Shown in pieces: positions 1 through 64,000 of a stretch of 64,000 nt of DNA. The stretch's first letter is position 1, and each line of letters opens with the position of its first letter. Where the stretch lies: NCBI GenBank assembly GCA_949318235.1, contig OX439127.1:2261672-2325671 (forward strand), in the 5' to 3' direction. This DNA comes from Ecdyonurus torrentis. Lineage: Eukaryota; Arthropoda; Insecta; Ephemeroptera; Heptageniidae. The translations under genes were made by a program, and so were the position numbers. A model generated the notes under the pieces. The model saw only the letters and a program-made list of their open reading frames with translations. It made no database searches and was not told the DNA's origin.

Positions 1-222
1 CCAACACGTTGATTTAGTATTCATTTTCATTTATTTTCTTTTTGATGGTTATTTCACGCATCTGGCGTTACTTCACAATGTACCGATGAGGTCGTGATTG
101 AAGGAGGGGCTTGAAATTATCACGTGACCAGAGCAATGACTGTGATTGGCGGCGGTACAGTGTGACGTCAGATACAAGAAATAACCGTCAAAAAGAAAAT
201 AAATACAAAATCAATGTGTTGG
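1..222. repeat. Foldback (MITE-like) element with E-box/CCAAT core
   Basis: The first bases CCAACACGTTGATTT return in inverse as AAATCAATGTGTTGG at 208-222, and the inverted arms run about 75 bp with mismatches. The non-paired core holds CACGTG (about 121) and GATTGGCGG (about 142), the same pair of motifs seen at 8,690-8,735. The element may continue left of the window. Confidence 0.6.
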
Positions 223-585
223 TGTCAAATTCATGGATAATAAGGAATGGTAATTATCAATCTAGTACTCTAAATGATAAATAAGTAAGTTGGCAAGGGT
301 TTTAATATTTCAAATGTGTATTTTATATTATGTTTGTTTAGGATTCCAAGCCAATTCTTCCCCATCTGAGGGATTACAAGCCCCTAGCACAAACCGTGGG
401 ATAATGCAAGTAGTAAGTGTTAATTTTTTTTGTCTATCATATTAAATTTATTTTATACCTGTTTTACACTGAGAGAACATGTAGTTAGTTTACATTTCTG
501 CAGATTTGTAAAATTGACTACCAATGGTGTACAATCGACCGCGATAAGAATTTTTAACATTCAAAAACTCACGCTTAAATTTGCA
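223..585. other. AT-rich stretch, nothing recognised
   Basis: No coding, RNA or repeat signature was seen. An open frame that begins at 430 runs into the foldback at 586 and has no family resemblance. Confidence 0.5.
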
Positions 586-700
586 ATAATGCTGTTCGTA
601 AACCCTGTTCTCTGCACCAAAAATGACGATCGCCTATGGTTATTCAAATGGAATGCGCATTTTTTGGTGCAAGAGAACAGGGTTTACGAACAGCATTAAT
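586..700. repeat. Short foldback element (GTTCGTAAACCCTGTT family)
   Basis: GCTGTTCGTAAACCCTGTTC at the left end pairs with GAACAGGGTTTACGAACAGC at the right end. The pairing continues through the GCACCAAAAA segment. Related termini occur at 16,471-16,584 and, degenerate, near 27,330, so this is a dispersed family. Confidence 0.7.
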
Positions 701-1035
701 ATTATTCTTATGAGAAACACACGCGCTGGATTTAAATGGTAAAATATCTTATCGTGGTCATGTGTACTATACCTGGATAGCTACTTCACCTAAAGTTATA
801 ATTTTTATAAAAATTTGCCGTTTTTAAAACTATAAATAAATTTACACAACAATTAAAACATATAAATAATATATGGTTAAATAATAAGTATATAAATATG
901 CAATATTAATTAATAAGATATTAAGAATAATAATTAAATAAAATGATGCATATTTTAATGTTATTTTTGTTAATACAGTATAAACTCATAAAGTCATTAA
1001 AAAATAGTAATAAATTATTCTAATTATTATTTATT
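701..1035. other. AT-rich stretch, nothing recognised
   Basis: Very AT-rich DNA without a supported feature, lying just beyond the 3' end of the minus-strand LINE fragment. Confidence 0.5.
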
Positions 1036-1087
1036 TATTAAACACCAAGGTGTACTTATACATATTTATATACATATTTATATAGGT

Positions 1088-2338
1088 CTACATTTTTGCA
1101 TATTGACTTAATGATAGGGTCCGAGATGGACAATGAAGTAAGTGGTACCTAGTACATAGGCCACTACATAATACACATACACATTTATCATTACACTCGT
1201 GAAATTCTTTAATTTGACAGATTACATGGTGGAAACCATGCACCGCATAACGGGTAAAAACATGCCTGTCTGTACAGTTTGGGCCTTTCCACCCATTAAT
1301 ATTATTAATATTAAATGCAGGGGTATTATAGAAAGCCAGGCTGATATCTTCAGTTTTACTTAGTCTATCCTTAACAAATTTAATGTAATTATCTGTTTTT
1401 AACAATTTAAATTTCACTTGTAGTTCCGTTACAAATAACTCCTCCCCTGCTAGCTCGTAAACCAGCCTTGACGACGTAAATTTTGACAAGCAAAGTATCC
1501 GTTTTAAGTACCGAGACTTAACAGATTCTAGATTTTTGAAGTCTGTTATAGACATAAATGACCAGAAAATTTCAATGCCGTACGAAGCAACTGGAGAGAT
1601 TTTCAGGTGAAACAATTTGATAGCTGTTTCCAAAGATAACGAATTTAGATTTGAGATAGCGAATGAAGATGACAATGCATTTCGACAGCGTTCTTTGACA
1701 TGTTTAGAGAAAGATTTCCCCGTGTGTTGCATAATAACCCCCAGATAATTAAAAGAATTTACAAACTCTATCTTTTCTCCATTACAAGTTATTACATCTG
1801 ACTTTGCTAAAGGGCCACCTCTCCTGACTTTTACAATTTTTGTTTTCGTAGCATTAATTTTTAATCCGTTCAGATTAGCCCATTCAATAAGTTTGTCTAG
1901 AATTTTTTGAAGTTTTACAATATTATTACAAATAATAGCGATATCATCTGCATAGATGCTGATAAAGATATCAGGATCATTACAGATAAGGTTAACTAAA
2001 ATGTCCAAGATGTCATGTGTGAGGAGTTTATATAAGAAGGGGCTACTCGGACCACCTTGTAGAACTCCGTCACTCTGCAAGATTGGGTCAGATAAAACTA
2101 AGCCATCGTTGATTATCACAAAATTGACTTCAAGCAACATGGCACAAGAAATTAATAATTCTTTAGGCAGTTTTCTAGTATTGATGAGCTTATGCATTAA
2201 CAATTTTCTATCCACCATGTCAAATGCTTTCAAGAAATCAATAAAAATTACATAAGCATGGCCTGCTGGAACTGAGACTGCTTTTAGAATATGATCATGC
2301 AAGTATCTAACAGCTTGAATTGTGGATTTCCCAGGCAT
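1088..2338 (-). pseudogene. LINE ORF2 fragment: reverse transcriptase catalytic core and C-terminus
   Basis: This is the continuation of the reverse transcriptase after the frameshift, 416 codons. It shows FGFMPGKSTIQAV, FIDFLKAFDMVD (first catalytic Asp), GVLQGGPSSPFLY, then the IYADDIAI catalytic pair. The thumb and a C-terminal region with FTRYAVHGFHHVICQ and a Cys/His cluster (HECNDKCVCVLCSGLC, then H and C) close the protein. These motifs in order identify a non-LTR retrotransposon reverse transcriptase that copies its RNA at the nicked target. It is broken only by the upstream frameshift and by lack of the 5' half. I do not assign a clade. Confidence 0.9.
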
Positions 2339-2373
2339 AAACCCAAACTGTACATCAGGGATTAAATTACGAG

Positions 2374-2997
2374 TTAAATAAAAACTTTATTACATGTAAG
2401 CTTATCAAACATTTTTAACATAATAAGACAATTAGCAATACCCCTGTATGAATTTGTATCCAAAATATTACCTTTGTCTTTGTATAATACACATATGAGT
2501 AATGTTTTACATTCTACAGGTAGCTTTCTATTTTTAATACAAAGATTAAACAAGTCTGCAATATATGATGAACTACATTGCATGCTAAACGCTGCAATGT
2601 GTTCTTTAGTGATACAATCTTGACCAGGAGACTTATTGTTTTTCATCTTCTTAAGAGTCAGATCCACATCTACATTATTAATAACATCGTATAATGAATT
2701 ACAAGATATATAGTTTGCATCAACAAATTCACACAAATTAAGGGATTGGGAATTCAAAAAATTGTTATTATTGAGAATAGATTTGAAGTGTGTTTCCCAT
2801 TTATCCATTGGAATTGGACATTGCAATTTTTTAACCCTGTCCTTCTTTAAATAGGTATATGGAGTATTTTCTGCAGCGATGACTAATTTCCTCTCTATTT
2901 CTTCTCTATATAACTTAATTTTTGTTTGAATCAAATTTTTAAATTCCTTTTTAACAATAGCAAAGTCCCTGCTGCCGAAAAGAGCTCTTTTAATCAC
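2374..2997 (-). pseudogene. LINE ORF2 fragment: linker and N-terminal reverse transcriptase
   Basis: This is the upstream part of the reverse transcriptase ORF on the minus strand. It contains the charged linker (KKEFKNLIQTKIKLYREE) that normally follows the endonuclease. The RT fingers follow, with KNNKSPGQDCITKEH and LICVLYKDKGNILDTNSYRG, the usual K-SPG-D and Y-YKG-NYR motifs of non-LTR elements. The frame ends at a TAA at 2,374. The next palm motif (QFGFMPGKST) continues in another frame immediately downstream. A one-base indel in the T run near 2,378 explains the break. There is no start codon of its own, so it is a decayed piece of a longer ORF. Confidence 0.85.
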
Positions 2998-3000
2998 TCT

Positions 3001-3500
3001 TTTTTTTTTTAACTCTTAATTAAGAGTTAAGAACTCTTACAAAAGAGCTCTGAAAGAGTTACTGGCAGATCGGTCAAATGAGACACTATTCAGAGCTCTT
3101 TTTTCAGACCGGTAAGAGCTATTTTCAGAGCTCTTTTTTAAGTTTATTGCAGATCTGTTAAATTTCAGGAATTTCAGCTACTTAGGGCGCAAATTAGTCA
3201 TTTTACTCTTCGAATTTCGTCTGAGGTCACGTAGGTCAGGCAGTCAACACTTACAGACACAAAATTAGTATAAAAAAAATCAAAAAAACATGTTCCATCT
3301 TTTCAAGGTAATAAGGCTACGAAATCAGTATCCTAATATACATAAATTATAGTAAAAAACAAATAATATTAAAAAAAAATTGAACTTCAGGGCACGTCAA
3401 TTAGGTCAGGCAGTAAATGTCTAAACAGAAACACAAGTTTATGTAAAAATAAAACAAAAATACTGCGCTATAATAATAAAAATGACTGTTATCATTAGCC
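3001..3500. repeat. GAGCTCTT-rich and short direct repeats
   Basis: The first 140 bp are full of AGAGCTCTTTT and inverted AACTCTTAATTAAGAGTT. After that, two degenerate copies of a block starting TAGGTCAGGCAGT occur near 3,230 and 3,402. No gene seen. Confidence 0.5.
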
Positions 3501-4945
3501 GGAATGATAATAAAGTCAATACAATGATGGCCTGGGTCCTCCGTACCAGTCCTTCAACTGTTGTTGATACTGAAAAAAAATAATAATTATTCATCAGTCA
3601 GTTTTATGGCAAAGTCATGGCAATGATGGCCTGGGTCCTCGGTACCAGTCCGTCAACTGTTGTTGATACTGAAAAAAAAAAAGTTACTATTCATCAGTCA
3701 GTTTTATAACAAAGTCATGGCAATGATGGCCTGGGTCCTCGGTACCAGTCCGTCAACTGTTGTTGACACTGAAAAAAAAAGTTACCATGCATCAGTTAGT
3801 TTTATAAAAAAGTCATGGCAATAATGGCCTGGGTCCTCGGTACCAGTCCGTCAACTGTCTTTTACACTGAAAAAAAAGTTAACATTCATCAGTCAGCTTT
3901 ATAAAAAAGTCATGGCAATAATGACCTGGGTCCTCGGTCCAGTCCGTTAACTGTTGTTGATACTGGAAAAAAATAAAATAAAAAAAATTACTATTCACCA
4001 CTCAGTTTTATAAAAAAGTCATGGCAATGATGGCCTGGGTCCTCGGTACCAGTCCGTCAACTGTTGTTGACACTGAAAAAAAAATTATTCATCAGTCAAT
4101 AAAATGATGGCCTGCATCCATGGTACCAGTCCGTCAACTGTTGTTGATACTGAAAAAAAAAAAGGTACTATTCATCAGTCAGTTTTATAACAAAGTCATG
4201 GCAATGATGGCCTGGGTCCTCGGTACCAGTCCGTCAACTGTTGTTGACACTGAAAAAAAAAAGTTACTATTCATCAGTCAGTTTTATAAAAAAGTCATGG
4301 CAATAATGGCCTGGGTCCTCGTTACCAGTCCGTTATCTGTTGTTGATACTGGAAAAAAATAAAATAAAAAAAGTTACTTCTCACCAGTCAGTTTTATAAA
4401 AAAGTCATGGAAATGATGGCCTGGGTCCTCGGTACCAGTCCGTCAACTGTTGTTAACACTGAAAAAAAAATTATTCATCAGTCAATAAAATGATGGCCTG
4501 CATCCATGGTACCAGTCCATCAACTGTTGTTGATACTGAAAAAAAAAAGTAACTATTCATCAGTCAGTTTTATAACAAAGTCATGGCAATGATGGCCTGG
4601 GTCCTCGGTACCAGTCCGTCAACTGTTGTTGACACTGAAAAAAAAAAGTTACCATGCATCAGTCAGTTTTATTACAAAGTCATGGCAATAATGGCCTGGG
4701 TCCTTGGTACCAGTCCGTCAACTGTCTTTTACACTGAAAAAAATAAGTTAACATTCATCAGTCAGCTTTATAAAAAAGTCATGGCAATAATGACCTGGGT
4801 CCACGGTACCAGTTCGTCAACTGTTGTTGACACTGAAAAAAAAATTACTATTTATAAATCAGTTTCATTTTACAAAGTCATGGCAATGATGGCCTGGGTC
4901 CTCGGTACCAGTCCGTCAACTGTTGTTGACACTGAACAAAAAATA
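3500..4945. repeat. Satellite A: about 15 tandem units of roughly 100 bp
   Basis: Units share GGCCTGGGTCCTCGGTACC and CAGTCCGTCAACTG, then GATACTGA and an A run of 7-11. Spacing is mostly 96-100 bp, with some 78-bp units that lack part of the block. On the minus strand the A run becomes a polypyrimidine tract ending TTTTTTTTCAG, preceded by CTGACTGATGAATAG, so each unit resembles a branch point plus 3' splice site. No conserved 5' splice site was found in the unit. Plus-strand open frames across it (4,120-4,362 and 4,583-4,951) are products of near-99-bp periodicity. Confidence 0.9.
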
Positions 4946-4974
4946 TATTAGTTATTTTGATTACCAAACGGCAA

Positions 4975-5269
4975 TGCAATGATACATCCCCCGGTGGACT
5001 GACACAGTGATCTGAAATCAACAATAATACATACTATTCATAGTATGGTTGATGTACATGGGTATTATGTACTCACGTTAGCACTGATACATCACTCTCG
5101 TGGACTGACACAGTGATCTGAAATCAACAATAATACATACTATTCATAGTATGGTTGATGTACATGGGTATTAAGTACTTACGTTAGCACTGATACATCA
5201 CTCGGGTGGACTGACACAGTGTTCTGAAATTAACAATAATACATACTATTCATAGTATGGTTTATGTAC
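4975..5269 (-). repeat. Satellite B, distal block (about 3 units of 106 bp)
   Basis: Three units of the 106-bp repeat described at 6,396-8,060, separated from that array by the inserted element at 5,270-6,395. It abuts satellite A directly. Confidence 0.9.
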
Positions 5270-5882
5270 CGACAGGAATTGAATAACCTGCAATACATTA
5301 TCCTTATGGGAATATGAAAAAACCGGCAACATAGCTATTTCTAAGAAAAATAAAAGTCCCCTCCTCTACTTCTCCTCATCTCTTTTAGGTAAAATATCTC
5401 ACCAGACTTGATATGCATGCTGTATGTGATATATTTTGTTGACAATTTTGTTCTTTCTATCTGAATATTATTCAAAAAATAAAATATTTGAAAAGTTATA
5501 TAAATAAAATATTACGATAAAAAAATATACACAATGAAATAATTTTAAACAATAGTTGGTGAATCAAATGAACTAATAAATCTCTGGATATTAAAATTAT
5601 TTTGAATTAAATGTAATAATGCAATTGAAATATTTCATAGTCTTTATGTAGTGTTATAAATTGTATACCTAATTTGTGATGTGTTGTTGCAGCTAATGTA
5701 GGACACACTCGCTACTATAAGTAGAATGTTGTTCAAGTTATTATCATTATGTCGCGAGCAGAATTTGTAACTCGTATTCATGGTATATTTTTTTAGGTTG
5801 CAATTTTAGAAGATAAGATACACTACTTGCACTTTCTTTAAAAAAAAAATACTATACCATCGATTTTAGTGATTATTTTGTG

Positions 5883-5959
<77 letters not shown>

Positions 5960-6395
5960 AAATTTATTTTTAAACACGTAAAACAAAAGTTTAAAATATA
6001 TTACTTTACTAATTATAAGACAATGATAAATAAAATTCAGTTATATCAGAAATCATAATATTATAATGCTTCACGTGTCTTTTTATTTCCCTAATAACCA
6101 CAATATTTATATTATATCAAAATATATAATATTATAACAAAATTTATCAATTTATTACATAAATATGTTGCAAACATTGTAACATCAGTCAATATGTTTT
6201 TATTATAGAGATCAAGTTTTTGGTTGTTTACTAAACGTGGTGAGCGTCGACTTGGTGAAGAAATAAGACAGGATGTGTTTGATATTACAGATAACAGGTA
6301 TGGAGGGGAACAGAGCGCTGAAATAACAGGCAGTAGAACGGGCATACAGTGTTGCTTTTCGTTCTATTGTTGTGCAGGTTATTCAATTCCTGTCG
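5270..6395. mobile_element. 1,126-bp DNA transposon, GTAC target duplication, no transposase
   Basis: Terminal inverted repeats start CGACAGGAATTGAATAACC at 5,270 and end GGTTATTCAATTCCTGTCG at 6,395, each continuing with TGCA. Immediately outside are GTAC (5,266-5,269) and GTAC (6,396-6,399). The satellite B unit reads continuously through one GTAC when the element is removed, so this is an insertion with a 4-bp target duplication. The inside is AT-rich with a long AT microsatellite. The only open frame (6,112-6,345, minus) is not recognisable, so the element is presumably mobilised in trans. A 4-bp duplication is compatible with several superfamilies and does not decide one. Confidence 0.85.
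5888..5956. repeat. (AT)n microsatellite
   Basis: An uninterrupted AT dinucleotide run of about 70 bp inside the GTAC-flanked element. Confidence 0.95.
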
Positions 6396-8060
6396 GTACA
6401 TGAGTATTATGTACTCACGTTAGCACTGATACATCACTCTCGTGGACTGACACAGTGATCTAAAATCAACAATAATACATACTATTCATAGTATGGTGGA
6501 TGTACATAGGTATTACGTACTTACGTTAGCACTGATACATCACTCTCGTGGACTGACACAGTGATCTGAAATCAACAATAATACATACTATTCATAGTAT
6601 GGTTGATGTACATGGGTATTATGTACTCACGTTAGCACTGATACATCACTCTCGTGGACTGACACAGTGATCTGAAATCAACAATAATACATACTATTCA
6701 TAGTATGGTTGATGTACATGGGTATTATGTACTCACGTTAGCTCTGATACATCACTCTCGTAGACTGACACAGTGATCTAAAATCAACAATAATACATAC
6801 TATTCATAGTATGGTGGATGTACATAGGTATTACGTACTTACGTTAGCACTGATACATCACTCTCGTGGACTGACAGAGTGATCTGAAATCAACAATAAT
6901 ACACACTATTCATTGTATGGTTGATGTAAATGGGTATTATGTACTCACGTTAGCACTGATACATCACTCGGGTGGACTGACATAGTAATCTGAAATCAAC
7001 AATAATACATACTATTCATAGTATGGTTCATGTACATGGGTATTATGTACTCACGTTAGCACTGATACATCACTCTTGTGGACTGACACAGTGATCTAAA
7101 ATCAACAATAATACATAATATTCATAGTATGGTTGATGTACATGGGTATTATGTACTTACGTTAGCACTAATACATCACTCGGGTGGACTGACACAGTGT
7201 TCTGAAATCAACAATAATACATACTATTCATAGTATGGTTGATGTACATGAGTATTATGTACTTCGATAGCACTGATACATCACTCTCGTGGACTGACAC
7301 AGTGATCTGAAATCAACAAAAATACATACTATTCATAGTATGGTTGATGTACATGGGTATTGTGTACTCACGTTAGCACTGATACATCACTCTCGTGGAC
7401 TGACACAGTGTTCTGAAATCAACAATAATACATACTATTCATAGTATGGTTGATGTACATGAGTATTATGTACTTACGTTAGCACTGATACATCCCCCCG
7501 GTGGACTGACATAGTGATCTGAAATCAACAATAATACATACTATTCATAGTATGGTTGATGTACATGGGTATTATGTACTCACGTTAGCACTGATACATA
7601 ACTCTTGTGGACTGACACAGTGATCTGAAATCAACAATAATACATACTATTCATAGTATGGTGGATGTACATAGGTATTATGTACTCACGTTAGCACTGA
7701 TACATAACTCTTGTGGACTGACACAGTGATCTGAAATCAACAATAATACATACTATTCATAGTATGGTTGATGTACATGGGTATTATGTACTCACGTTAG
7801 CACAGATACATAACTCTTGTGGACTGACATAGTAATCTGAAATCAACAATAATACATACTATTCATAGTATGGTTGATGTACATGGGTATTATGTACTCA
7901 CGTTAGCACTGATACATAACTCTTGTGGACTGACACAGTGATCTGAAATCAACAATAATACATACTATTCATAGTATGGTGGATGTACATAGGTATTATG
8001 TACTTACGTTAGCACTGATACATCACTCTCGTGGACTGACACAGTGATCTGAAATCAATA
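6396..8060 (-). repeat. Satellite B, main array: about 16 units of 106 bp with splice-like signals
   Basis: Sixteen copies of CTGACACAGTG-type motifs recur every 106 bp. On the minus strand each unit reads TTGATTTCAG, a 41-nt block starting ATCACTGTGTCAG and ending CAGTGCTAAC, then GTAAGTAC or GTGAGTAC, and a 65-nt spacer with the hairpin CATACTATTCATAGTATG. Each unit therefore has the layout of a 41-nt exon and a 65-nt intron with GT and AG ends. The 41-nt block varies mainly in CACTCTCGTGG (also CTTGTGG, CGGGTGG, CCCCGG). Because 41 is not a multiple of three, joined blocks would hit a stop in the second unit. The right arm carries the mirrored array from 63,293. Confidence 0.9.
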
Positions 8061-8660
8061 ATAATTCATACCATTCATCATAGTATGATAAGTTTGCATG
8101 GCCATTATCATACTTAGGATAGGTCTAATACATACATGCATACACATACATTGCAGTAACATTGTATACCGGTATTATCACAGTATTATGCATAACACAA
8201 GTGTATTTATGTATGTATTGTGTGTGTGTGTATGCATATAGTACATACATATACCGGTAATGAATATATACGATTTCATGCGTAAGATTTACAGGTCAAC
8301 AAACTGTTTATAACATATAAAAACAATACATGGAAGTTACTACGGACTACGGAATAAAAAAAGATCATATTAATCTATCAAAGTGCAAATTTTTGCTTCT
8401 CTTGACCGCAATTCAATAAGAAATTTGGTAAAATTGTGGCAAAAATTACAATAGACTTCTCGCTCACCAGCAAAACATGAAAAAAAGAAGAGATTTCTTT
8501 AGCTTAACGACGAAATATTAGTTACCAGAACTATTACACATCATTTCATCATACCTTAATGATGTAGATAATATATTTCTTAACAAAATTTGGCTGCACT
8601 TTTATTTAAAAGATTAATATTTCAAGGACAAAATGCCGGCACAACAACGCAAAACAAACA
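8061..8660. other. AT-rich stretch with short TG/CA repeats, no gene seen
   Basis: It holds a TGTGTGTGTGTATG run near 8,220 and dispersed ATACATACAT repeats. Its mirror is 62,710-63,292. Confidence 0.5.
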
Positions 8661-8689
8661 TTTCAATCGGACATGAAAATTTTATCACG

Positions 8690-8760
8690 TGACCTAGTAG
8701 CGGCTCTGTGATTGGCGGAACACTGATTGGGTGCAACGCGCGGCGCGAATGTAGAGCGTC
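8690..8760 (-). promoter_or_regulatory. Possible promoter: E-box and two CCAAT-like sites
   Basis: A locally GC-richer patch has CACGTG (about 8,687), GATTGGCGG and GATTGGG (CCAAT boxes on the minus strand) and GCGCGGCGCG. The mirrored copy at 62,590-62,660 keeps all of these. The spaced CACGTG plus GATTGGCGG pair also occurs at 121-150. On the minus strand the patch lies upstream of satellite B, and a GT donor-like AAGGTATGATG follows about 130 bp downstream. No transcript evidence exists, so this is a weak call. Confidence 0.3.
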
Positions 8761-9087
8761 GTCTTAGAAAAGAATGATAAGAGTATTTTAAGATCGAATT
8801 CAATTTTATAAATAAACAAAAAACGTCGTAATTGTTTTTAAAAATCGGCTTAATGAATGTATATTGTTGTTACAAGATGATACACGGTTGTATTTATTAT
8901 TTGTATTGCATAAAGGCAAGAAATATGAAGGAAAAAATCAGTCTGAATTCAGAGTTGTCATACACTTTCTTCAGAGAGATCTAAATCCCTCGAGGTATCT
9001 CTTTACGGCAGCAGGGGTGCTTTAAAAGGTCCTGGTCTCTAAATTTTATTTGCTTTAGTTTGTGTAAAATATACAAGGAGTATTTTT

Positions 9088-9963
9088 TCAGTTGATATAA
9101 CTCATGATTGAACCATGGTTTAGACTTTCTACTATATAATTTTTTAGAGACTGCTGAGTATAAAATAATTGGTTGCAAGAACTTATGGATTCCATCGATA
9201 TTTTGATCTTCAATAGCTTATTTAACAATATAAAATTTTGTTTATACATAATATTTAATCTCTGAAGATCTAAGATGTTTGAAAGTTTATGTTTATTAGC
9301 AATTTGAACAGGTATGTTCTTACCATTACAAGTTAAGTTAAAAATTAAAGGGAGATGTTTACGTAAAGTTGTTGCAGATAAGGATGTAAAAACAACGGAT
9401 GTATTTTTGAATTTTGACGGGTCATAAAATAATAAATCAATGGTACTGGATCCATTATGAGAAACATAAGTTTTATCTTGAGGCGAGTTAAATAACACCA
9501 GATTAATCGTACCCATCAATTCACTGAGAGCCTTTCCCTTCTCATTCACAATATCCATTCTACAGTTAAAATCACCTAATAATACAATAGTTTTGTCTTT
9601 AGGAACTTAACTGAAAGCTGATAATACAATTTTCCAAACATCAATTTCTGAGAGAGTTGGTTTGAGATAGAATGCAATTATAGTGATGTCTTGCAAATTC
9701 ACAACGACATAATCTTTCTCTACAGCACTATTTATAATTTGTCCAAGAGTGCACTTAATAAAACACGATATACCCCCCGATGGTCTCCCTCTCAGCCCTC
9801 TCGTGGCAAACGAATGGACTGAATAAAACCCTTGGATATCAACATGCCGTGACAGAAATGTTTCAGTAAAAACCACAACATCCCTGTCACCAAACATGTC
9901 AATTTCCGGGATGCACTTTAGCAGTGTACTCAGCCCCTCCGCATTCCACAAAAGGATCAACAA
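9088..9963 (-). pseudogene. LINE APE-type endonuclease, left copy, interrupted by a stop
   Basis: The reading begins LLILLWNAEGLSTLL and carries VVVFTETFLS with the catalytic Glu, then GGISCFIK. It then stops at TAA near 9,607-9,609, where the right-arm copy has CAA. The second half resumes in the same frame through the GDFNCRMD region and STIDLLFYD near the expected catalytic Asp positions. The enzyme family nicks target DNA to prime reverse transcription. The stop makes this copy non-functional unless it is read through. The intact version is at 53,045-53,989. Confidence 0.85.
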
Positions 9964-9974
9964 ATTTCTCTCGT

Positions 9975-10781
9975 TTATACCATTGTAGGTATCGGAGAGA
10001 ACTTTGCAGAGAGGGGATTTAGGAAAGGCGATTTAATGGGGGTAGAGCAGACAGATGATGATAGAGAGTTAAGTTGGGGAGGTTTAACGTTGATGTAATC
10101 TTTAGCGTGGAAGTAGTTACATAGAGGTGTGCTTGGGGATGACAAAAAATTATTAGGAGAATTACCCATGAACTTAAGTTGAGGAGCGAAAGGATAGGTT
10201 GCCAAGGGAGGTGCAGTTTCTGATTGTGGAGGCAAAACTGGAGTTAGCGGAGGGGGCAATTCATGTACAACCACTGACTCGACCATGGGGAGAGGATCGT
10301 CAGGAGTTGCTGTAGGGACCACAACCTTCTTGGAGGGGGAATACACTTTGATAGACATGTGGCGGCCACCAAACTCCTTCTGAAGGAGAGATTTTACGTA
10401 TCCCCATTCCAAGTGGTCTAGGCCACACCCCATTTTGGGAATCGCCATATGCATAATAATGTTTTTTTGGCAGTATTGTGCAAGACCTTTGATGCCTTCT
10501 TCAAAATTAACCAGAAATTGGTTGGGATTCTGCCGTAACTTGTGACCCGACTGGTATTTTGAGACAACGTTGAGAACTACACAACTTTCATTTGCAGCAT
10601 GAGGAACAATGTCACCAGGTCTAACTCTTTTTCCGGATACAGTAGGTACACCAAATGTTTTCTTCACTTTTAATGCAATACCAGCAGAACAATGCATGTC
10701 TGCAGCCACCACGTGTGCGATGATGGGTTCATTTGATGAAAGTAAATCCTCACTGGTTTCTGTTATTATTAGTTTGCTATG
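9975..10781 (-). CDS. Macrodomain (TARG1/OARD1-like) ORF in a LINE, left copy
   Basis: An open frame of 268 codons with no in-frame ATG at its start. It begins after a stop just upstream of SKLIITETSEDLLSS. The macrodomain spans roughly the first 150 residues: AHVVAADMHCSAGIALKVKK, PGDIVPHA, LNVVSKYQSGHK, MAIPKMGCGLDHLEW and IKVYSP match the strand-helix order and ADP-ribose-binding loops of the TARG1/OARD1 group. The Lys in VSKYQ and the Asp in GCGLD sit where that family has its catalytic Lys and Asp (alignment by eye), so hydrolase activity is possible. A Pro/Ser-rich tail follows. It is intact here although the flanking ORFs are broken. Compare 52,296-53,102. Confidence 0.82.
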   Translation of the reverse strand, partial: HSKLIITETSEDLLSSNEPIIAHVVAADMHCSAGIALKVKKTFGVPTVSGKRVRPGDIVPHAANESCVVLNVVSKYQSGHKLRQNPNQFLVNFEEGIKGLAQYCQKNIIMHMAIPKMGCGLDHLEWGYVKSLLQKEFGGRHMSIKVYSPSKKVVVPTATPDDPLPMVESVVVHELPPPLTPVLPPQSETAPPLATYPFAPQLKFMGNSPNNFLSSPSTPLCNYFHAKDYINVKPPQLNSLSSSVCSTPIKSPFLNPLSAKFSPIPTMV

Positions 10782-10795
10782 TCAATTGCTGGATA

Positions 10796-11116
10796 CTAAG
10801 TTTTACCAGAGATTAGATCGTGGTAATTATTATAAACTGGGGTAGAACTTGATTTTTTGATGCGGATCTTATTTCGGTTAGAAATAAGAGACGTGTTGTC
10901 TTTCTTACTATTTACAGCTGGCGTTAAATTATCCATTTGACGTTGGAGTTTATCAATTCGTGCCAATAAACCAGGAATTAGTTTGCATTGGCACTGAACA
11001 CAATTTGTACAGTTCTGAGTATTTGTGTTTACTATTGGGGTGTTTGAAAGCATAGGGGGCGTGGCCCATGGGACCTGAGAAGCCGCGTGATTTTGAGCAC
11101 CCCATTGCTCGGACTC
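10796..11116 (-). pseudogene. LINE ORF1-like fragment, Cys cluster and coiled coil (left copy)
   Basis: The frame is open from the element edge and includes WGAQNHAASQVPWAT, then CTNCVQCQCK (four closely spaced Cys), then LLARIDKLQRQMDNL, a short heptad-type helix, then a basic Ser-rich tail. This composition resembles nucleic-acid-binding ORF1 proteins of LINEs, although no named domain is evident. It stops at TAG after SGKT, whereas the right-arm copy reads CAG there and continues to 52,308. The 5' part is missing. Confidence 0.6.
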
Positions 11117-11117
11117 T

Positions 11118-11399
11118 ATTATTATTATTATTATTTTATTATTCTAATAAAAATTATCATGCCTCTTAATTAAACATTTCATAAAGGTATCAAATATAAA
11201 AATTTTAAATATATGAAATAGTATTAAAAAAAAAAATAAAATAAAAAAAACATGCCAGAAGGTTGGTAAAATAAAAATTAATAAATTGTTGCGTAATGGA
11301 TTATAATACAAAAAAAAAGCACCCATTAGAATAAGGATAATATATTAAATTATATTTTATTATGTATAAAGAAAAACTAAAATTCCATAATTATGCTGT
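11118..11399. other. TTA microsatellite and AT-rich DNA
   Basis: A short (TTA)n run borders the LINE 5' edge, followed by AT-rich DNA with no supported gene. Confidence 0.5.
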
Positions 11400-11567
11400 A
11401 TTGACTGATAAAGGAACAACTGTTTTGAGGCCGACTATTGACTAGTAAAGAAACAACGGTTTTGAGGCCAACTATAGGCGATTTGGGTCACATCCGCTTC
11501 CGGATGCGGATGTGACCAAAATTGCTTATAGTCGGCTTCAAAACAGTTGTTCCTTTATCAGTCAATA
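11400..11567. repeat. Foldback element, GGAACAACTGTTTTGA family
   Basis: TTGACTGATAAAGGAACAAC at the left pairs with GTTGTTCCTTTATCAGTCAA at the right, and inner segments (CATCCGCTTCCGGATGCGGATG) complete a hairpin. Related copies lie at 19,312-19,446 and, partial, near 25,625. The mirror is 51,507-51,674. Confidence 0.8.
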
Positions 11568-12241
11568 AGTGATTTTGGTCACATCTAAAGCAAACTATAT
11601 TAACGGTCATTCCTTCTACAAGCATGATCGACCCATAAGAAAAAATAAACGCAATATTTGCAGTTAAATGTGTGAGTTTTGGTAGAAAAGTGATCATGCA
11701 TTTTGGTACTTGATGAGATAATATAGCATCAATTTTTGTGCCATTTCCTCATACTTACATTTATACCAAAAACGTAATCATTTGTAACGGTACTTTTTTT
11801 TCTTTTTGTAATGCACATTGTTGTGTTGAAAATGTAAAAGGTAAAAGTAGTCAACTTGAATATAAGAAATCAAATATTAATATCATAATTTGTTTACCTT
11901 CTTTATTGTAGTCTTGGTTCAGGAACATGGACATGTTTTGAACTCATCGAGGAAAGCCCAAGTTTTATTTATTTATTATTATTATTATCTTGATTTTTTT
12001 TTCCAAAAGGGGAATTGTCCTATAAATCAAGTTCTGCGTTTGATTTTGTAATTCCTGAATTCATTATGTATTTTTCTTAGATTTTTTTGTTTAATATGTG
12101 ATATGACATAACAGTTGGTAAATTTTGCATGAGTTATGCACGCTTAAGTTACCAATTGTAAAGCCATACAATTATTATTTTTTTTATTATTTATTTATTT
12201 TTTTAATATTCAATGAACTCAAAATATAGAAAAATCGCTCA
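11568..12241. other. AT-rich stretch, nothing recognised
   Basis: No coding or RNA signature. Its mirror (about 50,833-51,506) diverges mainly in homopolymer lengths. Confidence 0.5.
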
Positions 12242-13336
12242 TTTCGATCACGCAGGATGTTTAGGACGTATCAGAGAAATGTTTTTTTTTTCGCAAACTT
12301 TGAAGTTTTGAACAACATATCGCAGCAACGAAAACATTGAAAAATATTTAATGCCTATCATCTAAAAGCCTGTTTAGTTGGCAATGTATGAGCATAGTTT
12401 CAGATTTTTCATGTTATTAATAAGCTCGCAAAAAATTAATTAGTAACTGAGAGTGCATTTTTATCTCGGAATTTTCAGAGGTATGCCAACTTAAGCTGAC
12501 ATATCTACGTTATCCATAATACAAAAAAATTCAAACTTATTTTTTATTGTGTATAAACATTCCTAGTACACGCTACAATATCGAAAAAAAATTGCAAAAA
12601 TTTGCACTTGCCAAAAATTAGCAAAATCTAAAACTCAATGCATCTCCAGATTTACTGGCGTGATCCAATTGAAACTTAAACTACAAACGTGTTCTAGTGT
12701 TTTTTTAACAGTGCTTATATAAAACTTAATTATTTTGTTTTAGTTAATGAGAAATTAATTCTTTTTTAAATTTTGTGTTAGGAGGGTTGCCTACTTCATG
12801 CTTCATCAGACACTCAAAAAATTGGAAATCACCGTAAAATCAAAAATCGCTAATTTTTTTAAAAGCATTGTTAGAAGAACACTTAAATACGTTTGCAGTT
12901 TAAGTTTTAATTGGATCACGTTAATAAATCTGGAGATACATTGAGTTCTAGATTTTGCTAATTTTTGGCAAGTGCAAATTTTTGCAATTTTTTTTTCGGT
13001 ATTGTAGCGTGTACTAGGAATGTTTATACACAATAAAAAATAAGTTTGAATTTTTTTGTATTATGGATAACGTAGATATGTCAGCTTAAGTTGGCATACC
13101 TCTGAAAATTCCGAGATAAAAATGCACTCTCAGTTACTAATTAATTTTTTGCGAGGTTAATAATGACATGAAAAATCTGAAACTATGCTCATACATTGCC
13201 AACTAAACAGGCTTTTAGATGATAGGCATTCAATATTTTTCAATGTTTTCGTTGCTGCGATATGATGTTCAAAACTTCAAAGTTTACGAAAAAATACATT
13301 TCTCTGATACGTCCTAAACATCCTGCGCGTTCGATA
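12242..13336. repeat. Large foldback element, about 1.1 kb with roughly 480-bp arms
   Basis: The left end TCGATCACGCAGGATGTTTA pairs with the right end near 13,336. Pairing continues almost without gaps inward to about 12,720 and 12,840, leaving a short loop with ATTCTTTTTTAAATTTTG. No ORF of note lies inside. The mirrored copy is 49,737-50,832. Confidence 0.88.
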
Positions 13337-13602
13337 TAATGATTCAAGACACTCAAAACCGTATTTTCTTTCAGTTAATGCAATAAAATACCCCCCACTC
13401 ACCTATTTTCTGCCTTTAGACACGTCATCTAAAACTTTTTTTAACATAATATATCACTGATCTCATTAATATACAGGGTTAAATGTTTAGAATTCAGATA
13501 CCCAGAATATTTAGTACGTATTGAACATGATGGTGCCATTATTTAATTAAATTGTTCTACAAGTCAATATTTATCAAAGTGAAATTATCAACTTTTTTAT
13601 TA

Positions 13603-14389
13603 TTAAAGTAGTTTGAACGAGATTGTTAAAAGCTGATTTTATATTTTTTTTGCAGTTTGGTGCTTACTTAATTTTAATTTAATCATTAAAAACTTTGCAA
13701 TAACCAAGTCTCGATCCGCTGACTTTCGTCATGTAAAAGCAGCGCTCTACCAACTGTGCTGTCAAGGCACTAAGTAAGTATCCAGCAAATTATATATATA
13801 TTGCTTTTTGTAACTATTTGCTAATCAAACACTTTTCTCGCTTCTCAGTGCATATATTAATTAATTATAATGAAGTTAATACAAAAAAGTACATTTGCAA
13901 GAGTTTTATTAATATTTATGAGCTCAATTAACGTTTATATCTCGTTTCTACCGCGATCGCGAAGATTCGGTAACTGCAGCGCCTCTAGCGGCCGATTTCT
14001 GAACTATATAAAAATTACTTGTTAACAAAAAAATTCTCAGTTTCAGCTCTTTTAGTCACAAAGTTCTCAGTGCGTTTCGAACCAAATTTAGTTTAATGCT
14101 TTTAAAAGTTTCTTTGTTTATCAAAGAGCTTATTTATCTGTTTTTGAGTCCATTTAATAACACTTTCGCAGAAATATGAATGATCTACTGTGGAGGGGGA
14201 ATGAATTTTCAGCCATTAACCCAATGCTGTATGAGAAAAATGCTCGACTTTGCGGCTAGTTTTTAATATGTGTTTTCGAACTAAATGTAATTTTATAATA
14301 CATCAATAGGAGCGTAGAGAAATAAGGAATCTATAGGTAACATAAAAACGGCGTTTAATAACAATGAAAACTCGTTTAAACTACTTTAA
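13603..14389. mobile_element. TTAA-flanked element, tandem copy 1
   Basis: It starts TTAAAGTAGTTTGAACGAG and ends CTCGTTTAAACTACTTTAA, giving terminal inverted repeats of about 15 bp inside TTAA. It shares its right TTAA with the next copy. TTAA flanks are the target preference of piggyBac- and Kolobok-type elements. There is no transposase. An internal minus-strand tRNA-like segment is listed separately. Confidence 0.8.
13698..13771 (-). other. tRNA-like segment inside TTAA element copy 1
   Basis: On the minus strand a 74-nt segment has an A-box-like CAGTTGGTAGAGCGCTGC and a B-box-like CGGATCGAGAC at tRNA spacing. The anticodon and acceptor stems pair poorly, so it is a decayed tRNA or a tRNA-derived SINE head and not a functional tRNA gene. 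Confidence 0.5.
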
Positions 14390-15169
14390 AGTAGTTTGAA
14401 CGAGGTTGTTAACAGCTGATTTTAAATTTATTTGAATTTTGGCGCTCACTTGAATTTAATTTCATCATTAAAAACTTTTCAATAACCGAGTCGCGATCCG
14501 CTGACCCTCGTCATGTAAAAGCGGCGCTCAACCAAACTGTGCTGTCAAGGCACTAAGAGATAATCCAGCAAATCATATATATATTGCTTTTTGTAACTAT
14601 TTTCTAATCAAACACTTTTCTCGCTTCTCAGTGCATATATTAATTAATTATAATGAAGTTAATACAATTTAAGTACATTTGCAAGAGTTTTATTAACATT
14701 TATGAGCTCAATTGACGTTTATATCTCGTTTCTCCCGCAATCGCCCGCGATCGCCATGATTCGGCACCTCTAGCGGCCGATTTCCGAACTATATAAAAAT
14801 TACTGGTTAACAAAAAAATTCTCATTTTCAGCTCTTTTAGTCACAAAGTTCTCAGTGCGTTTCGAACCAAATTTAGTTTAATGCTTTTAAAAGTTTCTTT
14901 GTTTATCAAAGAGCTGATTTATCTGTTTTTGAGTCCATTTAAATACACTTTCGCAGAAATATGAATGATCTACTGTGGAAGGATCCTGGCTTTTTCAGCC
15001 ATTAACCAATGTTGTATGAGGAAAATGCTCGACTTTGCGGCTATTTTTTTATTTGCGTTTCGAACTAAATGTATTTTTTATTACATCAATAGGAGCATAG
15101 AGAAATAAGGAATCTATAGGTAGCACTAAAATGGCGTTTAAATAATATCAAAACTCGTTCAAACTACTT

Positions 15170-15171
<2 letters not shown>
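14386..15171. mobile_element. TTAA-flanked element, tandem copy 2
   Basis: A second head-to-tail copy of the preceding element, sharing the TTAA at 14,386-14,389 and ending CTCGTTCAAACTACTTAA. It carries its own tRNA-like segment near 14,475-14,555. The right arm holds only one copy (48,696-49,472), which mixes sites typical of copies 1 and 2. Confidence 0.82.
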
Positions 15172-15200
<29 letters not shown>

Positions 15201-15305
15201 ACTAAAAAACTTAAAACATTTATCTGGGTGGTATTATAAAATAACTCAAGCACTTTCTTCTTTCTTTCTTTTTTTTTTTAACTTCATATTCCTGAATGTC
15301 ATTCA

Positions 15306-15647
15306 TTAAAGCCATAGACCACATAAAACAACATGTGCTTTTTAATGAATAAACACGGAATGGGATCTTCAAAACTAATTACAATTTTTACCAGAATTTT
15401 AATGTAGCCCCACATAAGAGCATGAAAAAACTCTAAAGTATGCAATTTGCGTGAAAATTCATGTTTATGACGTCAGTAACATGCAAAAATTAGTATGACA
15501 ATGTTGTGCGGGTTGCATAAATCGAAATTTTTGATCACTGCTATGGGGCAACTGTGGGTTTTGACACAAAGTAATGTTATTTATGTAAATCCCATCAAGT
15601 GTTTTGTGATTTGAATGCTTAAGTTTTTCTCTGGCCTATTCCTTTAA
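15306..15647. mobile_element. TTAA-flanked MITE, 342 bp
   Basis: It begins TTAAAGCCATAGACC and ends GGCCTATTCCTTTAA, so short terminal inverted repeats sit within TTAA. It has no ORF. It is related in termini to 25,941-26,396. The mirror is 48,224-48,565. Confidence 0.7.
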
Positions 15648-16470
15648 GTGATTTATTTGTGTTTAAAGAGGGAAAAGAGCGTGATAAAATGTAAGACATA
15701 TCAGGCTTTCCAAAAGTTGACTTCTTTCACCTTAAATTTTCTTCAAACGTATATTTTTGTGTGATACTTTGTAATACAGTAAACTCAAAGCATTTAATTA
15801 AGTTTCTTAAAATATACAAACGTTATTTTGTATTTATTCTTTATTTGTAAAATTGTATTTATATATCCTATTATTACATCAAGGCTTTTTTTGTTATATT
15901 ATATCGGTATTATTTCTTTTTAGAACCATTAAACATTATTATTTGCTAAAGTTTACTGTAATTCCGGGATAAAAATGTAAATTATATTTATATAAAAAAA
16001 CAAACTTAAATGGTAATTTGAGGGGGGAAAGCACACGTATCTTGTGATTTGCATACATACATTCCGCAATTTAAACATTGTTAAATTATATTTTTCAAAA
16101 AAAAAAAAAAAAAAAAAGCCTTAATGTAAAAAAAGTTAAAGAGGTTGATTGCTAACAACTAATTGTAGTCTACTCCCTTAATTATTTTTAAATTAATTTA
16201 TATTGCACAAATGAAATGTACCATAATTATTATTTTTCAATGATTTAATTTTATAATTTCCCTAAATTTATTTTACTTATTTTTTTATATATATCCTATT
16301 GAATATAATAATTAGCCTATTTACGTAATGCAAAATACTTTCAATTTGCAATAAATTTATTTGAACGCAAATTTTTAGTTTTAAAAAAATATGCGTTTTT
16401 TTTTTTATTATTATTATTATTTTTGTTAGTTGAAAATGTTGCACCATCTAAGCTACCATAGATCATAATA
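15648..16470. other. AT-rich stretch with A run, nothing recognised
   Basis: Contains an A run near 16,099-16,117 and otherwise low-complexity AT DNA. I see no exon that would extend the Tudor gene upstream. Confidence 0.5.
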
Positions 16471-16584
16471 GTGTTTGTTCGTAAACCCTGTTTTCATGTA
16501 ACAAAAAATGCGCATTCCATGTGAGTAACCAAAGATGATCGTCATTTTATGAGCAGTGGATAGGATTAATGAACAGCACTAATA
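16471..16584. repeat. Short foldback element, GTTCGTAAACCCTGTT family
   Basis: The left terminus GTTCGTAAACCCTGTTTTC matches the element at 586-700, but its right terminus is eroded (AATGAACAGCACTAAT). The mirror is 47,287-47,398, where the same erosion is present. Confidence 0.6.
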
Positions 16585-16887
16585 ATTATATAATTCACGC
16601 ATACTAGTTTAGAATGTCAAAACAAAATATTTATATAGAAACCATATGTTAATTACGCCTGGTCCGTGCAAGTATTAATTTTTCAAGTGCTGCTTATATG
16701 AAAAAAATTAATTTATTTTGCATGTAACTAATATGCGTTAACTATTAATAATAATATGGCTTTTGTTTGTGCATGGTATAATGTCAAAAACTTTTCTTTT
16801 TTTTTTTTTTTTTTTTTTAATTTTGATTTTGATTTTTTTTAAAGTGCAATAAATTTGAAACCAGTACACTGCATTTTAAAGTTTTCT

Positions 16888-17148
16888 GATCATCAATCAA
16901 GGTCCATATAATAAACAGGTTGAGCGCATCACAAAACTCGCGCATTTGATTTTATTTTGTGATAGGTGTACTTAATTCTAAGCCGATGCCGTTCACCAGC
17001 GTTCACCAGTTACGTCACTAATAAGGTACATAAAAATACACCCTGTTATATGACGTCTTTGGTGAATTCCTTTAAGCTGCGCGACCTTGGCCAAAACTTT
17101 TCCCGGAGCATCTCTAACCTCTTATATATGGACCTTGATCATCAATTA
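16888..17148. repeat. MITE, 261 bp, GATCATCAAT termini
   Basis: TGATCATCAATCAAGGTCCA at the left pairs with TGGACCTTGATCATCA at the right. The interior contains a GACGTC site and no gene; the open frame across it is not family-like. The mirror is 46,721-46,983. Confidence 0.75.
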
Positions 17149-17937
17149 ACAGTATTTTTAATGGTTCAATTGTGTGTTAAAAAAAATTCAAACATATATT
17201 ATTAGAAAAAAAAAAGTGTGCTGGATCATAATTTTATGCTCTTTTCAAAAATCAGAATTACAAAAAAAAAAAAAAAAAAAAAAAAAAGTTATTTTTCATT
17301 GCCATAAAATGAATGTATTCAAAAGACACAAATACTTAACACCAATTTTATACTTAATTAATCATACACATTTTTTTTAGATTTGAAATAGTCTTATTTT
17401 ATATCTAATTTATACCTTTATATTTTTTTTCCTTTTCACACCTTTGCCTAAACCTTTTTTCTTATTATTTGATCCTTTTAAAAAACTTATACGAATGGCG
17501 ACGCACCAAAAAAGAGCATTAGTATTATTAAAAATTGCGTATTATGCATTTTTGATAATATATTTTATAAGATTATGCTTATATAGTTAAATTATTATAA
17601 TAGTATTTTTAAAAATTAAACAAGTTTGTTTTTTAAACTTAATTTTTATATGCATTGAATTTTTACATTTGATCTTTTTTTTCTGTGTTTTTATATTTCT
17701 ATTATATATTTTATAAATTTATACTCACATATATCTTCAATTGTAATTTTTTATTAGCTTTCATTAGTTTTTAATATTTTTACTATTATTTTTGTATAAG
17801 ATATGCACAAAATATTTCATTACAATATTATTTTTAAATTTTTATCAAGGCATTTTGGAAAAACCCAGATTTTAAAATAATGCGCTACTATTCATAGGCC
17901 TGACTGCATTTTTTAATTTTATGTAATTTTCTTCTCC
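17149..17937. other. AT-rich stretch with A run, nothing recognised
   Basis: Low-complexity AT-rich DNA with an A run near 17,263-17,287. The mirror is about 45,943-46,720. Confidence 0.5.
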
Positions 17938-18269
17938 TTAAAGAGGAAGTTCAGGAGTTACAACATAGCTTCTTCAATGTTTAATAATGAGAACTGTTCA
18001 TAAACTCACATATGATGATCCAAAGCCCTTCCGTAGCCCCTTAAACTTGCGCTCATCCTGTGAGATATGCAACCTGCCACAACATTTTCTATAGTAAAGC
18101 CATAACTATGACGTAAAAGTTACGGCACAAGTTGCATATCTCGAGGGATGATAACGAGTTTGCGGGGCTACGGAAGGGCTTTGGGTCATTATATGTGAGT
18201 TTATGAACAGTTCTTCTCATTATCTAACTTTGAAGAAGGCATCTTGTAACCCCTGAACTTTCTCTTTAA
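17938..18269. mobile_element. TTAA-flanked foldback element, 332 bp
   Basis: It begins TTAAAGAGGAAGTTCAGGAG and ends CCCTGAACTTTCTCTTTAA. Almost the entire length folds back, including CAAAGCCCTTCCGTAGCCCC against GGGGCTACGGAAGGGCTTTG. A related copy lies in the Tudor gene intron at 28,386-28,728. The mirror is 45,611-45,942. Confidence 0.85.
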
Positions 18270-19070
18270 CGAATGAGGCTCCACTAAATTCCAAATTCAG
18301 AGACATTTTTGTTTTACGATAATTATTTATAAATTATTATTATGAATTTTGCCTAGGTTATATTTTTTTCTGTTTTTTTTTCTTTCACACTATATAACAT
18401 CATTAAAAAGGAGAGTAAAATAATTGTTTTGTTTAGTTTTTGTGTTGTTTCATGTTAAAAAAGTATGTGAACGCATGTAAACATTAAAATTTAACAAAAC
18501 AGTGATTTTAGCCACCACCACTCCATTTATTTTTACTATCAGTAACTTAAAAGAAATCCAAATAATTATGAAATAAAAATATAGATAATTAAATTGGAAA
18601 AAGTTTTACTTAAAAATTTAAAAAAATGTAGTCGGAGTTAACTAATTTTAATTGTTCCTTATATTCTATCCCTAAAAGTTAGTAAATTTTGGGGTTATTA
18701 AACCTTATTTAAAAAATGTTCATTATTATAATTTTTGCTGCTTGAATTTTTAACCGACAATATTATGTAGAAAAGATTTTATTTTAAATTTGGGTTTTTA
18801 CAATCTGTTATTATTATTATTATTATTATTTATTTTTGAAATTCTTATAATATAACAATATGTTTTCAAAGCTATTTAAGTTTTCCACTTTGCTGATAAA
18901 CTTAATTTTCATGTTTAATTATAGGTATATACTAATTTGAGCCTCCGATCATTACTGGTAAATTTATATTATCAAAGTTAAATTAAGAAGCTTTTTACCA
19001 CAGTGAAGTGTAGGTGAAGATCTTGATGCTACATTTAAAACAATTTAAAATGTGTCAACGGTGATGGTCC
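18270..19070. other. AT-rich stretch, nothing recognised
   Basis: No supported exon. The first half of LOTUS domain 1 and the start codon of the Tudor gene should lie upstream of 19,817, but I cannot find them here. Confidence 0.5.
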
Positions 19071-19310
19071 ACTCTTCTTTAGTTGCTAATAAAGAGTCTG
19101 GTTTTGATTGGCCATAAGAAAAAGTCGGACTGGTCTTTAGCAAATTTTGCCCTCAAAGCTTAAGAAACAAAAGTTTTTTTTTCTTTTTCATTGATTGATT
19201 GATTTATTTGGGTCATATGTAACCAACCTTGTAACCATACCTTGACCACTTACTGGCCCCAAAGGACCCAATCCAATAAACCTGCCTTAGAGTGATAACG
19301 ATATTGACAG
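19071..19310. repeat. Dispersed repeat (GGTTTTGATTGGCCAT family)
   Basis: A block beginning GGTTTTGATTGGCCATAAG and a block with GGGTCATATGTAACC after ATTGATTGATT recur in permuted order at 20,035-20,190. They resemble tails of a short retroelement. The family is not identified. Confidence 0.5.
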
Positions 19311-19311
19311 A

Positions 19312-19446
19312 TAAAGGAACAACTGTTTTGAAGCCGACTATAAGCAATTTCGATCACATCCGCTTCCGTTTCGACTTACTGCACATGTGTATAAGGAGAA
19401 ACGGAAGCGGATGTGACCGAAATCGCTTATAGTCGGCCACAAAACC
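19312..19446. repeat. Foldback element, GGAACAACTGTTTTGA family
   Basis: ATTGACAGATAAAGGAACAA, followed by CATCCGCTTCCGTTTC and its inverse GAAACGGAAGCGGATG. The right end is decayed and replaced by repeats of AAACCTACTA. Mirror 44,438-44,572. Confidence 0.7.
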
Positions 19447-19816
19447 TACTAAAACCTACTAAACCTACTAAAAACCAATAAGTAACTGAAAAAGAGTGCC
19501 GTCATAACCAATGTCGCAATCAAATGTATGTTTACTGTGCCATCAAGATCTTCACCTTGTCATCATGGTAAAATCTCGATTTTGTGAAGTTCAATTCTGT
19601 GAATTTCTCAATTTTGTGAAATGTCAATTTTTTGGTTCCATTTTCACTAAATCGAGAGTTAACTATATTTCCCAATTTATAATTTTTTAACAAAGCAAAC
19701 TTAATAATTTTTTGAAAACATATTACAAAACAACACAGAAAAGAAAAGATGTAAAAATTCTATACTTATAGTATAATCAAAAGTAATATTCTAATGTTAA
19801 ATATTATGTCTTATAG

Positions 19817-19988
19817 GCTCGTTTCAACACAACTTTGGATCCACAACGTTTGGGTTACTCTAGTTGCATGGACATGGCACAAAACTTGCCTCAGGTATTC
19901 CAGGTAGAACGACCCAATACCTATAGTGATGCTATAGTTAAACCTGCAGGAGCCACACCTAGACCTGCAGTCTCTGCTGTTACACAAG
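19817..19988 (+). CDS. Exon 1 (left): end of LOTUS domain 1
   Basis: The acceptor TCTTATAG precedes and GTATTT follows. It encodes RLGYSSCMDMAQNLPQVFQV, the second helix-turn and last strand of a LOTUS fold, then a Pro/Ala-rich linker. It ends in phase 1. The mate at 43,896-44,067 differs by one silent base. Confidence 0.8.
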
Positions 19989-22900
19989 GTATTTTATTTA
20001 TACGATAACTGCTTTTACTTTTTTTTTTCTACCATTTATTTATTTAGGTCATATGTAACCATCCCCTTTACCTTGACTACTTCCTGGCTTCATAGGACCT
20101 GCAAAGGTTTTGATTGGCCATGAGAAAAAGTCAGACTGGTCTGTAGCAAATTGTGCCCACCAAGCTCAACAAACAAAGTTTTCTTTCTTTTTTTTTTTTG
20201 TATTTTTGATTTTTAATTTTTTTGTATTTTTTGTATTTTTTTTCACATTGGTTTTATACATATTTCAAATAGATTGGTCGCATATTTATATTCTTGCAAT
20301 CAGCCAATCAGCAAGCTGTGCTCATACAAAAGCAATTTAGTAAAAGAAAGGTAAATGTTAAAAAAAAAACAAAAAAAATGTTAAGCTACTATAGTTTTTA
20401 TTTTTTTTTCTTGCATATCATTATTTTTACGTCAAATTGAAGCTTCTTACACTTTACAAATCTGTATCTTTCTGAAGAATTCTCACCTGTTTTATATAGC
20501 AGAAGCTCCAGATAGCATTCACTTTGTCAAGTGTATATATTGTTCATCCTTTGTGAATTTCACATTTCATTTTGGTGTGAGAAGATCAATATAGACCATA
20601 GTGCTAGAACATGTGAACCCAAAGTTACAATTAACCATAGGTAATAATTATAAAAAAATTAAAGAACCTGCAGTTTATTAATTTTCAAATCCACAAGCTC
20701 ACCTACTTTTCTCTATTATTAAAAAAAAAAGTTTTAATTATAGGTTAATCATTTTAAATTGTTTTGAACACTGACAAAAAAGAAATTAAAAAAAAATCAA
20801 ATAAACCATTAAAAATTAAGCCCATATTAGAATTTTATAAAAGGAAACCAACTAAAAACTAAAAAAAAAAATAAAAAAAAAATAATAGGGTAATAATAAA
20901 TAACAAAAATAAAAAAGTTTAATTTCATTTCCTATTCTAAAAGAAAACATCCTCCTAAATCAATAGATATTCAAATTTGTAATTTTTGAGTTCATTACTC
21001 AAAAAATTACAAATTTGCATATCTATTGATTATTGTTCTCTTTTAGAATTTATGAACTCCCCCCCCCCCCCTCCCAATTTTTTTTTTAGTCTTCCTCATT
21101 GAGGAGGAAAAAAAATGATACAATGAAATATAGGTGCTCATTTTTTTGAATTATTAATATTTTTTTTTAATTGATCTTTCAGAATTCATTTATAGAAGCT
21201 TATTGTTTATGCAAGTCTTTAAATTGATTTTTTTTTGCAGCATCCACTAATTTGACACCCAAGGTTCCAGCCGAGGTAAGGAAGAACATCATCAACTTAC
21301 TACGAACCTATTCAACGTACGGTATAGGGGTAGACTTCTTTGCTCAGGCTTACCAGGTAAATGAATATTACCATAGTCTTATCATTAGAGAAAATTATTT
21401 TTTATTTTATTCAACTCATAGAACACAATACATAAAATTTTAAAGGTCATGTATCGACAGGCTTGTACTGGCCATAAGAGCAAGTCTGCGTTAGTGGACG
21501 TCCCCTTCCCCCCCCCCCCCCCCCTTAAGCCCAAAAAAGGGCGTAACTAGGGTGTTACACCCCTTTCTGTGGCCCCTAGAGAGGATGTTAAACCCTTTTT
21601 GCGTACGAGTGCCAGCCCCAGTCCGACCCTGTGTATCAATGTTTACCCATCGAAATGAACGAACTACACTTTACAAATTTGACTCAAAATGCACGATCAG
21701 GCCAAAATGGCGCTTCTACATATTTTAACAGGAGAACTGTATGGGTAAACTTGAAATTTGTAAAGTGTAGATCGGGCATTTTGAACAAAATTTGCAAAAT
21801 GTAATATATTCATTTTGACGGGCAAGCATTGGTATGTTAGCCTGCTTCAGAGAGAAATACCCTCATGTTGAAGCAAAATCATAATTACAAATTGTGTAGA
21901 AAATAAAAATGACATTATTACTAGCAATGACATTATTACTCTTCTTGAGCAATGAATAACATATTGCTCAGCATAGGACAAACGTAGGTTTTGGCTATTT
22001 TCTTTAAAAAATTAGCTTTTTTTTGGTCATTATTATTTTTCTTGCATACTTGAGGTACTAATTCAACCGGGTAACAGCATCAATGCCCTCAAAAAAATTG
22101 CAAAGTATTTTTAAACTGGCAAAATGTGCCATTTTCCTATACCTGCCAATGTTATTTAGTACTCACTTTTATGACATTGACTTTAACATGAATGAAACCA
22201 CCCTTTATTGATATAAAATTTGTTGTGTATGTTTCTAGGGTCAACATGGCAATGTATTAGACCCAGTCAGGTATGGATATAAGGACGTGAAGGAGCTGCT
22301 TCATTCTCTGACCACTTCAGATGTAATACTCTCTTTGATCGATGGGTCATATCGAGTCTTTGCCAAGAACTTCCAGGCAACCTCTGCAGTCATCTCGGAG
22401 GGTTTAGTAAGTAGTTTTGTGAACCTTAGCTTCTGTCGGATTGTCATAAGGGTTGTATTCAGATGGCTAGTATCTCAAAATATAAAAAGAAAATTTGCAA
22501 ACTATATGATGCCATTTGAAAGTTAACAGTAACAGCTACCTATGATAAAATTTTGTGAACTTATGACCATCAGATAAGAGAGAAAATAATTAATGAAATT
22601 AACATGGGCTCTTATGGGACTAAAACTTCCAAAAAATCTCAATTTAAAATCTAGCATGGTGACTCCCCAATTTTTTTTGCATTTTTGAAGATACCTTATC
22701 CTAATGTGTCACATTGTGCAAAATTTCAGATTTTTCTTTCTTTACAACTTTAGTCAAATCCCGTAGTAGCTGATTTCTTGCCTTAGAGTGTTGCTTGAGC
22801 TGAACTGATGATTGATTGTAAAGTACCAGGTAGCTATGAATGTTTCCAAAGTTATTTATAATCATTTATACAGTTTCAGACAAATGAGAGGTTACATTTG

Positions 22901-24931
22901 AACACGTTGGTTTTGGCGCACCTCACAGTAGCTATACAATAGATTATCTCATATACTGAAAATGTCAGATCAAATGCGCGTCTTAATTGCGACTGGGTTA
23001 AGACTGCAGAACTAGAAGCAGTCATTTGAAGTATTAAAAATGACGGATTAGAATGTATATTATTCTAATTGGAATTGCGGGTATTCCAATTAGAATAATA
23101 TACATTCTAATCAAATTTGACGCAGTTGATTAGAATCAGCCGAATTCAATTGGAAATTTCCAATTGGAATGTCTGTTTCTCCGATTTCAATTGGACATTT
23201 CCAATTGAATTGTCTGATTCTAATTGGAATGCAGCAAAATATGAAACTGATTGGACTGTTCTCATTAGATGTCGTATTTTTGAAAGGAACATTCTAATTG
23301 GATAGAGAAAACCGTTAGGCTTTTTAAATTTTTGCGCAAATCAAGGTGAAGATCGATATTACACATGGCAAATTATTCCAATGGACGCCGGTGGATCAAA
23401 GCATCGCTCTCTACTTAATTATTTAATTAAGTAGAGAAAATCATTATTAAAAGGTAAGCAAATATGATAATCTTAATTTTAATAACTTGGTAAAATGTTA
23501 AAGCAAATAATTTTGTATTTAGTTCTGTGCTGTATGTCAGTATTTTTGTGTGTAAAATTGATGCTCTTTTTTGTAGAAGAAATTGAATAGAAAACTAAAA
23601 TAAATTGAATCAAATGTATAATCATGCAATATATTATATGATTGAATAAAAATGTTGATTTTTTTTTTGTATAAGCATGCACATTATGACAGAATTCCTT
23701 ATTTCTTAAAACTAATAAAGTATTTGATAATTTTCAGCCTGCGGTAATATAATGCAGATATGTGCGCAGCTTGGCCACTGCGATACCGCAAATGAATTCG
23801 TCTATGAGCCCGGATGACCTCCGCATGAATGTTAGGAATAATTTAAGGTAAATTATCTTAATACTATGACTTTTTAGTATTGAAACGTTCAATATACTAA
23901 CAATAGCTTAAATTTATGTTTACAGTTTTTGTCCTGTTGAGGTTGTATATACGTCAGGTCAGCACAACGTTGAAAGCACCGCAGCCTATGCAACATCAAG
24001 GATTTAATACCCAGTGTGCCATGAAGTAGTTTTTTTTAACACTTTATAAGAACAAACATTTAGTGAAATTAATTTATTATAGTTTGTAATGTATTAAACT
24101 TGAAAAATATGTTTTGTGTATGTAAAATGTATTATAAAAATAAATTCCAATGAAATGCATCCAATCGAATTTATATCTAATTAGAAATTTCCAATCAAAT
24201 TCATTCTATTCAGAATTGTCCAATCAAAAATTCCAATAGGAATCAAAACGTACGTCCAATGAGAATATTCCAATTAGAATGCACGCCAAATTCCTATTGG
24301 AATATTCCAATTGGAATATTCTAATCAGACATTTTTGATAGGGATTTATAATCATTTATACAGTTTCAGACAAATGAGAGGTTACATTTGAACACGTTAG
24401 TTTTTGCGCACCTCACAGTAGCTATACAATAGATTATCTCATATACTGAAAATGTCAGATCAAATGCGCGTCTTAATTGCGACTGGGTTAAGACTGCAGA
24501 ACTAGAAGCAGTCATTTGAAGTAACGTTACGTGTCTAGTTCTGCAGTCTTCACCCAGTCGCAATTGTAGCGCTCATAATATCTGACATTTTCAGTATAGG
24601 AGATAACCTACTGTATAATATACTGTGAGCTCGCCTCAAATTTTATGTGGAAACACGACATCATATTCATGTGTGTTTCAGTCTTAAGTTGTGTGTTAAT
24701 TGTGATTTTAGTTACGCGTGCCCAGCGTGATGCAGCCCATTGAGACATTGCCACCATTTGAATTCCCTGACAACTTAACCCCAGGATGCAATACTTACGT
24801 AACCATTGCAGACATGTACACTCCTCACAAGTTCTACATTCAGTTTGATACCAAAAACTATGGAAAAGAGCTTGAGATACTCATGGATGAGTTACAGTAA
24901 GTGTTTATATCTGTATTATCATCAGCAGCAC

Positions 24932-24967
<36 letters not shown>

Positions 24968-27900
24968 ACGTTTATTAATGTGGAAGTCTTTACGCGTGCA
25001 TCAGGCTAAAACCCTAAGATCTTTATGTTTAGTCACAACTACAGGAATTCATCCAAGTGGTGCTACATTTTACCTCCTTATTAATATATAGTATGGTACA
25101 TAATTTGAATAGCAAGAACACTTTTCTTCATGATTTGTGGTTTATAGTTGTAATAATTGTCTTGTGTTTTAATTGCTTGAGTAGAATCCTATTTGGTATC
25201 CAGCTCCAATAATTATTAGGACTCTTTTTTTATAATAATTAACGGCCTTTATTGGGCGAAATCAGACATACAACCTCTCATTTTAACCCAAGTGTTTTAC
25301 AGTACAGTCAGTTACAATACATATTTAGAAATGTTTGAGTCACCTGTTAAGCTATTGCCATTTCTTTTACAATATTAAACGTTTGAGCATATATTATGAC
25401 ATCTACCATAACATTTCATAGATCTCTTGAGTTTGTTCACTATACTTTCACTTTTGCACTTAGTCAATCACCATAAAACTTAAAGTCGTAAAACACATTG
25501 AACAAAAAACTTGTCTAAATGATGAGTAACATCCTAGCATAATTATTGATTAGGATAAATATATTGAATTGTTTTAGAAAAGAACAAAAAATACTTTTTT
25601 TTAGGGTTAAGTATCGCTTTAAAGTCGGTCTCAAAACAGTTGTTCCTTTATTAGTCAATAAAATCGCAACTGTTATTTTGTAAATGGAAAATTAATGACT
25701 CCAGTCAAATCAAAGTTGATTTTTAGGTATTCTAGGATATATTTCAACATATTTAGCCACGCCTTTTTAAATATTTTTTCCCCTCAGAAATATGTACACC
25801 ATGACTGATATATCTGTACTGAGACTAAAAACTGTTCAGCCTGGAATGATGGTGGCAAGCATCTATGTAGGAGAGTGGCATCGTGGACTGATCATGAAAG
25901 TGGATGGACTCCTCACCTCAGACTGCGAGTGCAAAGTAGGTTAAAGCAACTGTCCAGACCAGACAACATGGTACCCTTTTATTTCTAACACTTAATGGGA
26001 TTTCCAAAATTCAATTATTTTGTCCGATAGCCCAATCAGTTAAAAATGTTGCTGGATGACCATATCTGTAGAAAAAACAAATCGCCATTAGGTATACGTA
26101 GAAGACAACTAACGCCATCCCACCAATTTAGTGTCACAAATTTCATTTATGTACCATGTTAAACGTATAAGAAAATTTTCAACTTATGAAACCCGCAACA
26201 CCTTTTCTGTTGAATATGTCGTGTCGTCAGCAATAGTGCGTTTTGCCTACTCTACAACTCTTTTTTGGAACTCTCTTGCAGTTTCATTTGGGTAATAAAG
26301 TAATAATGAAATTTGACAAAATGTTACAGAGTGTCACATTGTGTATCAATTGAAATAAAAGTACATGTTGTTTAGGTCTGGAGAGTATAGCTTTAATAAT
26401 ATTTTAGTTTATATTAATATTCCTAAATATTAGAAAAAAATTGTCTATTTGATAAGTGATAATTAAAAATGTGATAGAAAAATCACATGGATAGATTAGA
26501 AAAAATTTGGGAATGGGAGATGTATGAGCTAACACTTACAAAGAAAATGGTGCTGAAAATGATAGTGTGTTTGTGTTTATGCCATCTAACCAATATGCAA
26601 GCCAAAATTCCTCCTTTTTTTATGAAGCTCACCTTTGACGAGCAATATGAGCCACTTTACATACAACTATAAATTTCCTTTTGACCTGGGTTATAATATT
26701 TTCTCTACCATAGTGTACCTCTGTAAGTGTAAACTCATACCATCTCCCATTCGACTGTTATAGAAATGCAACATTTAATTATGTAATTAATTTCAGCTTT
26801 TCTACGTTGACTATGGTACCAATGTTAAGAAGAAGTCATCAGAACTGTTCCACTTAAGGAAGGAAATGGCTGGACTGCCTCCTCAAGCTGTAATGTGCAA
26901 GTTGTTCAACGTACAGCCTCTGAACGATGCCACAGTGTGGCCTACAGAGGCTTGTCAACATTTCCTCAGCCTCGTCAGAAGCAAGAATCCTCTTACATGC
27001 ACTGTCACTTCTATCAATCCAGAGGTAAGGATGCTTGTACTGGATGTAAAATGTAGCAAGGTTACATTTACATACACCATATGTGAGCACCAAATAACAT
27101 GGGCTGGTATGGGAATATGATACATTTTACCAGTTTAAAAATGTTTTGAGTTTTCAAGTGTGCTATAAAAATTATAAAAAAAAAAAAAAAAAAACATAAA
27201 TGACATTTTCTTTGAGCAATGTTATTCATTGCTCAGCAAGTATGGCGTCAAAAAGCACATTCCAGGAGTGCATTGATTTGATGTTTGTGGTTTCGATAGG
27301 TTTGATGTTGCTGATTTCTTGCTCATTTTTTGGAGCAAAGAGAACAGGGTTTAGAAACATTTTATATATTAGTGTTGTTGTGTTCATATTGTTATCATCT
27401 CTCTCCTCTCCTCTCCTCTCCTCTCCTCTCCTCTCCTCTCCTCTCCTCTCCTCTCCTCTCCTCTCCTCTCCTCTCCTCTCCTCTCCTCTCCTCTCCTCTC
27501 CTCTCCTCTCCTCTCCTCTCCTCTCCTCTCCTCTCCTCTCCTCTCCTCTCCTCTCCTCTCCTCTCCTCTCCTCTCCTCTCCTCTCCTCTCCTCTCCTCTC
27601 CTCTCCTCTCCTCTTCGCTCTGCTCTTCTTTGCTCTGCTCTGCCTCCAGTCCACTCCAATTGTTCTAATTTCTTTTTTTGTTTCTTTATATATACACATT
27701 TCTTTGAAAGTAGACAAGCTTTGTGGTTATTATTAATATTTTTTTATTTTGAGAAAGATTATAAAATTATTCATTAAAAAAAGTATTATTTAACATTTCA
27801 AGAGCTTACCAACATTTTGGTGCTTCTGCAATCTCCACGAGTGCAATTTTGGCACATGTGCAATCATCTAATGGCTTACTATTAGCACACCTGTGCAGGC

Positions 27901-30900
27901 TAACCTTACAAAGATGTTTCAAAAGAGGGAAATACAGAGAATGCAGATGTGCCAAAATTTATTATTAGTTCACATCAGGTTATAGGTACATATAAATATG
28001 ATACATTGTTTGCATGTTTTCATTCTTGAGATTGCAGTATGTACCAAAACGGCTCCTATAGCCCTCAATTGATTAATTTTACAAATACTGTACTTAACAT
28101 TAATATTTTACTTGTCATATTTACAGGACAAGTCCATGACAGTGTCCTTGATTGACGGCTCTGGCATGACTGACATTGACATCAGTGACCAGATGGTACG
28201 TGATGGATACGCTAAGTGGATCCATTCGCCCAGTGAGATTTCAGGTGATGCAGTGCAGATCAAGGAAGAACCTCAGGAATATGACATGGAGATACGATCT
28301 GCGTCTAGTTTACATACACCAGGTGAAATACACAAATATAATAATAATTAATAAAATAAAAAATACTGGCAAATAAGTTTATTTGAAGATGTAAGTTTAG
28401 GAGTTTACAACATGGCTTCTTCAATGTAAATGAGAAGAACTGTTAATAAACTCATTTTTTGATGATCCAAAATCCTTCCGTAGCCCCACAAAATCGTGAT
28501 TATCCTGTGAGATATGCAACTCGTCCTGTATTTTTTTGCGTCATAGTTATATGGCTTTACTACTGTATAGGAAATGTTGTAGCAGGTTGCATATCTTGCA
28601 GGATGAGTGTAAGTTTGCGTGGCTACGGAAGGGCTTTGCGTCATCATATGTGAGTCAATGAACAGTTCTTCTCATTATCTAACCTTGAAAAAGCCTTGTT
28701 GTAACCCCTGAACTTTCCCTATAAGGTCTTATACAAGATGTACGCATAGATATACTATATAGCTAATTCTATAGTATAGCTATACTATAGCAGCTTGTGT
28801 CGCACATGCTCCTCCCAAATCCTCACTTCCAAAAAGTTCATCTTACCAGCTGCCTTGGTGCTGGCAAGACTCTCTATTTGTGTTCAACTATCGCGAAAAT
28901 GTATTTGAATCTGACTGGCTGAGGCTGCTGCACTGGCTTATGGATTGACTAGCACTTTTACTCTCCGTTCATTGCATCTCGAAAAGTGTCCCTGAAATTG
29001 CTATCAAATTTTAAAATTAGCTCAAACTAACAAATTTCATCATGTTCTATGAATTGGGAAAATATTTAATTTAACATGGGATAAAATATGTGTTTCTGAA
29101 TCTCCTATCGCTATGTTATATTCGGTCCAGTTACCTTTAATAATATTATGATAATTTATGTTATGCTCTACAACAAGTGTGTCTGTTGAATAAAAATAGC
29201 AACAATATTTTTGTGATTCCACAGTACCCTTCACATCATCTTCTCAAGATAGCTCTCAGGGTAAATCAGAGGTTCACCGAATGATGACTGAATTCGTCGA
29301 TAAAATCAAGGAAAGGTACGGAGAGAAGGAGACAGTCGTCGCACTTGTTGAAACTTTGAAGGACAACACGGCATCTCATACTGCAGGTACACGCATTGTT
29401 GTGGTTGTGTTATAATTAGAGACTGGATCTCCAGTTTGTTCAGTTTTTTAAATATTGCATGCTAGGTCGCATGAACTGATTTTGCTGTTTTTGCAAACTG
29501 ATTATGAAAGAAAAAAAAAAAAAAAAAAAAAAAAACTGGACTGAATTCAGTACTGAAAATGCACATTTTCAAAACTGAAAATCCGATCCCTAGTTATAAT
29601 GTACCCAAATGAAATGATTAAGTTGCACTTTTAGTGTTGTGTTTTAGTCTATATTGCCGTACAAGCTTTTGATTTCTGTGCGGTACAAGTTCCACTTGAC
29701 CCTTGAAAAAAAAAAATTGTTAGATAGACTCCATGACATTTTGGATTTTTCAATGTTAAGTCACTTGCAGCTAAAAAAAAAAAAAAAAAAAAATGGGGAG
29801 GGGTCAAACGTACATCTTACATTATAGCGGCAACACAACAATTTTATACTGTGTATTATTTGTTAACTTTGGGTTTTTTTAAAAAGAGGTTTTTATAGAG
29901 TAGTTTAACACATGTTAATCTACCATATCTGCAAGTAAAATTGTTTTGGATTTTTTTTTCAATGCAACAAAGAAAGTGAAAACAGGGTTAAGAAACATCA
30001 TTCATGACTTTTAATTAATTTATTTATTTATTTATTTAACACCAAGGTGTACTGTACATATACATACATAGATACATAGCACTCTACAAGTCTACAGTTT
30101 TGCATAATGACTTAATGATAGGGACCAAGATGGACATATTTTCTACAAAACTGTAGTAACATCAACTTCTTGAATTTTAATGATCTGAGCTTCTCCATAA
30201 CTATAAACCTTATTCTGAAAATCATGAGTTGCAGTTATCCCTTGCCAGCGTGCTATTGAAGCTCCTCCCCGTCCAGAATCCAGAAAACTTCCCTTAAGTC
30301 AAGTACTTGAACGTGCTATTGCGAGACGTGAGAGCAGACCATCGTCACAGAACAGTGGGACGTCAAAGCGTCGTCCGATCTCTCAGCCCAGTATGACGTT
30401 ACCCAGTCCTGATAGCTACTTCAGTCCTGGAAGTTCCAGGTATCAGGACATGTTTACAACAAGAGTGGGTGGCATCATCAAACCTCCATCAGCAGACATG
30501 ATTAGGTCACAAACTCAACCTAAAATAGAACAACCAGATATATTGTATGAGTAAGTATTGCATAGTATGTTACATTGGATTAGACAAAACTAAAACGTTA
30601 TGTACATAAAAATGTTACATTTATTTCAGACACATTATAGGTATGGCTTTTTACATTATTTTATTATTTTTTTTTTATCTCTGTGTTAGCTAAATTAACC
30701 TTCACTATTGTAAGCAGGGCTTCAGAATTTTGCCCAGCCCCAATTTTTTTTTTTTTTTTTTTTCAAAAAAATTGCTATTTCTGAGGAAAATATAAAGCTT
30801 AAAATACGATTTGAAACATATTAACTATTTTCATTCACCGTCTTATAATTTAGTTTTTTTTATTTATAAAATTTACTGCATTTTTTTTTTTTTTTTTTTA

Positions 30901-31270
30901 GTGAAACAAATGATGGTTCTAATATAAAAAGTTCTTGTTTATTTTTAATTTCTTACAAAATATGAATAAATGGAAAAATATTTGACAAAAAATTAATAAT
31001 AGGCCTAATAATAATTGCTTTTTTAAAAACGCTTAAAAAAATGCTTTTACATATCTTTAAAAAAAAAAAATTTTTAAACAATAAAACCCACATTTTTTTG
31101 TTAAAAATAAAACCTGCTTTATTTTTTATTATTTTTTTTATTGTAATTATTAGCCTATTATTTATTTTTTTTTTGGACGAGTTTTTTGAAACCCTGATTG
31201 TAAAGCCCTTACTGGTTTTCTCTTATCCTTTTATTTTATATTATCAAAATACAAACAACTTTTTTTTATA

Positions 31271-31307
<37 letters not shown>

Positions 31308-32642
31308 AGTAAAAGTTTGTGTAAAAAGTTAAAATAATTATTATTTTTAGCACGGGAGATGAAAATGATTTGGAAGTAGTTGGCATGACAAACTCAAACG
31401 TCCATGGCAGAAAAACTTTTGTCATTAACATCAGTAAGTATATCCTATAGTTAGGTACTGTATTTTATTTGAGACATTATATTTACTTGCCTTTATAAAT
31501 GTACACTCAACAGACTCAAATGTACTCATCAAAGCAATGCCATTCAATGTCCCTTACATGTCTTCTGACTCCCTGTATAAATTTGTAGACAAGCATGATT
31601 CAAGCTTTTATGCTAGCGTCGCGATTGGCAGCCAAAACTGCTATATTACAAATACTGCTTTACAAAGGTTTGAGGTCTTGTTGTTACCCTGAGCGCAAGA
31701 ATTCCGAGTAGTTATCTCTGTTTACGTCATACATTAAATCGTTTTTGACCTTTAGTCAGTCTTATCAATCCTTATCAAATAATAGTTCAAATTGCCCCCA
31801 TGCGTATCACAGTGTTCCCTAGAGAGGAAAATTTAAAACATCGTGTCTAAAAAATCAGCTAAGAGTTGGAAGACATGTAAGGGACATTGGATGCCATTTT
31901 CTTTATTATTATTTGATTTAGTCAGATTTAGGTGAAGAAAGAATTTCAAATCAGGTATTCCATAGTAGATAGAGGCAGCCCTAAACATCATGGTCGGAGG
32001 TGGTTGGAAGATGTTTAAAAAAATAATAAGAATAAGAATCGCGTAGTTTGAGATTTGAGATGCAAAAGAAAGTGCATGAAACAAGGTATTAGTCTGAAAG
32101 GATGAAAGGAAGCAAGAGAAATATGTCAGGATAGAAAGTTGTGGAGATCTATCACTAGGTCAGGTTAAAAATCATCTATGTTGTTGGCTTACCCCGAAAG
32201 GGACTATAGCGTCATGATATTTAAGTATGTACCTATGTATGTTTGTTTGTTTGTTTGTTTGTTTGTTTTATTTTTTTTTACTCTCTAAGCTAAACAAATA
32301 AAATCACTATTGGGTTATATAAATTTCAAAGACTATTTTCAGATTTTTTTTTTAAATTTGGGGATTATTTTGATGGGGAAAGAAAAAAAGAAATCCTGTC
32401 AAATTTTCCTGTCTCAAATAATGATGTTACGATGTTTTTATTGCAGGTATTGAAGGGGTTGAGATGCACATGGTGAACTACCGAGGGGTGCCATATTTAT
32501 TCACGGAGGAAGTGGCTCTGTTCTTGGCTGGATGTAGAAATGCTAAGAGTCTGATTCAACGTACGCAATCTTTTCCCAATGTCATCAGCCACGTCACTAT
32601 TAGGAGACAGGCCAATCCTGATATCTTCAGACAGGTTGCAGA
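19817..32642 (+). CDS. TDRD5/Tejas-like LOTUS-Tudor gene, left copy (11 exons, both ends missing)
   Basis: Eleven exons join in one frame (1,970 nt, 656 codons plus 2 nt), every junction phase-consistent and flanked by GT and AG. The order is the second half of LOTUS 1, complete LOTUS 2, extended Tudor domain (FYVDYGT core), a Pro/Ser-rich linker, and an unclassified C-terminal block. LOTUS-Tudor proteins (TDRD5, TDRD7, Tejas, Tapas) bind Vasa-type helicases through LOTUS and dimethyl-arginine Piwi tails through Tudor, in germ granules. Two LOTUS regions followed by one Tudor domain favour the TDRD5/Tejas type over TDRD7, which has three Tudors. The start codon and end of the gene are absent: downstream of the last donor at 32,643 the sequence runs into the inverted right arm. 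Frames are intact throughout this copy. Confidence 0.82.
20935..21060. repeat. Foldback element (intron, AATTTGTAATTTTT core)
   Basis: TTCTAAAAGAAAACATCC through AATAGATATTCAAATTTG pairs with the following inverse CAAATTTGCATATCTATT. A C run borders it. The mirror is about 42,822-42,950. A partial relative sits at 32,910-33,000, beside the palindrome junction. Confidence 0.65.
21241..21356 (+). CDS. Exon 2 (left): first half of LOTUS domain 2
   Basis: TTTTTTGCAG precedes and GTAAAT follows. It encodes VPAEVRKNIINLLRTYSTYG then IGVDFFAQAYQ, the helix 1 and helix 2 pattern of a LOTUS (OST-HTH) domain. The penultimate codon is TAC (Tyr), which is TAG in the right-arm mate. Confidence 0.85.
21650..21820. 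repeat. Foldback element (CTACACTTTACAAATTT)
   Basis: CTACACTTTACAAATTTG pairs with CAAATTTGTAAAGTGTAG-type sequence about 100 bp away within intron 2, just after a C run near 21,509-21,525. The mirror is about 42,040-42,205. Confidence 0.55.
22239..22406 (+). CDS. Exon 3 (left): second half of LOTUS domain 2
   Basis: TGTTTCTAG precedes and GTAAGT follows; 168 nt, phase 0 at both ends. It encodes LDPVRYGYKDVKELLHSL and a closing beta segment SDVILSLIDGSYRVF. Two differences from the mate at 41,450-41,617, one changing Pro to Ser. Confidence 0.85.
22851..23033. repeat. Half-copy of a foldback element (direct repeat 1)
   Basis: About 180 bp from TTTATAATCATTTATACAG to CAGTCATTTGAAGTA are repeated almost exactly at 24,346-24,523. 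Here only the left half of the foldback is present. Confidence 0.75.
23034..24339. mobile_element. About 1.3-kb element with ATTCCAATTGG subterminal repeats
   Basis: The ends are inverse: TTAAAAATGACGGATTAG at the left and the reverse of TCAAAAATGTCTGATTAG at the right. Both subterminal 150-250 bp are filled with short repeats of ATTCCAATTGGAAT. The middle has no transposase ORF. It separates two direct copies of a 180-bp sequence. The mirror is 39,531-40,822. Confidence 0.65.
24340..24645. repeat. Complete foldback element (CTGACATTTTCAGTATA family)
   Basis: CATATACTGAAAATGTCAGA pairs with TCTGACATTTTCAGTATA, and CTGCAGAACTAGAAGCAG with its inverse. The left half duplicates 22,851-23,033. 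A relative is at 59,945-60,175. It ends just upstream of exon 4. The mirror is about 39,230-39,525. Confidence 0.75.
24712..24896 (+). CDS. Exon 4 (left): start of the extended Tudor region
   Basis: GTGATTTTAG precedes and GTAAGT follows; phase 0 in, phase 2 out. It encodes CNTYVTIADMYTPHKFYIQF, the typical beta segment in front of a Tudor core in which the protein touches its ligand (xPxxFYxQ pattern). Confidence 0.85.
25240..25330 (-). repeat. Retroelement 3'-end-like fragment
   Basis: On the minus strand it reads GTTTTACAG... through AATAAAGGCCGTTAATTATT, with an AATAAA signal near the end, like the tail of a retroposed sequence. The source is unknown. Mirror near 38,530-38,630. Confidence 0.4.
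25788..25935 (+). CDS. Exon 5 (left): Tudor core, first strands
   Basis: CCCCTCAG precedes and GTAGGT follows; phase 2 in, phase 0 out. It encodes VQPGMMVASIYVGEWHRGLI, matching the G-x-x-V/A-A-x-(F/Y)-x-D/E-G-x-W-Y/H-R pattern of Tudor strands 1 and 2. A TTAA element starts five bases into the intron. Confidence 0.85.
25941..26396. mobile_element. TTAA-flanked MITE, 456 bp, abutting a 5' splice site
   Basis: It begins TTAAAGCAACTGTCCAGACC and ends GGTCTGGAGAGTATAGCTTTAA. Its left T is the sixth base of the exon 5 donor GTAGGT. No ORF. Mirror 37,464-37,926, where it abuts the same donor. Confidence 0.75.
26495..26755. repeat. Foldback element (GGGAATGGGAGATGTATGAG)
   Basis: GGGAGATGTATGAGCTAACA is matched in inverse near 26,730-26,755 (ACTCATACCATCTCCCATTC). 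It lies in the intron before exon 6. Mirror about 37,105-37,355. Confidence 0.6.
26797..27024 (+). CDS. Exon 6 (left): Tudor core and extended (SN-like) fold
   Basis: TAATTTCAG precedes and GTAAGG follows; 228 nt, phase 0. It begins LFYVDYGTNV, the F-x-D-Y-G-N-type motif that holds aromatic-cage residues. It continues with LPPQAVMCKLFNVQP and WPTEACQHFLSLV, the hallmark of extended Tudor domains. Confidence 0.9.
27400..27613. repeat. (CTCCT)n microsatellite, about 43 copies
   Basis: A clean pentanucleotide run of about 214 bp. The right-arm mirror (36,366-36,461) has only about 19 copies. Long Ser/Pro/Leu or Arg/Gly/Glu open frames across it are artefacts of the repeat. Confidence 0.95.
28127..28322 (+). 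CDS. Exon 7 (left): end of extended Tudor domain and SUMO-type motif
   Basis: ATTTACAG precedes and GTGAAA follows. It encodes MTVSLIDGSG and DISDQMVRDGYAKW, the last strands and helix of an extended Tudor fold. Then comes VQIKEEPQEYD, which fits the psi-K-x-E sumoylation consensus. The mate at 35,655-35,850 is identical by eye. Confidence 0.85.
28386..28728. repeat. Foldback element related to the TTAA element at 17,938
   Basis: CTTCTTCAATGTAAATGAG, CCTTCCGTAGCCCC and the inverse GGCTACGGAAGGGCTTTG match that family. The terminal TTAA is degraded to TTTGAAG / CTATAAG. Mirror 35,251-35,592. Confidence 0.75.
29225..29386 (+). CDS. Exon 8 (left): helical linker
   Basis: GATTCCACAG precedes and GTACAC follows; phase 1 in and out. 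It encodes a Ser-rich stretch and then a charged helix (VHRMMTEFVDKIKERYGEKE). No named domain. It is identical in the right arm. Confidence 0.75.
30003..30175 (-). mobile_element. LINE 3'-end fragment in intron 8
   Basis: On the minus strand it ends CACCTTGGTGTTAAATAAAT, with TTAATTTA-type tail repeats at 30,010-30,038. The preceding CCTATCATTAAGTCATTATG matches the 3' end of the reverse transcriptase fragment at 1,036-1,130. Dead-on-arrival 5'-truncated copy. Mirror about 33,555-33,706. Confidence 0.75.
30235..30550 (+). CDS. Exon 9 (left): disordered Pro/Ser/Arg linker
   Basis: GAGTTGCAG precedes and GTAAGT follows; phase 1 in, phase 2 out. Joining at the AG at 30,234 keeps the frame (VIPCQRAIEAPPRP), whereas the nearer AG at 30,248 would create a stop. 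The mate at 33,178-33,493 has five differences, four of them amino-acid changing. Confidence 0.8.
31262..31302. repeat. Poly-A run
   Basis: About 40 A bases, just upstream of exon 10. Confidence 0.9.
31351..31433 (+). CDS. Exon 10 (left, spacer-unique)
   Basis: TTATTTTTAG precedes and GTAAGT follows; phase 2 in, phase 1 out. It encodes an acidic patch TGDENDLEVV then GRKTFVINI. It lies in the palindrome spacer, so there is no right-arm counterpart. Confidence 0.75.
31880..32235 (+). pseudogene. Decayed LINE fragment (C-terminal reverse transcriptase and 3' tail)
   Basis: Broken frames read EERISNQVFHS, then TSWSEVVGRCLKK, and end with GTTGGCTTACCCCGAAAGGG-type tail sequence. The same peptide pattern (RMGDERIAEQVFHSRVDG, TSWSEVVVRCLKNKN) occurs at 54,610-55,020 on the minus strand, so both are truncated copies of one family. 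It has several stops and indels. Confidence 0.65.
32241..32269. repeat. (GTTT)n microsatellite
   Basis: About seven GTTT units just after the decayed LINE tail; probably its 3' tail. Confidence 0.85.
32447..32642 (+). CDS. Exon 11 (left, spacer-unique): unclassified C-terminal module
   Basis: TTATTGCAG precedes and GTAAGT follows; phase 1 in, phase 2 out. It encodes VNYRGVPYLFTEEVALFL, then NAKSLIQRTQSFPNVISHV and NPDIFRQVAE. It looks like a compact beta-alpha module, but I cannot name it. A further exon must follow and is not in this window. Confidence 0.75.
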
Positions 32643-32667
32643 GTAAGTACTGTAAATATATCAACGC

Positions 32668-32825
32668 CTTTCCATATTTCCGACAAAACGACTATCTACA
32701 CTTTCCAAGTAGCACTGTAACTTGACTAGTGGCCATAAGCCTAACATTGCAAATGCTCGGCGGCGGAAAGTGTAGATAGTCGTTTTGTTAGAAATCTGGA
32801 AAGTGTAGATACTCGTTTTTGACGA
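32668..32825. repeat. Foldback element (ACGACTATCTACACTTTCC)
   Basis: AAAACGACTATCTACACTTT pairs with AAAGTGTAGATAGTCGTTTT, with an additional half repeat TGTAGATACTCGTTTT. It lies between exon 11 and the junction. Confidence 0.75.
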
Positions 32826-32868
32826 GGATGAATCGATATATTGTCTCTGAGTCATTGAGTAAGACTAC

Positions 32869-32912
32869 CAAAAAAAAAAAAAAAAAAAAAAAAAAGGAAA
32901 GGGGGGGGGGGG
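32869..32912. repeat. Poly-A / poly-G run near the junction
   Basis: About 26 A, then GGAAA, then a G run. A comparable homopolymer context sits beside the foldback at 21,060, and sequence after this run resembles that element. Confidence 0.8.
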
Positions 32913-33177
32913 TGTTTTATTTCATATTCTAAAAAAAGAACATAATCCTGAATTGATACATATGTGAATTTCTAATTTTTAAGTTCATTAAACATTTTAA
33001 GTTAATTTTTTAATGTTGCAGTTAGCTGGTTAATTTAGCTAACACAGAGATAAAAAAAAAATAATAAAATAATGTAAAAAGCCATACCTATAATGTGTCT
33101 GAAATAAATGTAACATTTTTATGTATATAACGTTTTAGTTTTGTCTAATCCAATGTAACATACTATGCAATACTTAC

Positions 33178-33493
33178 TCATACAATATATCTGGTTGTTC
33201 TATTTTAGGTTGAGTTTGTGACCTAATCATGTCTGCTGATGGAGGTTTGATGATGCCACCCACTCTTGTTGTAAACATGTCCTGATACCTGGAACTTCCA
33301 GGACTAAAGTAGCTATCAGGACTGGGTAACGTCATACTGGGCTGAGAGATCGGACGACGCTGTGACGTCCCACTGTTCTGTGACAATGGTCTGCTCTCAC
33401 GTCTCGCAATAGCACGTTCAAGTACTTGACTTAAGGGAAATTTTCTGGGTTCTGGACGGGGAGGAGCTTCAATAGCACGCTGGCAAGGGATAA
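33178..33493 (-). CDS. Exon 9 (right)
   Basis: Mirror of 30,235-30,550. Amino-acid changes against the left copy: Ser to Pro, Leu to Phe, Ser to Leu and Lys to Gln, plus one silent change. Splice sites intact. Confidence 0.75.
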
Positions 33494-34236
33494 CTGCAAC
33501 TCATGATTTTCAGAATAATGTTTATAGTTATGGAGAAGCTCAGATCATTAAAATTCAAGAAGTTGATGTTACTACAGTTTTGTAGAAGACATGTCCATCT
33601 TGGTCCCTATCATTAAGTCATTATGCAAAACTGTAGACTTGTAGAGTGCAAAGTATCTATGTATGTATATGTACAGTACACCTTGGTGTTAAATAAATAA
33701 ATAAAAAGTCATGAATGATGTTTCTTAACCCTGTTTTCACTTTCTTTGTTGCATTGAAAAAAAAAATCCAAAACAATTTTACTTGCAGATATGGTAGATT
33801 AACATGTGTTAAACTACTCTATAAGAACCTCTTTTTATAAAAAGCCCAAAGTTAACAAATAATACACAGTATAAAATTGTTGTGTTGCCGCTATAATGTA
33901 AGATGTACGTTGACCCCTCCCAATTTTTTTTTTTTTTTTTTTTTTAGCTGCAAGTGACTTAACATTGAAAAATCCAAAATGTCATGGAGTCTATCTAACA
34001 TTTTTTTTTTTGAAGGGTCAAGTGGAACTTGTACCGCACAGAAATCAAAAGCTTGTACGGCAATATAGACAAAAACACAACACTAAAAGTGCAACTTAAT
34101 CATTTCATTTGGGTACATTATAACTAGGGATCGGATTTTCAGTTTTGAAAATGTGCATTTTCAGTACTGAATTCAGTCCAGTTTTTTTTTTTTTTTTTCT
34201 TTCATAATCAGTTTGAAAAAACAGCAAAATCAGTTC

Positions 34237-34501
34237 ACTTTCAGTTCAATTATACAAAAACAGTGAAATTCAGTTTTGATAATTTTTAACTTAAAAACAA
34301 AATTTTATTTTTATATGGTAAAAAAGTCCATTTTTAGTGTCCAGAAAAACTGAAGAAAAAAACTGGAAAAACTGACAAAAACTTAAAATAACTGGCCCAG
34401 TTTACAAATTTAAAAAAAAAAAAAAAAAAAGGTTTTTTTAGTCCAAACTTTTTTGCATTTTTGGCAATAAAACTTCAAGATTCATGAACATTTGAACTCA
34501 G
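34237..34501. other. About 260 bp present only in the right arm
   Basis: The left arm passes directly from GGTCGCAT to GAACTGATTTTGC (about 29,466-29,482). Here the two are separated by AAACTG-rich sequence with an A run. A deletion in the left arm is the simpler reading because the extra DNA resembles its flanks. Confidence 0.7.
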
Positions 34502-34587
34502 ATGCGACCTAGCATGCAATATTTCAAAAACTGAACAAACTGGAGATCCAGTCCCTAATTATAACACAACCACAACAATGCGTGTAC

Positions 34588-34749
34588 CTGCAGTATGAGA
34601 TGCCGTGTTGTCCTTCAAAGTTTCAACAAGTGCGACGACTGTCTCCTTCTCTCCGTACCTTTCCTTGATTTTATCGACGAATTCAGTCATCATTCGGTGA
34701 ACCTCTGATTTACCCTGAGAGCTATCTTGAGAAGATGATGTGAAGGGTA
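34588..34749 (-). CDS. Exon 8 (right)
   Basis: Mirror of 29,225-29,386, identical by eye, with intact splice sites. Confidence 0.75.
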
Positions 34750-35250
34750 CTGTGGAATCACAAAAATATTGTTGCTATTTTTATTCAACAGACACACTTG
34801 TTGTAGAGCATAACATAAATTATCATAATATTATTAAAGGTAACTAAAGGACCGAATATAACATAGCGATAGGAGATTCAGAAACACATATTTTATCCCA
34901 TGTTAAATTAAATATTTTCCCAATCCATAGAACATGATGAAATTTGTTAGTTTGAGCTAATTTTAAAATTTGATAGCAATTTCAGGGACACTTTTCGAGA
35001 TGCAATGAACGGAGAGTAAAAGTGCTAGTCAATCCATAAGCCAGTGCAGCAGCCTCAGCCAGTCAGATTCAAATACATTTTCGCGATAGTTGAACACAAA
35101 TAGAGAGTCTTGCCAGCACCAAGGCAGCTGGTAAGATGAACTTTTTGGAAGTGAGGATTTGGGAGGAGCATGTGCGACACAAGCTGCTATAGTATAGCTA
35201 TACTATAGAATTAGCTATATAGTATATCTATGTGTACATCTTGTATATGA

Positions 35251-35592
35251 CCTTATAGGGAAAGTTCAGGGGTTACAACATGGCTTTTTCAAGGTTAGAT
35301 AATGAGAAGAACTGTTCATTGACTCACATATGATGACGCAAAGCCCTTCCGTAGCCACGCAAACTTACACTCATTCTGCAAGATATGCAACCTGCTACAA
35401 CATTTCCTATACAGTAGTAAAGCCATATAACTATGACGCAAAAAAATACAGGACGAGTTGCATATCTCACAGGATAATCACGATTTTGTGGGGCTACGGA
35501 AGGATTTTGGATCATCATAAAATGAGTTTATTAACAGTTCTTCTCATTTACATTGAAGAAGCCATGTTGTAAACTCCTAAACTTACATCTTC
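35251..35592. repeat. Foldback element, mirror of 28,386-28,728
   Basis: Same family and position as in the left arm, with scattered substitutions. Confidence 0.75.
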
Positions 35593-35654
35593 AAATAAAC
35601 TTATTTGCCAGTATTTTTTATTTTATTAATTATTATTATATTTGTGTATTTCAC

Positions 35655-35850
35655 CTGGTGTATGTAAACTAGACGCAGATCGTATCTCCATGTCATATTC
35701 CTGAGGTTCTTCCTTGATCTGCACTGCATCACCTGAAATCTCACTGGGCGAATGGATCCACTTAGCGTATCCATCACGTACCATCTGGTCACTGATGTCA
35801 ATGTCAGTCATGCCAGAGCCGTCAATCAAGGACACTGTCATGGACTTGTC
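35655..35850 (-). CDS. Exon 7 (right)
   Basis: Mirror of 28,127-28,322, identical by eye; end of extended Tudor domain and the IKEEP motif. Confidence 0.8.
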
Positions 35851-36365
35851 CTGTAAATATGACAAGTAAAATATTAATGTTAAGTACAGTATTCGTAAAA
35901 TTAATCAATTGAGGGCTATAGGAGCCATTTTGGTACATACTGCAATCTCAAGAATGAAAACATCCAAACAATGTATCATATTTATATGTACCTATAACCT
36001 GATGTGAACTAATAATAAATTTTGGCACATCTGCATTCTCTGTATTTCCCTCTTTTGAAACATCTTTGTAAGGTTAGCCTGCACAGGTGTGCTAATAGTA
36101 GGCCATTAGATGATTGCACATGTGCCAAAATTGCACTCGTGGAGATTGCAGAAGCACCAAAATGTTGGTAAGCTCTTGAAATGTTAAATAATACTTTTTT
36201 TAATGAATAATTTTATAATCTTTCTCAAAATAAAAAAATATTAATAATAACCACAAAGCTTGTCTACTTTCAAAGAAATGTGTATATATAAAGAAACAAA
36301 AAAAAGAAATTAGAACAATTGGAGTGGACTGGAGGCAGAGCAGAGCAAAGAAGAGCAGAGCGAAG

Positions 36366-36461
36366 AGGAGAGGAGAGGAGAGGAGAGGAGAGGAGAGGAG
36401 AGGAGAGGAGAGGAGAGGAGAGGAGAGGAGAGGAGAGGAGAGGAGAGGAGAGGAGAGAGAT
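36366..36461. repeat. (AGGAG)n microsatellite, about 19 copies
   Basis: Mirror of the CTCCT run at 27,400-27,613 but less than half its length. Confidence 0.95.
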
Positions 36462-36836
36462 GATAACAATATGAACACAACAACACTAATATATAAAATG
36501 TTTCTAAACCCTGTTCTCTTTGCTCCAAAAAATGTGCAAGAAATCAGCAACATCAAACCTATCGAAACCACAAACATCAAATCAATGCACTCCTGGAATG
36601 TGCTTTTTGACGCCATACTTGCTGAGCAATGAATAACATTGCTCAAAGAAAATGTCATTTATGTTTTTTTTTTTTTTTTTTTTTTATAATTTTTATAGCA
36701 CACTTGAAAACTCAAAACATTTTTAAACTGGTAAAATGTATCATATTCCCATACCAGCCCATGTTATTTGGTGCTCACATATGGTGTATGTAAATGTAAC
36801 CTTGCTACATTTTACATCCAGTACAAGCATCCTTAC

Positions 36837-37064
36837 CTCTGGATTGATAGAAGTGACAGTGCATGTAAGAGGATTCTTGCTTCTGACGAGGCTGAGGAAA
36901 TGTTGACAAGCCTCTGTAGGCCACACTGTGGCATCGTTCAGAGGCTGTACGTTGAACAACTTGCACATTACAGCTTGAGGAGGCAGTCCAGCTATTTCCT
37001 TCCTTAAGTGGAACAGTTCTGATGACTTTTTCTTAACATTGGTACCATAGTCAACGTAGAAAAG
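36837..37064 (-). CDS. Exon 6 (right): Tudor core
   Basis: Mirror of 26,797-27,024. One silent change and Met to Ile in KEMAGLPP. The FYVDYG motif is intact. Confidence 0.8.
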
Positions 37065-37463
37065 CTGAAATTAATTACATAATTAAATGTTGCATTTCTA
37101 TAACAGTGGAATGGGAGATGGTATGATTTTACACTTACAGAGGGACACTATGGTAGAGAAAATATTATAACCCAGGTCAAAAGGAAATTTATAATTGTAT
37201 GTAAAGTGGCTCATATTGCTCGTCAAAGGTGAGCTTCATAAAAAAAGGAGGAATTTTGGCTTGCATATTGGTTAGATGGCATAAACACAAACACACTATC
37301 ATTTTCAGCACCATTTTCTTTGTAAGTGTTAGCTCATACATCTCCCAATGCCAAATTTTTTCTAATCTATCCATGTGATTTTTCTATCACATTTTTAATT
37401 ATCACTTATCAAACAGACAATTTTTTTCTAATATTTAGGAATATTAATATAAACTAAAATATT

Positions 37464-37926
37464 ATTAAAGCTATACTCTCCAGACCTAAACAACATGTAC
37501 TTTTATTTCAATTGATACAAAATGTGACATTCTGTAACATTTTGTCAAATTTCATTATTACTTTATTACCCAAATGAAACTGCAAGAGAGTTCCAAAAAA
37601 TTGTAAGAGTTGTAGAGTAGGCAAAACGCACTATTGCTGACGACACGACATATTCAACAGAAAAGGTGTTGCGGGTTTCATAAGTTGAAAATTTTCTTAT
37701 ACGTTTAACATGGTACATAAATGAAATTTGTGACACTAAATTGGTGGGATGGCGTTAGTTGTCTTCTACGTATACCTAATGGCGATTTGTTTTTTCTACA
37801 GATATGGTCATCCAGCAACATTTTTAACTGATTGGGCTATTGGACAAAATATTTGAATTTTGGAAATCCCATTAAGTGTTAGAAATAAAAGGGTACCATG
37901 TTGTCTGGTCTGGACAGTTGCTTTAA
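37464..37926. mobile_element. TTAA-flanked MITE, mirror of 25,941-26,396
   Basis: Same TTAA termini, again touching the exon 5 donor. Confidence 0.75.
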
Positions 37927-37931
37927 CCTAC

Positions 37932-38079
37932 TTTGCACTCGCAGTCTGAGGTGAGGAGTCCATCCACTTTCATGATCAGTCCACGATGCCACTCTCCTTC
38001 ATAGATGCTTGCCACCATCATTCCAGGCTGAACAGTTTTTAGTCTCAGTCCAGATATATCAGTCATGGTGTACATATTT
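37932..38079 (-). CDS. Exon 5 (right): Tudor strands 1-2
   Basis: Mirror of 25,788-25,935. Val to Gly (SVLRL becomes SGLRL) and Val to Glu (IYVGEW becomes IYEGEW). The second falls in a Tudor strand and may destabilise the fold. Confidence 0.8.
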
Positions 38080-38962
38080 CTGAGGGGAAAAAAATATTTA
38101 AAAAGGCGTGGATAATATGTTGAAATATATCCTAGAATACCTAAAAATCAACTTTGATTTGACTGGAGTCATTAATTTTCCATTTACAAAATAACAGTTG
38201 CGATTTTATTGACTAATAAAGGAACAACTGTTTTGAGACCGACTTTAAAGCGATACTTAACCCTAAAAAAAGTATTTTTTGTTCTTTTCTAAAACAATTC
38301 AATATATTTATCCTAATCAATAATTATGCTAGGATGTTACTCATCATTTAGACAAGTTTTTTGTTCAATGTGTTTTACGACTTTAAGTTTTATGGTGATT
38401 GACTAAGTGCAAAAGTGAAAGTATAGTGAACAAACTCAAGAGATCTATGAAATGTTATGGTAGATGTCATAATATATGCTCAAACGTTTAATATTGTAAA
38501 AGAAATGGCAATAGCTTAACAGGTGACTCAAACATTTCTAAATATGTATTGTAACTGACTGTACTGTAAAACACTTGGGTTAAAATGAGAGGTTGTATGT
38601 CTGATTTCGCCCAATAAAGGCCGTTAATTATTATAAAAAAAGTGTCCTAATAATTAATGGAGCTGGATACCAAATATGATTCTACTCAAGCAATTAAAAC
38701 ACAAGACAATTATTACAACTATAAACCACAAATCATGAAGAAAAGTGTTCTTGCTATTCAAATTATGTACCATACCATATATTAATAAGGAGGTAAAATG
38801 TAGCACCACTTGGATGAATTCCTGTAGTTGTGACTAAACATAAAGATCTTAGGGTTTTAGCCTGATGCACGCGTAAAGACTTCCACATTAATAAACGTGG
38901 TAAAAAAAAAAAAAAAAAAAAAAAACTGTGCTGCTGATGATAATACAGATATAAACACTTAC

Positions 38963-39147
38963 TGTAACTCATCCATGAGTATCTCAAGCTCTTTTCCATA
39001 GTTTTTGGTATCAAACTGAATGTAGAACTTGTGAGGAGTGTACATGTCTGCAATGGTTACGTAAGTATTGCATCCTGGGGTTAAGTTGTCAGGGAATTCA
39101 AATGGTGGCAATGTCTCCATGGGCTGCATCACGCTGGGCACGCGTAA
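38963..39147 (-). CDS. Exon 4 (right)
   Basis: Mirror of 24,712-24,896; one change, Ile to Met after MQP. Splice sites intact. Confidence 0.8.
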
Positions 39148-39229
39148 CTAAAATCACAATTAACACACAAATTAAGACTGAAACACACATGAATATGATG
39201 TCGTGTTTCCACATAAAATTTGAGGCGAG

Positions 39230-40822
39230 CTCACAGTATATTATACAGTAGGTTATCTCCTATACTGAGAATGTCAGATATTATGAGCGCTACAATTGCG
39301 ACTGGGTGAAGACTGCAGAACTAGACACGTAACGTTACTTCAAATGACTGCTTCTAGTTCTGCAGTCTTAACCCAGTCGCAATTAAGACGCGCATTTGAT
39401 CTGACATTTTCAGTATATGAGATAATCTATTGTATAGCTACTGTGAGGTGCGCCAAAACTAACGTGTTCAAATGTAACCTCTCATTTGTCTGAAACTGTA
39501 TAAATGATTATAAATCCCTATCAAAAATGTCTGATTAGAATATTCCAATTGGAATATTCCAATAGGAATTTGGCGTGCATTCTAATTGGAATATTCTCAT
39601 TGGACGTACGTTTTGATTCCTATTGAAATTTTTGATTGGACAATTCTGATTAGAATGAATTTGATTGGAAATTTCTAATTGGATATAAATTCGATTGGAT
39701 GCATTTCATTGGAATTTATTTTTATAATACACTTTACATACACAAAACATATTTTTCAAGTTTAATACATTACAAACTATAAAAAATAATATCACTAAAT
39801 GTTTGTTCTTATAAAGTGTTAAAAAATCTACTTAATGGCACACTGGGTATTAAATCCTTGATGTTGCATAGGCTGCGGTGCTTTCAACGTTGTGCTGACC
39901 TGACGTATATACAACCTTAACAGGACAAAAACTGTAAACATAAATTTAAGCTTTTGTTAGTATATTGAACGTTTCAATACTAAAAAGTCATAGTATTAAG
40001 ATAATTTACCTTAAATTATTCCTAACATTCATGCGGAGGTCATCCGGGCTCATAGACGAATTCATTTGCGGTATCGCAGTGGCCAAGCTGCGCACATATC
40101 TGCATTATATTACCGCAGGCTGAAAATTATCAAATACTTTATTAGTTTTAAGAAATAAGGAATTCTGTCATAATGTGCATGCTTATACAAAAAAAAAATC
40201 AACATTTTTATTCAATCATATAATATATTGCATGATTATACATTTGATTCAATTTATTTTAGTTTTCTATTCAATTTCTTCTACAAAAAAGAGCATCAAT
40301 TTTACACACAAAAATACTGACATACAGCACAGAACTAAATACAAAATTATTTGCTTTAACATTTTACCAAGTTATTAAAATTAAGATTATCATATTTGCT
40401 TACCTTTTAGTAATGATTTTCTCTACTTAATTTAATAATTAAGTAGAGAGCGATGCTTTGATCCACCGGCGTCCATTGGAATAATTTGCCATGTGTAATA
40501 TCGATCTTCACCTTGATTTGCGCAAAAATTTAAAAAGCCTAACGGTTTTCTCTATCCAATTAGAATGTTCCTTTCAAAAATACGACATCTAATGAGAACA
40601 GTCCAATCAGTTTCATATTTTGCTGCATTCCAATTAGAATCAGACAATTCAATTGGAAATGTCCAATTGAAATCGGAGAAACAGACATTCCAATTGGAAA
40701 TTTCCAATTGAATTCGGCTGATTCTAATCAACTGCGTCAAATTTGATTAGAATGTATATTATTCTAATTTGAATACCCGCAATTCCAATTAGAATAATAT
40801 ACATTCTAATCCGTCATTTTTA
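39230..40822. mobile_element. Foldback and ATTCCAATTGG element, mirror of 23,034-24,645
   Basis: 39,230-39,525 is the foldback and 39,531-40,822 the 1.3-kb element. The half-copy direct repeat follows to about 41,000. The same composite structure occurs in both arms, so it predates the duplication or haplotype split. Confidence 0.7.
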
Positions 40823-41449
40823 ATACTTCAAATGACTGCTTCTAGTTCTGCAGTCTTAACCCAGTCGCAATTAAGACGCGCATTTGATCTGACATTTTCA
40901 GTATATGAGATAATCTATTGTATAGCTACTGTGAGGTGCGCCAAAACCAACGTGTTCAAATGTAACCTCTCATTTGTCTGAAACTGTATAAATGATTATA
41001 AATAACTTTGGAAACATTCATAGCTACCTGGTACTTTACAATCAATCATCAGTTAAGCTCAAGCAACACTCTAAGGCAAGAAATCAGCTACTACGGGATT
41101 TGACTAAAGTTGTAAAGAAAGAAAAATCTGAAATTTTGCACAATGTGACACATTAGGATAAGGTATCTTCAAAAATGCAAAAAAAATTGGGGAGTCACCA
41201 TGCTAGATTTTAAATTGAGATTTTTTGGAAGTTTTAGTCCCATAAGAGCCCATGTTAATTCATTAATTATTTTCTCTCTTATCTGATGGTCATAAGTTCC
41301 AAAAATTTTATCATAGGTAGCTGTTACTGTTAACTTTCAAATGGCATCATAAAGTTTGCAAATTTTCTTTTTATATTTTGAGATACTAGCCATCTGAATA
41401 CAACCCTTATGACAATCCGACAGAAGCTAAGGTTCACAAAACTACTTAC

Positions 41450-41617
41450 TAAACCCTCCGAGATGACTGCAGAGGTTGCCTGGAAGTTCTTGGCAAAGAC
41501 TCGATATGACCCATCGATCAAAGAGAGTATCACATCTGAAGTGGTCAGAGAATGAAGCAGCTCCTTCACGTCCTTATATCCATACCTGACTGAGTCTAAT
41601 ACATTGCCATGTTGACC
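41450..41617 (-). CDS. Exon 3 (right): LOTUS 2, second half
   Basis: Mirror of 22,239-22,406; Pro to Ser in LDPVRYG and one silent change. Confidence 0.78.
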
Positions 41618-42498
41618 CTAGAAACATACACAACAAATTTTATATCAATAAAGGGTGGTTTCATTCATGTTAAAGTCAATGTCATAAAAGTGAGTACTAA
41701 ATAACATTGGCCGGTATAGGAAAATGGCACATTTTGCCAGTTTAAAAACACTTTGCAATTTTTTTGAGGGCATTGATGCTGTTACCAGGTTGAATTAGTA
41801 CCTCAAGTATGCAAGAAAAATAATAATGACCAAAAAAAAGCTAATTTTTTAAAGAAAATAGCCAAAACCTACGTTTGTCCTATGCTGAGCAATATGTTAT
41901 TCATTGCTCAAGAAGAGTAATAATGTCATTGCTAGTAATAATGTCATTTTTATTTTCTACACAATTTGTAATTATGATTTTGCTTCAACATGAGGGTATT
42001 TCTCTCTGAAGCAGGCTAACATACCAATGCTTGCCCGTCAAAATGAATGTATTACATTTTGCAAATTTTGTTCAAAATGCCCGATCTACACTTTACAAAT
42101 TTCAAGTTTACCCATACAGTTCTCCTGTTAAAATATGTAGAAGCGCCATTTTGGACTGATCGTGCATTTTGAGTCAAATTTGTAAAGTGTAGTTCGTTCA
42201 TTTCGATGGGTAAACATTGATACACAGGGTCGGACTGGGGCTGGCACTCGTACGCAAAAAGGGTTTAACATCCTCTCTAGGGGCCACAGAAAGGGGTGTA
42301 ACACCCTAGTTACGCCCTTTTTTGGGCCTAAGGGGGGGGGAGGGGGGGAGGGGACGTCCACTAACGCAGACTTGCTCTTATGGCCAGTACAAGCGTGTCG
42401 ATACATGACCTTTAAAATTTTATGTATTGTGTTCTATGAGTTGAATAAAATAAAAAATAATTTTCTTTAATGATAAGACTATGGTAATATTCATTTAC

Positions 42499-42614
42499 CT
42501 GCTAAGCCTGAGCAAAGAAGTCTACCCCAATACCGTACGTTGAATAGGTTCGTAGTAAGTTGATGATGTTCTTCCTTACCTCGGCTGGTACCTTGGGTGT
42601 CAAATTAGTGGATG
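42499..42614 (-). pseudogene. Exon 2 (right): LOTUS 2, first half, with nonsense codon
   Basis: Mirror of 21,241-21,356. Two silent changes and TAC to TAG at 42,502-42,504, giving FFAQA then stop. The donor and acceptor remain normal. Confidence 0.8.
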
Positions 42615-43895
42615 CTGCAAAAAAAAAAAAAAAAAAAAAAAAAATCAATTTAAAGACTTGCATAAACAATAAGCTTCTATAAATGAATTCTGAAAGATCA
42701 ATTAAAAAAAATATTAATAATTCCAAAAAAATGAGCACCTATATTTCATTGTATCATTTTTTTTCCTCCTCAATGAGGAAGACTAAAAAAAAAAAAATTG
42801 GGAGGGGGGGGGGGGATTTAATAAATTCTAAAAGAGAACAATAATCAATAGATATGCAAATTTGTAATTTTTTGAGTAATGAACTCAAAAATTACAAATT
42901 TGAATATCTATTAATTTAGGAGGATGTTTTCTTTTAGAATAGGAAATGAAATTAAACTTTTTTATTTTTGTTATTTATTATTACCCTATTATTTATTTTT
43001 TTATTTATTTTTTTTTAGTTTTTAGTTGGTTTCCTTTTATCAAATTCTAATATGGGCTTAATTTTTATATGGTTTATTTGATTTTTTTTTAATTTCTTTT
43101 TTGTCAGTGTTCAAAACAATTTAAAATTATTAACCTATAATTAAAACTTTTTTTTTTTAAATAATAGAGAAAAGTGGGTGAGCTTGTGGATTTGAAAATT
43201 AATAAACTGCAGGTTCTTTAATTTTTATATAATTATTACCTATGGTTAATTGTAACTTTGGGTTCACATGTTCTAGCACTATGGTCTATATTGATCTTCT
43301 CACACCAAAATGAAATGTGAAATTCACAAAGGATGAACAATATATACACTTGACAAAGTGAAGGCTATCTGGAGCTTCTGCTATATAAAACAGGTGAGAA
43401 TTCTTCAGAAAGATACAGATTTGTAAAGTGTAAGAAGCTTCAATTTGACGTAAAAATAATGATATGCAAGAAAAAAAAATAAAAACTATAGTAGCTTAAC
43501 ATTTTTTTTTTTTTTTTTTTTAACATTTACCTTTCTTTTACTAAATTGCTTTGGTATGAGCACAGCTTGCTGATTGGCTGATTGCAAGAATGTAAATATG
43601 CGACCAATCTATTTAAAATATGTATAAAACCAATGTGAAAAAAAATACAAAAAATACAAAAAAATTAAAAATCAAAAATACAAAAAAAAAAAGAAAGAAA
43701 ACTTTGTTTGTTGAGCTTGGTGGGCACAATTTGCTACAGACCAGTCTGACTTTTTCTCATGGCCAATCAAAACCTTTGCAGGTCCTATGAAGCCAGGAAG
43801 TAGTCAAGGTAAAGGGGTTGGTTACATATGACCTAAATAAATAAATGGTAGAAAAAAAAAAAAAAGTAAAAGCAGTTATCGTATAAATAAAATAC

Positions 43896-44067
43896 CTTGT
43901 GTAACAGCAGAGACTGCAGGTCTAGGTGTGGCTCCTGCAGGTTTAACTATAGCATCACTATAGGTATTGGGTCGTTCTACCTGGAATACCTGAGGCAAGT
44001 TTTGTGCCATGTCCATGCAACTGGAGTAACCCAAACGTTGTGGATCCAAAGTTGTGTTGAAACGAGC
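43896..44067 (-). CDS. Exon 1 (right): end of LOTUS 1
   Basis: Mirror of 19,817-19,988; one silent change (TCT/TCC). Confidence 0.78.
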
Positions 44068-44437
44068 CTATAAGACATAATATTTAACATTAGAATATTA
44101 CTTTTGATTATACTATAAGTATAGAATTTTTACATCTTTTCTTTTCTGTGTTGTTTTGTAATATGTTTTCAAAAAATTATTAAGTTTGCTTTGTTAAAAA
44201 ATTATAAATTGGGAAATATAGTTAACTCTCGATTTTGTGAAAATGGAACCAAAAAATTGACATTTCACAAAATTGAGAAATTCACAGAATTGAACTTCAC
44301 AAAATCGAGATTTTACCATGATGACAAGGTGAAGATCTTGATGGCACAGTAAACATACATTTGATTGCGACATTGGTTATGACGGCACTCTTTTTCAGTT
44401 ACTTATTGGTTTTTAGTAGGTTTAGTAGGTTTTAGTA

Positions 44438-44572
44438 GGTTTTGTGGCCGACTATAAGCGATTTCGGTCACATCCGCTTCCGTTTCTCCTTATACACATG
44501 TGCAGTAAGTCGAAACGGAAGCGGATGTGATCGAAATTGCTTATAGTCGGCTTCAAAACAGTTGTTCCTTTA
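44438..44572. repeat. Foldback element, mirror of 19,312-19,446
   Basis: Same GGAACAACTGTTTTGA-family hairpin in inverse orientation. Confidence 0.7.
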
Positions 44573-45610
44573 TCTGTCAATATTGTTATCACTCTAAGGC
44601 AGGTTTATTGGATTGGGTCCTTTGGGGCCAGTAAGTGGTCAAGGTATGGTTACAAGGTTGGTTACATATGACCCAAATAAATCAATCAATCAATGAAAAA
44701 GAAAAAAAAACTTTTGTTTCTTAAGCTTTGAGGGCAAAATTTGCTAAAGACCAGTCCGACTTTTTCTTATGGCCAATCAAAACCAGACTCTTTATTAGCA
44801 ACTAAAGAAGAGTGGACCATCACCGTTGACACATTTTAAATTGTTTTAAATGTAGCATCAAGATCTTCACCTACACTTCACTGTGGTAAAAAGCTTCTTA
44901 ATTTAACTTTGATAATTAAAATTTACCAGTAATGATCGGAGGCTCAAATTAGTATATACCTATAATTAAACATGAAAATTAAGTTTATCAGCAAAGTGGA
45001 AAACTTAAATAGTTTTGAAAACATATTGTTATATTATAAGAATTTCAAAAATAAATAATAATAATAATAATAACAGATTGTAAAAACCCAAATTTAAAAT
45101 AAAATCTTTTCTACATAATATTGTCGGTTAAAAATTCAACCAGCAAAAATTATAATAATGAACATTTTTTAAATAAGGTTTAATAACCCCAAAATTTACT
45201 AACTTTTAGGGATAGAATATAAGGAACAATTAAAATTAGTTAACTCCGACTACATTTTTTTAAATTTTTAAGTAAAACTTTTTCCAATTTAATTATCTAT
45301 ATTTTTATTTCATAATTATTTGGATTTCTTTTAAGTTACTGATAGTAAAAATAAATGGAGTGGTGGTGGCTAAAATCACTATTTTGTTAAATTTTAATGT
45401 TAACATGAGTTCACATACTTTTTTAACATGAAACAACACAAAAACTAAACAAAACAATTATTTTACTCTCCTTTTTAATGATGTTATATAGTGTGAAAGA
45501 AAAAAAAACAGAAAAAAATATAACCTAGGCAAAATTCATAATAATAATTTATAAATAATTATCGTAAAACAAAAATGTCTCTGAATTTGGAATTAGTGGA
45601 GCCTCATTCG

Positions 45611-45942
45611 TTAAAGAGAAAGTTCAGGGGTTACAAGATGCCTTCTTCAAAGTTAGATGATGAGAAGAACTGTTCATAAACTCACATATGATGACCCAAA
45701 GCCCTTCCGTAGCCCCGCAAACTCATTATCATCCCTCGAGATATACAACTTGTGCCGTAACTTTTACGTCATAGTTATGGCTTTACTATAGAAAATGTTG
45801 TGGCAGGTTGCATATCTCACAAGATGAGTGCAAGTTTAAGGGGCTACGGAAGAACTTTGGATCATCATATGTGAGTTTATGAACAGTTCTCATTATTAAA
45901 CATTGAAGAAGCTATGTTGTAACTCCTGAACTTCCTCTTTAA
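45611..45942. mobile_element. TTAA-flanked foldback, mirror of 17,938-18,269
   Basis: TTAAAGAGAAAGTTCAGGGG to CTTCCTCTTTAA; both TTAA ends intact. Confidence 0.85.
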
Positions 45943-46720
45943 GGAGAAGAAAATTACATAAAATTAAAAAATGCAGTCAGGCCTATGAATAGTAGCGCAT
46001 TATTTTAAAATCTGGGTTTTTCCAAAATGCCTTGATAAAAATTTAAAAATAATATTGTAATAAAATATTTTGTGCATATCTTATACAAAAATTAATAGTA
46101 AAAATATTAAAAACTAATGAAAGCTAATAAAAAATTACAATTGAAGAAATATGTGAGTTTAAATTTATAAAATATATAATAGAAATATAAAAACAGAGAA
46201 AAAAAAGATCAAATGTAAAAATTCAATACATATAAAAATTAAGTTTAAAAAACAAACTAATTTAATTTTTAAAAATACTATTATAATAATTTAACTATAT
46301 AAGCATAATCTTATAAAATATATTATCAAAAATGCATAATACGCAATTTTTAATAATACTAATGCTCTTTTTTGGTGCGTCGCCATTCGTATAAGTTTTT
46401 TAAAAGGATCAAATAATAAGAAAAAAGGTTTAGGCAAAGGTGTGAAAAGGAAAAAAAATATATAGGTATAAATTAGATATGAAATAAGACTATTTCAAAT
46501 CTAAAAAAAATGTGTATGATTAATTAAGTATAAAATTGGTGTTAAGTATTTGTGTCTTTTTAATACATTCATTTAATGGCAATGAAAAATAACTTTTTTT
46601 TTTTTTTTGTAATTCTGATTTTTGAAAAGAGCATAAAATTATGATCCAGCACATTTTTTTTTTTCTAATAATATATGTTTGAATTTTTTTTACACACAAT
46701 TGAACCATTAAAAATACTGT

Positions 46721-46983
46721 TAATTGATGATCAAGGTCCATATATAAGAGGTTAGAGATGCTCCTGGAAAAGTTTTGGCCAAGGTCGCGCAGCTTAAAGG
46801 AATTCACCAAAGACGTCATATAACAGGGTGTATTTTTATGCACCTTATTAGTGACGTAACTGGTGAACGCTGGTGAACGGCATCGGCTTAGAATCAAGTA
46901 CACCTATCACAAAATAAAATCAAATGCGCGAGTTTTGTGATGCGCTCAACCTGTTTATTATATGGACCTTGATTGATGATCAG
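46721..46983. repeat. MITE, mirror of 16,888-17,148
   Basis: GATGATCAAGGTCCATATA at the left and TATGGACCTTGATTGATGATC at the right. Confidence 0.75.
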
Positions 46984-47286
46984 AAAACTTTAAAATGCAG
47001 TGTACTGGTTTCAAATTTAATGCACTTTAAAAAAAAATCAAAATCAAAATTAAAAAAAACAAAAAAAAAAAGAAAAGTTTTTGACATTATACCATGCACA
47101 AACAAAAGCCATATTATTATTAATAGATAACGCATATTAGTTACATGCAAAATAAATTAATTTTTTTCATATAAGCAGCACTTGAAAAATTAATACTTGC
47201 ACGGACCAGGCGTAATTAACATATGGTTTCTATATAAATATTTTGTTTTGACATTCTAAACTAGTATGCGTGAATTATATAATTAT

Positions 47287-47398
47287 TAGTGCTGTTCATT
47301 AATCCTATCCACTGCTCATAAAATGACGATCATCTTTGGTTACTCACATGGAATGCGCATTTTTTGTTACATGAAAACAGGGTTTACGAACAAACACT
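47287..47398. repeat. Short foldback, mirror of 16,471-16,584
   Basis: Ends GGGTTTACGAACAAACAC, inverse of the GTTCGTAAACCC terminus. Confidence 0.6.
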
Positions 47399-48223
47399 AT
47401 TATGATCTATGGTAGCTTAGATGGTGCAACATTTTCAACTAACAAAAATAATAATAATAATAAAAAAAAAAAAAAACATTTTTTTTTTAACTAAAAATTT
47501 GCGTTCAAATAAATTTATTGCAAATTGAAAGTATTTTGCATCACGTAAATAGGCTAATTATTATATTCAATAGGATATATATAAAAAAAATAAATAAAAT
47601 AAATTTAGGGAAATTATAAAATTAAATCATTGAAAAATAATAATTATGGTACATTTCATTTGTGCAATATAAAATAAATTAAAAATAATTAAGGGAGTAG
47701 ACTACAATTAGTTGTTAGCAATCAACCTCTTTAACTTTTTTTACATTAAGGCTTTTTTTTTTTTTTTTTTTTTTGAAAAATATAATTTAACAATGTTTAA
47801 ATTGCGGAATGTATGTATGCAAATCACAAGATACGTGTGCTTTCCCCCCTCAAATTAACATTTAAGTTTGTTTTTTTATATAAATATAATTTACATTTTT
47901 ATCCCGGAATTACAGTAAACTTTAGCAAATAATAATGTTTAATGGTTCTAAAAAGAAATAATACCGATATAATATAACAAAAAAAGCCTTGATGTAATAA
48001 TAGGATATATAAATACAATTTTACAAATAAAGAATAAATACAAAATAACGTTTGTATATTTTAAGAAACTTAATTAAATGCTTTGAGTTTACTGTATTAC
48101 AAAGTATCACACAAAAATATACGTTTGAAGAAAATTTAAGGTGAAAGAAGTCAACTTTTGGAAAGCCTGATATGTCTTACATTTTATCACGCTCTTTTCC
48201 CTCTTTAAACACAAATAAATCAC

Positions 48224-48565
48224 TTAAAGGAATAGGCCAGAGAAAAACTTAAGCATTCAAATCACAAAACAGTTGATGGGATTTACATAAATAACATTAC
48301 TTTGTGTCAAAACCCACAGTAGCCCCATAGCAGTGATCAAAAATTTCGATTTATGCAACCCGCACAACATTGTCATACTAATTTTTGCATGTTACTGACG
48401 TCATAAACATGAATTTTCAAGCAAATTGCATACTTTAGAGTTTTTTCATGCTCTTATGTGGGGCTACATTAAAATTCTGGTAAAAATTGTAATTAGTTTT
48501 GAAGATCCCATTTCGTGTTTATTCATTAAAAAGCACATGTTGTTTTATGTGGTCTATGGCTTTAA
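48224..48565. mobile_element. TTAA-flanked MITE, mirror of 15,306-15,647
   Basis: TTAAAGGAATAGGCC to GGTCTATGGCTTTAA. Confidence 0.7.
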
Positions 48566-48695
48566 TGAATGACATTCAGGAATATAAAGTTAAAAAAAAA
48601 GAAAGAAAGAAGAAAGTGCTTGAGTTATTTTATAATACCACCCAGATAAATGTTTTAAGTTTTTTAGTTTTTTAGTTTTTTTTTTTTTTTTTTTT

Positions 48696-49472
48696 TTAAG
48701 TAGTTTGAACGAGTTTTGATATTATTTAAACGCCATTTTAGTGCTACCTATAGATTCCTTATTTCTCTATGCTCCTATTGATGTAATAAAAAATACATTT
48801 AGTTCGAAACGCAAATAAAAAAATAGCCGCAAAGTCGAGCATTTTCCTCATACAACATTGGTTAATGGCTGAAAAAGCCAGGATCCTTCCACAGTAGATC
48901 ATTCATATTTCTGCGAAAGTGTATTTAAATGGACTCAAAAACAGATAAATCAGCTCTTTGATAAACAAAGAAACTTTTAAAAGCATTAAACTAAATTTGG
49001 TTCGAAACGCACTGAGAACTAAAAGAGCTGAAAATGAGAATTTTTTTGTTAACCAGTAATTTTTATATAGTTCGGAAATCGGCCGCTAGAGGTGCCGAAT
49101 CATGGCGATCGCGAACGATCGCGGGAGAAACGAGATATAAATGTCAATTGAGCTCATAAACGTTAATAAAACTCTTGTAATGTACTTAAATTGTGATAAC
49201 TTCATTATAATTAATTAATATATGCACTGAGAAGCGAGAAAATTGTTTGATTAGAAAATAGTTACAAAAAGCAATATATATATGATTTGCTGGATTATCT
49301 CTTAGTGCCTACACAGCACAGTTTGGTTGAGCGCCGCTTTTACATGACGAGGGTCAGCGGATCGCGACTCGGTTATTGAAAAGTTTTTAATGATTAAATT
49401 AAAATTAAGTAAGCACCAAACTGCAAATAAATTTAAAATCAGCTGTTAACAATCTCGTTCAAACTACTTTAA
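48696..49472. mobile_element. Single TTAA-flanked element, mosaic of the two left-arm tandem copies
   Basis: One copy only, 777 bp, with the outer flanks of the left tandem pair. Its minus-strand sequence has copy 1 bases at GAGATTGTT and CAGTTTGGTGCTTACTTAA, but copy 2 bases at GTTAACAGC and from CAATAACCGAGTCGCG onward. It contains the tRNA-like segment at 49,304-49,378 (plus strand). Confidence 0.8.
49304..49378 (+). other. tRNA-like segment inside the TTAA element
   Basis: A-box-like CAGTTTGGTTGAGCGCCGC and B-box-like CGGATCGCGACTC. The stems are poor. Mirror of the segment in copy 2. Confidence 0.45.
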
Positions 49473-49736
49473 TAATAAAAAAGTTGATAATTTCACTTTG
49501 ATAAATATTGACTTGTAGAACAATTTAATTAAATAATGGCACCATCATGTTCAATACGTACTAAATATTCTGGGTATCTGAATTCTAAACATTTAACCCT
49601 GTATATTAATGAGATCAGTGATATATTATGTTAAAACAAGTCTTAATTGACGTGTCTAAAGGAAGAAAATAGGTGAGTGGGGGGTATTTTATTGCATTAA
49701 CTGAAAGAAAATACGGTTTTGAGTGTCTTGAATCAA

Positions 49737-50832
49737 TATATCGAACGCGCAGGATGTTTAGGACGTATCAGAGAAATGTATTTTTTCGTAAACTTTGAAG
49801 TTTTGAACATCATATCGCAGCAACGAAAACATTGAAAAATATTTAATGCCTATCATCTAAAAGCCTGTTTAGTTGGCAATGTATGAGCATAGTTTCAGAT
49901 TTTTCATGTCAATAATAAGCTCGCAAAAAATTAATTAGTAACTGAGAGTGCCTTTTTATCTCGGAATTTTCAGAGGTATGCCAACTTAAGCTGACATATC
50001 TACGTTATCCATAATACAAAAAAATTGAAACTTATTTTTTATTGTGTATAAACATTCCTAGTACACGCTACAATACCGAAAAAAAATTGCAAAAATTTGC
50101 ACTTGCCAAAAATTAGCAAAATCTAGAACTCAATGTATCTCCAGATTTACTGGCGTGATCCAATTAAAACCTAAACTACAAACGTATTTAAGTGTTCTTT
50201 TAACAATGCTTTTAAAAAAATTAGCGATTTTTGATTTTACGGAGATTTACAAATTTTTGAGTGTCTGATGAAGCATGAAGTAGGCAACCCGCCTAACACA
50301 AAATTTAAAAAAGAATTCATTTCTCGTTAGTTAAAACAAAATAATTAAGTTTTATATAAGCACTGTTAAAAAAACACTAGAACACGTTTGTAGTTTAAGT
50401 TTCAATTGGATCACGCCAGTTAATCTGGAGATGCATTGAGTTTTAGATTTTGCTAATTTTTGGCAAGTGCAAATTTTTGCAATTTTTTTTCGATATTGTA
50501 GCGTGTACTAGGAATGTTTATACACAATAAAAAATAAGTTTGAATTTTTTTGTATTATGGATAACGTAGATATGTCAGCTTAAGTTGGCATACCTCTGAA
50601 AATTCCGAGATAAAAAGGCACTCTCAGTTACTAATTAATTTTTTGCGAGCTTATTAATAACATGAAAAATCTGAAACTATGCTCATACATTGCCAACTAA
50701 ACAGGCTTTTAGATGATAGGCATTAAATATTTTTCAATGTTTTCGTTGCTGCGATATGATGTTCAAAACTTCAAAGTTTGCGAAAAAAAAACATTTCTCT
50801 GATACGTCCTAAACAATCTGCGTGATCGATAT
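49737..50832. repeat. Large foldback element, mirror of 12,242-13,336
   Basis: About 1.1 kb of self-complementary arms with the same loop. Confidence 0.88.
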
Positions 50833-51506
50833 GAGCGATTTTTCTATATTTTGAGTTCATTGAATATTAAAAAAATAAATAAATAATAAAAAAAATAATA
50901 ATTGTATGGCTTTACAATTGGTAACTTAAGCGTGCATAACTCATGCAAAATTTACCAACTGTTATGTCATATCACATATTAAAAAAAAATCTAAGAAAAA
51001 TACATAATGAATTCAAGAATTACAAAATCAAACGCAGAACTTGATTTATAGGACAATTCCCCTTTTGGAAAAAAAAATTCAAGATAATAATAATAATAAA
51101 TAAATAAAACTTGGGCTTTCCTCGATGAGTTCAAAACATGTCCAAGTTCCTGAACCAAGACTACAATAAAGAAGGTAAACAAATTATTATATTAATATTT
51201 GATTTCTTATATTCAAGTTGACTACTTTTACCTTTTACATTTTCAACACAACAATGTGCATTACAAAAAGAAAAAAAAAAGTACCGTTACAAATGATTAC
51301 GTTTTTGGTATAAATGTAAGTATGAGGAAATTGCACAAAAATTGATGCTATATTATCTCATCAAGTACCAAAATGCATGATCACTTTTCTACCAAAACTC
51401 ACACATTTAACTGCAAATATTGCGTTTATTTTTTCTTATGGGTCGATCATGCTTGTAGAAGGAATGACCGTTAATATAGTTTGCTTTAGATGTGACCAAA
51501 ATCACT
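50833..51506. other. AT-rich stretch, nothing recognised
   Basis: Mirror of 11,568-12,241; no coding or RNA feature. Confidence 0.5.
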
Positions 51507-51674
51507 TATTGACTGATAAAGGAACAACTGTTTTGAAGCCGACTATAAGCAATTTTGGTCACATCCGCATCCGGAAGCGGATGTGACCCAAATCGCCTAT
51601 AGTTGGCCTCAAAATCGTTGTTTCTTTACTAGTCAATAGTCGGCCTCAAAACAGTTGTTCCTTTATCAGTCAAT
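51507..51674. repeat. Foldback element, mirror of 11,400-11,567
   Basis: GGAACAACTGTTTTGA-family hairpin. Confidence 0.8.
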
Positions 51675-51960
51675 ACAGCATAATTATGGAATTTTAGTTT
51701 TTCTTTATACATAATAAAATATAATTTAATATATTATCCTTATTCTAATGGGTGCTTTTTTTTTGTATTATAATCCATTACGCAACAATTTATTAATTTT
51801 TATTTTACCAACCTTCTGGCATGTTTTTTTTATTTTTTTTATTTTTTTTTTAATACCATTTCACATATTTAAAATTTTTATATTTGATACCTTTATGAAA
51901 TGTTTAATTAAGAGGCATAATAATTTTTATTAGAATAATAAAATAATAATAATAATAATA

Positions 51961-52308
51961 GAGTCCGAGCAATGGGGTGCTCAAAATCACGCGGCTTCTC
52001 AGGTCCCATGGGCCACGCTCCCTATGCTTTCAAACACCCCAATAGTAAAGACAAATACTCAGAACTGTACAAATTGTGTTCAGTGCCAATGCAAACTAAT
52101 TCCTGGTTTATTGGCACGAATTGATAAACTCCAACGTCAAATGGATAATTTAACGCCAGCTGTAAATAGTAAGAAAGACAACACGTCTCTTATTTCTAAC
52201 CGAAATAAGATCCGCATCAAAAAATCAAGTTCTACCCCAGTTTATAATAATAACCACGATCTAATCTCCGGTAAAACTCAGTATCCAGCAATTGACATAG
52301 CAAACTAA
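51961..52308 (+). CDS. LINE ORF1-like fragment, Cys cluster and coiled coil (right copy)
   Basis: The frame is open from the fragment edge (ESEQWGAQNHAASQVPW), with an internal ATG at 52,024. CTNCVQCQCK gives four clustered Cys, LLARIDKLQRQMDNL suggests a short coiled coil, and the tail is basic and Asn/Ser-rich. It ends in TAA at 52,306-52,308 and overlaps the macrodomain frame by about 13 nt. The composition suits an RNA-binding accessory protein of a retroelement, but no named domain is recognisable and the N-terminal part is missing. Confidence 0.6.
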   Translation, partial: ESEQWGAQNHAASQVPWATLPMLSNTPIVKTNTQNCTNCVQCQCKLIPGLLARIDKLQRQMDNLTPAVNSKKDNTSLISNRNKIRIKKSSSTPVYNNNHDLISGKTQYPAIDIAN

Positions 52309-53102
52309 TAATAACAGAAACCAGTGAGGATTTACTTTCATCAAATGAACCCATCATCGCACACGTGGTGGCTGCAGACATGCATTGTTCTGCTGGTATT
52401 GCATTAAAAGTGAAGAAAACATTTGGTGTACCTACTGTATCCGGAAAAAGACTTAGACCTGGTGACATTGTTCCTCATGCTGCAAATAAAAGTTGTGTAG
52501 TTCTCAACGTTGTCTCAAAATACCAGTCGGGTCACAAGTTACGGCAGAATCCCAACCAATTTCTGGTTAATTTTGAAGAAGGCATCAAAGGTCTTGCACA
52601 ATACTGCCAAAAAAACATTATTATGCATATGGCGATTCCCAAAATGGGGTGTGGCCTAGACCACTTGGAATGGGGATACGTAAAATCTCTCCTTCAGAAG
52701 GAGTTTGGTGGCCGCCACATGTCTATCAAAGTGTATTCCCCCTCCAAGAAGGTTGTGGTCCCTACAGCAACTCCTGACGATCCTCTCCCCATGGTCGAGT
52801 CAGTGGTTGTACATGAATTGCCCCCTCCGCTAACTCCAGTTTTGCCTCCACAATCAGAAACTGCACCTCCCTTGGCAACCTATCCTTCCGCTCCTCAACT
52901 TAAGTTCATGGGTAATTCTCCTAATAATTTTTTGTCATCCCCAAGCACACCTCTATGTAACTACTTCCACGCTAAAGATTACATCAACGTTAAACCTCCC
53001 CAACTTAACTCTCTATCATCATCTGTCTGCTCTACCCCCATTAAATCGCCTTTCCTAAATCCCCTCTCTGCAAAGTTCTCTCCGATACCTACAATGGTAT
53101 AA
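52296..53102 (+). CDS. TARG1/OARD1-like macrodomain ORF within a LINE (right copy)
   Basis: 268 codons, open from a TGA at 52,293. It has no ATG before AADMHCSAG, so translation probably arrives from the upstream ORF by -1 frameshifting or reinitiation. Residues about 15-150 form a macrodomain: IIAHVVAADMHCSAGIALKV (substrate loop), FGVPTV, PGDIVPHA, VLNVVSKYQSGHK, IIMHMAIPKMGCGLDHLEWG (phosphate loop) and MSIKVYSPS. The Lys of VSKYQ and Asp of GCGLD align with the catalytic pair of human TARG1, which cleaves ADP-ribose from glutamate and DNA ends. A Pro-rich tail of about 110 residues follows (ELPPPLTPVLPPQ). It overlaps the endonuclease frame by about 58 nt. Conserved in both arms. Confidence 0.85.
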   Translation, partial: HSKLIITETSEDLLSSNEPIIAHVVAADMHCSAGIALKVKKTFGVPTVSGKRLRPGDIVPHAANKSCVVLNVVSKYQSGHKLRQNPNQFLVNFEEGIKGLAQYCQKNIIMHMAIPKMGCGLDHLEWGYVKSLLQKEFGGRHMSIKVYSPSKKVVVPTATPDDPLPMVESVVVHELPPPLTPVLPPQSETAPPLATYPSAPQLKFMGNSPNNFLSSPSTPLCNYFHAKDYINVKPPQLNSLSSSVCSTPIKSPFLNPLSAKFSPIPTMV

Positions 53103-53989
53103 ACGAGAGAAATTTGTTGATCCTTTTGTGGAATGCGGAGGGGCTGAATACACTGCTAAAGTGCATCCCGAAAATTGACATGTTTGGTGACAGGGATGTT
53201 GTGGTTTTTACTGAAACATTTCTGTCACGGCATGTTGATATCCAAGGGTTTTATTCAGTCCATTCGTTTGCCACGAGAGGGCTGAGAGGGAGACCATCGG
53301 GGGGTATATCGTGTTTTATTAAGTGCACTCTTGGACAAATTATAAATAGTGCTGTAGAGAAAGATTATGTCGTTGTGAATTTGCAAGACATCACTATAAT
53401 TGCATTCTATCTCAAACCAACTCTCTCAGAAATTAATGTTTGGGAAATTGTAATATCAGCTTTCAGTCAAGTTCCTAAAGACAAAACTATTGTATTATTA
53501 GGTGATTTTAACTGTAGAATGGATATTGTGAATGAGAAGGGAAAGGCTCTCAGTGAATTGATGGGTACGATTAATCTGGTGTTACTTAACTCGCCTCAAG
53601 ATAAAACTTCTGTTTCTCATAATGGATCCAGTACCATTGATTTATTATTTTATGACCCGTCAAAATTCAAAAATACATCCGTTGTTTTTCCATCCTTATC
53701 TGCAACAACTTTACGTAAACATCTCCCTTTAATTTTTAACTTAACTTGTAATAATAAGAATATACCTGTTCAAATTGCTAATAAACATAAACTTTCAAAC
53801 ATCTTAGATCTTCAGAGATTAAATATTATGTATGAACAAAATTTTATATTGTTAAATAAACTATTGAAGATCAAAATATCGATGGAATCCATAAGTTATT
53901 GCAATCAATTATTTTATACTCAGCAGTCTCTAAAAAATTATATAGTAGAAAGTCTAAACCATGGTTCAATCATGAGTTATATCAACTGA
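53045..53989 (+). CDS. LINE APE-type endonuclease (right copy, intact)
   Basis: The frame is open from 53,045 and the first recognisable residues are LLILLWNAEGLNTLL. VVFTETFLSRH supplies the catalytic Glu, GGISCFIK follows, LLGDFNCRMD supplies the Asp-Asn motif, and STIDLLFYDP the late Asp. The first in-frame ATG lies inside the domain, again implying continuation from the upstream ORF. It nicks DNA for target-primed reverse transcription. It ends at a stop just after SKPWFNHEL-type linker sequence has moved to another frame, so a frameshift near 53,940 separates it from the rest of ORF2. The left-arm copy has a stop in this region. Confidence 0.88.
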   Translation: MAFPKSPLCKVLSDTYNGINERNLLILLWNAEGLNTLLKCIPKIDMFGDRDVVVFTETFLSRHVDIQGFYSVHSFATRGLRGRPSGGISCFIKCTLGQIINSAVEKDYVVVNLQDITIIAFYLKPTLSEINVWEIVISAFSQVPKDKTIVLLGDFNCRMDIVNEKGKALSELMGTINLVLLNSPQDKTSVSHNGSSTIDLLFYDPSKFKNTSVVFPSLSATTLRKHLPLIFNLTCNNKNIPVQIANKHKLSNILDLQRLNIMYEQNFILLNKLLKIKISMESISYCNQLFYTQQSLKNYIVESLNHGSIMSYIN

Positions 53990-54114
53990 AAAAATACTCC
54001 TTGTATATTTTACACAAACTAAAGCAAATTAATTTAAAGACCAGGACCTTTTAAAGCACCTTTGCTGCCGTAAAGAGTTACCTCGAGGGATTTAGATCTC
54101 CCTGAAAAAAGTGT

Positions 54115-54270
54115 CCCAGCCAGAAAAAATCGTTAAGAAATTTAAGCTTTTTAGGCTTAGTCCACTTTTGGTACTACTAAAATCCCTAATGTTACTAACA
54201 TTAGGGACATTAGGGAATTTACTCCAACCTTTGGTATTTTAGGGAATTTAGGGAATTTTCGTAAAATGAG
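54115..54270. repeat. Left terminal region of the insertion
   Basis: CCCAGCCAGAAAAAAT followed by repeated TTAGGGAATTT and a small CTAATGTTACTAACATTAG hairpin. Confidence 0.6.
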
Positions 54271-54609
54271 CATAAAATGTAATAATAAACCAGTATTTAT
54301 TTAAAAAAAAACATTAATAATAAATATTTACATATATAAGAGCACTAAATACATAAGTAAAAATAAATACTCAAAGCGCGTCGCATGTTTGACGTCCTGT
54401 TTTGTTTGTTTCACACGCTTCTCTCTCCCTTATGGTTTCTTGGTCCATCAAGGTTGAATAATGCTGTATGTTGTCTAATGCAATCTGAAACACATAATTA
54501 CACGAACTATTATTATATCTATTATGGTATTGGTCGACATACATTGCAAATGAATATCAAAATTGTATCACAATTATAATATAATCATCGGCTTGAAAGT
54601 GCCATAGGA

Positions 54610-55020
54610 AGTTGTGGAGGTCTATCACTGGGTCAGGATAAAACATCAGGGTAAGCCAACAACACAGATGTTTTAGCCTGACACAGTGATAATATACCAG
54701 TCTCATATACCTCTTGTTCCATACATTTCCGTTTGCATCTCATACTATGCGTATATTCTTATTTTTCAAACATCTTACAACCACCTCAGACCATGATGTT
54801 TTAAGTCTGCCTCCACCTCTCCTTCCATCCACTCTGCTATGAAATACCTGTTCTGCAATTCTTTCATCACCCATTCTCTCTACATGACCAAACACCGTAA
54901 CAAACTGTTCTCATACTTCTCAGTCACAGAGTTTCTTTTACTCCACATTCTTCCATCACCCAAGTATTCCTTACCCTATCTAATCTTGTTTTACCACACA
55001 AACTTCTAAGAAAACTCATA
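54610..55020 (-). pseudogene. LINE fragment (C-terminal reverse transcriptase and 3' tail)
   Basis: On the minus strand a frame reads TVFGHVERMGDERIAEQVF, then HSRVDGRRGGGRLKTSWSE and VVVRCLKNKNIRIV, followed by a stop and a 3' tail ending near GACCTCCACAACTTCC. This is the C-terminal end of a reverse transcriptase ORF in which a line typically reads GHVxRM. It is the same family as the decayed piece in the spacer at 31,880-32,235. Truncated at its 5' end, with stops. Confidence 0.7.
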
Positions 55021-55339
55021 CCAACAGCGTTAAGATATTATGTATATTATAATAAGAAGAGAGGTTATTACAACTGGATGCACTCCATTTTTTTGGATTC
55101 TTATCAAGTTGTAGAAATAAATCTTAGCACATACTAACTTCAATATTACATATTGATCACCTGTTTAATTTTTGGTGTTTATCTGTACAAAATTATTTCA
55201 GAAAAAGGGGTGTATCCGGTTGTAAAAGTGTCTGTTCTTATTGTGGCATGCAGGTGTGTCATAAATATTTTGAAAATAGTTGGTAGAGATTGGATCACAT
55301 TGAATTCAAAATTAATATAATGCAAAAGTTCTCTAATTT

Positions 55340-55890
55340 AAATAGTAAAAGTTGGGTCTAGGGGCCAAATTCTAGCTTTAGCTAGTTAAAAATAGATGTT
55401 ATAAGAGATGAGGGTACAACGCAGTGTCAATGTAAAATACGATATGACTATTATCTCACGTTCTCACACAACATAAAAGGCAAAATTTTATCAAACAGCA
55501 TCAGACAATACTCTTGGCTTTGTTAGACCAGTTTCATCCTTTACCTAGTTAAGGATCCATCATTAAGACTCATTATTCAGGCAGAGAGCTCTGTACAGCT
55601 CGCGATGGCTCATAGCACAACTGCTAACTAACTGAGCTGAGGAAGCAAGCGGCTATGCAAGCGGCATAGCCGCGTTTGTATATATGCAATGCCTTGCAGC
55701 TGCACCATAGTTCCGAGTTCTAGGTAAAGGAAGAAACTGGTCTAAGGCAAAGATTAAGTCTGATGCTGTTTTATAATGGTGTGTCTTTGATGTAGTGTAA
55801 GAACGTGAGATACCACATATCGTATTTTACTGGCACTGTATCCGCCTCATCCCTTTAATGTCTAGTTTGAAGTATTTGGTTCCTAGACCC
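55340..55890. repeat. Foldback 1 of the insertion
   Basis: GGGTCTAGG... and ACCAGTTTCATCCTTTACCT pair with AGGTAAAGGAAGAAACTGGT and CCTAGACCC; centre near 55,640. Confidence 0.7.
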
Positions 55891-55984
55891 AATTACTTCC
55901 ACCATGCAAGCTCGTGCACATGCACCTTCTCTCTCTCTCGTTCTTCTTTCTAGCATGATATATTTCTCAAGACAGGAAAAATGA

Positions 55985-57110
55985 GAAACTAGGAGAGACT
56001 ATAAGGAGCACGAGAGTGCACCAGACGGCTGGTCCTTCAGGCAATCTTATTTTGGTACTTGTAAATACGAGTGCCTCAAGAAGTCTGAAAAATACAGCAG
56101 TAGACACATCTTACTTTTTTTATAACATGTAAACTTTTCAGCTAGCAAATTCTGCTATTTTGCTTTATACGTCTCAAATGTTTGACTGGGTGTGACGTTA
56201 ATTGTATGGCAAAATTGTTTGTTAATATAAAGCAAATTTAAGAAGGAACAGGAGAGAGGAAAAAAAAGCAGTGGAGTAGAGTATAGGAATAATAGTGGTG
56301 TGGGAGTAGGGATATTGTTATTCGTAGATAGTTTAGTTTGGTATGAATGTTTGTTATAATGTATAGGCCAGGTTGGTCTATACTGCTTTCCTGAACTGTA
56401 AAACATATTGGTATGCTAATTCATACTGTCGTAAGTAATTATAATTGAACTTGACCAAGCTAATACGTAATTACTAACAACAGTATAAATTTGCATACTA
56501 ATATGTTTTACGGTCCAGGAAGGCATAACAGACCAACCTGGTTGTCTGTTCCGCAAGTACTAACGAGAAACTCAGTTTCGAGAAAGGGGGATCAAAACTT
56601 ACTTGAGTATCATAGAGAACTCGTGAACTTTCTCGACACCAAGTTTCTCATGAAGTCTTACGGAACAGACCCCACATTAACACACATTAAAACTATCCTC
56701 TCCATAAATAACAATATCCCTACTTCCACATCAATTTATTTCCTATAATCTACTCCACTTTTTTCTTTTTCTTTTTCTTTTTCTTTTTTTTTTTTCTTTT
56801 TTTCTTTTTTTTTTTTTTCCTCCTGCCTCACTTGCACATCTTTATACTCCCTCTTAAATGTGCTTTATATAATAAACCAAATAATTTTGCCATCAAATAA
56901 ACATCACACCAAGTCAAACATTTGAGACTTGGTATAAAGTAAAATAGCAGAATTTTCTTGTTGAAAAGTATACTTATTATAAAAAAAGTAAGGTGTGCCT
57001 ACTGCTGTATTTTTCAGCCTTCTTGAGGCACTCGTATTTACAAGTACCAAATTATACCTGCCTGAAGGACCAGCAGTCTGGTGCACTCTCGTTCCTCAGT
57101 CTCTCTCACT
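55985..57110. repeat. Foldback 2 of the insertion
   Basis: CACGAGAGTGCACCAGAC pairs with GTCTGGTGCACTCTCG, and TACGAGTGCCTCAAGAAG with its inverse. Inner arms (AATTCATACTGTCGTAAG, TTCCGCAAGTACTAACGAG) continue to a centre near 56,600. Confidence 0.75.
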
Positions 57111-57139
57111 TTTCCTGTCTTGATAAAAATATCATGGTA

Positions 57140-57156
57140 GAGGGAGGAGAGAGAAG

Positions 57157-57189
<33 letters not shown>
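57140..57189. repeat. (GA)n microsatellite
   Basis: GAGAGA run between foldbacks 2 and 3. Confidence 0.9.
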
Positions 57190-57192
<3 letters not shown>

Positions 57193-57289
57193 GTGCACAA
57201 AGGTGCATTATCATTGACAATAAACTATAAATTATAGCAAATTTTAGGTGACAAGAAAAACAATAATAATGTAATTAAAAAAAAGGGGG

Positions 57290-58590
57290 GAAACATTAAA
57301 ATGGAGTAGGGTACAGGAGTACTATGTAGGGGAATAATAATATATGATTTGTGAGTCAGTAGGGATATTTTTAGTGGTAGAGGGTTGGATTAAACGGGTG
57401 TGTTATTGTAAATAAATAAAGAGATCAGATTGGTATACTGTGCCATCCTGGACTGTAAAACTTATTGGTTTGCTAATTCATACTGTTATAAATAATTATT
57501 ATATAAGCCAGGGAGATGTTTCAGTAAAAAATCTAATCTCCCGATAAGTCAACTTATAATTACTTACAACAGTGTGAATTAGCAAACCCAATATGTATTG
57601 CAGTACAGACCAACCAGGCATTGAAGTTACGACACACATTAAAACCAACGCTCTACCAATATAACAATATGTCATCACTCCCATGACATCATTATTATTC
57701 CTCCACATTCTTAATTCTTCTTTGTCTCTATCTCTCCTCTTGCACATCTTCCTTCCTCCCCACTCTTAAATTTGCATATACACAATGATATAAAAAAATA
57801 GACAAAATTATTAGCAAGGGCCTTACCACTGTAAAAGTTCTATGGAGAGGTCAAAGTTTCGGGTCTTATACTGTACTATGGTTTGCTCAAGAAAATTTCT
57901 TCTTTGATTGATAATCTCATATCAATCTATGACGGTGAAGCGCTGTTATTAAATGATTTAAGTGAAACTTTTTTATAACAAAATACTGTGCCACGCGATA
58001 CTTTGACCTCCCCATAGAACTTGTACTGTGGTAAGGCTCTTGCTAATAATTTTATCTTTTATTATATCATTGTGTATATACAAATTAAGGAGGGGGGACG
58101 AAGGAAGATGTGCATGAGGAGAGATAGAGACAGAGAATAATTAAGAAAGTGGAGGAATAATAATGATGTCATGGGAGTTGGGACATGTTGTTATATTGGT
58201 GGAGGGTTGGTTTCAATGTGTGTCGTAACGTAAATGCCTGGTTGGTCTATACTGCCTTCCTGGACTGCAATACATATTGGGTTTGCTAATTCACACTGTT
58301 GTAAGTAATTATTACTTGAGTTGTAGGGAGATTAGATTTTTTACTGAAACATATATCTCCCTGGCTTATATAATAATTTTTTACAACAGTATGAATTAGC
58401 AAACCAATAAGTTTTACAGTCCAGGAAGGCAGAGTATAACAACCTGATCTCTTTATTTAGTAACGATAACACACACCCGTTTAAGCCAACCCTCTACCAC
58501 TATAAATATCCGTACTCGAAATCATATATTATTATTCCTCTACAGTATACTCCTTTGCCCCACTCCATTTTAATGTCTCACCCTTTTTTT
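57290..58590. repeat. Foldback 3 of the insertion
   Basis: AAAATGGAGTAGGGTACAGG pairs with sequence near 58,560-58,585, and GCCAGGGAGATGTTTCAG with CTGAAACATATATCTCCC. The centre is near 57,930. It shares a GCTAATTCATACTG motif with foldback 2, so the two are related. Confidence 0.75.
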
Positions 58591-58659
58591 ATTATATTAT
58601 TGTTTTGCTGGTCATCTAAAATATGCTACAGTTTATTTTCAATAATAATTCTATAAGCA

Positions 58660-59075
58660 AAAGTAGGTTGAATGGTCAAATAGACAAACTCGCAGTTCAA
58701 CAATACCAACAATGTGCTAGCAGACGACTTTGCGTTCCTGTCTACATTTAACATGCTTTCTTATGGGGCAATGAAGCAGCTATAACTTGTGTTAGCATTC
58801 TTTCTCAGCCCTGAAATTTTTACTGTAGCTTACTGAGCCGCAAAGCTCCTGGATTCCAAGCAATTTGCTTACAAATTACTTTATCTTCTAATCGGCTCGA
58901 AAATCCAGGAAATTAAAATATTTGAGGCTCAGCAAGGTACACAGTAATAATTTCAGCTTTAAGAACTTTTACTTCACTCAAGGTAAAGCTGCATTATTGC
59001 CCCATAAGAAAACATGTAAAATCAATACAGAAACACAAAGCTGGTGCTAGCATTTTTGGGCTACGAGTTTGTTAA
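58660..59075. repeat. Foldback 4 of the insertion
   Basis: AATAGACAAACTCGCAG, CAATGTGCTAGCA and TTTCTTATGGGGCAATGAAG pair in inverse with CTACGAGTTTG, TGCTAGCATTTTTG and ATTGCCCCATAAGAAA. Confidence 0.65.
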
Positions 59076-59249
59076 TTTTCACAATAAAGTCAAAATTTTT
59101 TTTATGCCTATACCAAAAGATATTAGGAGAAAATAAACTGTATATAGGAAATTTTAAAGCAGACAAAGAAAAAAAGGCACAAGAAAATAATAGTAATAAA
59201 ATATTAATACTAAAGACATCTGCTTAAACTATCAAGCTATTTTAACAAT

Positions 59250-59400
59250 AATTATGAGTGAATTTTGAAGTATGTATCTCAATGTCCTGCGTCAAAGTGC
59301 TAGTACACATGTACTTATTTGTCAGTTCCATGTACTAGCAACTTGAAGTAGAACATTGCAATACATACTTTAGATTTCACTCATATAGTTGTAGTGAAAA
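59250..59400. repeat. Foldback 5 of the insertion
   Basis: GTGAATTTTGAAGTATGTATC pairs with ATACATACTTTAGATTTCAC; the loop is about 90 bp. Confidence 0.6.
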
Positions 59401-59944
59401 TAGCTTAACACTAACACACCGTGTGAGTACCCACACCAATATCACTCCTACGTCAAACCAGCTGGCAATGAAAGTGTGCATTTCTCACAACACTGCTTTG
59501 CTTTTCATTGAAGTTTATTTAAATTTTGTTAGCTAAATTTACTAAAAAAGCATTGACAATTACAATTATGTATTTTGCAATATCCGCAGTAAGTTAATGT
59601 ATAATATGTACCGGTACACACGGATATTTATATTTTCATGAAGCACTATTTTACTGCAGAGAAATAAGTTACAATACTTGGAAATTGCACCATACATAAT
59701 TGTAAATGTATTTTTTTTTTTTTTTTTTTTAGTAAGTTTTGCTAACAATTTAAATTAGCTTATAGGTTGCAAATCAGGTACTGAGGGATTTGACTAAAAA
59801 ATTGTAAACACGGGAAGAATAAATTACGTAATTTATGCTGCATTTGTGTCATTATAGCACAAGTTATACTAAATTGGACCAAACACAATATATTATGCTA
59901 TACAACATAATATTTATGCCATGTAACATAATTATTATGCAGTA

Positions 59945-60175
59945 TAGCATAAATCACAGTATATTATACAGTAGTCCATCTCCTATAGCGGGAATGTCAG
60001 ATCGAATGCGCGCCATAATTCCGACTGGGTGAAGTTGTCAGAACTACATGTACCATTACTTCAAATTACGGCTTCTAGTTCTGTCACCTTCACCCAGTCG
60101 GAATTATGGCGCGCATTCGATCTGACATTCCCGCTATAGGAGATGGACTACTGTACCATCTACTGTGAGCATAAA
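59945..60175. repeat. Foldback 6 of the insertion, related to the intron foldback at 24,340
   Basis: TCCTATAGCGGGAATGTCAG pairs almost perfectly with CTGACATTCCCGCTATAGGA, and ATTCCGACTGGGTGAAG with CTTCACCCAGTCGGAAT. Confidence 0.85.
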
Positions 60176-60244
60176 TTATGCTGTGTAGAACAAATTGTGC
60201 TAAAAATGAGCCAGCATAATTATTAGGTTGTTATTTTTGCCTGT

Positions 60245-60303
60245 GAAGAAAGAAAAATCTGAGATTTTGCACAGCAGTGAGATACATTAGGATATCGTAT
60301 CTT

Positions 60304-60339
<36 letters not shown>

Positions 60340-60870
60340 AGAGGTAACTATGCTAGATTTTAAATTATGATTTTGTGAAGTGTTAGTCCCATAAGAGCCC
60401 ATGTTAATTTCAATAATTATTTTCTCTTATCTGATGGTCACGGGTTCTGAAAATTTTTCATAGGTACCTAGCTGTTACAATAAACTTTCAAATGGCATCA
60501 TGAAGTTTTTATTTTTATTATTATTATTTTTTTTTTATTCAAGCCATTTTAATTCAGATGGCTTACATTTCAAAATCTCAAAAGAAAACTTGCAAAATTT
60601 ATGATGCCATTTGAAAGTATAATAAAACAGAGCTATACCTGATAAAATTTTTAAAACCCATGACAATCAGATAAGAGAGAAACTAATTAATGTAATTAAC
60701 ATGGATTCTTATGAGACTAAAGTTTCAATAAATCATAATTTATAAACTAGCATGGTGATACCCCCCAAATTTTTTTACATTTTTGAAGATACCTTCATCT
60801 ACGTATCACTGCGGACACTGCGGTGCAAAATTTCAGATTTTTCTTTCTTTACAACTTTTTAGTCAAATCC
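60245..60870. repeat. Foldback 7 of the insertion, with A run
   Basis: AAGAAAGAAAAATCTGAGAT pairs with TTTCAGATTTTTCTTTCTTT, and CAAATGGCATCATGAAG with ATGATGCCATTTGAAAG. A run of about 32 A at 60,307. A single arm of this family is in the Tudor gene intron at 22,480-22,760. Confidence 0.75.
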
Positions 60871-61539
60871 CGCAATACCTGATTTCCCACCTTAAATGGA
60901 AAGCAAAGCTGTATAATTGTGAGAGTTGTACACTTTTATTGCAACAAGTCCCCATACGATTAAGCATGCACATTATGTATGATACATAATATACATACAT
61001 ATTGAACGAAATAATTTTATGTATGTATGTATGTATATTTTGATAATTATATCAGTTATGGGCAGATAGTAATTCTTTTCATTTTCACGCAATACTCCCC
61101 CCCCCCCAACCCTCAAATTTTTTCGTGTGGGACTGAGATCATGTTTATACATGCAACTATATATATATGTATACTGTACTCTAGAAATTTCCCAATTAAC
61201 TAGACGCTTAAAGCTAAAACTCTTAAAACTGAAAGCAACACTTTTAGTCAAATAATAATAATAATAAAAATTTCAATTGTAATATGTAAGTTTCCGCAGC
61301 AAAATGTTTACTCTAAATGCATACAGGTATTGTTCCAATGAAATTTTTGCTGCGGAGAAGTTACAACAACAAGCATATAATATCAAATTTCTGTCATGGA
61401 AATGTATAATATATATACGTAGATAATATTATGAAAATTATATACATACCATTGAAAAAATCACTGCATTGTAGCTACAGTAGAGCAGATCTTATGTCTC
61501 AATCTTGCAGTAAATAGGCAAGACATCGCAGTTTTGATT

Positions 61540-61859
61540 CACTCAATCGCCCTGTACAAAGGTTTTCTATCGGCAACACTCGACCCGCGCCTAGTTAAAA
61601 AAATAAACATATTAAATATAAAAATATAGTTCCACGTCTATATAGTCGATGTATTATGTAATAAAATTTTATAAATTTACCTCTGTTGCTTCTCAAAATC
61701 AAATCTTCTTTTGCGAAGACTTGAATGGTCATCCAAAAAGCATTCCACACTGCAGAACTTTAGATCGAGGCTATCCGAGCGAGTTGACAATGACAATAGG
61801 CGGGGTTTTTCGTGACTGAATAATAAATTGTTTATTTTAACACAACTGGCCGCCCACAT
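61540..61859 (-). other. Possible small two-exon transcript in the insertion
   Basis: On the minus strand an ATG at 61,859 opens 60 codons (MWAASCVKINNLLFSHEKPR..., ending FDFEKQQR) up to a good donor (CAGAG then GTAAAT, about 61,680). TTTTTTTAACTAG precedes a second open piece starting GCGCGGGTCGAG (about 61,590) that would add RGSSVADRKPLYRAIE before a stop. No family resemblance. It may be a captured gene end or chance. Confidence 0.2.
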
Positions 61860-62229
61860 TCTATATAATTATTATAACCAATGAATTTACATACCATAAA
61901 ACGATGATTTGTGGCTTGTGGCAAATCATTTCTATGCAAAGAACGTTAAGTAGCAACATCACGAATTTTCAATTTGACAAATAGCTACCAAAATTAATTA
62001 ATTTTACCATCATTGTTTATTCACGTTCTTACTACATATTTAAGTGCAAAATAACATACCAATAAAATGATATAATCTTATAAAATATGACATAAAACAC
62101 AAATTTGCTTCACAAAATAATTAACGAACCGTTCACGCTATGTTTTCTTGAAAATTTGAATTTTCTTCATTACAATGTTGTCAAATCTTCATAACTGATT
62201 TTTGCAGTTTGGCAACATTGCGCGTATCC

Positions 62230-62381
62230 TAATATTCTTAACTTAAAAGTACAAAGTTCCCTAACGTTCCCTAAATTTCTTAAAAATTTCTCAAATTCCC
62301 TAAAATTCTTAAAATTCTTTTCTAATATCCCTTAAATCCCTAATATACTTAATTATCATTTCAAAATTTTTTCGGCTGGGG
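62230..62381. repeat. Right terminal region of the insertion
   Basis: TTCCCTAAATTTCTTAAAA-type repeats, ending TTTTTTCGGCTGGGG. Confidence 0.6.
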
Positions 62382-62589
62382 TATGACAACTCTGAATACA
62401 GACTAATTTTTTCCTTCATATTTCTTGCCTTTATGCAATACAAATAATAAATACAACCGTGTATCATCTTGTAACAGCAATATACATTCATTAAGCCGAT
62501 TTTTAAAAACAATTACGACGTTTTTTGTTTATTTATAAAATTGAATTCGATCTTAAAATACTCTTATCACTCTTTTCTAAGACGACGCT

Positions 62590-62660
62590 CTACTTTCGCG
62601 CCGCGCGTCGCACGCAATCAGTGTTCCGCCAATCACAGAGCCGCTACTAGGTCACGTGAT
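62590..62660 (+). promoter_or_regulatory. Possible promoter, mirror of 8,690-8,760
   Basis: CGCAATCAG, CCGCCAATCACAG and CACGTG in a GC-richer patch (GCGCCGCGCG). Downstream on the plus strand come ACATCATTAAGGTATGATG (donor-like, about 62,790) and, at 63,293, the first acceptor-like unit of satellite B. Motif-based only. Confidence 0.3.
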
Positions 62661-62699
62661 AAAATTTTCATGTCCGATTGAAATGTTTGTTTTGCGTTG

Positions 62700-63292
62700 T
62701 TGTGCCGGCGTTTTGTTCCTGGAAATATTAATCTTTTAAATAAAAGTGCAGCCAAATTTTGTTAAGAAATATATTATCTACATCATTAAGGTATGATGAA
62801 ATGATGTGTAATAGTTCTGGTAACTAATATTTCGTCGTTAAGCTAAGGAAATCTCTTCTTTTTTTCATGTTTTGCTGGTCAGCGAGAAGTCTATTGTAAT
62901 TTTTGCCACAATTTTACCAAATTTCTTATTGAATTGCGGTCAAGAGAAGCAAAAATTTGCACTTTGATAGATAAATATGATCTTTTTTTATTCCGTAGTC
63001 CGTAGTAACTTCCATGTATTGTTTTTATATGTTATAAACAGTTTGTTGACCTGTAAATCTTACGCATGAAATCGTATACATTCATTACCGGTATATGTAT
63101 GTACTATATGCATACACACACACACAATACATGCATATATACACTTGTGTTATGCATAATACTGTGATAATACCGGTATACAATGTTACTGCAATGTATG
63201 TGTGTATGCATGTATGTATTAGACCTATCCTAAGTATGATAATGGCCATGCAAACTTATCATACTATGATGAATGGTATGAATTATTATTAA
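62700..63292. other. AT-rich stretch with CA repeats, no gene seen
   Basis: Mirror of 8,061-8,660, with ACACACACAC near 63,115. Confidence 0.5.
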
Positions 63293-64000
63293 TTTCAGAT
63301 CACTGTGTCAGTCCACGAGAGTGATGTATCAGTGCTAACGTAAGTACATAATACCTATGTACATCCACCATACTATGAATAGTATGTATTATTGTTGATT
63401 TCAGATCACTGTGTCAGTCCACAAGAGTTATGTATCAGTGCTAACGTGAGTACATAATACCCATGTACATCAACCATACTATGAATAGTATGTATTATTG
63501 TTGATTTCAGATCACTATGTCAGTCCACCGGGGGGATGTATCAGTGCTAACGTAAGTACATAATACTCATGTACATCAACCATACTATGAATAGTATGTA
63601 TTATTGTTGATTTCAGAACACTGTGTCAGTCCACGAGAGTGATGTATCAGTGCTAACGTGAGTACATAATACCCATGTACATCAACCATACTATGAATAG
63701 TATGTATTATTGTTGATTTCAGATCACTGTGTCAGTCCACGAGAGTGATGTATCAGTGCTAACGTGAGTACATAATACCCATGTACATCAACCATACTAT
63801 GAATAGTATGTATTATTGTTGATTTCAGATCACTGTGTCAGTCCACGAGAGTGATGTATCAGTGCTAACGTAAGTACATAATACTCATGTACATCAACCA
63901 TACTATGAATAGTATGTATTATTGTTGATTTCAGAACACTGTGTCAGTCCACCCGAGTGATGTATTAGTGCTAACGTAAGTACATAATACCCATGTACAT
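63293..64000 (+). repeat. Satellite B array in the right arm (about 7 units, runs off the window)
   Basis: 106-bp units with ATTTCAG, the 41-nt block ATCACTGTGTCAG...CAGTGCTAAC, then GTAAGTAC or GTGAGTAC. The variant order near the array edge matches the left arm, so the palindrome continues beyond 64,000. Confidence 0.92.

Follow-up and report, generated by a model that had tools for sequence, protein, structure and literature searches.

A Predicted TARG1-Type Macrodomain in ORF1 of Several LINE Families of Ecdyonurus torrentis

The Element and Its Layout

The 64,000-nt stretch of Ecdyonurus torrentis DNA analyzed here (the window) contained a decayed copy of a LINE, termed family W, with a normal APE-RT ORF2 after ORF1. 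The ORF1 of family W consisted of a Cys/coiled-coil-like region, a macrodomain assigned to the TARG1 type, and a Pro/Ser/Thr-rich tail, in this order. With a probability of roughly 0.55, this domain is host-derived and strips RNP proteins or nicked target DNA of the ADP-ribose that host PARPs attach, which would aid target-primed reverse transcription. The family names used below (W, W2, B, C, H, P, and Y) were coined in this analysis. The features of the window were as follows.

8962..30700, plus strand: left arm of an inverted duplication (blastn of the window against itself)
33028..54114, minus strand: right arm of this duplication (same blastn comparison)
51934..52308, plus strand: N-terminal piece of ORF1, with a Cys cluster and a short coiled-coil-like stretch (by eye)
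52296..53102, plus strand: ORF1 frame with the macrodomain and the Pro/Ser/Thr-rich tail
52311..52745, plus strand: predicted TARG1/OARD1-type macrodomain (structure search, alignment)
52518..52520, plus strand: codon of the Lys aligned with TARG1 Lys84
52659..52661, plus strand: codon of the Asp aligned with TARG1 Asp125
53045..53989, plus strand: APE-type endonuclease (EN), start of ORF2 (PF14529 2.2e-9, PF03372 6.9e-7)
10772..11143, minus strand: N-terminal ORF1 piece of the second arm
9975..10781, minus strand: macrodomain frame of the second arm, a duplicate and not independent
9088..10032, minus strand: APE endonuclease of the second arm, in two frames because of a stop
1088..3015, minus strand: second-arm reverse transcriptase (RT) belonging to the same element, spread over two frames (RVT_1 E=7.2e-30)

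The placement inside a non-LTR retrotransposon, made in the initial annotation, was borne out, since the APE endonuclease and then the RT followed in the same element. A separate macrodomain frame between a Cys/coiled-coil ORF and the APE endonuclease had also been described; the position was correct, but the separateness was not, because the domain belongs to ORF1. In the window copy, the N-terminal piece was out of frame with the rest of ORF1. In the copy L112 on C11, the Cys/coiled-coil part, the macrodomain, and the Pro-rich tail were joined in a single uninterrupted ORF1 frame (409 aa), with the EN frame next; thus, 51934-52308 and 52296-53102 are the halves of one ORF1.

The plus-strand copy has its RT outside the window, at a position equivalent to 67926-69833. 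In the minus-strand copy, about 6 kb, tandem repeats included, lay between the EN and the RT. Compared with the family B element L010, the endonuclease side of the plus-strand copy was alignable to residue 392 of the 399-residue frame, and the RT side of the minus-strand copy from residue 28 onward in the overlapping frame that comes next. From these limits, hardly any ORF2 coding sequence seems to have been lost at the join. Tandem arrays were observed between the minus-strand EN and RT, at 6396-8133 (shifts of about 106 bases) and 3507-4943.

The two window copies are the product of one event. The arms of the duplication were 97-99% identical overall (98% between 14386-27536 and 49472-36321, and 97% between 8962-14390 and 54114-48694, by self-blastn), and further copies of their parts flanked the window on both sides. 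A third, partial copy was found 4 kb to the left of the window and a fourth (L111) about 63 kb to the right, at C26:2377234, with its ORF1 likewise split into two frames. Within the 804-nt frame, the arms differed at 3 nt, all of them nonsynonymous (0 synonymous/3 nonsynonymous). Because the arms are duplicates of each other with these three differences only, their open frames are no evidence of selection, and the earlier interpretation of the open frame in both copies as a sign of retention was abandoned.

Copies of Family W in the Genome

When the window frame was searched against all 503 Mb of the genome, 89 candidates were scored and 65 matches resulted, other families included. Outside the local duplications, 97% identical copies were found on C11, C12, and C8, with frames of 409, 327, and 410 aa, respectively. 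Hence the domain was kept in other copies of the family, as the initial annotation implied; in some, such as L115, which also had a stop, the motif was damaged. The RT query yielded 3187 first-look candidates, with 97 scored and at least 100 matches. Among the matches listed, three contained an ORF2 frame of 964 aa, and eight formed a sister group at 65-66% identity, with two frames of 973 aa. Matches to the macrodomain frame and to the RT shared a strand and fell within a single element span, for example at C20:24762267-24767180 and C12:36475420-36479057. About 40 of the 100 RT matches listed started inside the query and extended to its end, like 5′-truncated inserts. The copies were thus dispersed and many were without the 5′ part, the pattern by which LINEs are recognized. 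Judging from these partial matches, the family W copies without the macrodomain are probably 5′-truncated. In the family W copy L116, the RT and macrodomain frames were on opposite strands, an inversion perhaps like those in LINE inserts.

Identity of the Macrodomain

The search of the window macrodomain against solved structures gave TARG1 as the best match. The TARG1-like fold was predicted by a confident model, with 23-26% identity to TARG1 in structural alignments, and DarG structures were the next-best matches, behind most TARG1 entries. PMC9411070 describes how Asp125 of TARG1 activates Lys84, which attacks the distal ribose so that Glu or Asp is released. The Lys84 equivalent was invariant in the alignment (12/12 rows), and the Asp125 equivalent was present in all seven LINE rows, which stand for six families. 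Both catalytic residues were also present in family W2 by direct reading. The structure search on the window copy and the sequence alignment agreed, so the earlier assignment to the TARG1/OARD1 type was upheld, and so was the apparent catalytic Lys and Asp; the LINE macrodomain is predicted to be of this type with the catalytic pair kept. The outcome of the profile search suggested in the initial annotation was divided. The Pfam Macro profile gave no match to the window copy at E<=1, and the ORF1s of five sister families were all above the cut-off.

Other LINE Families Carrying the Domain

A genome-wide search with the Pfam Macro profile yielded 27 candidates and 18 matches, and 10 kb around each match was analyzed. 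At 10 of the 18 loci, the macrodomain frame had a LINE ORF2 or ORF2 remnant downstream. These loci were distributed as follows.

Family C: L009
Family B: L010, L012, and L013, the last two with an internal deletion
Family P: L011
Family H: L014, L015, L016, and L019
Family Y: L022

The other eight loci (L017, L018, L020, L021, and L023-L026) had no LINE ORF2 downstream. A further family, W2 (L128), was obtained from the genome search with the window frame, and was 50% identical to W in the macrodomain and 48% in the EN. In total, the macrodomain was found upstream of an APE endonuclease in seven families (W, W2, B, C, H, P, and Y), and the RT was shown in the same element in six of them (W, B, C, H, P, and Y). 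The initial observation is therefore confirmed, and it is broader than first stated.

Family H was represented by three independent copies, 99.7-99.9% identical over 4.9 kb, with common ends and differing flanks; L015 and L019 were duplicates (99.99% over 10 kb). In the three elements, ORF1 (526 aa) and ORF2 (976 aa) were both intact. No convincing target-site duplication was detected at the three loci, the element ends being common to them. The ORF2s of families H and P were confirmed by Pfam to contain RVT_1 and the APE domain. With the family H ORF1 as the genome query, 81 matches were obtained (94 candidates, 82 scored), including further frames of 407-674 aa at 36-41% identity.

The ORF1 of family P possessed a PHD-like N-terminus (PF00628, 20.5 bits, below the 24-bit cut-off). 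Its C-terminal 164 aa (L011), which follow the macrodomain, were considered as an SGNH esterase from a likeness noted by eye, and this candidate was dropped, as the single-sequence model was poor (pLDDT 46).

Purifying Selection on the Macrodomain

Substitutions between copies were counted by the Nei-Gojobori method. For L010 and L012 of family B, the macrodomain had 18 synonymous and 6 nonsynonymous differences (pN/pS 0.094), compared with 10/6 in the RT (0.157) and 3/10 in the tail (1.06), and codons 11-45 of ORF1 had no differences. The pair L010/L013 gave similar values for the macrodomain (18/8, 0.124) and the tail (3/9, 0.96), L012 and L013 being close copies. The differences between L010 and L012/L013, mostly synonymous, were bunched at ORF1 codons 93-131, inside the macrodomain, as if a segment had been swapped in from a diverged subfamily. 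Recombination is likely given this bunching, and the binomial test for family B should therefore be read loosely.

For L112 and L121 of family W, the values were 49/35 in the macrodomain (0.197), 45/32 in the EN (0.188), 24.5/34.5 in the N-terminal part (0.369), and 19.2/29.8 in the tail (0.539). The window copy compared with L112 (2 synonymous/5 nonsynonymous) was not informative, so that neither this comparison nor that of the two arms gave a sign of constraint on the window copies, and the family H copies were 2-4 nt apart in ORF1, too few to judge selection. In both families tested, B and W, the macrodomain was under purifying selection and was conserved about as strongly as the EN or RT and more than the tail. 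The comparison of substitution rates across copies, proposed in the initial annotation, thus showed purifying selection between dispersed copies and subfamilies.

Host-Like Relatives and Module Exchange

Several TARG1-type frames were observed without a nearby EN match: L021 2305-3540, L023 1785-4151, and L017/L018/L020. L018, L020, L021, L023, and L024 were labelled host because no EN match was found near the macrodomain. Two tandem macrodomains were present in L021, the first with Asn for the catalytic Asp.

In the protein database, neither the window frame (368 candidates) nor the macrodomain region of the family H ORF1 (108 candidates) gave a hit at E<=1e-3. The search with an 11-row alignment, whose length limit shuts out ORF1s of 400-570 aa, gave 48 hits from 696 candidates; the named ones were OARD1-like or macro-domain proteins, and a few were hypothetical. 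No relative of the LINE ORF1s from other species was found in these protein-database searches. In viral contigs, at least 80 loci encoded macrodomain relatives (95 stretches matched), and 80 of these had no match to six EN and six RT queries in the fetched flanks (tblastn E<=1e-5). The 233-aa database protein P0044 had a TARG1-type macrodomain apparently fused to a stretch resembling an LTR-retrotransposon RNase H end (by eye), so retroelements of a second kind may carry the domain as well.

In the ORF2 protein tree, W grouped with B (100/100), and C, H, and Y grouped together (98/98). By comparison, W grouped with Y in the macrodomain tree (100/99), and addition of W2 and a diverged W copy gave ((W,W-div),W2),Y at 99/98. 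The EN tree with W2 separated W, W2, and B (100/100) from Y, which fell with C, H, and P. In AU tests, the macrodomain rejected W+B (p 0.0027) and C+H+Y (p 0.0003), and the ORF2 rejected W+Y (p 1e-6). With W2 included, the macrodomain rejected C+H+Y (p 4e-5) and W+W2+B (p 0.009), and the EN rejected W+W2+Y (p 1.8e-4). These rejections came from small sets of 6-8 rows, and family Y was represented by one element, L022. A larger tree of 56 rows did not reject W+B (p 0.126), and the position of Y is therefore firmer than the W/B part of the conflict. The conflict between the macrodomain and ORF2 trees points to module transfer between LINE lineages, and swapping of whole ORF1s among LINE lineages has been proposed previously (PMC4120745).

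The 56-row tree included 40 of the 48 database proteins as ingroup and P0046 and P0047 as outgroup; P0048, five proteins below 130 aa, L017, and the duplicate loci L013, L015, L016, and L019 were left out. The LINE macrodomains were not one clade in this tree, family H grouping with the host-like L023 (96/89), and a single LINE macrodomain clade was not rejected by the AU test (p 0.293). The LINE macrodomain was probably taken from a host TARG1-like gene, in one capture or several.

Proposed Function

Under the preferred reading, the ORF1 protein or its RNP would use the macrodomain as an ADP-ribosyl hydrolase. Host PARPs would attach ADP-ribose to RNP proteins (on Glu/Asp) or to nicked target DNA, and its removal would counter the restriction and allow target-primed reverse transcription to be completed, which would be the role proposed in the initial annotation. 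The conserved Lys/Asp dyad indicates such an eraser: both residues were kept in the LINE rows, whereas the host-like L021 had Asn in domain 1. PARP1 and PARP2 are active at LINE-1 integration sites, and L1 retrotransposition in human cells was lower on loss of PARP1 or PARP2 (PMC8535693). As these PARPs favour L1, removal of ADP-ribose could hinder a LINE, which speaks against a simple model of complete removal and keeps alive a model in which the domain reads the modification.

As a reader, the domain would bind mono- or poly-ADP-ribose at PARP-activated nicks and bring ORF1p and the RNA to integration sites, with Lys and Asp retained for the pocket. ORF1 proteins are nucleic-acid-handling partners, which suits such a role. 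In addition, PARP2 and RPA aid LINE-1 integration (PMC8535693). However, a binder should not need the whole TARG1 dyad that the six diverged LINE families retain, and we regard a reader as unlikely, though it is the strongest of the alternatives. Less probable still is an eraser acting on nucleic acid, by which the RNA or cDNA of the element would be protected; against it, this genome is not known to encode a DNA- or RNA-modifying transferase. What favours it is the rank of the DarG structures, next after most TARG1 entries, together with the reversal of thymidine-linked DNA ADP-ribosylation by both TARG1 and DarG (PMC9411070). A host TARG1-like gene beside LINE debris, or a functionless passenger of one insertion, has a negligible chance of being correct and is already contradicted: the genome does contain TARG1-type frames without a nearby EN match (L021, L023, and L024) and the window copy is broken, but the macrodomain precedes the EN in seven families with the RT following in six, dispersed W copies carry macrodomain and RT on one strand, and the domain is under purifying selection in families B and W.

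For the ADP-ribosyl hydrolase reading, a further-reaching version is put forward tentatively, at somewhat less than even odds: these elements would be a new LINE class, whose active ORF1 hydrolase of the TARG1 type is selected and exchanged between lineages because it neutralizes PARP-based restriction of retrotransposition.

Comparison with Known Systems and Implications

The LINE domain was similar to TARG1/OARD1/C6orf130 (ALC1-like class) in fold, sequence, and the positions of Lys84 and Asp125. Human TARG1 is small, roughly the size of a single domain (its solved chains have 146-160 residues), whereas the LINE version is internal to ORF1. The LINE ORF1 types I-V (Khazina and Weichenrieder; extended by Metcalfe and Casane 2014, PMC4120745) are likewise located upstream of an APE-RT ORF2 and are likewise described as modular and lineage-exchanged, and family P, with its sub-threshold PHD-like N-terminus, may share that feature with them. 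In the ORF1s of the six families scanned, Pfam reported no RRM, CCHC, or esterase family, although distant versions could escape it. The main text of PMC4120745 mentions neither "macro" nor "ADP-ribose". Viral macrodomains (alphavirus nsP3) had 11-14% identity, and the LINE domains appeared to be of the TARG1 type and not of the nsP3 type. The esterase ORF1 of CR1/L2 LINEs (PMC3905857) is also a hydrolase in ORF1, but this esterase is linked to lipids and is not a macrodomain; "ADP-ribose" does not occur in the text of that paper. No report of a macrodomain in a LINE was found among the listed titles and abstract starts from the CC-licensed PMC literature. The elements described here represent a LINE ORF1 type with a TARG1-type macrodomain.

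In several divergent LINE families of this genome, an ORF1 domain looks like a working ADP-ribose-removing enzyme. These LINEs may erase a modification that the host makes where DNA is damaged or places on foreign RNA-protein particles. Macrodomain erasers are present in hosts, bacteria, and RNA viruses. A TARG1-type ORF1 module in intact, apparently young LINEs would add ADP-ribosylation to the conflicts between hosts and retrotransposons, and the tree conflict adds a clear example of LINE lineages exchanging an ORF1 module. If the domain is an active hydrolase, it would be the retrotransposon counterpart of viral macrodomains. Moreover, whether PARPs help or restrict LINE integration becomes testable, with a natural candidate eraser in which two catalytic residues can be changed.
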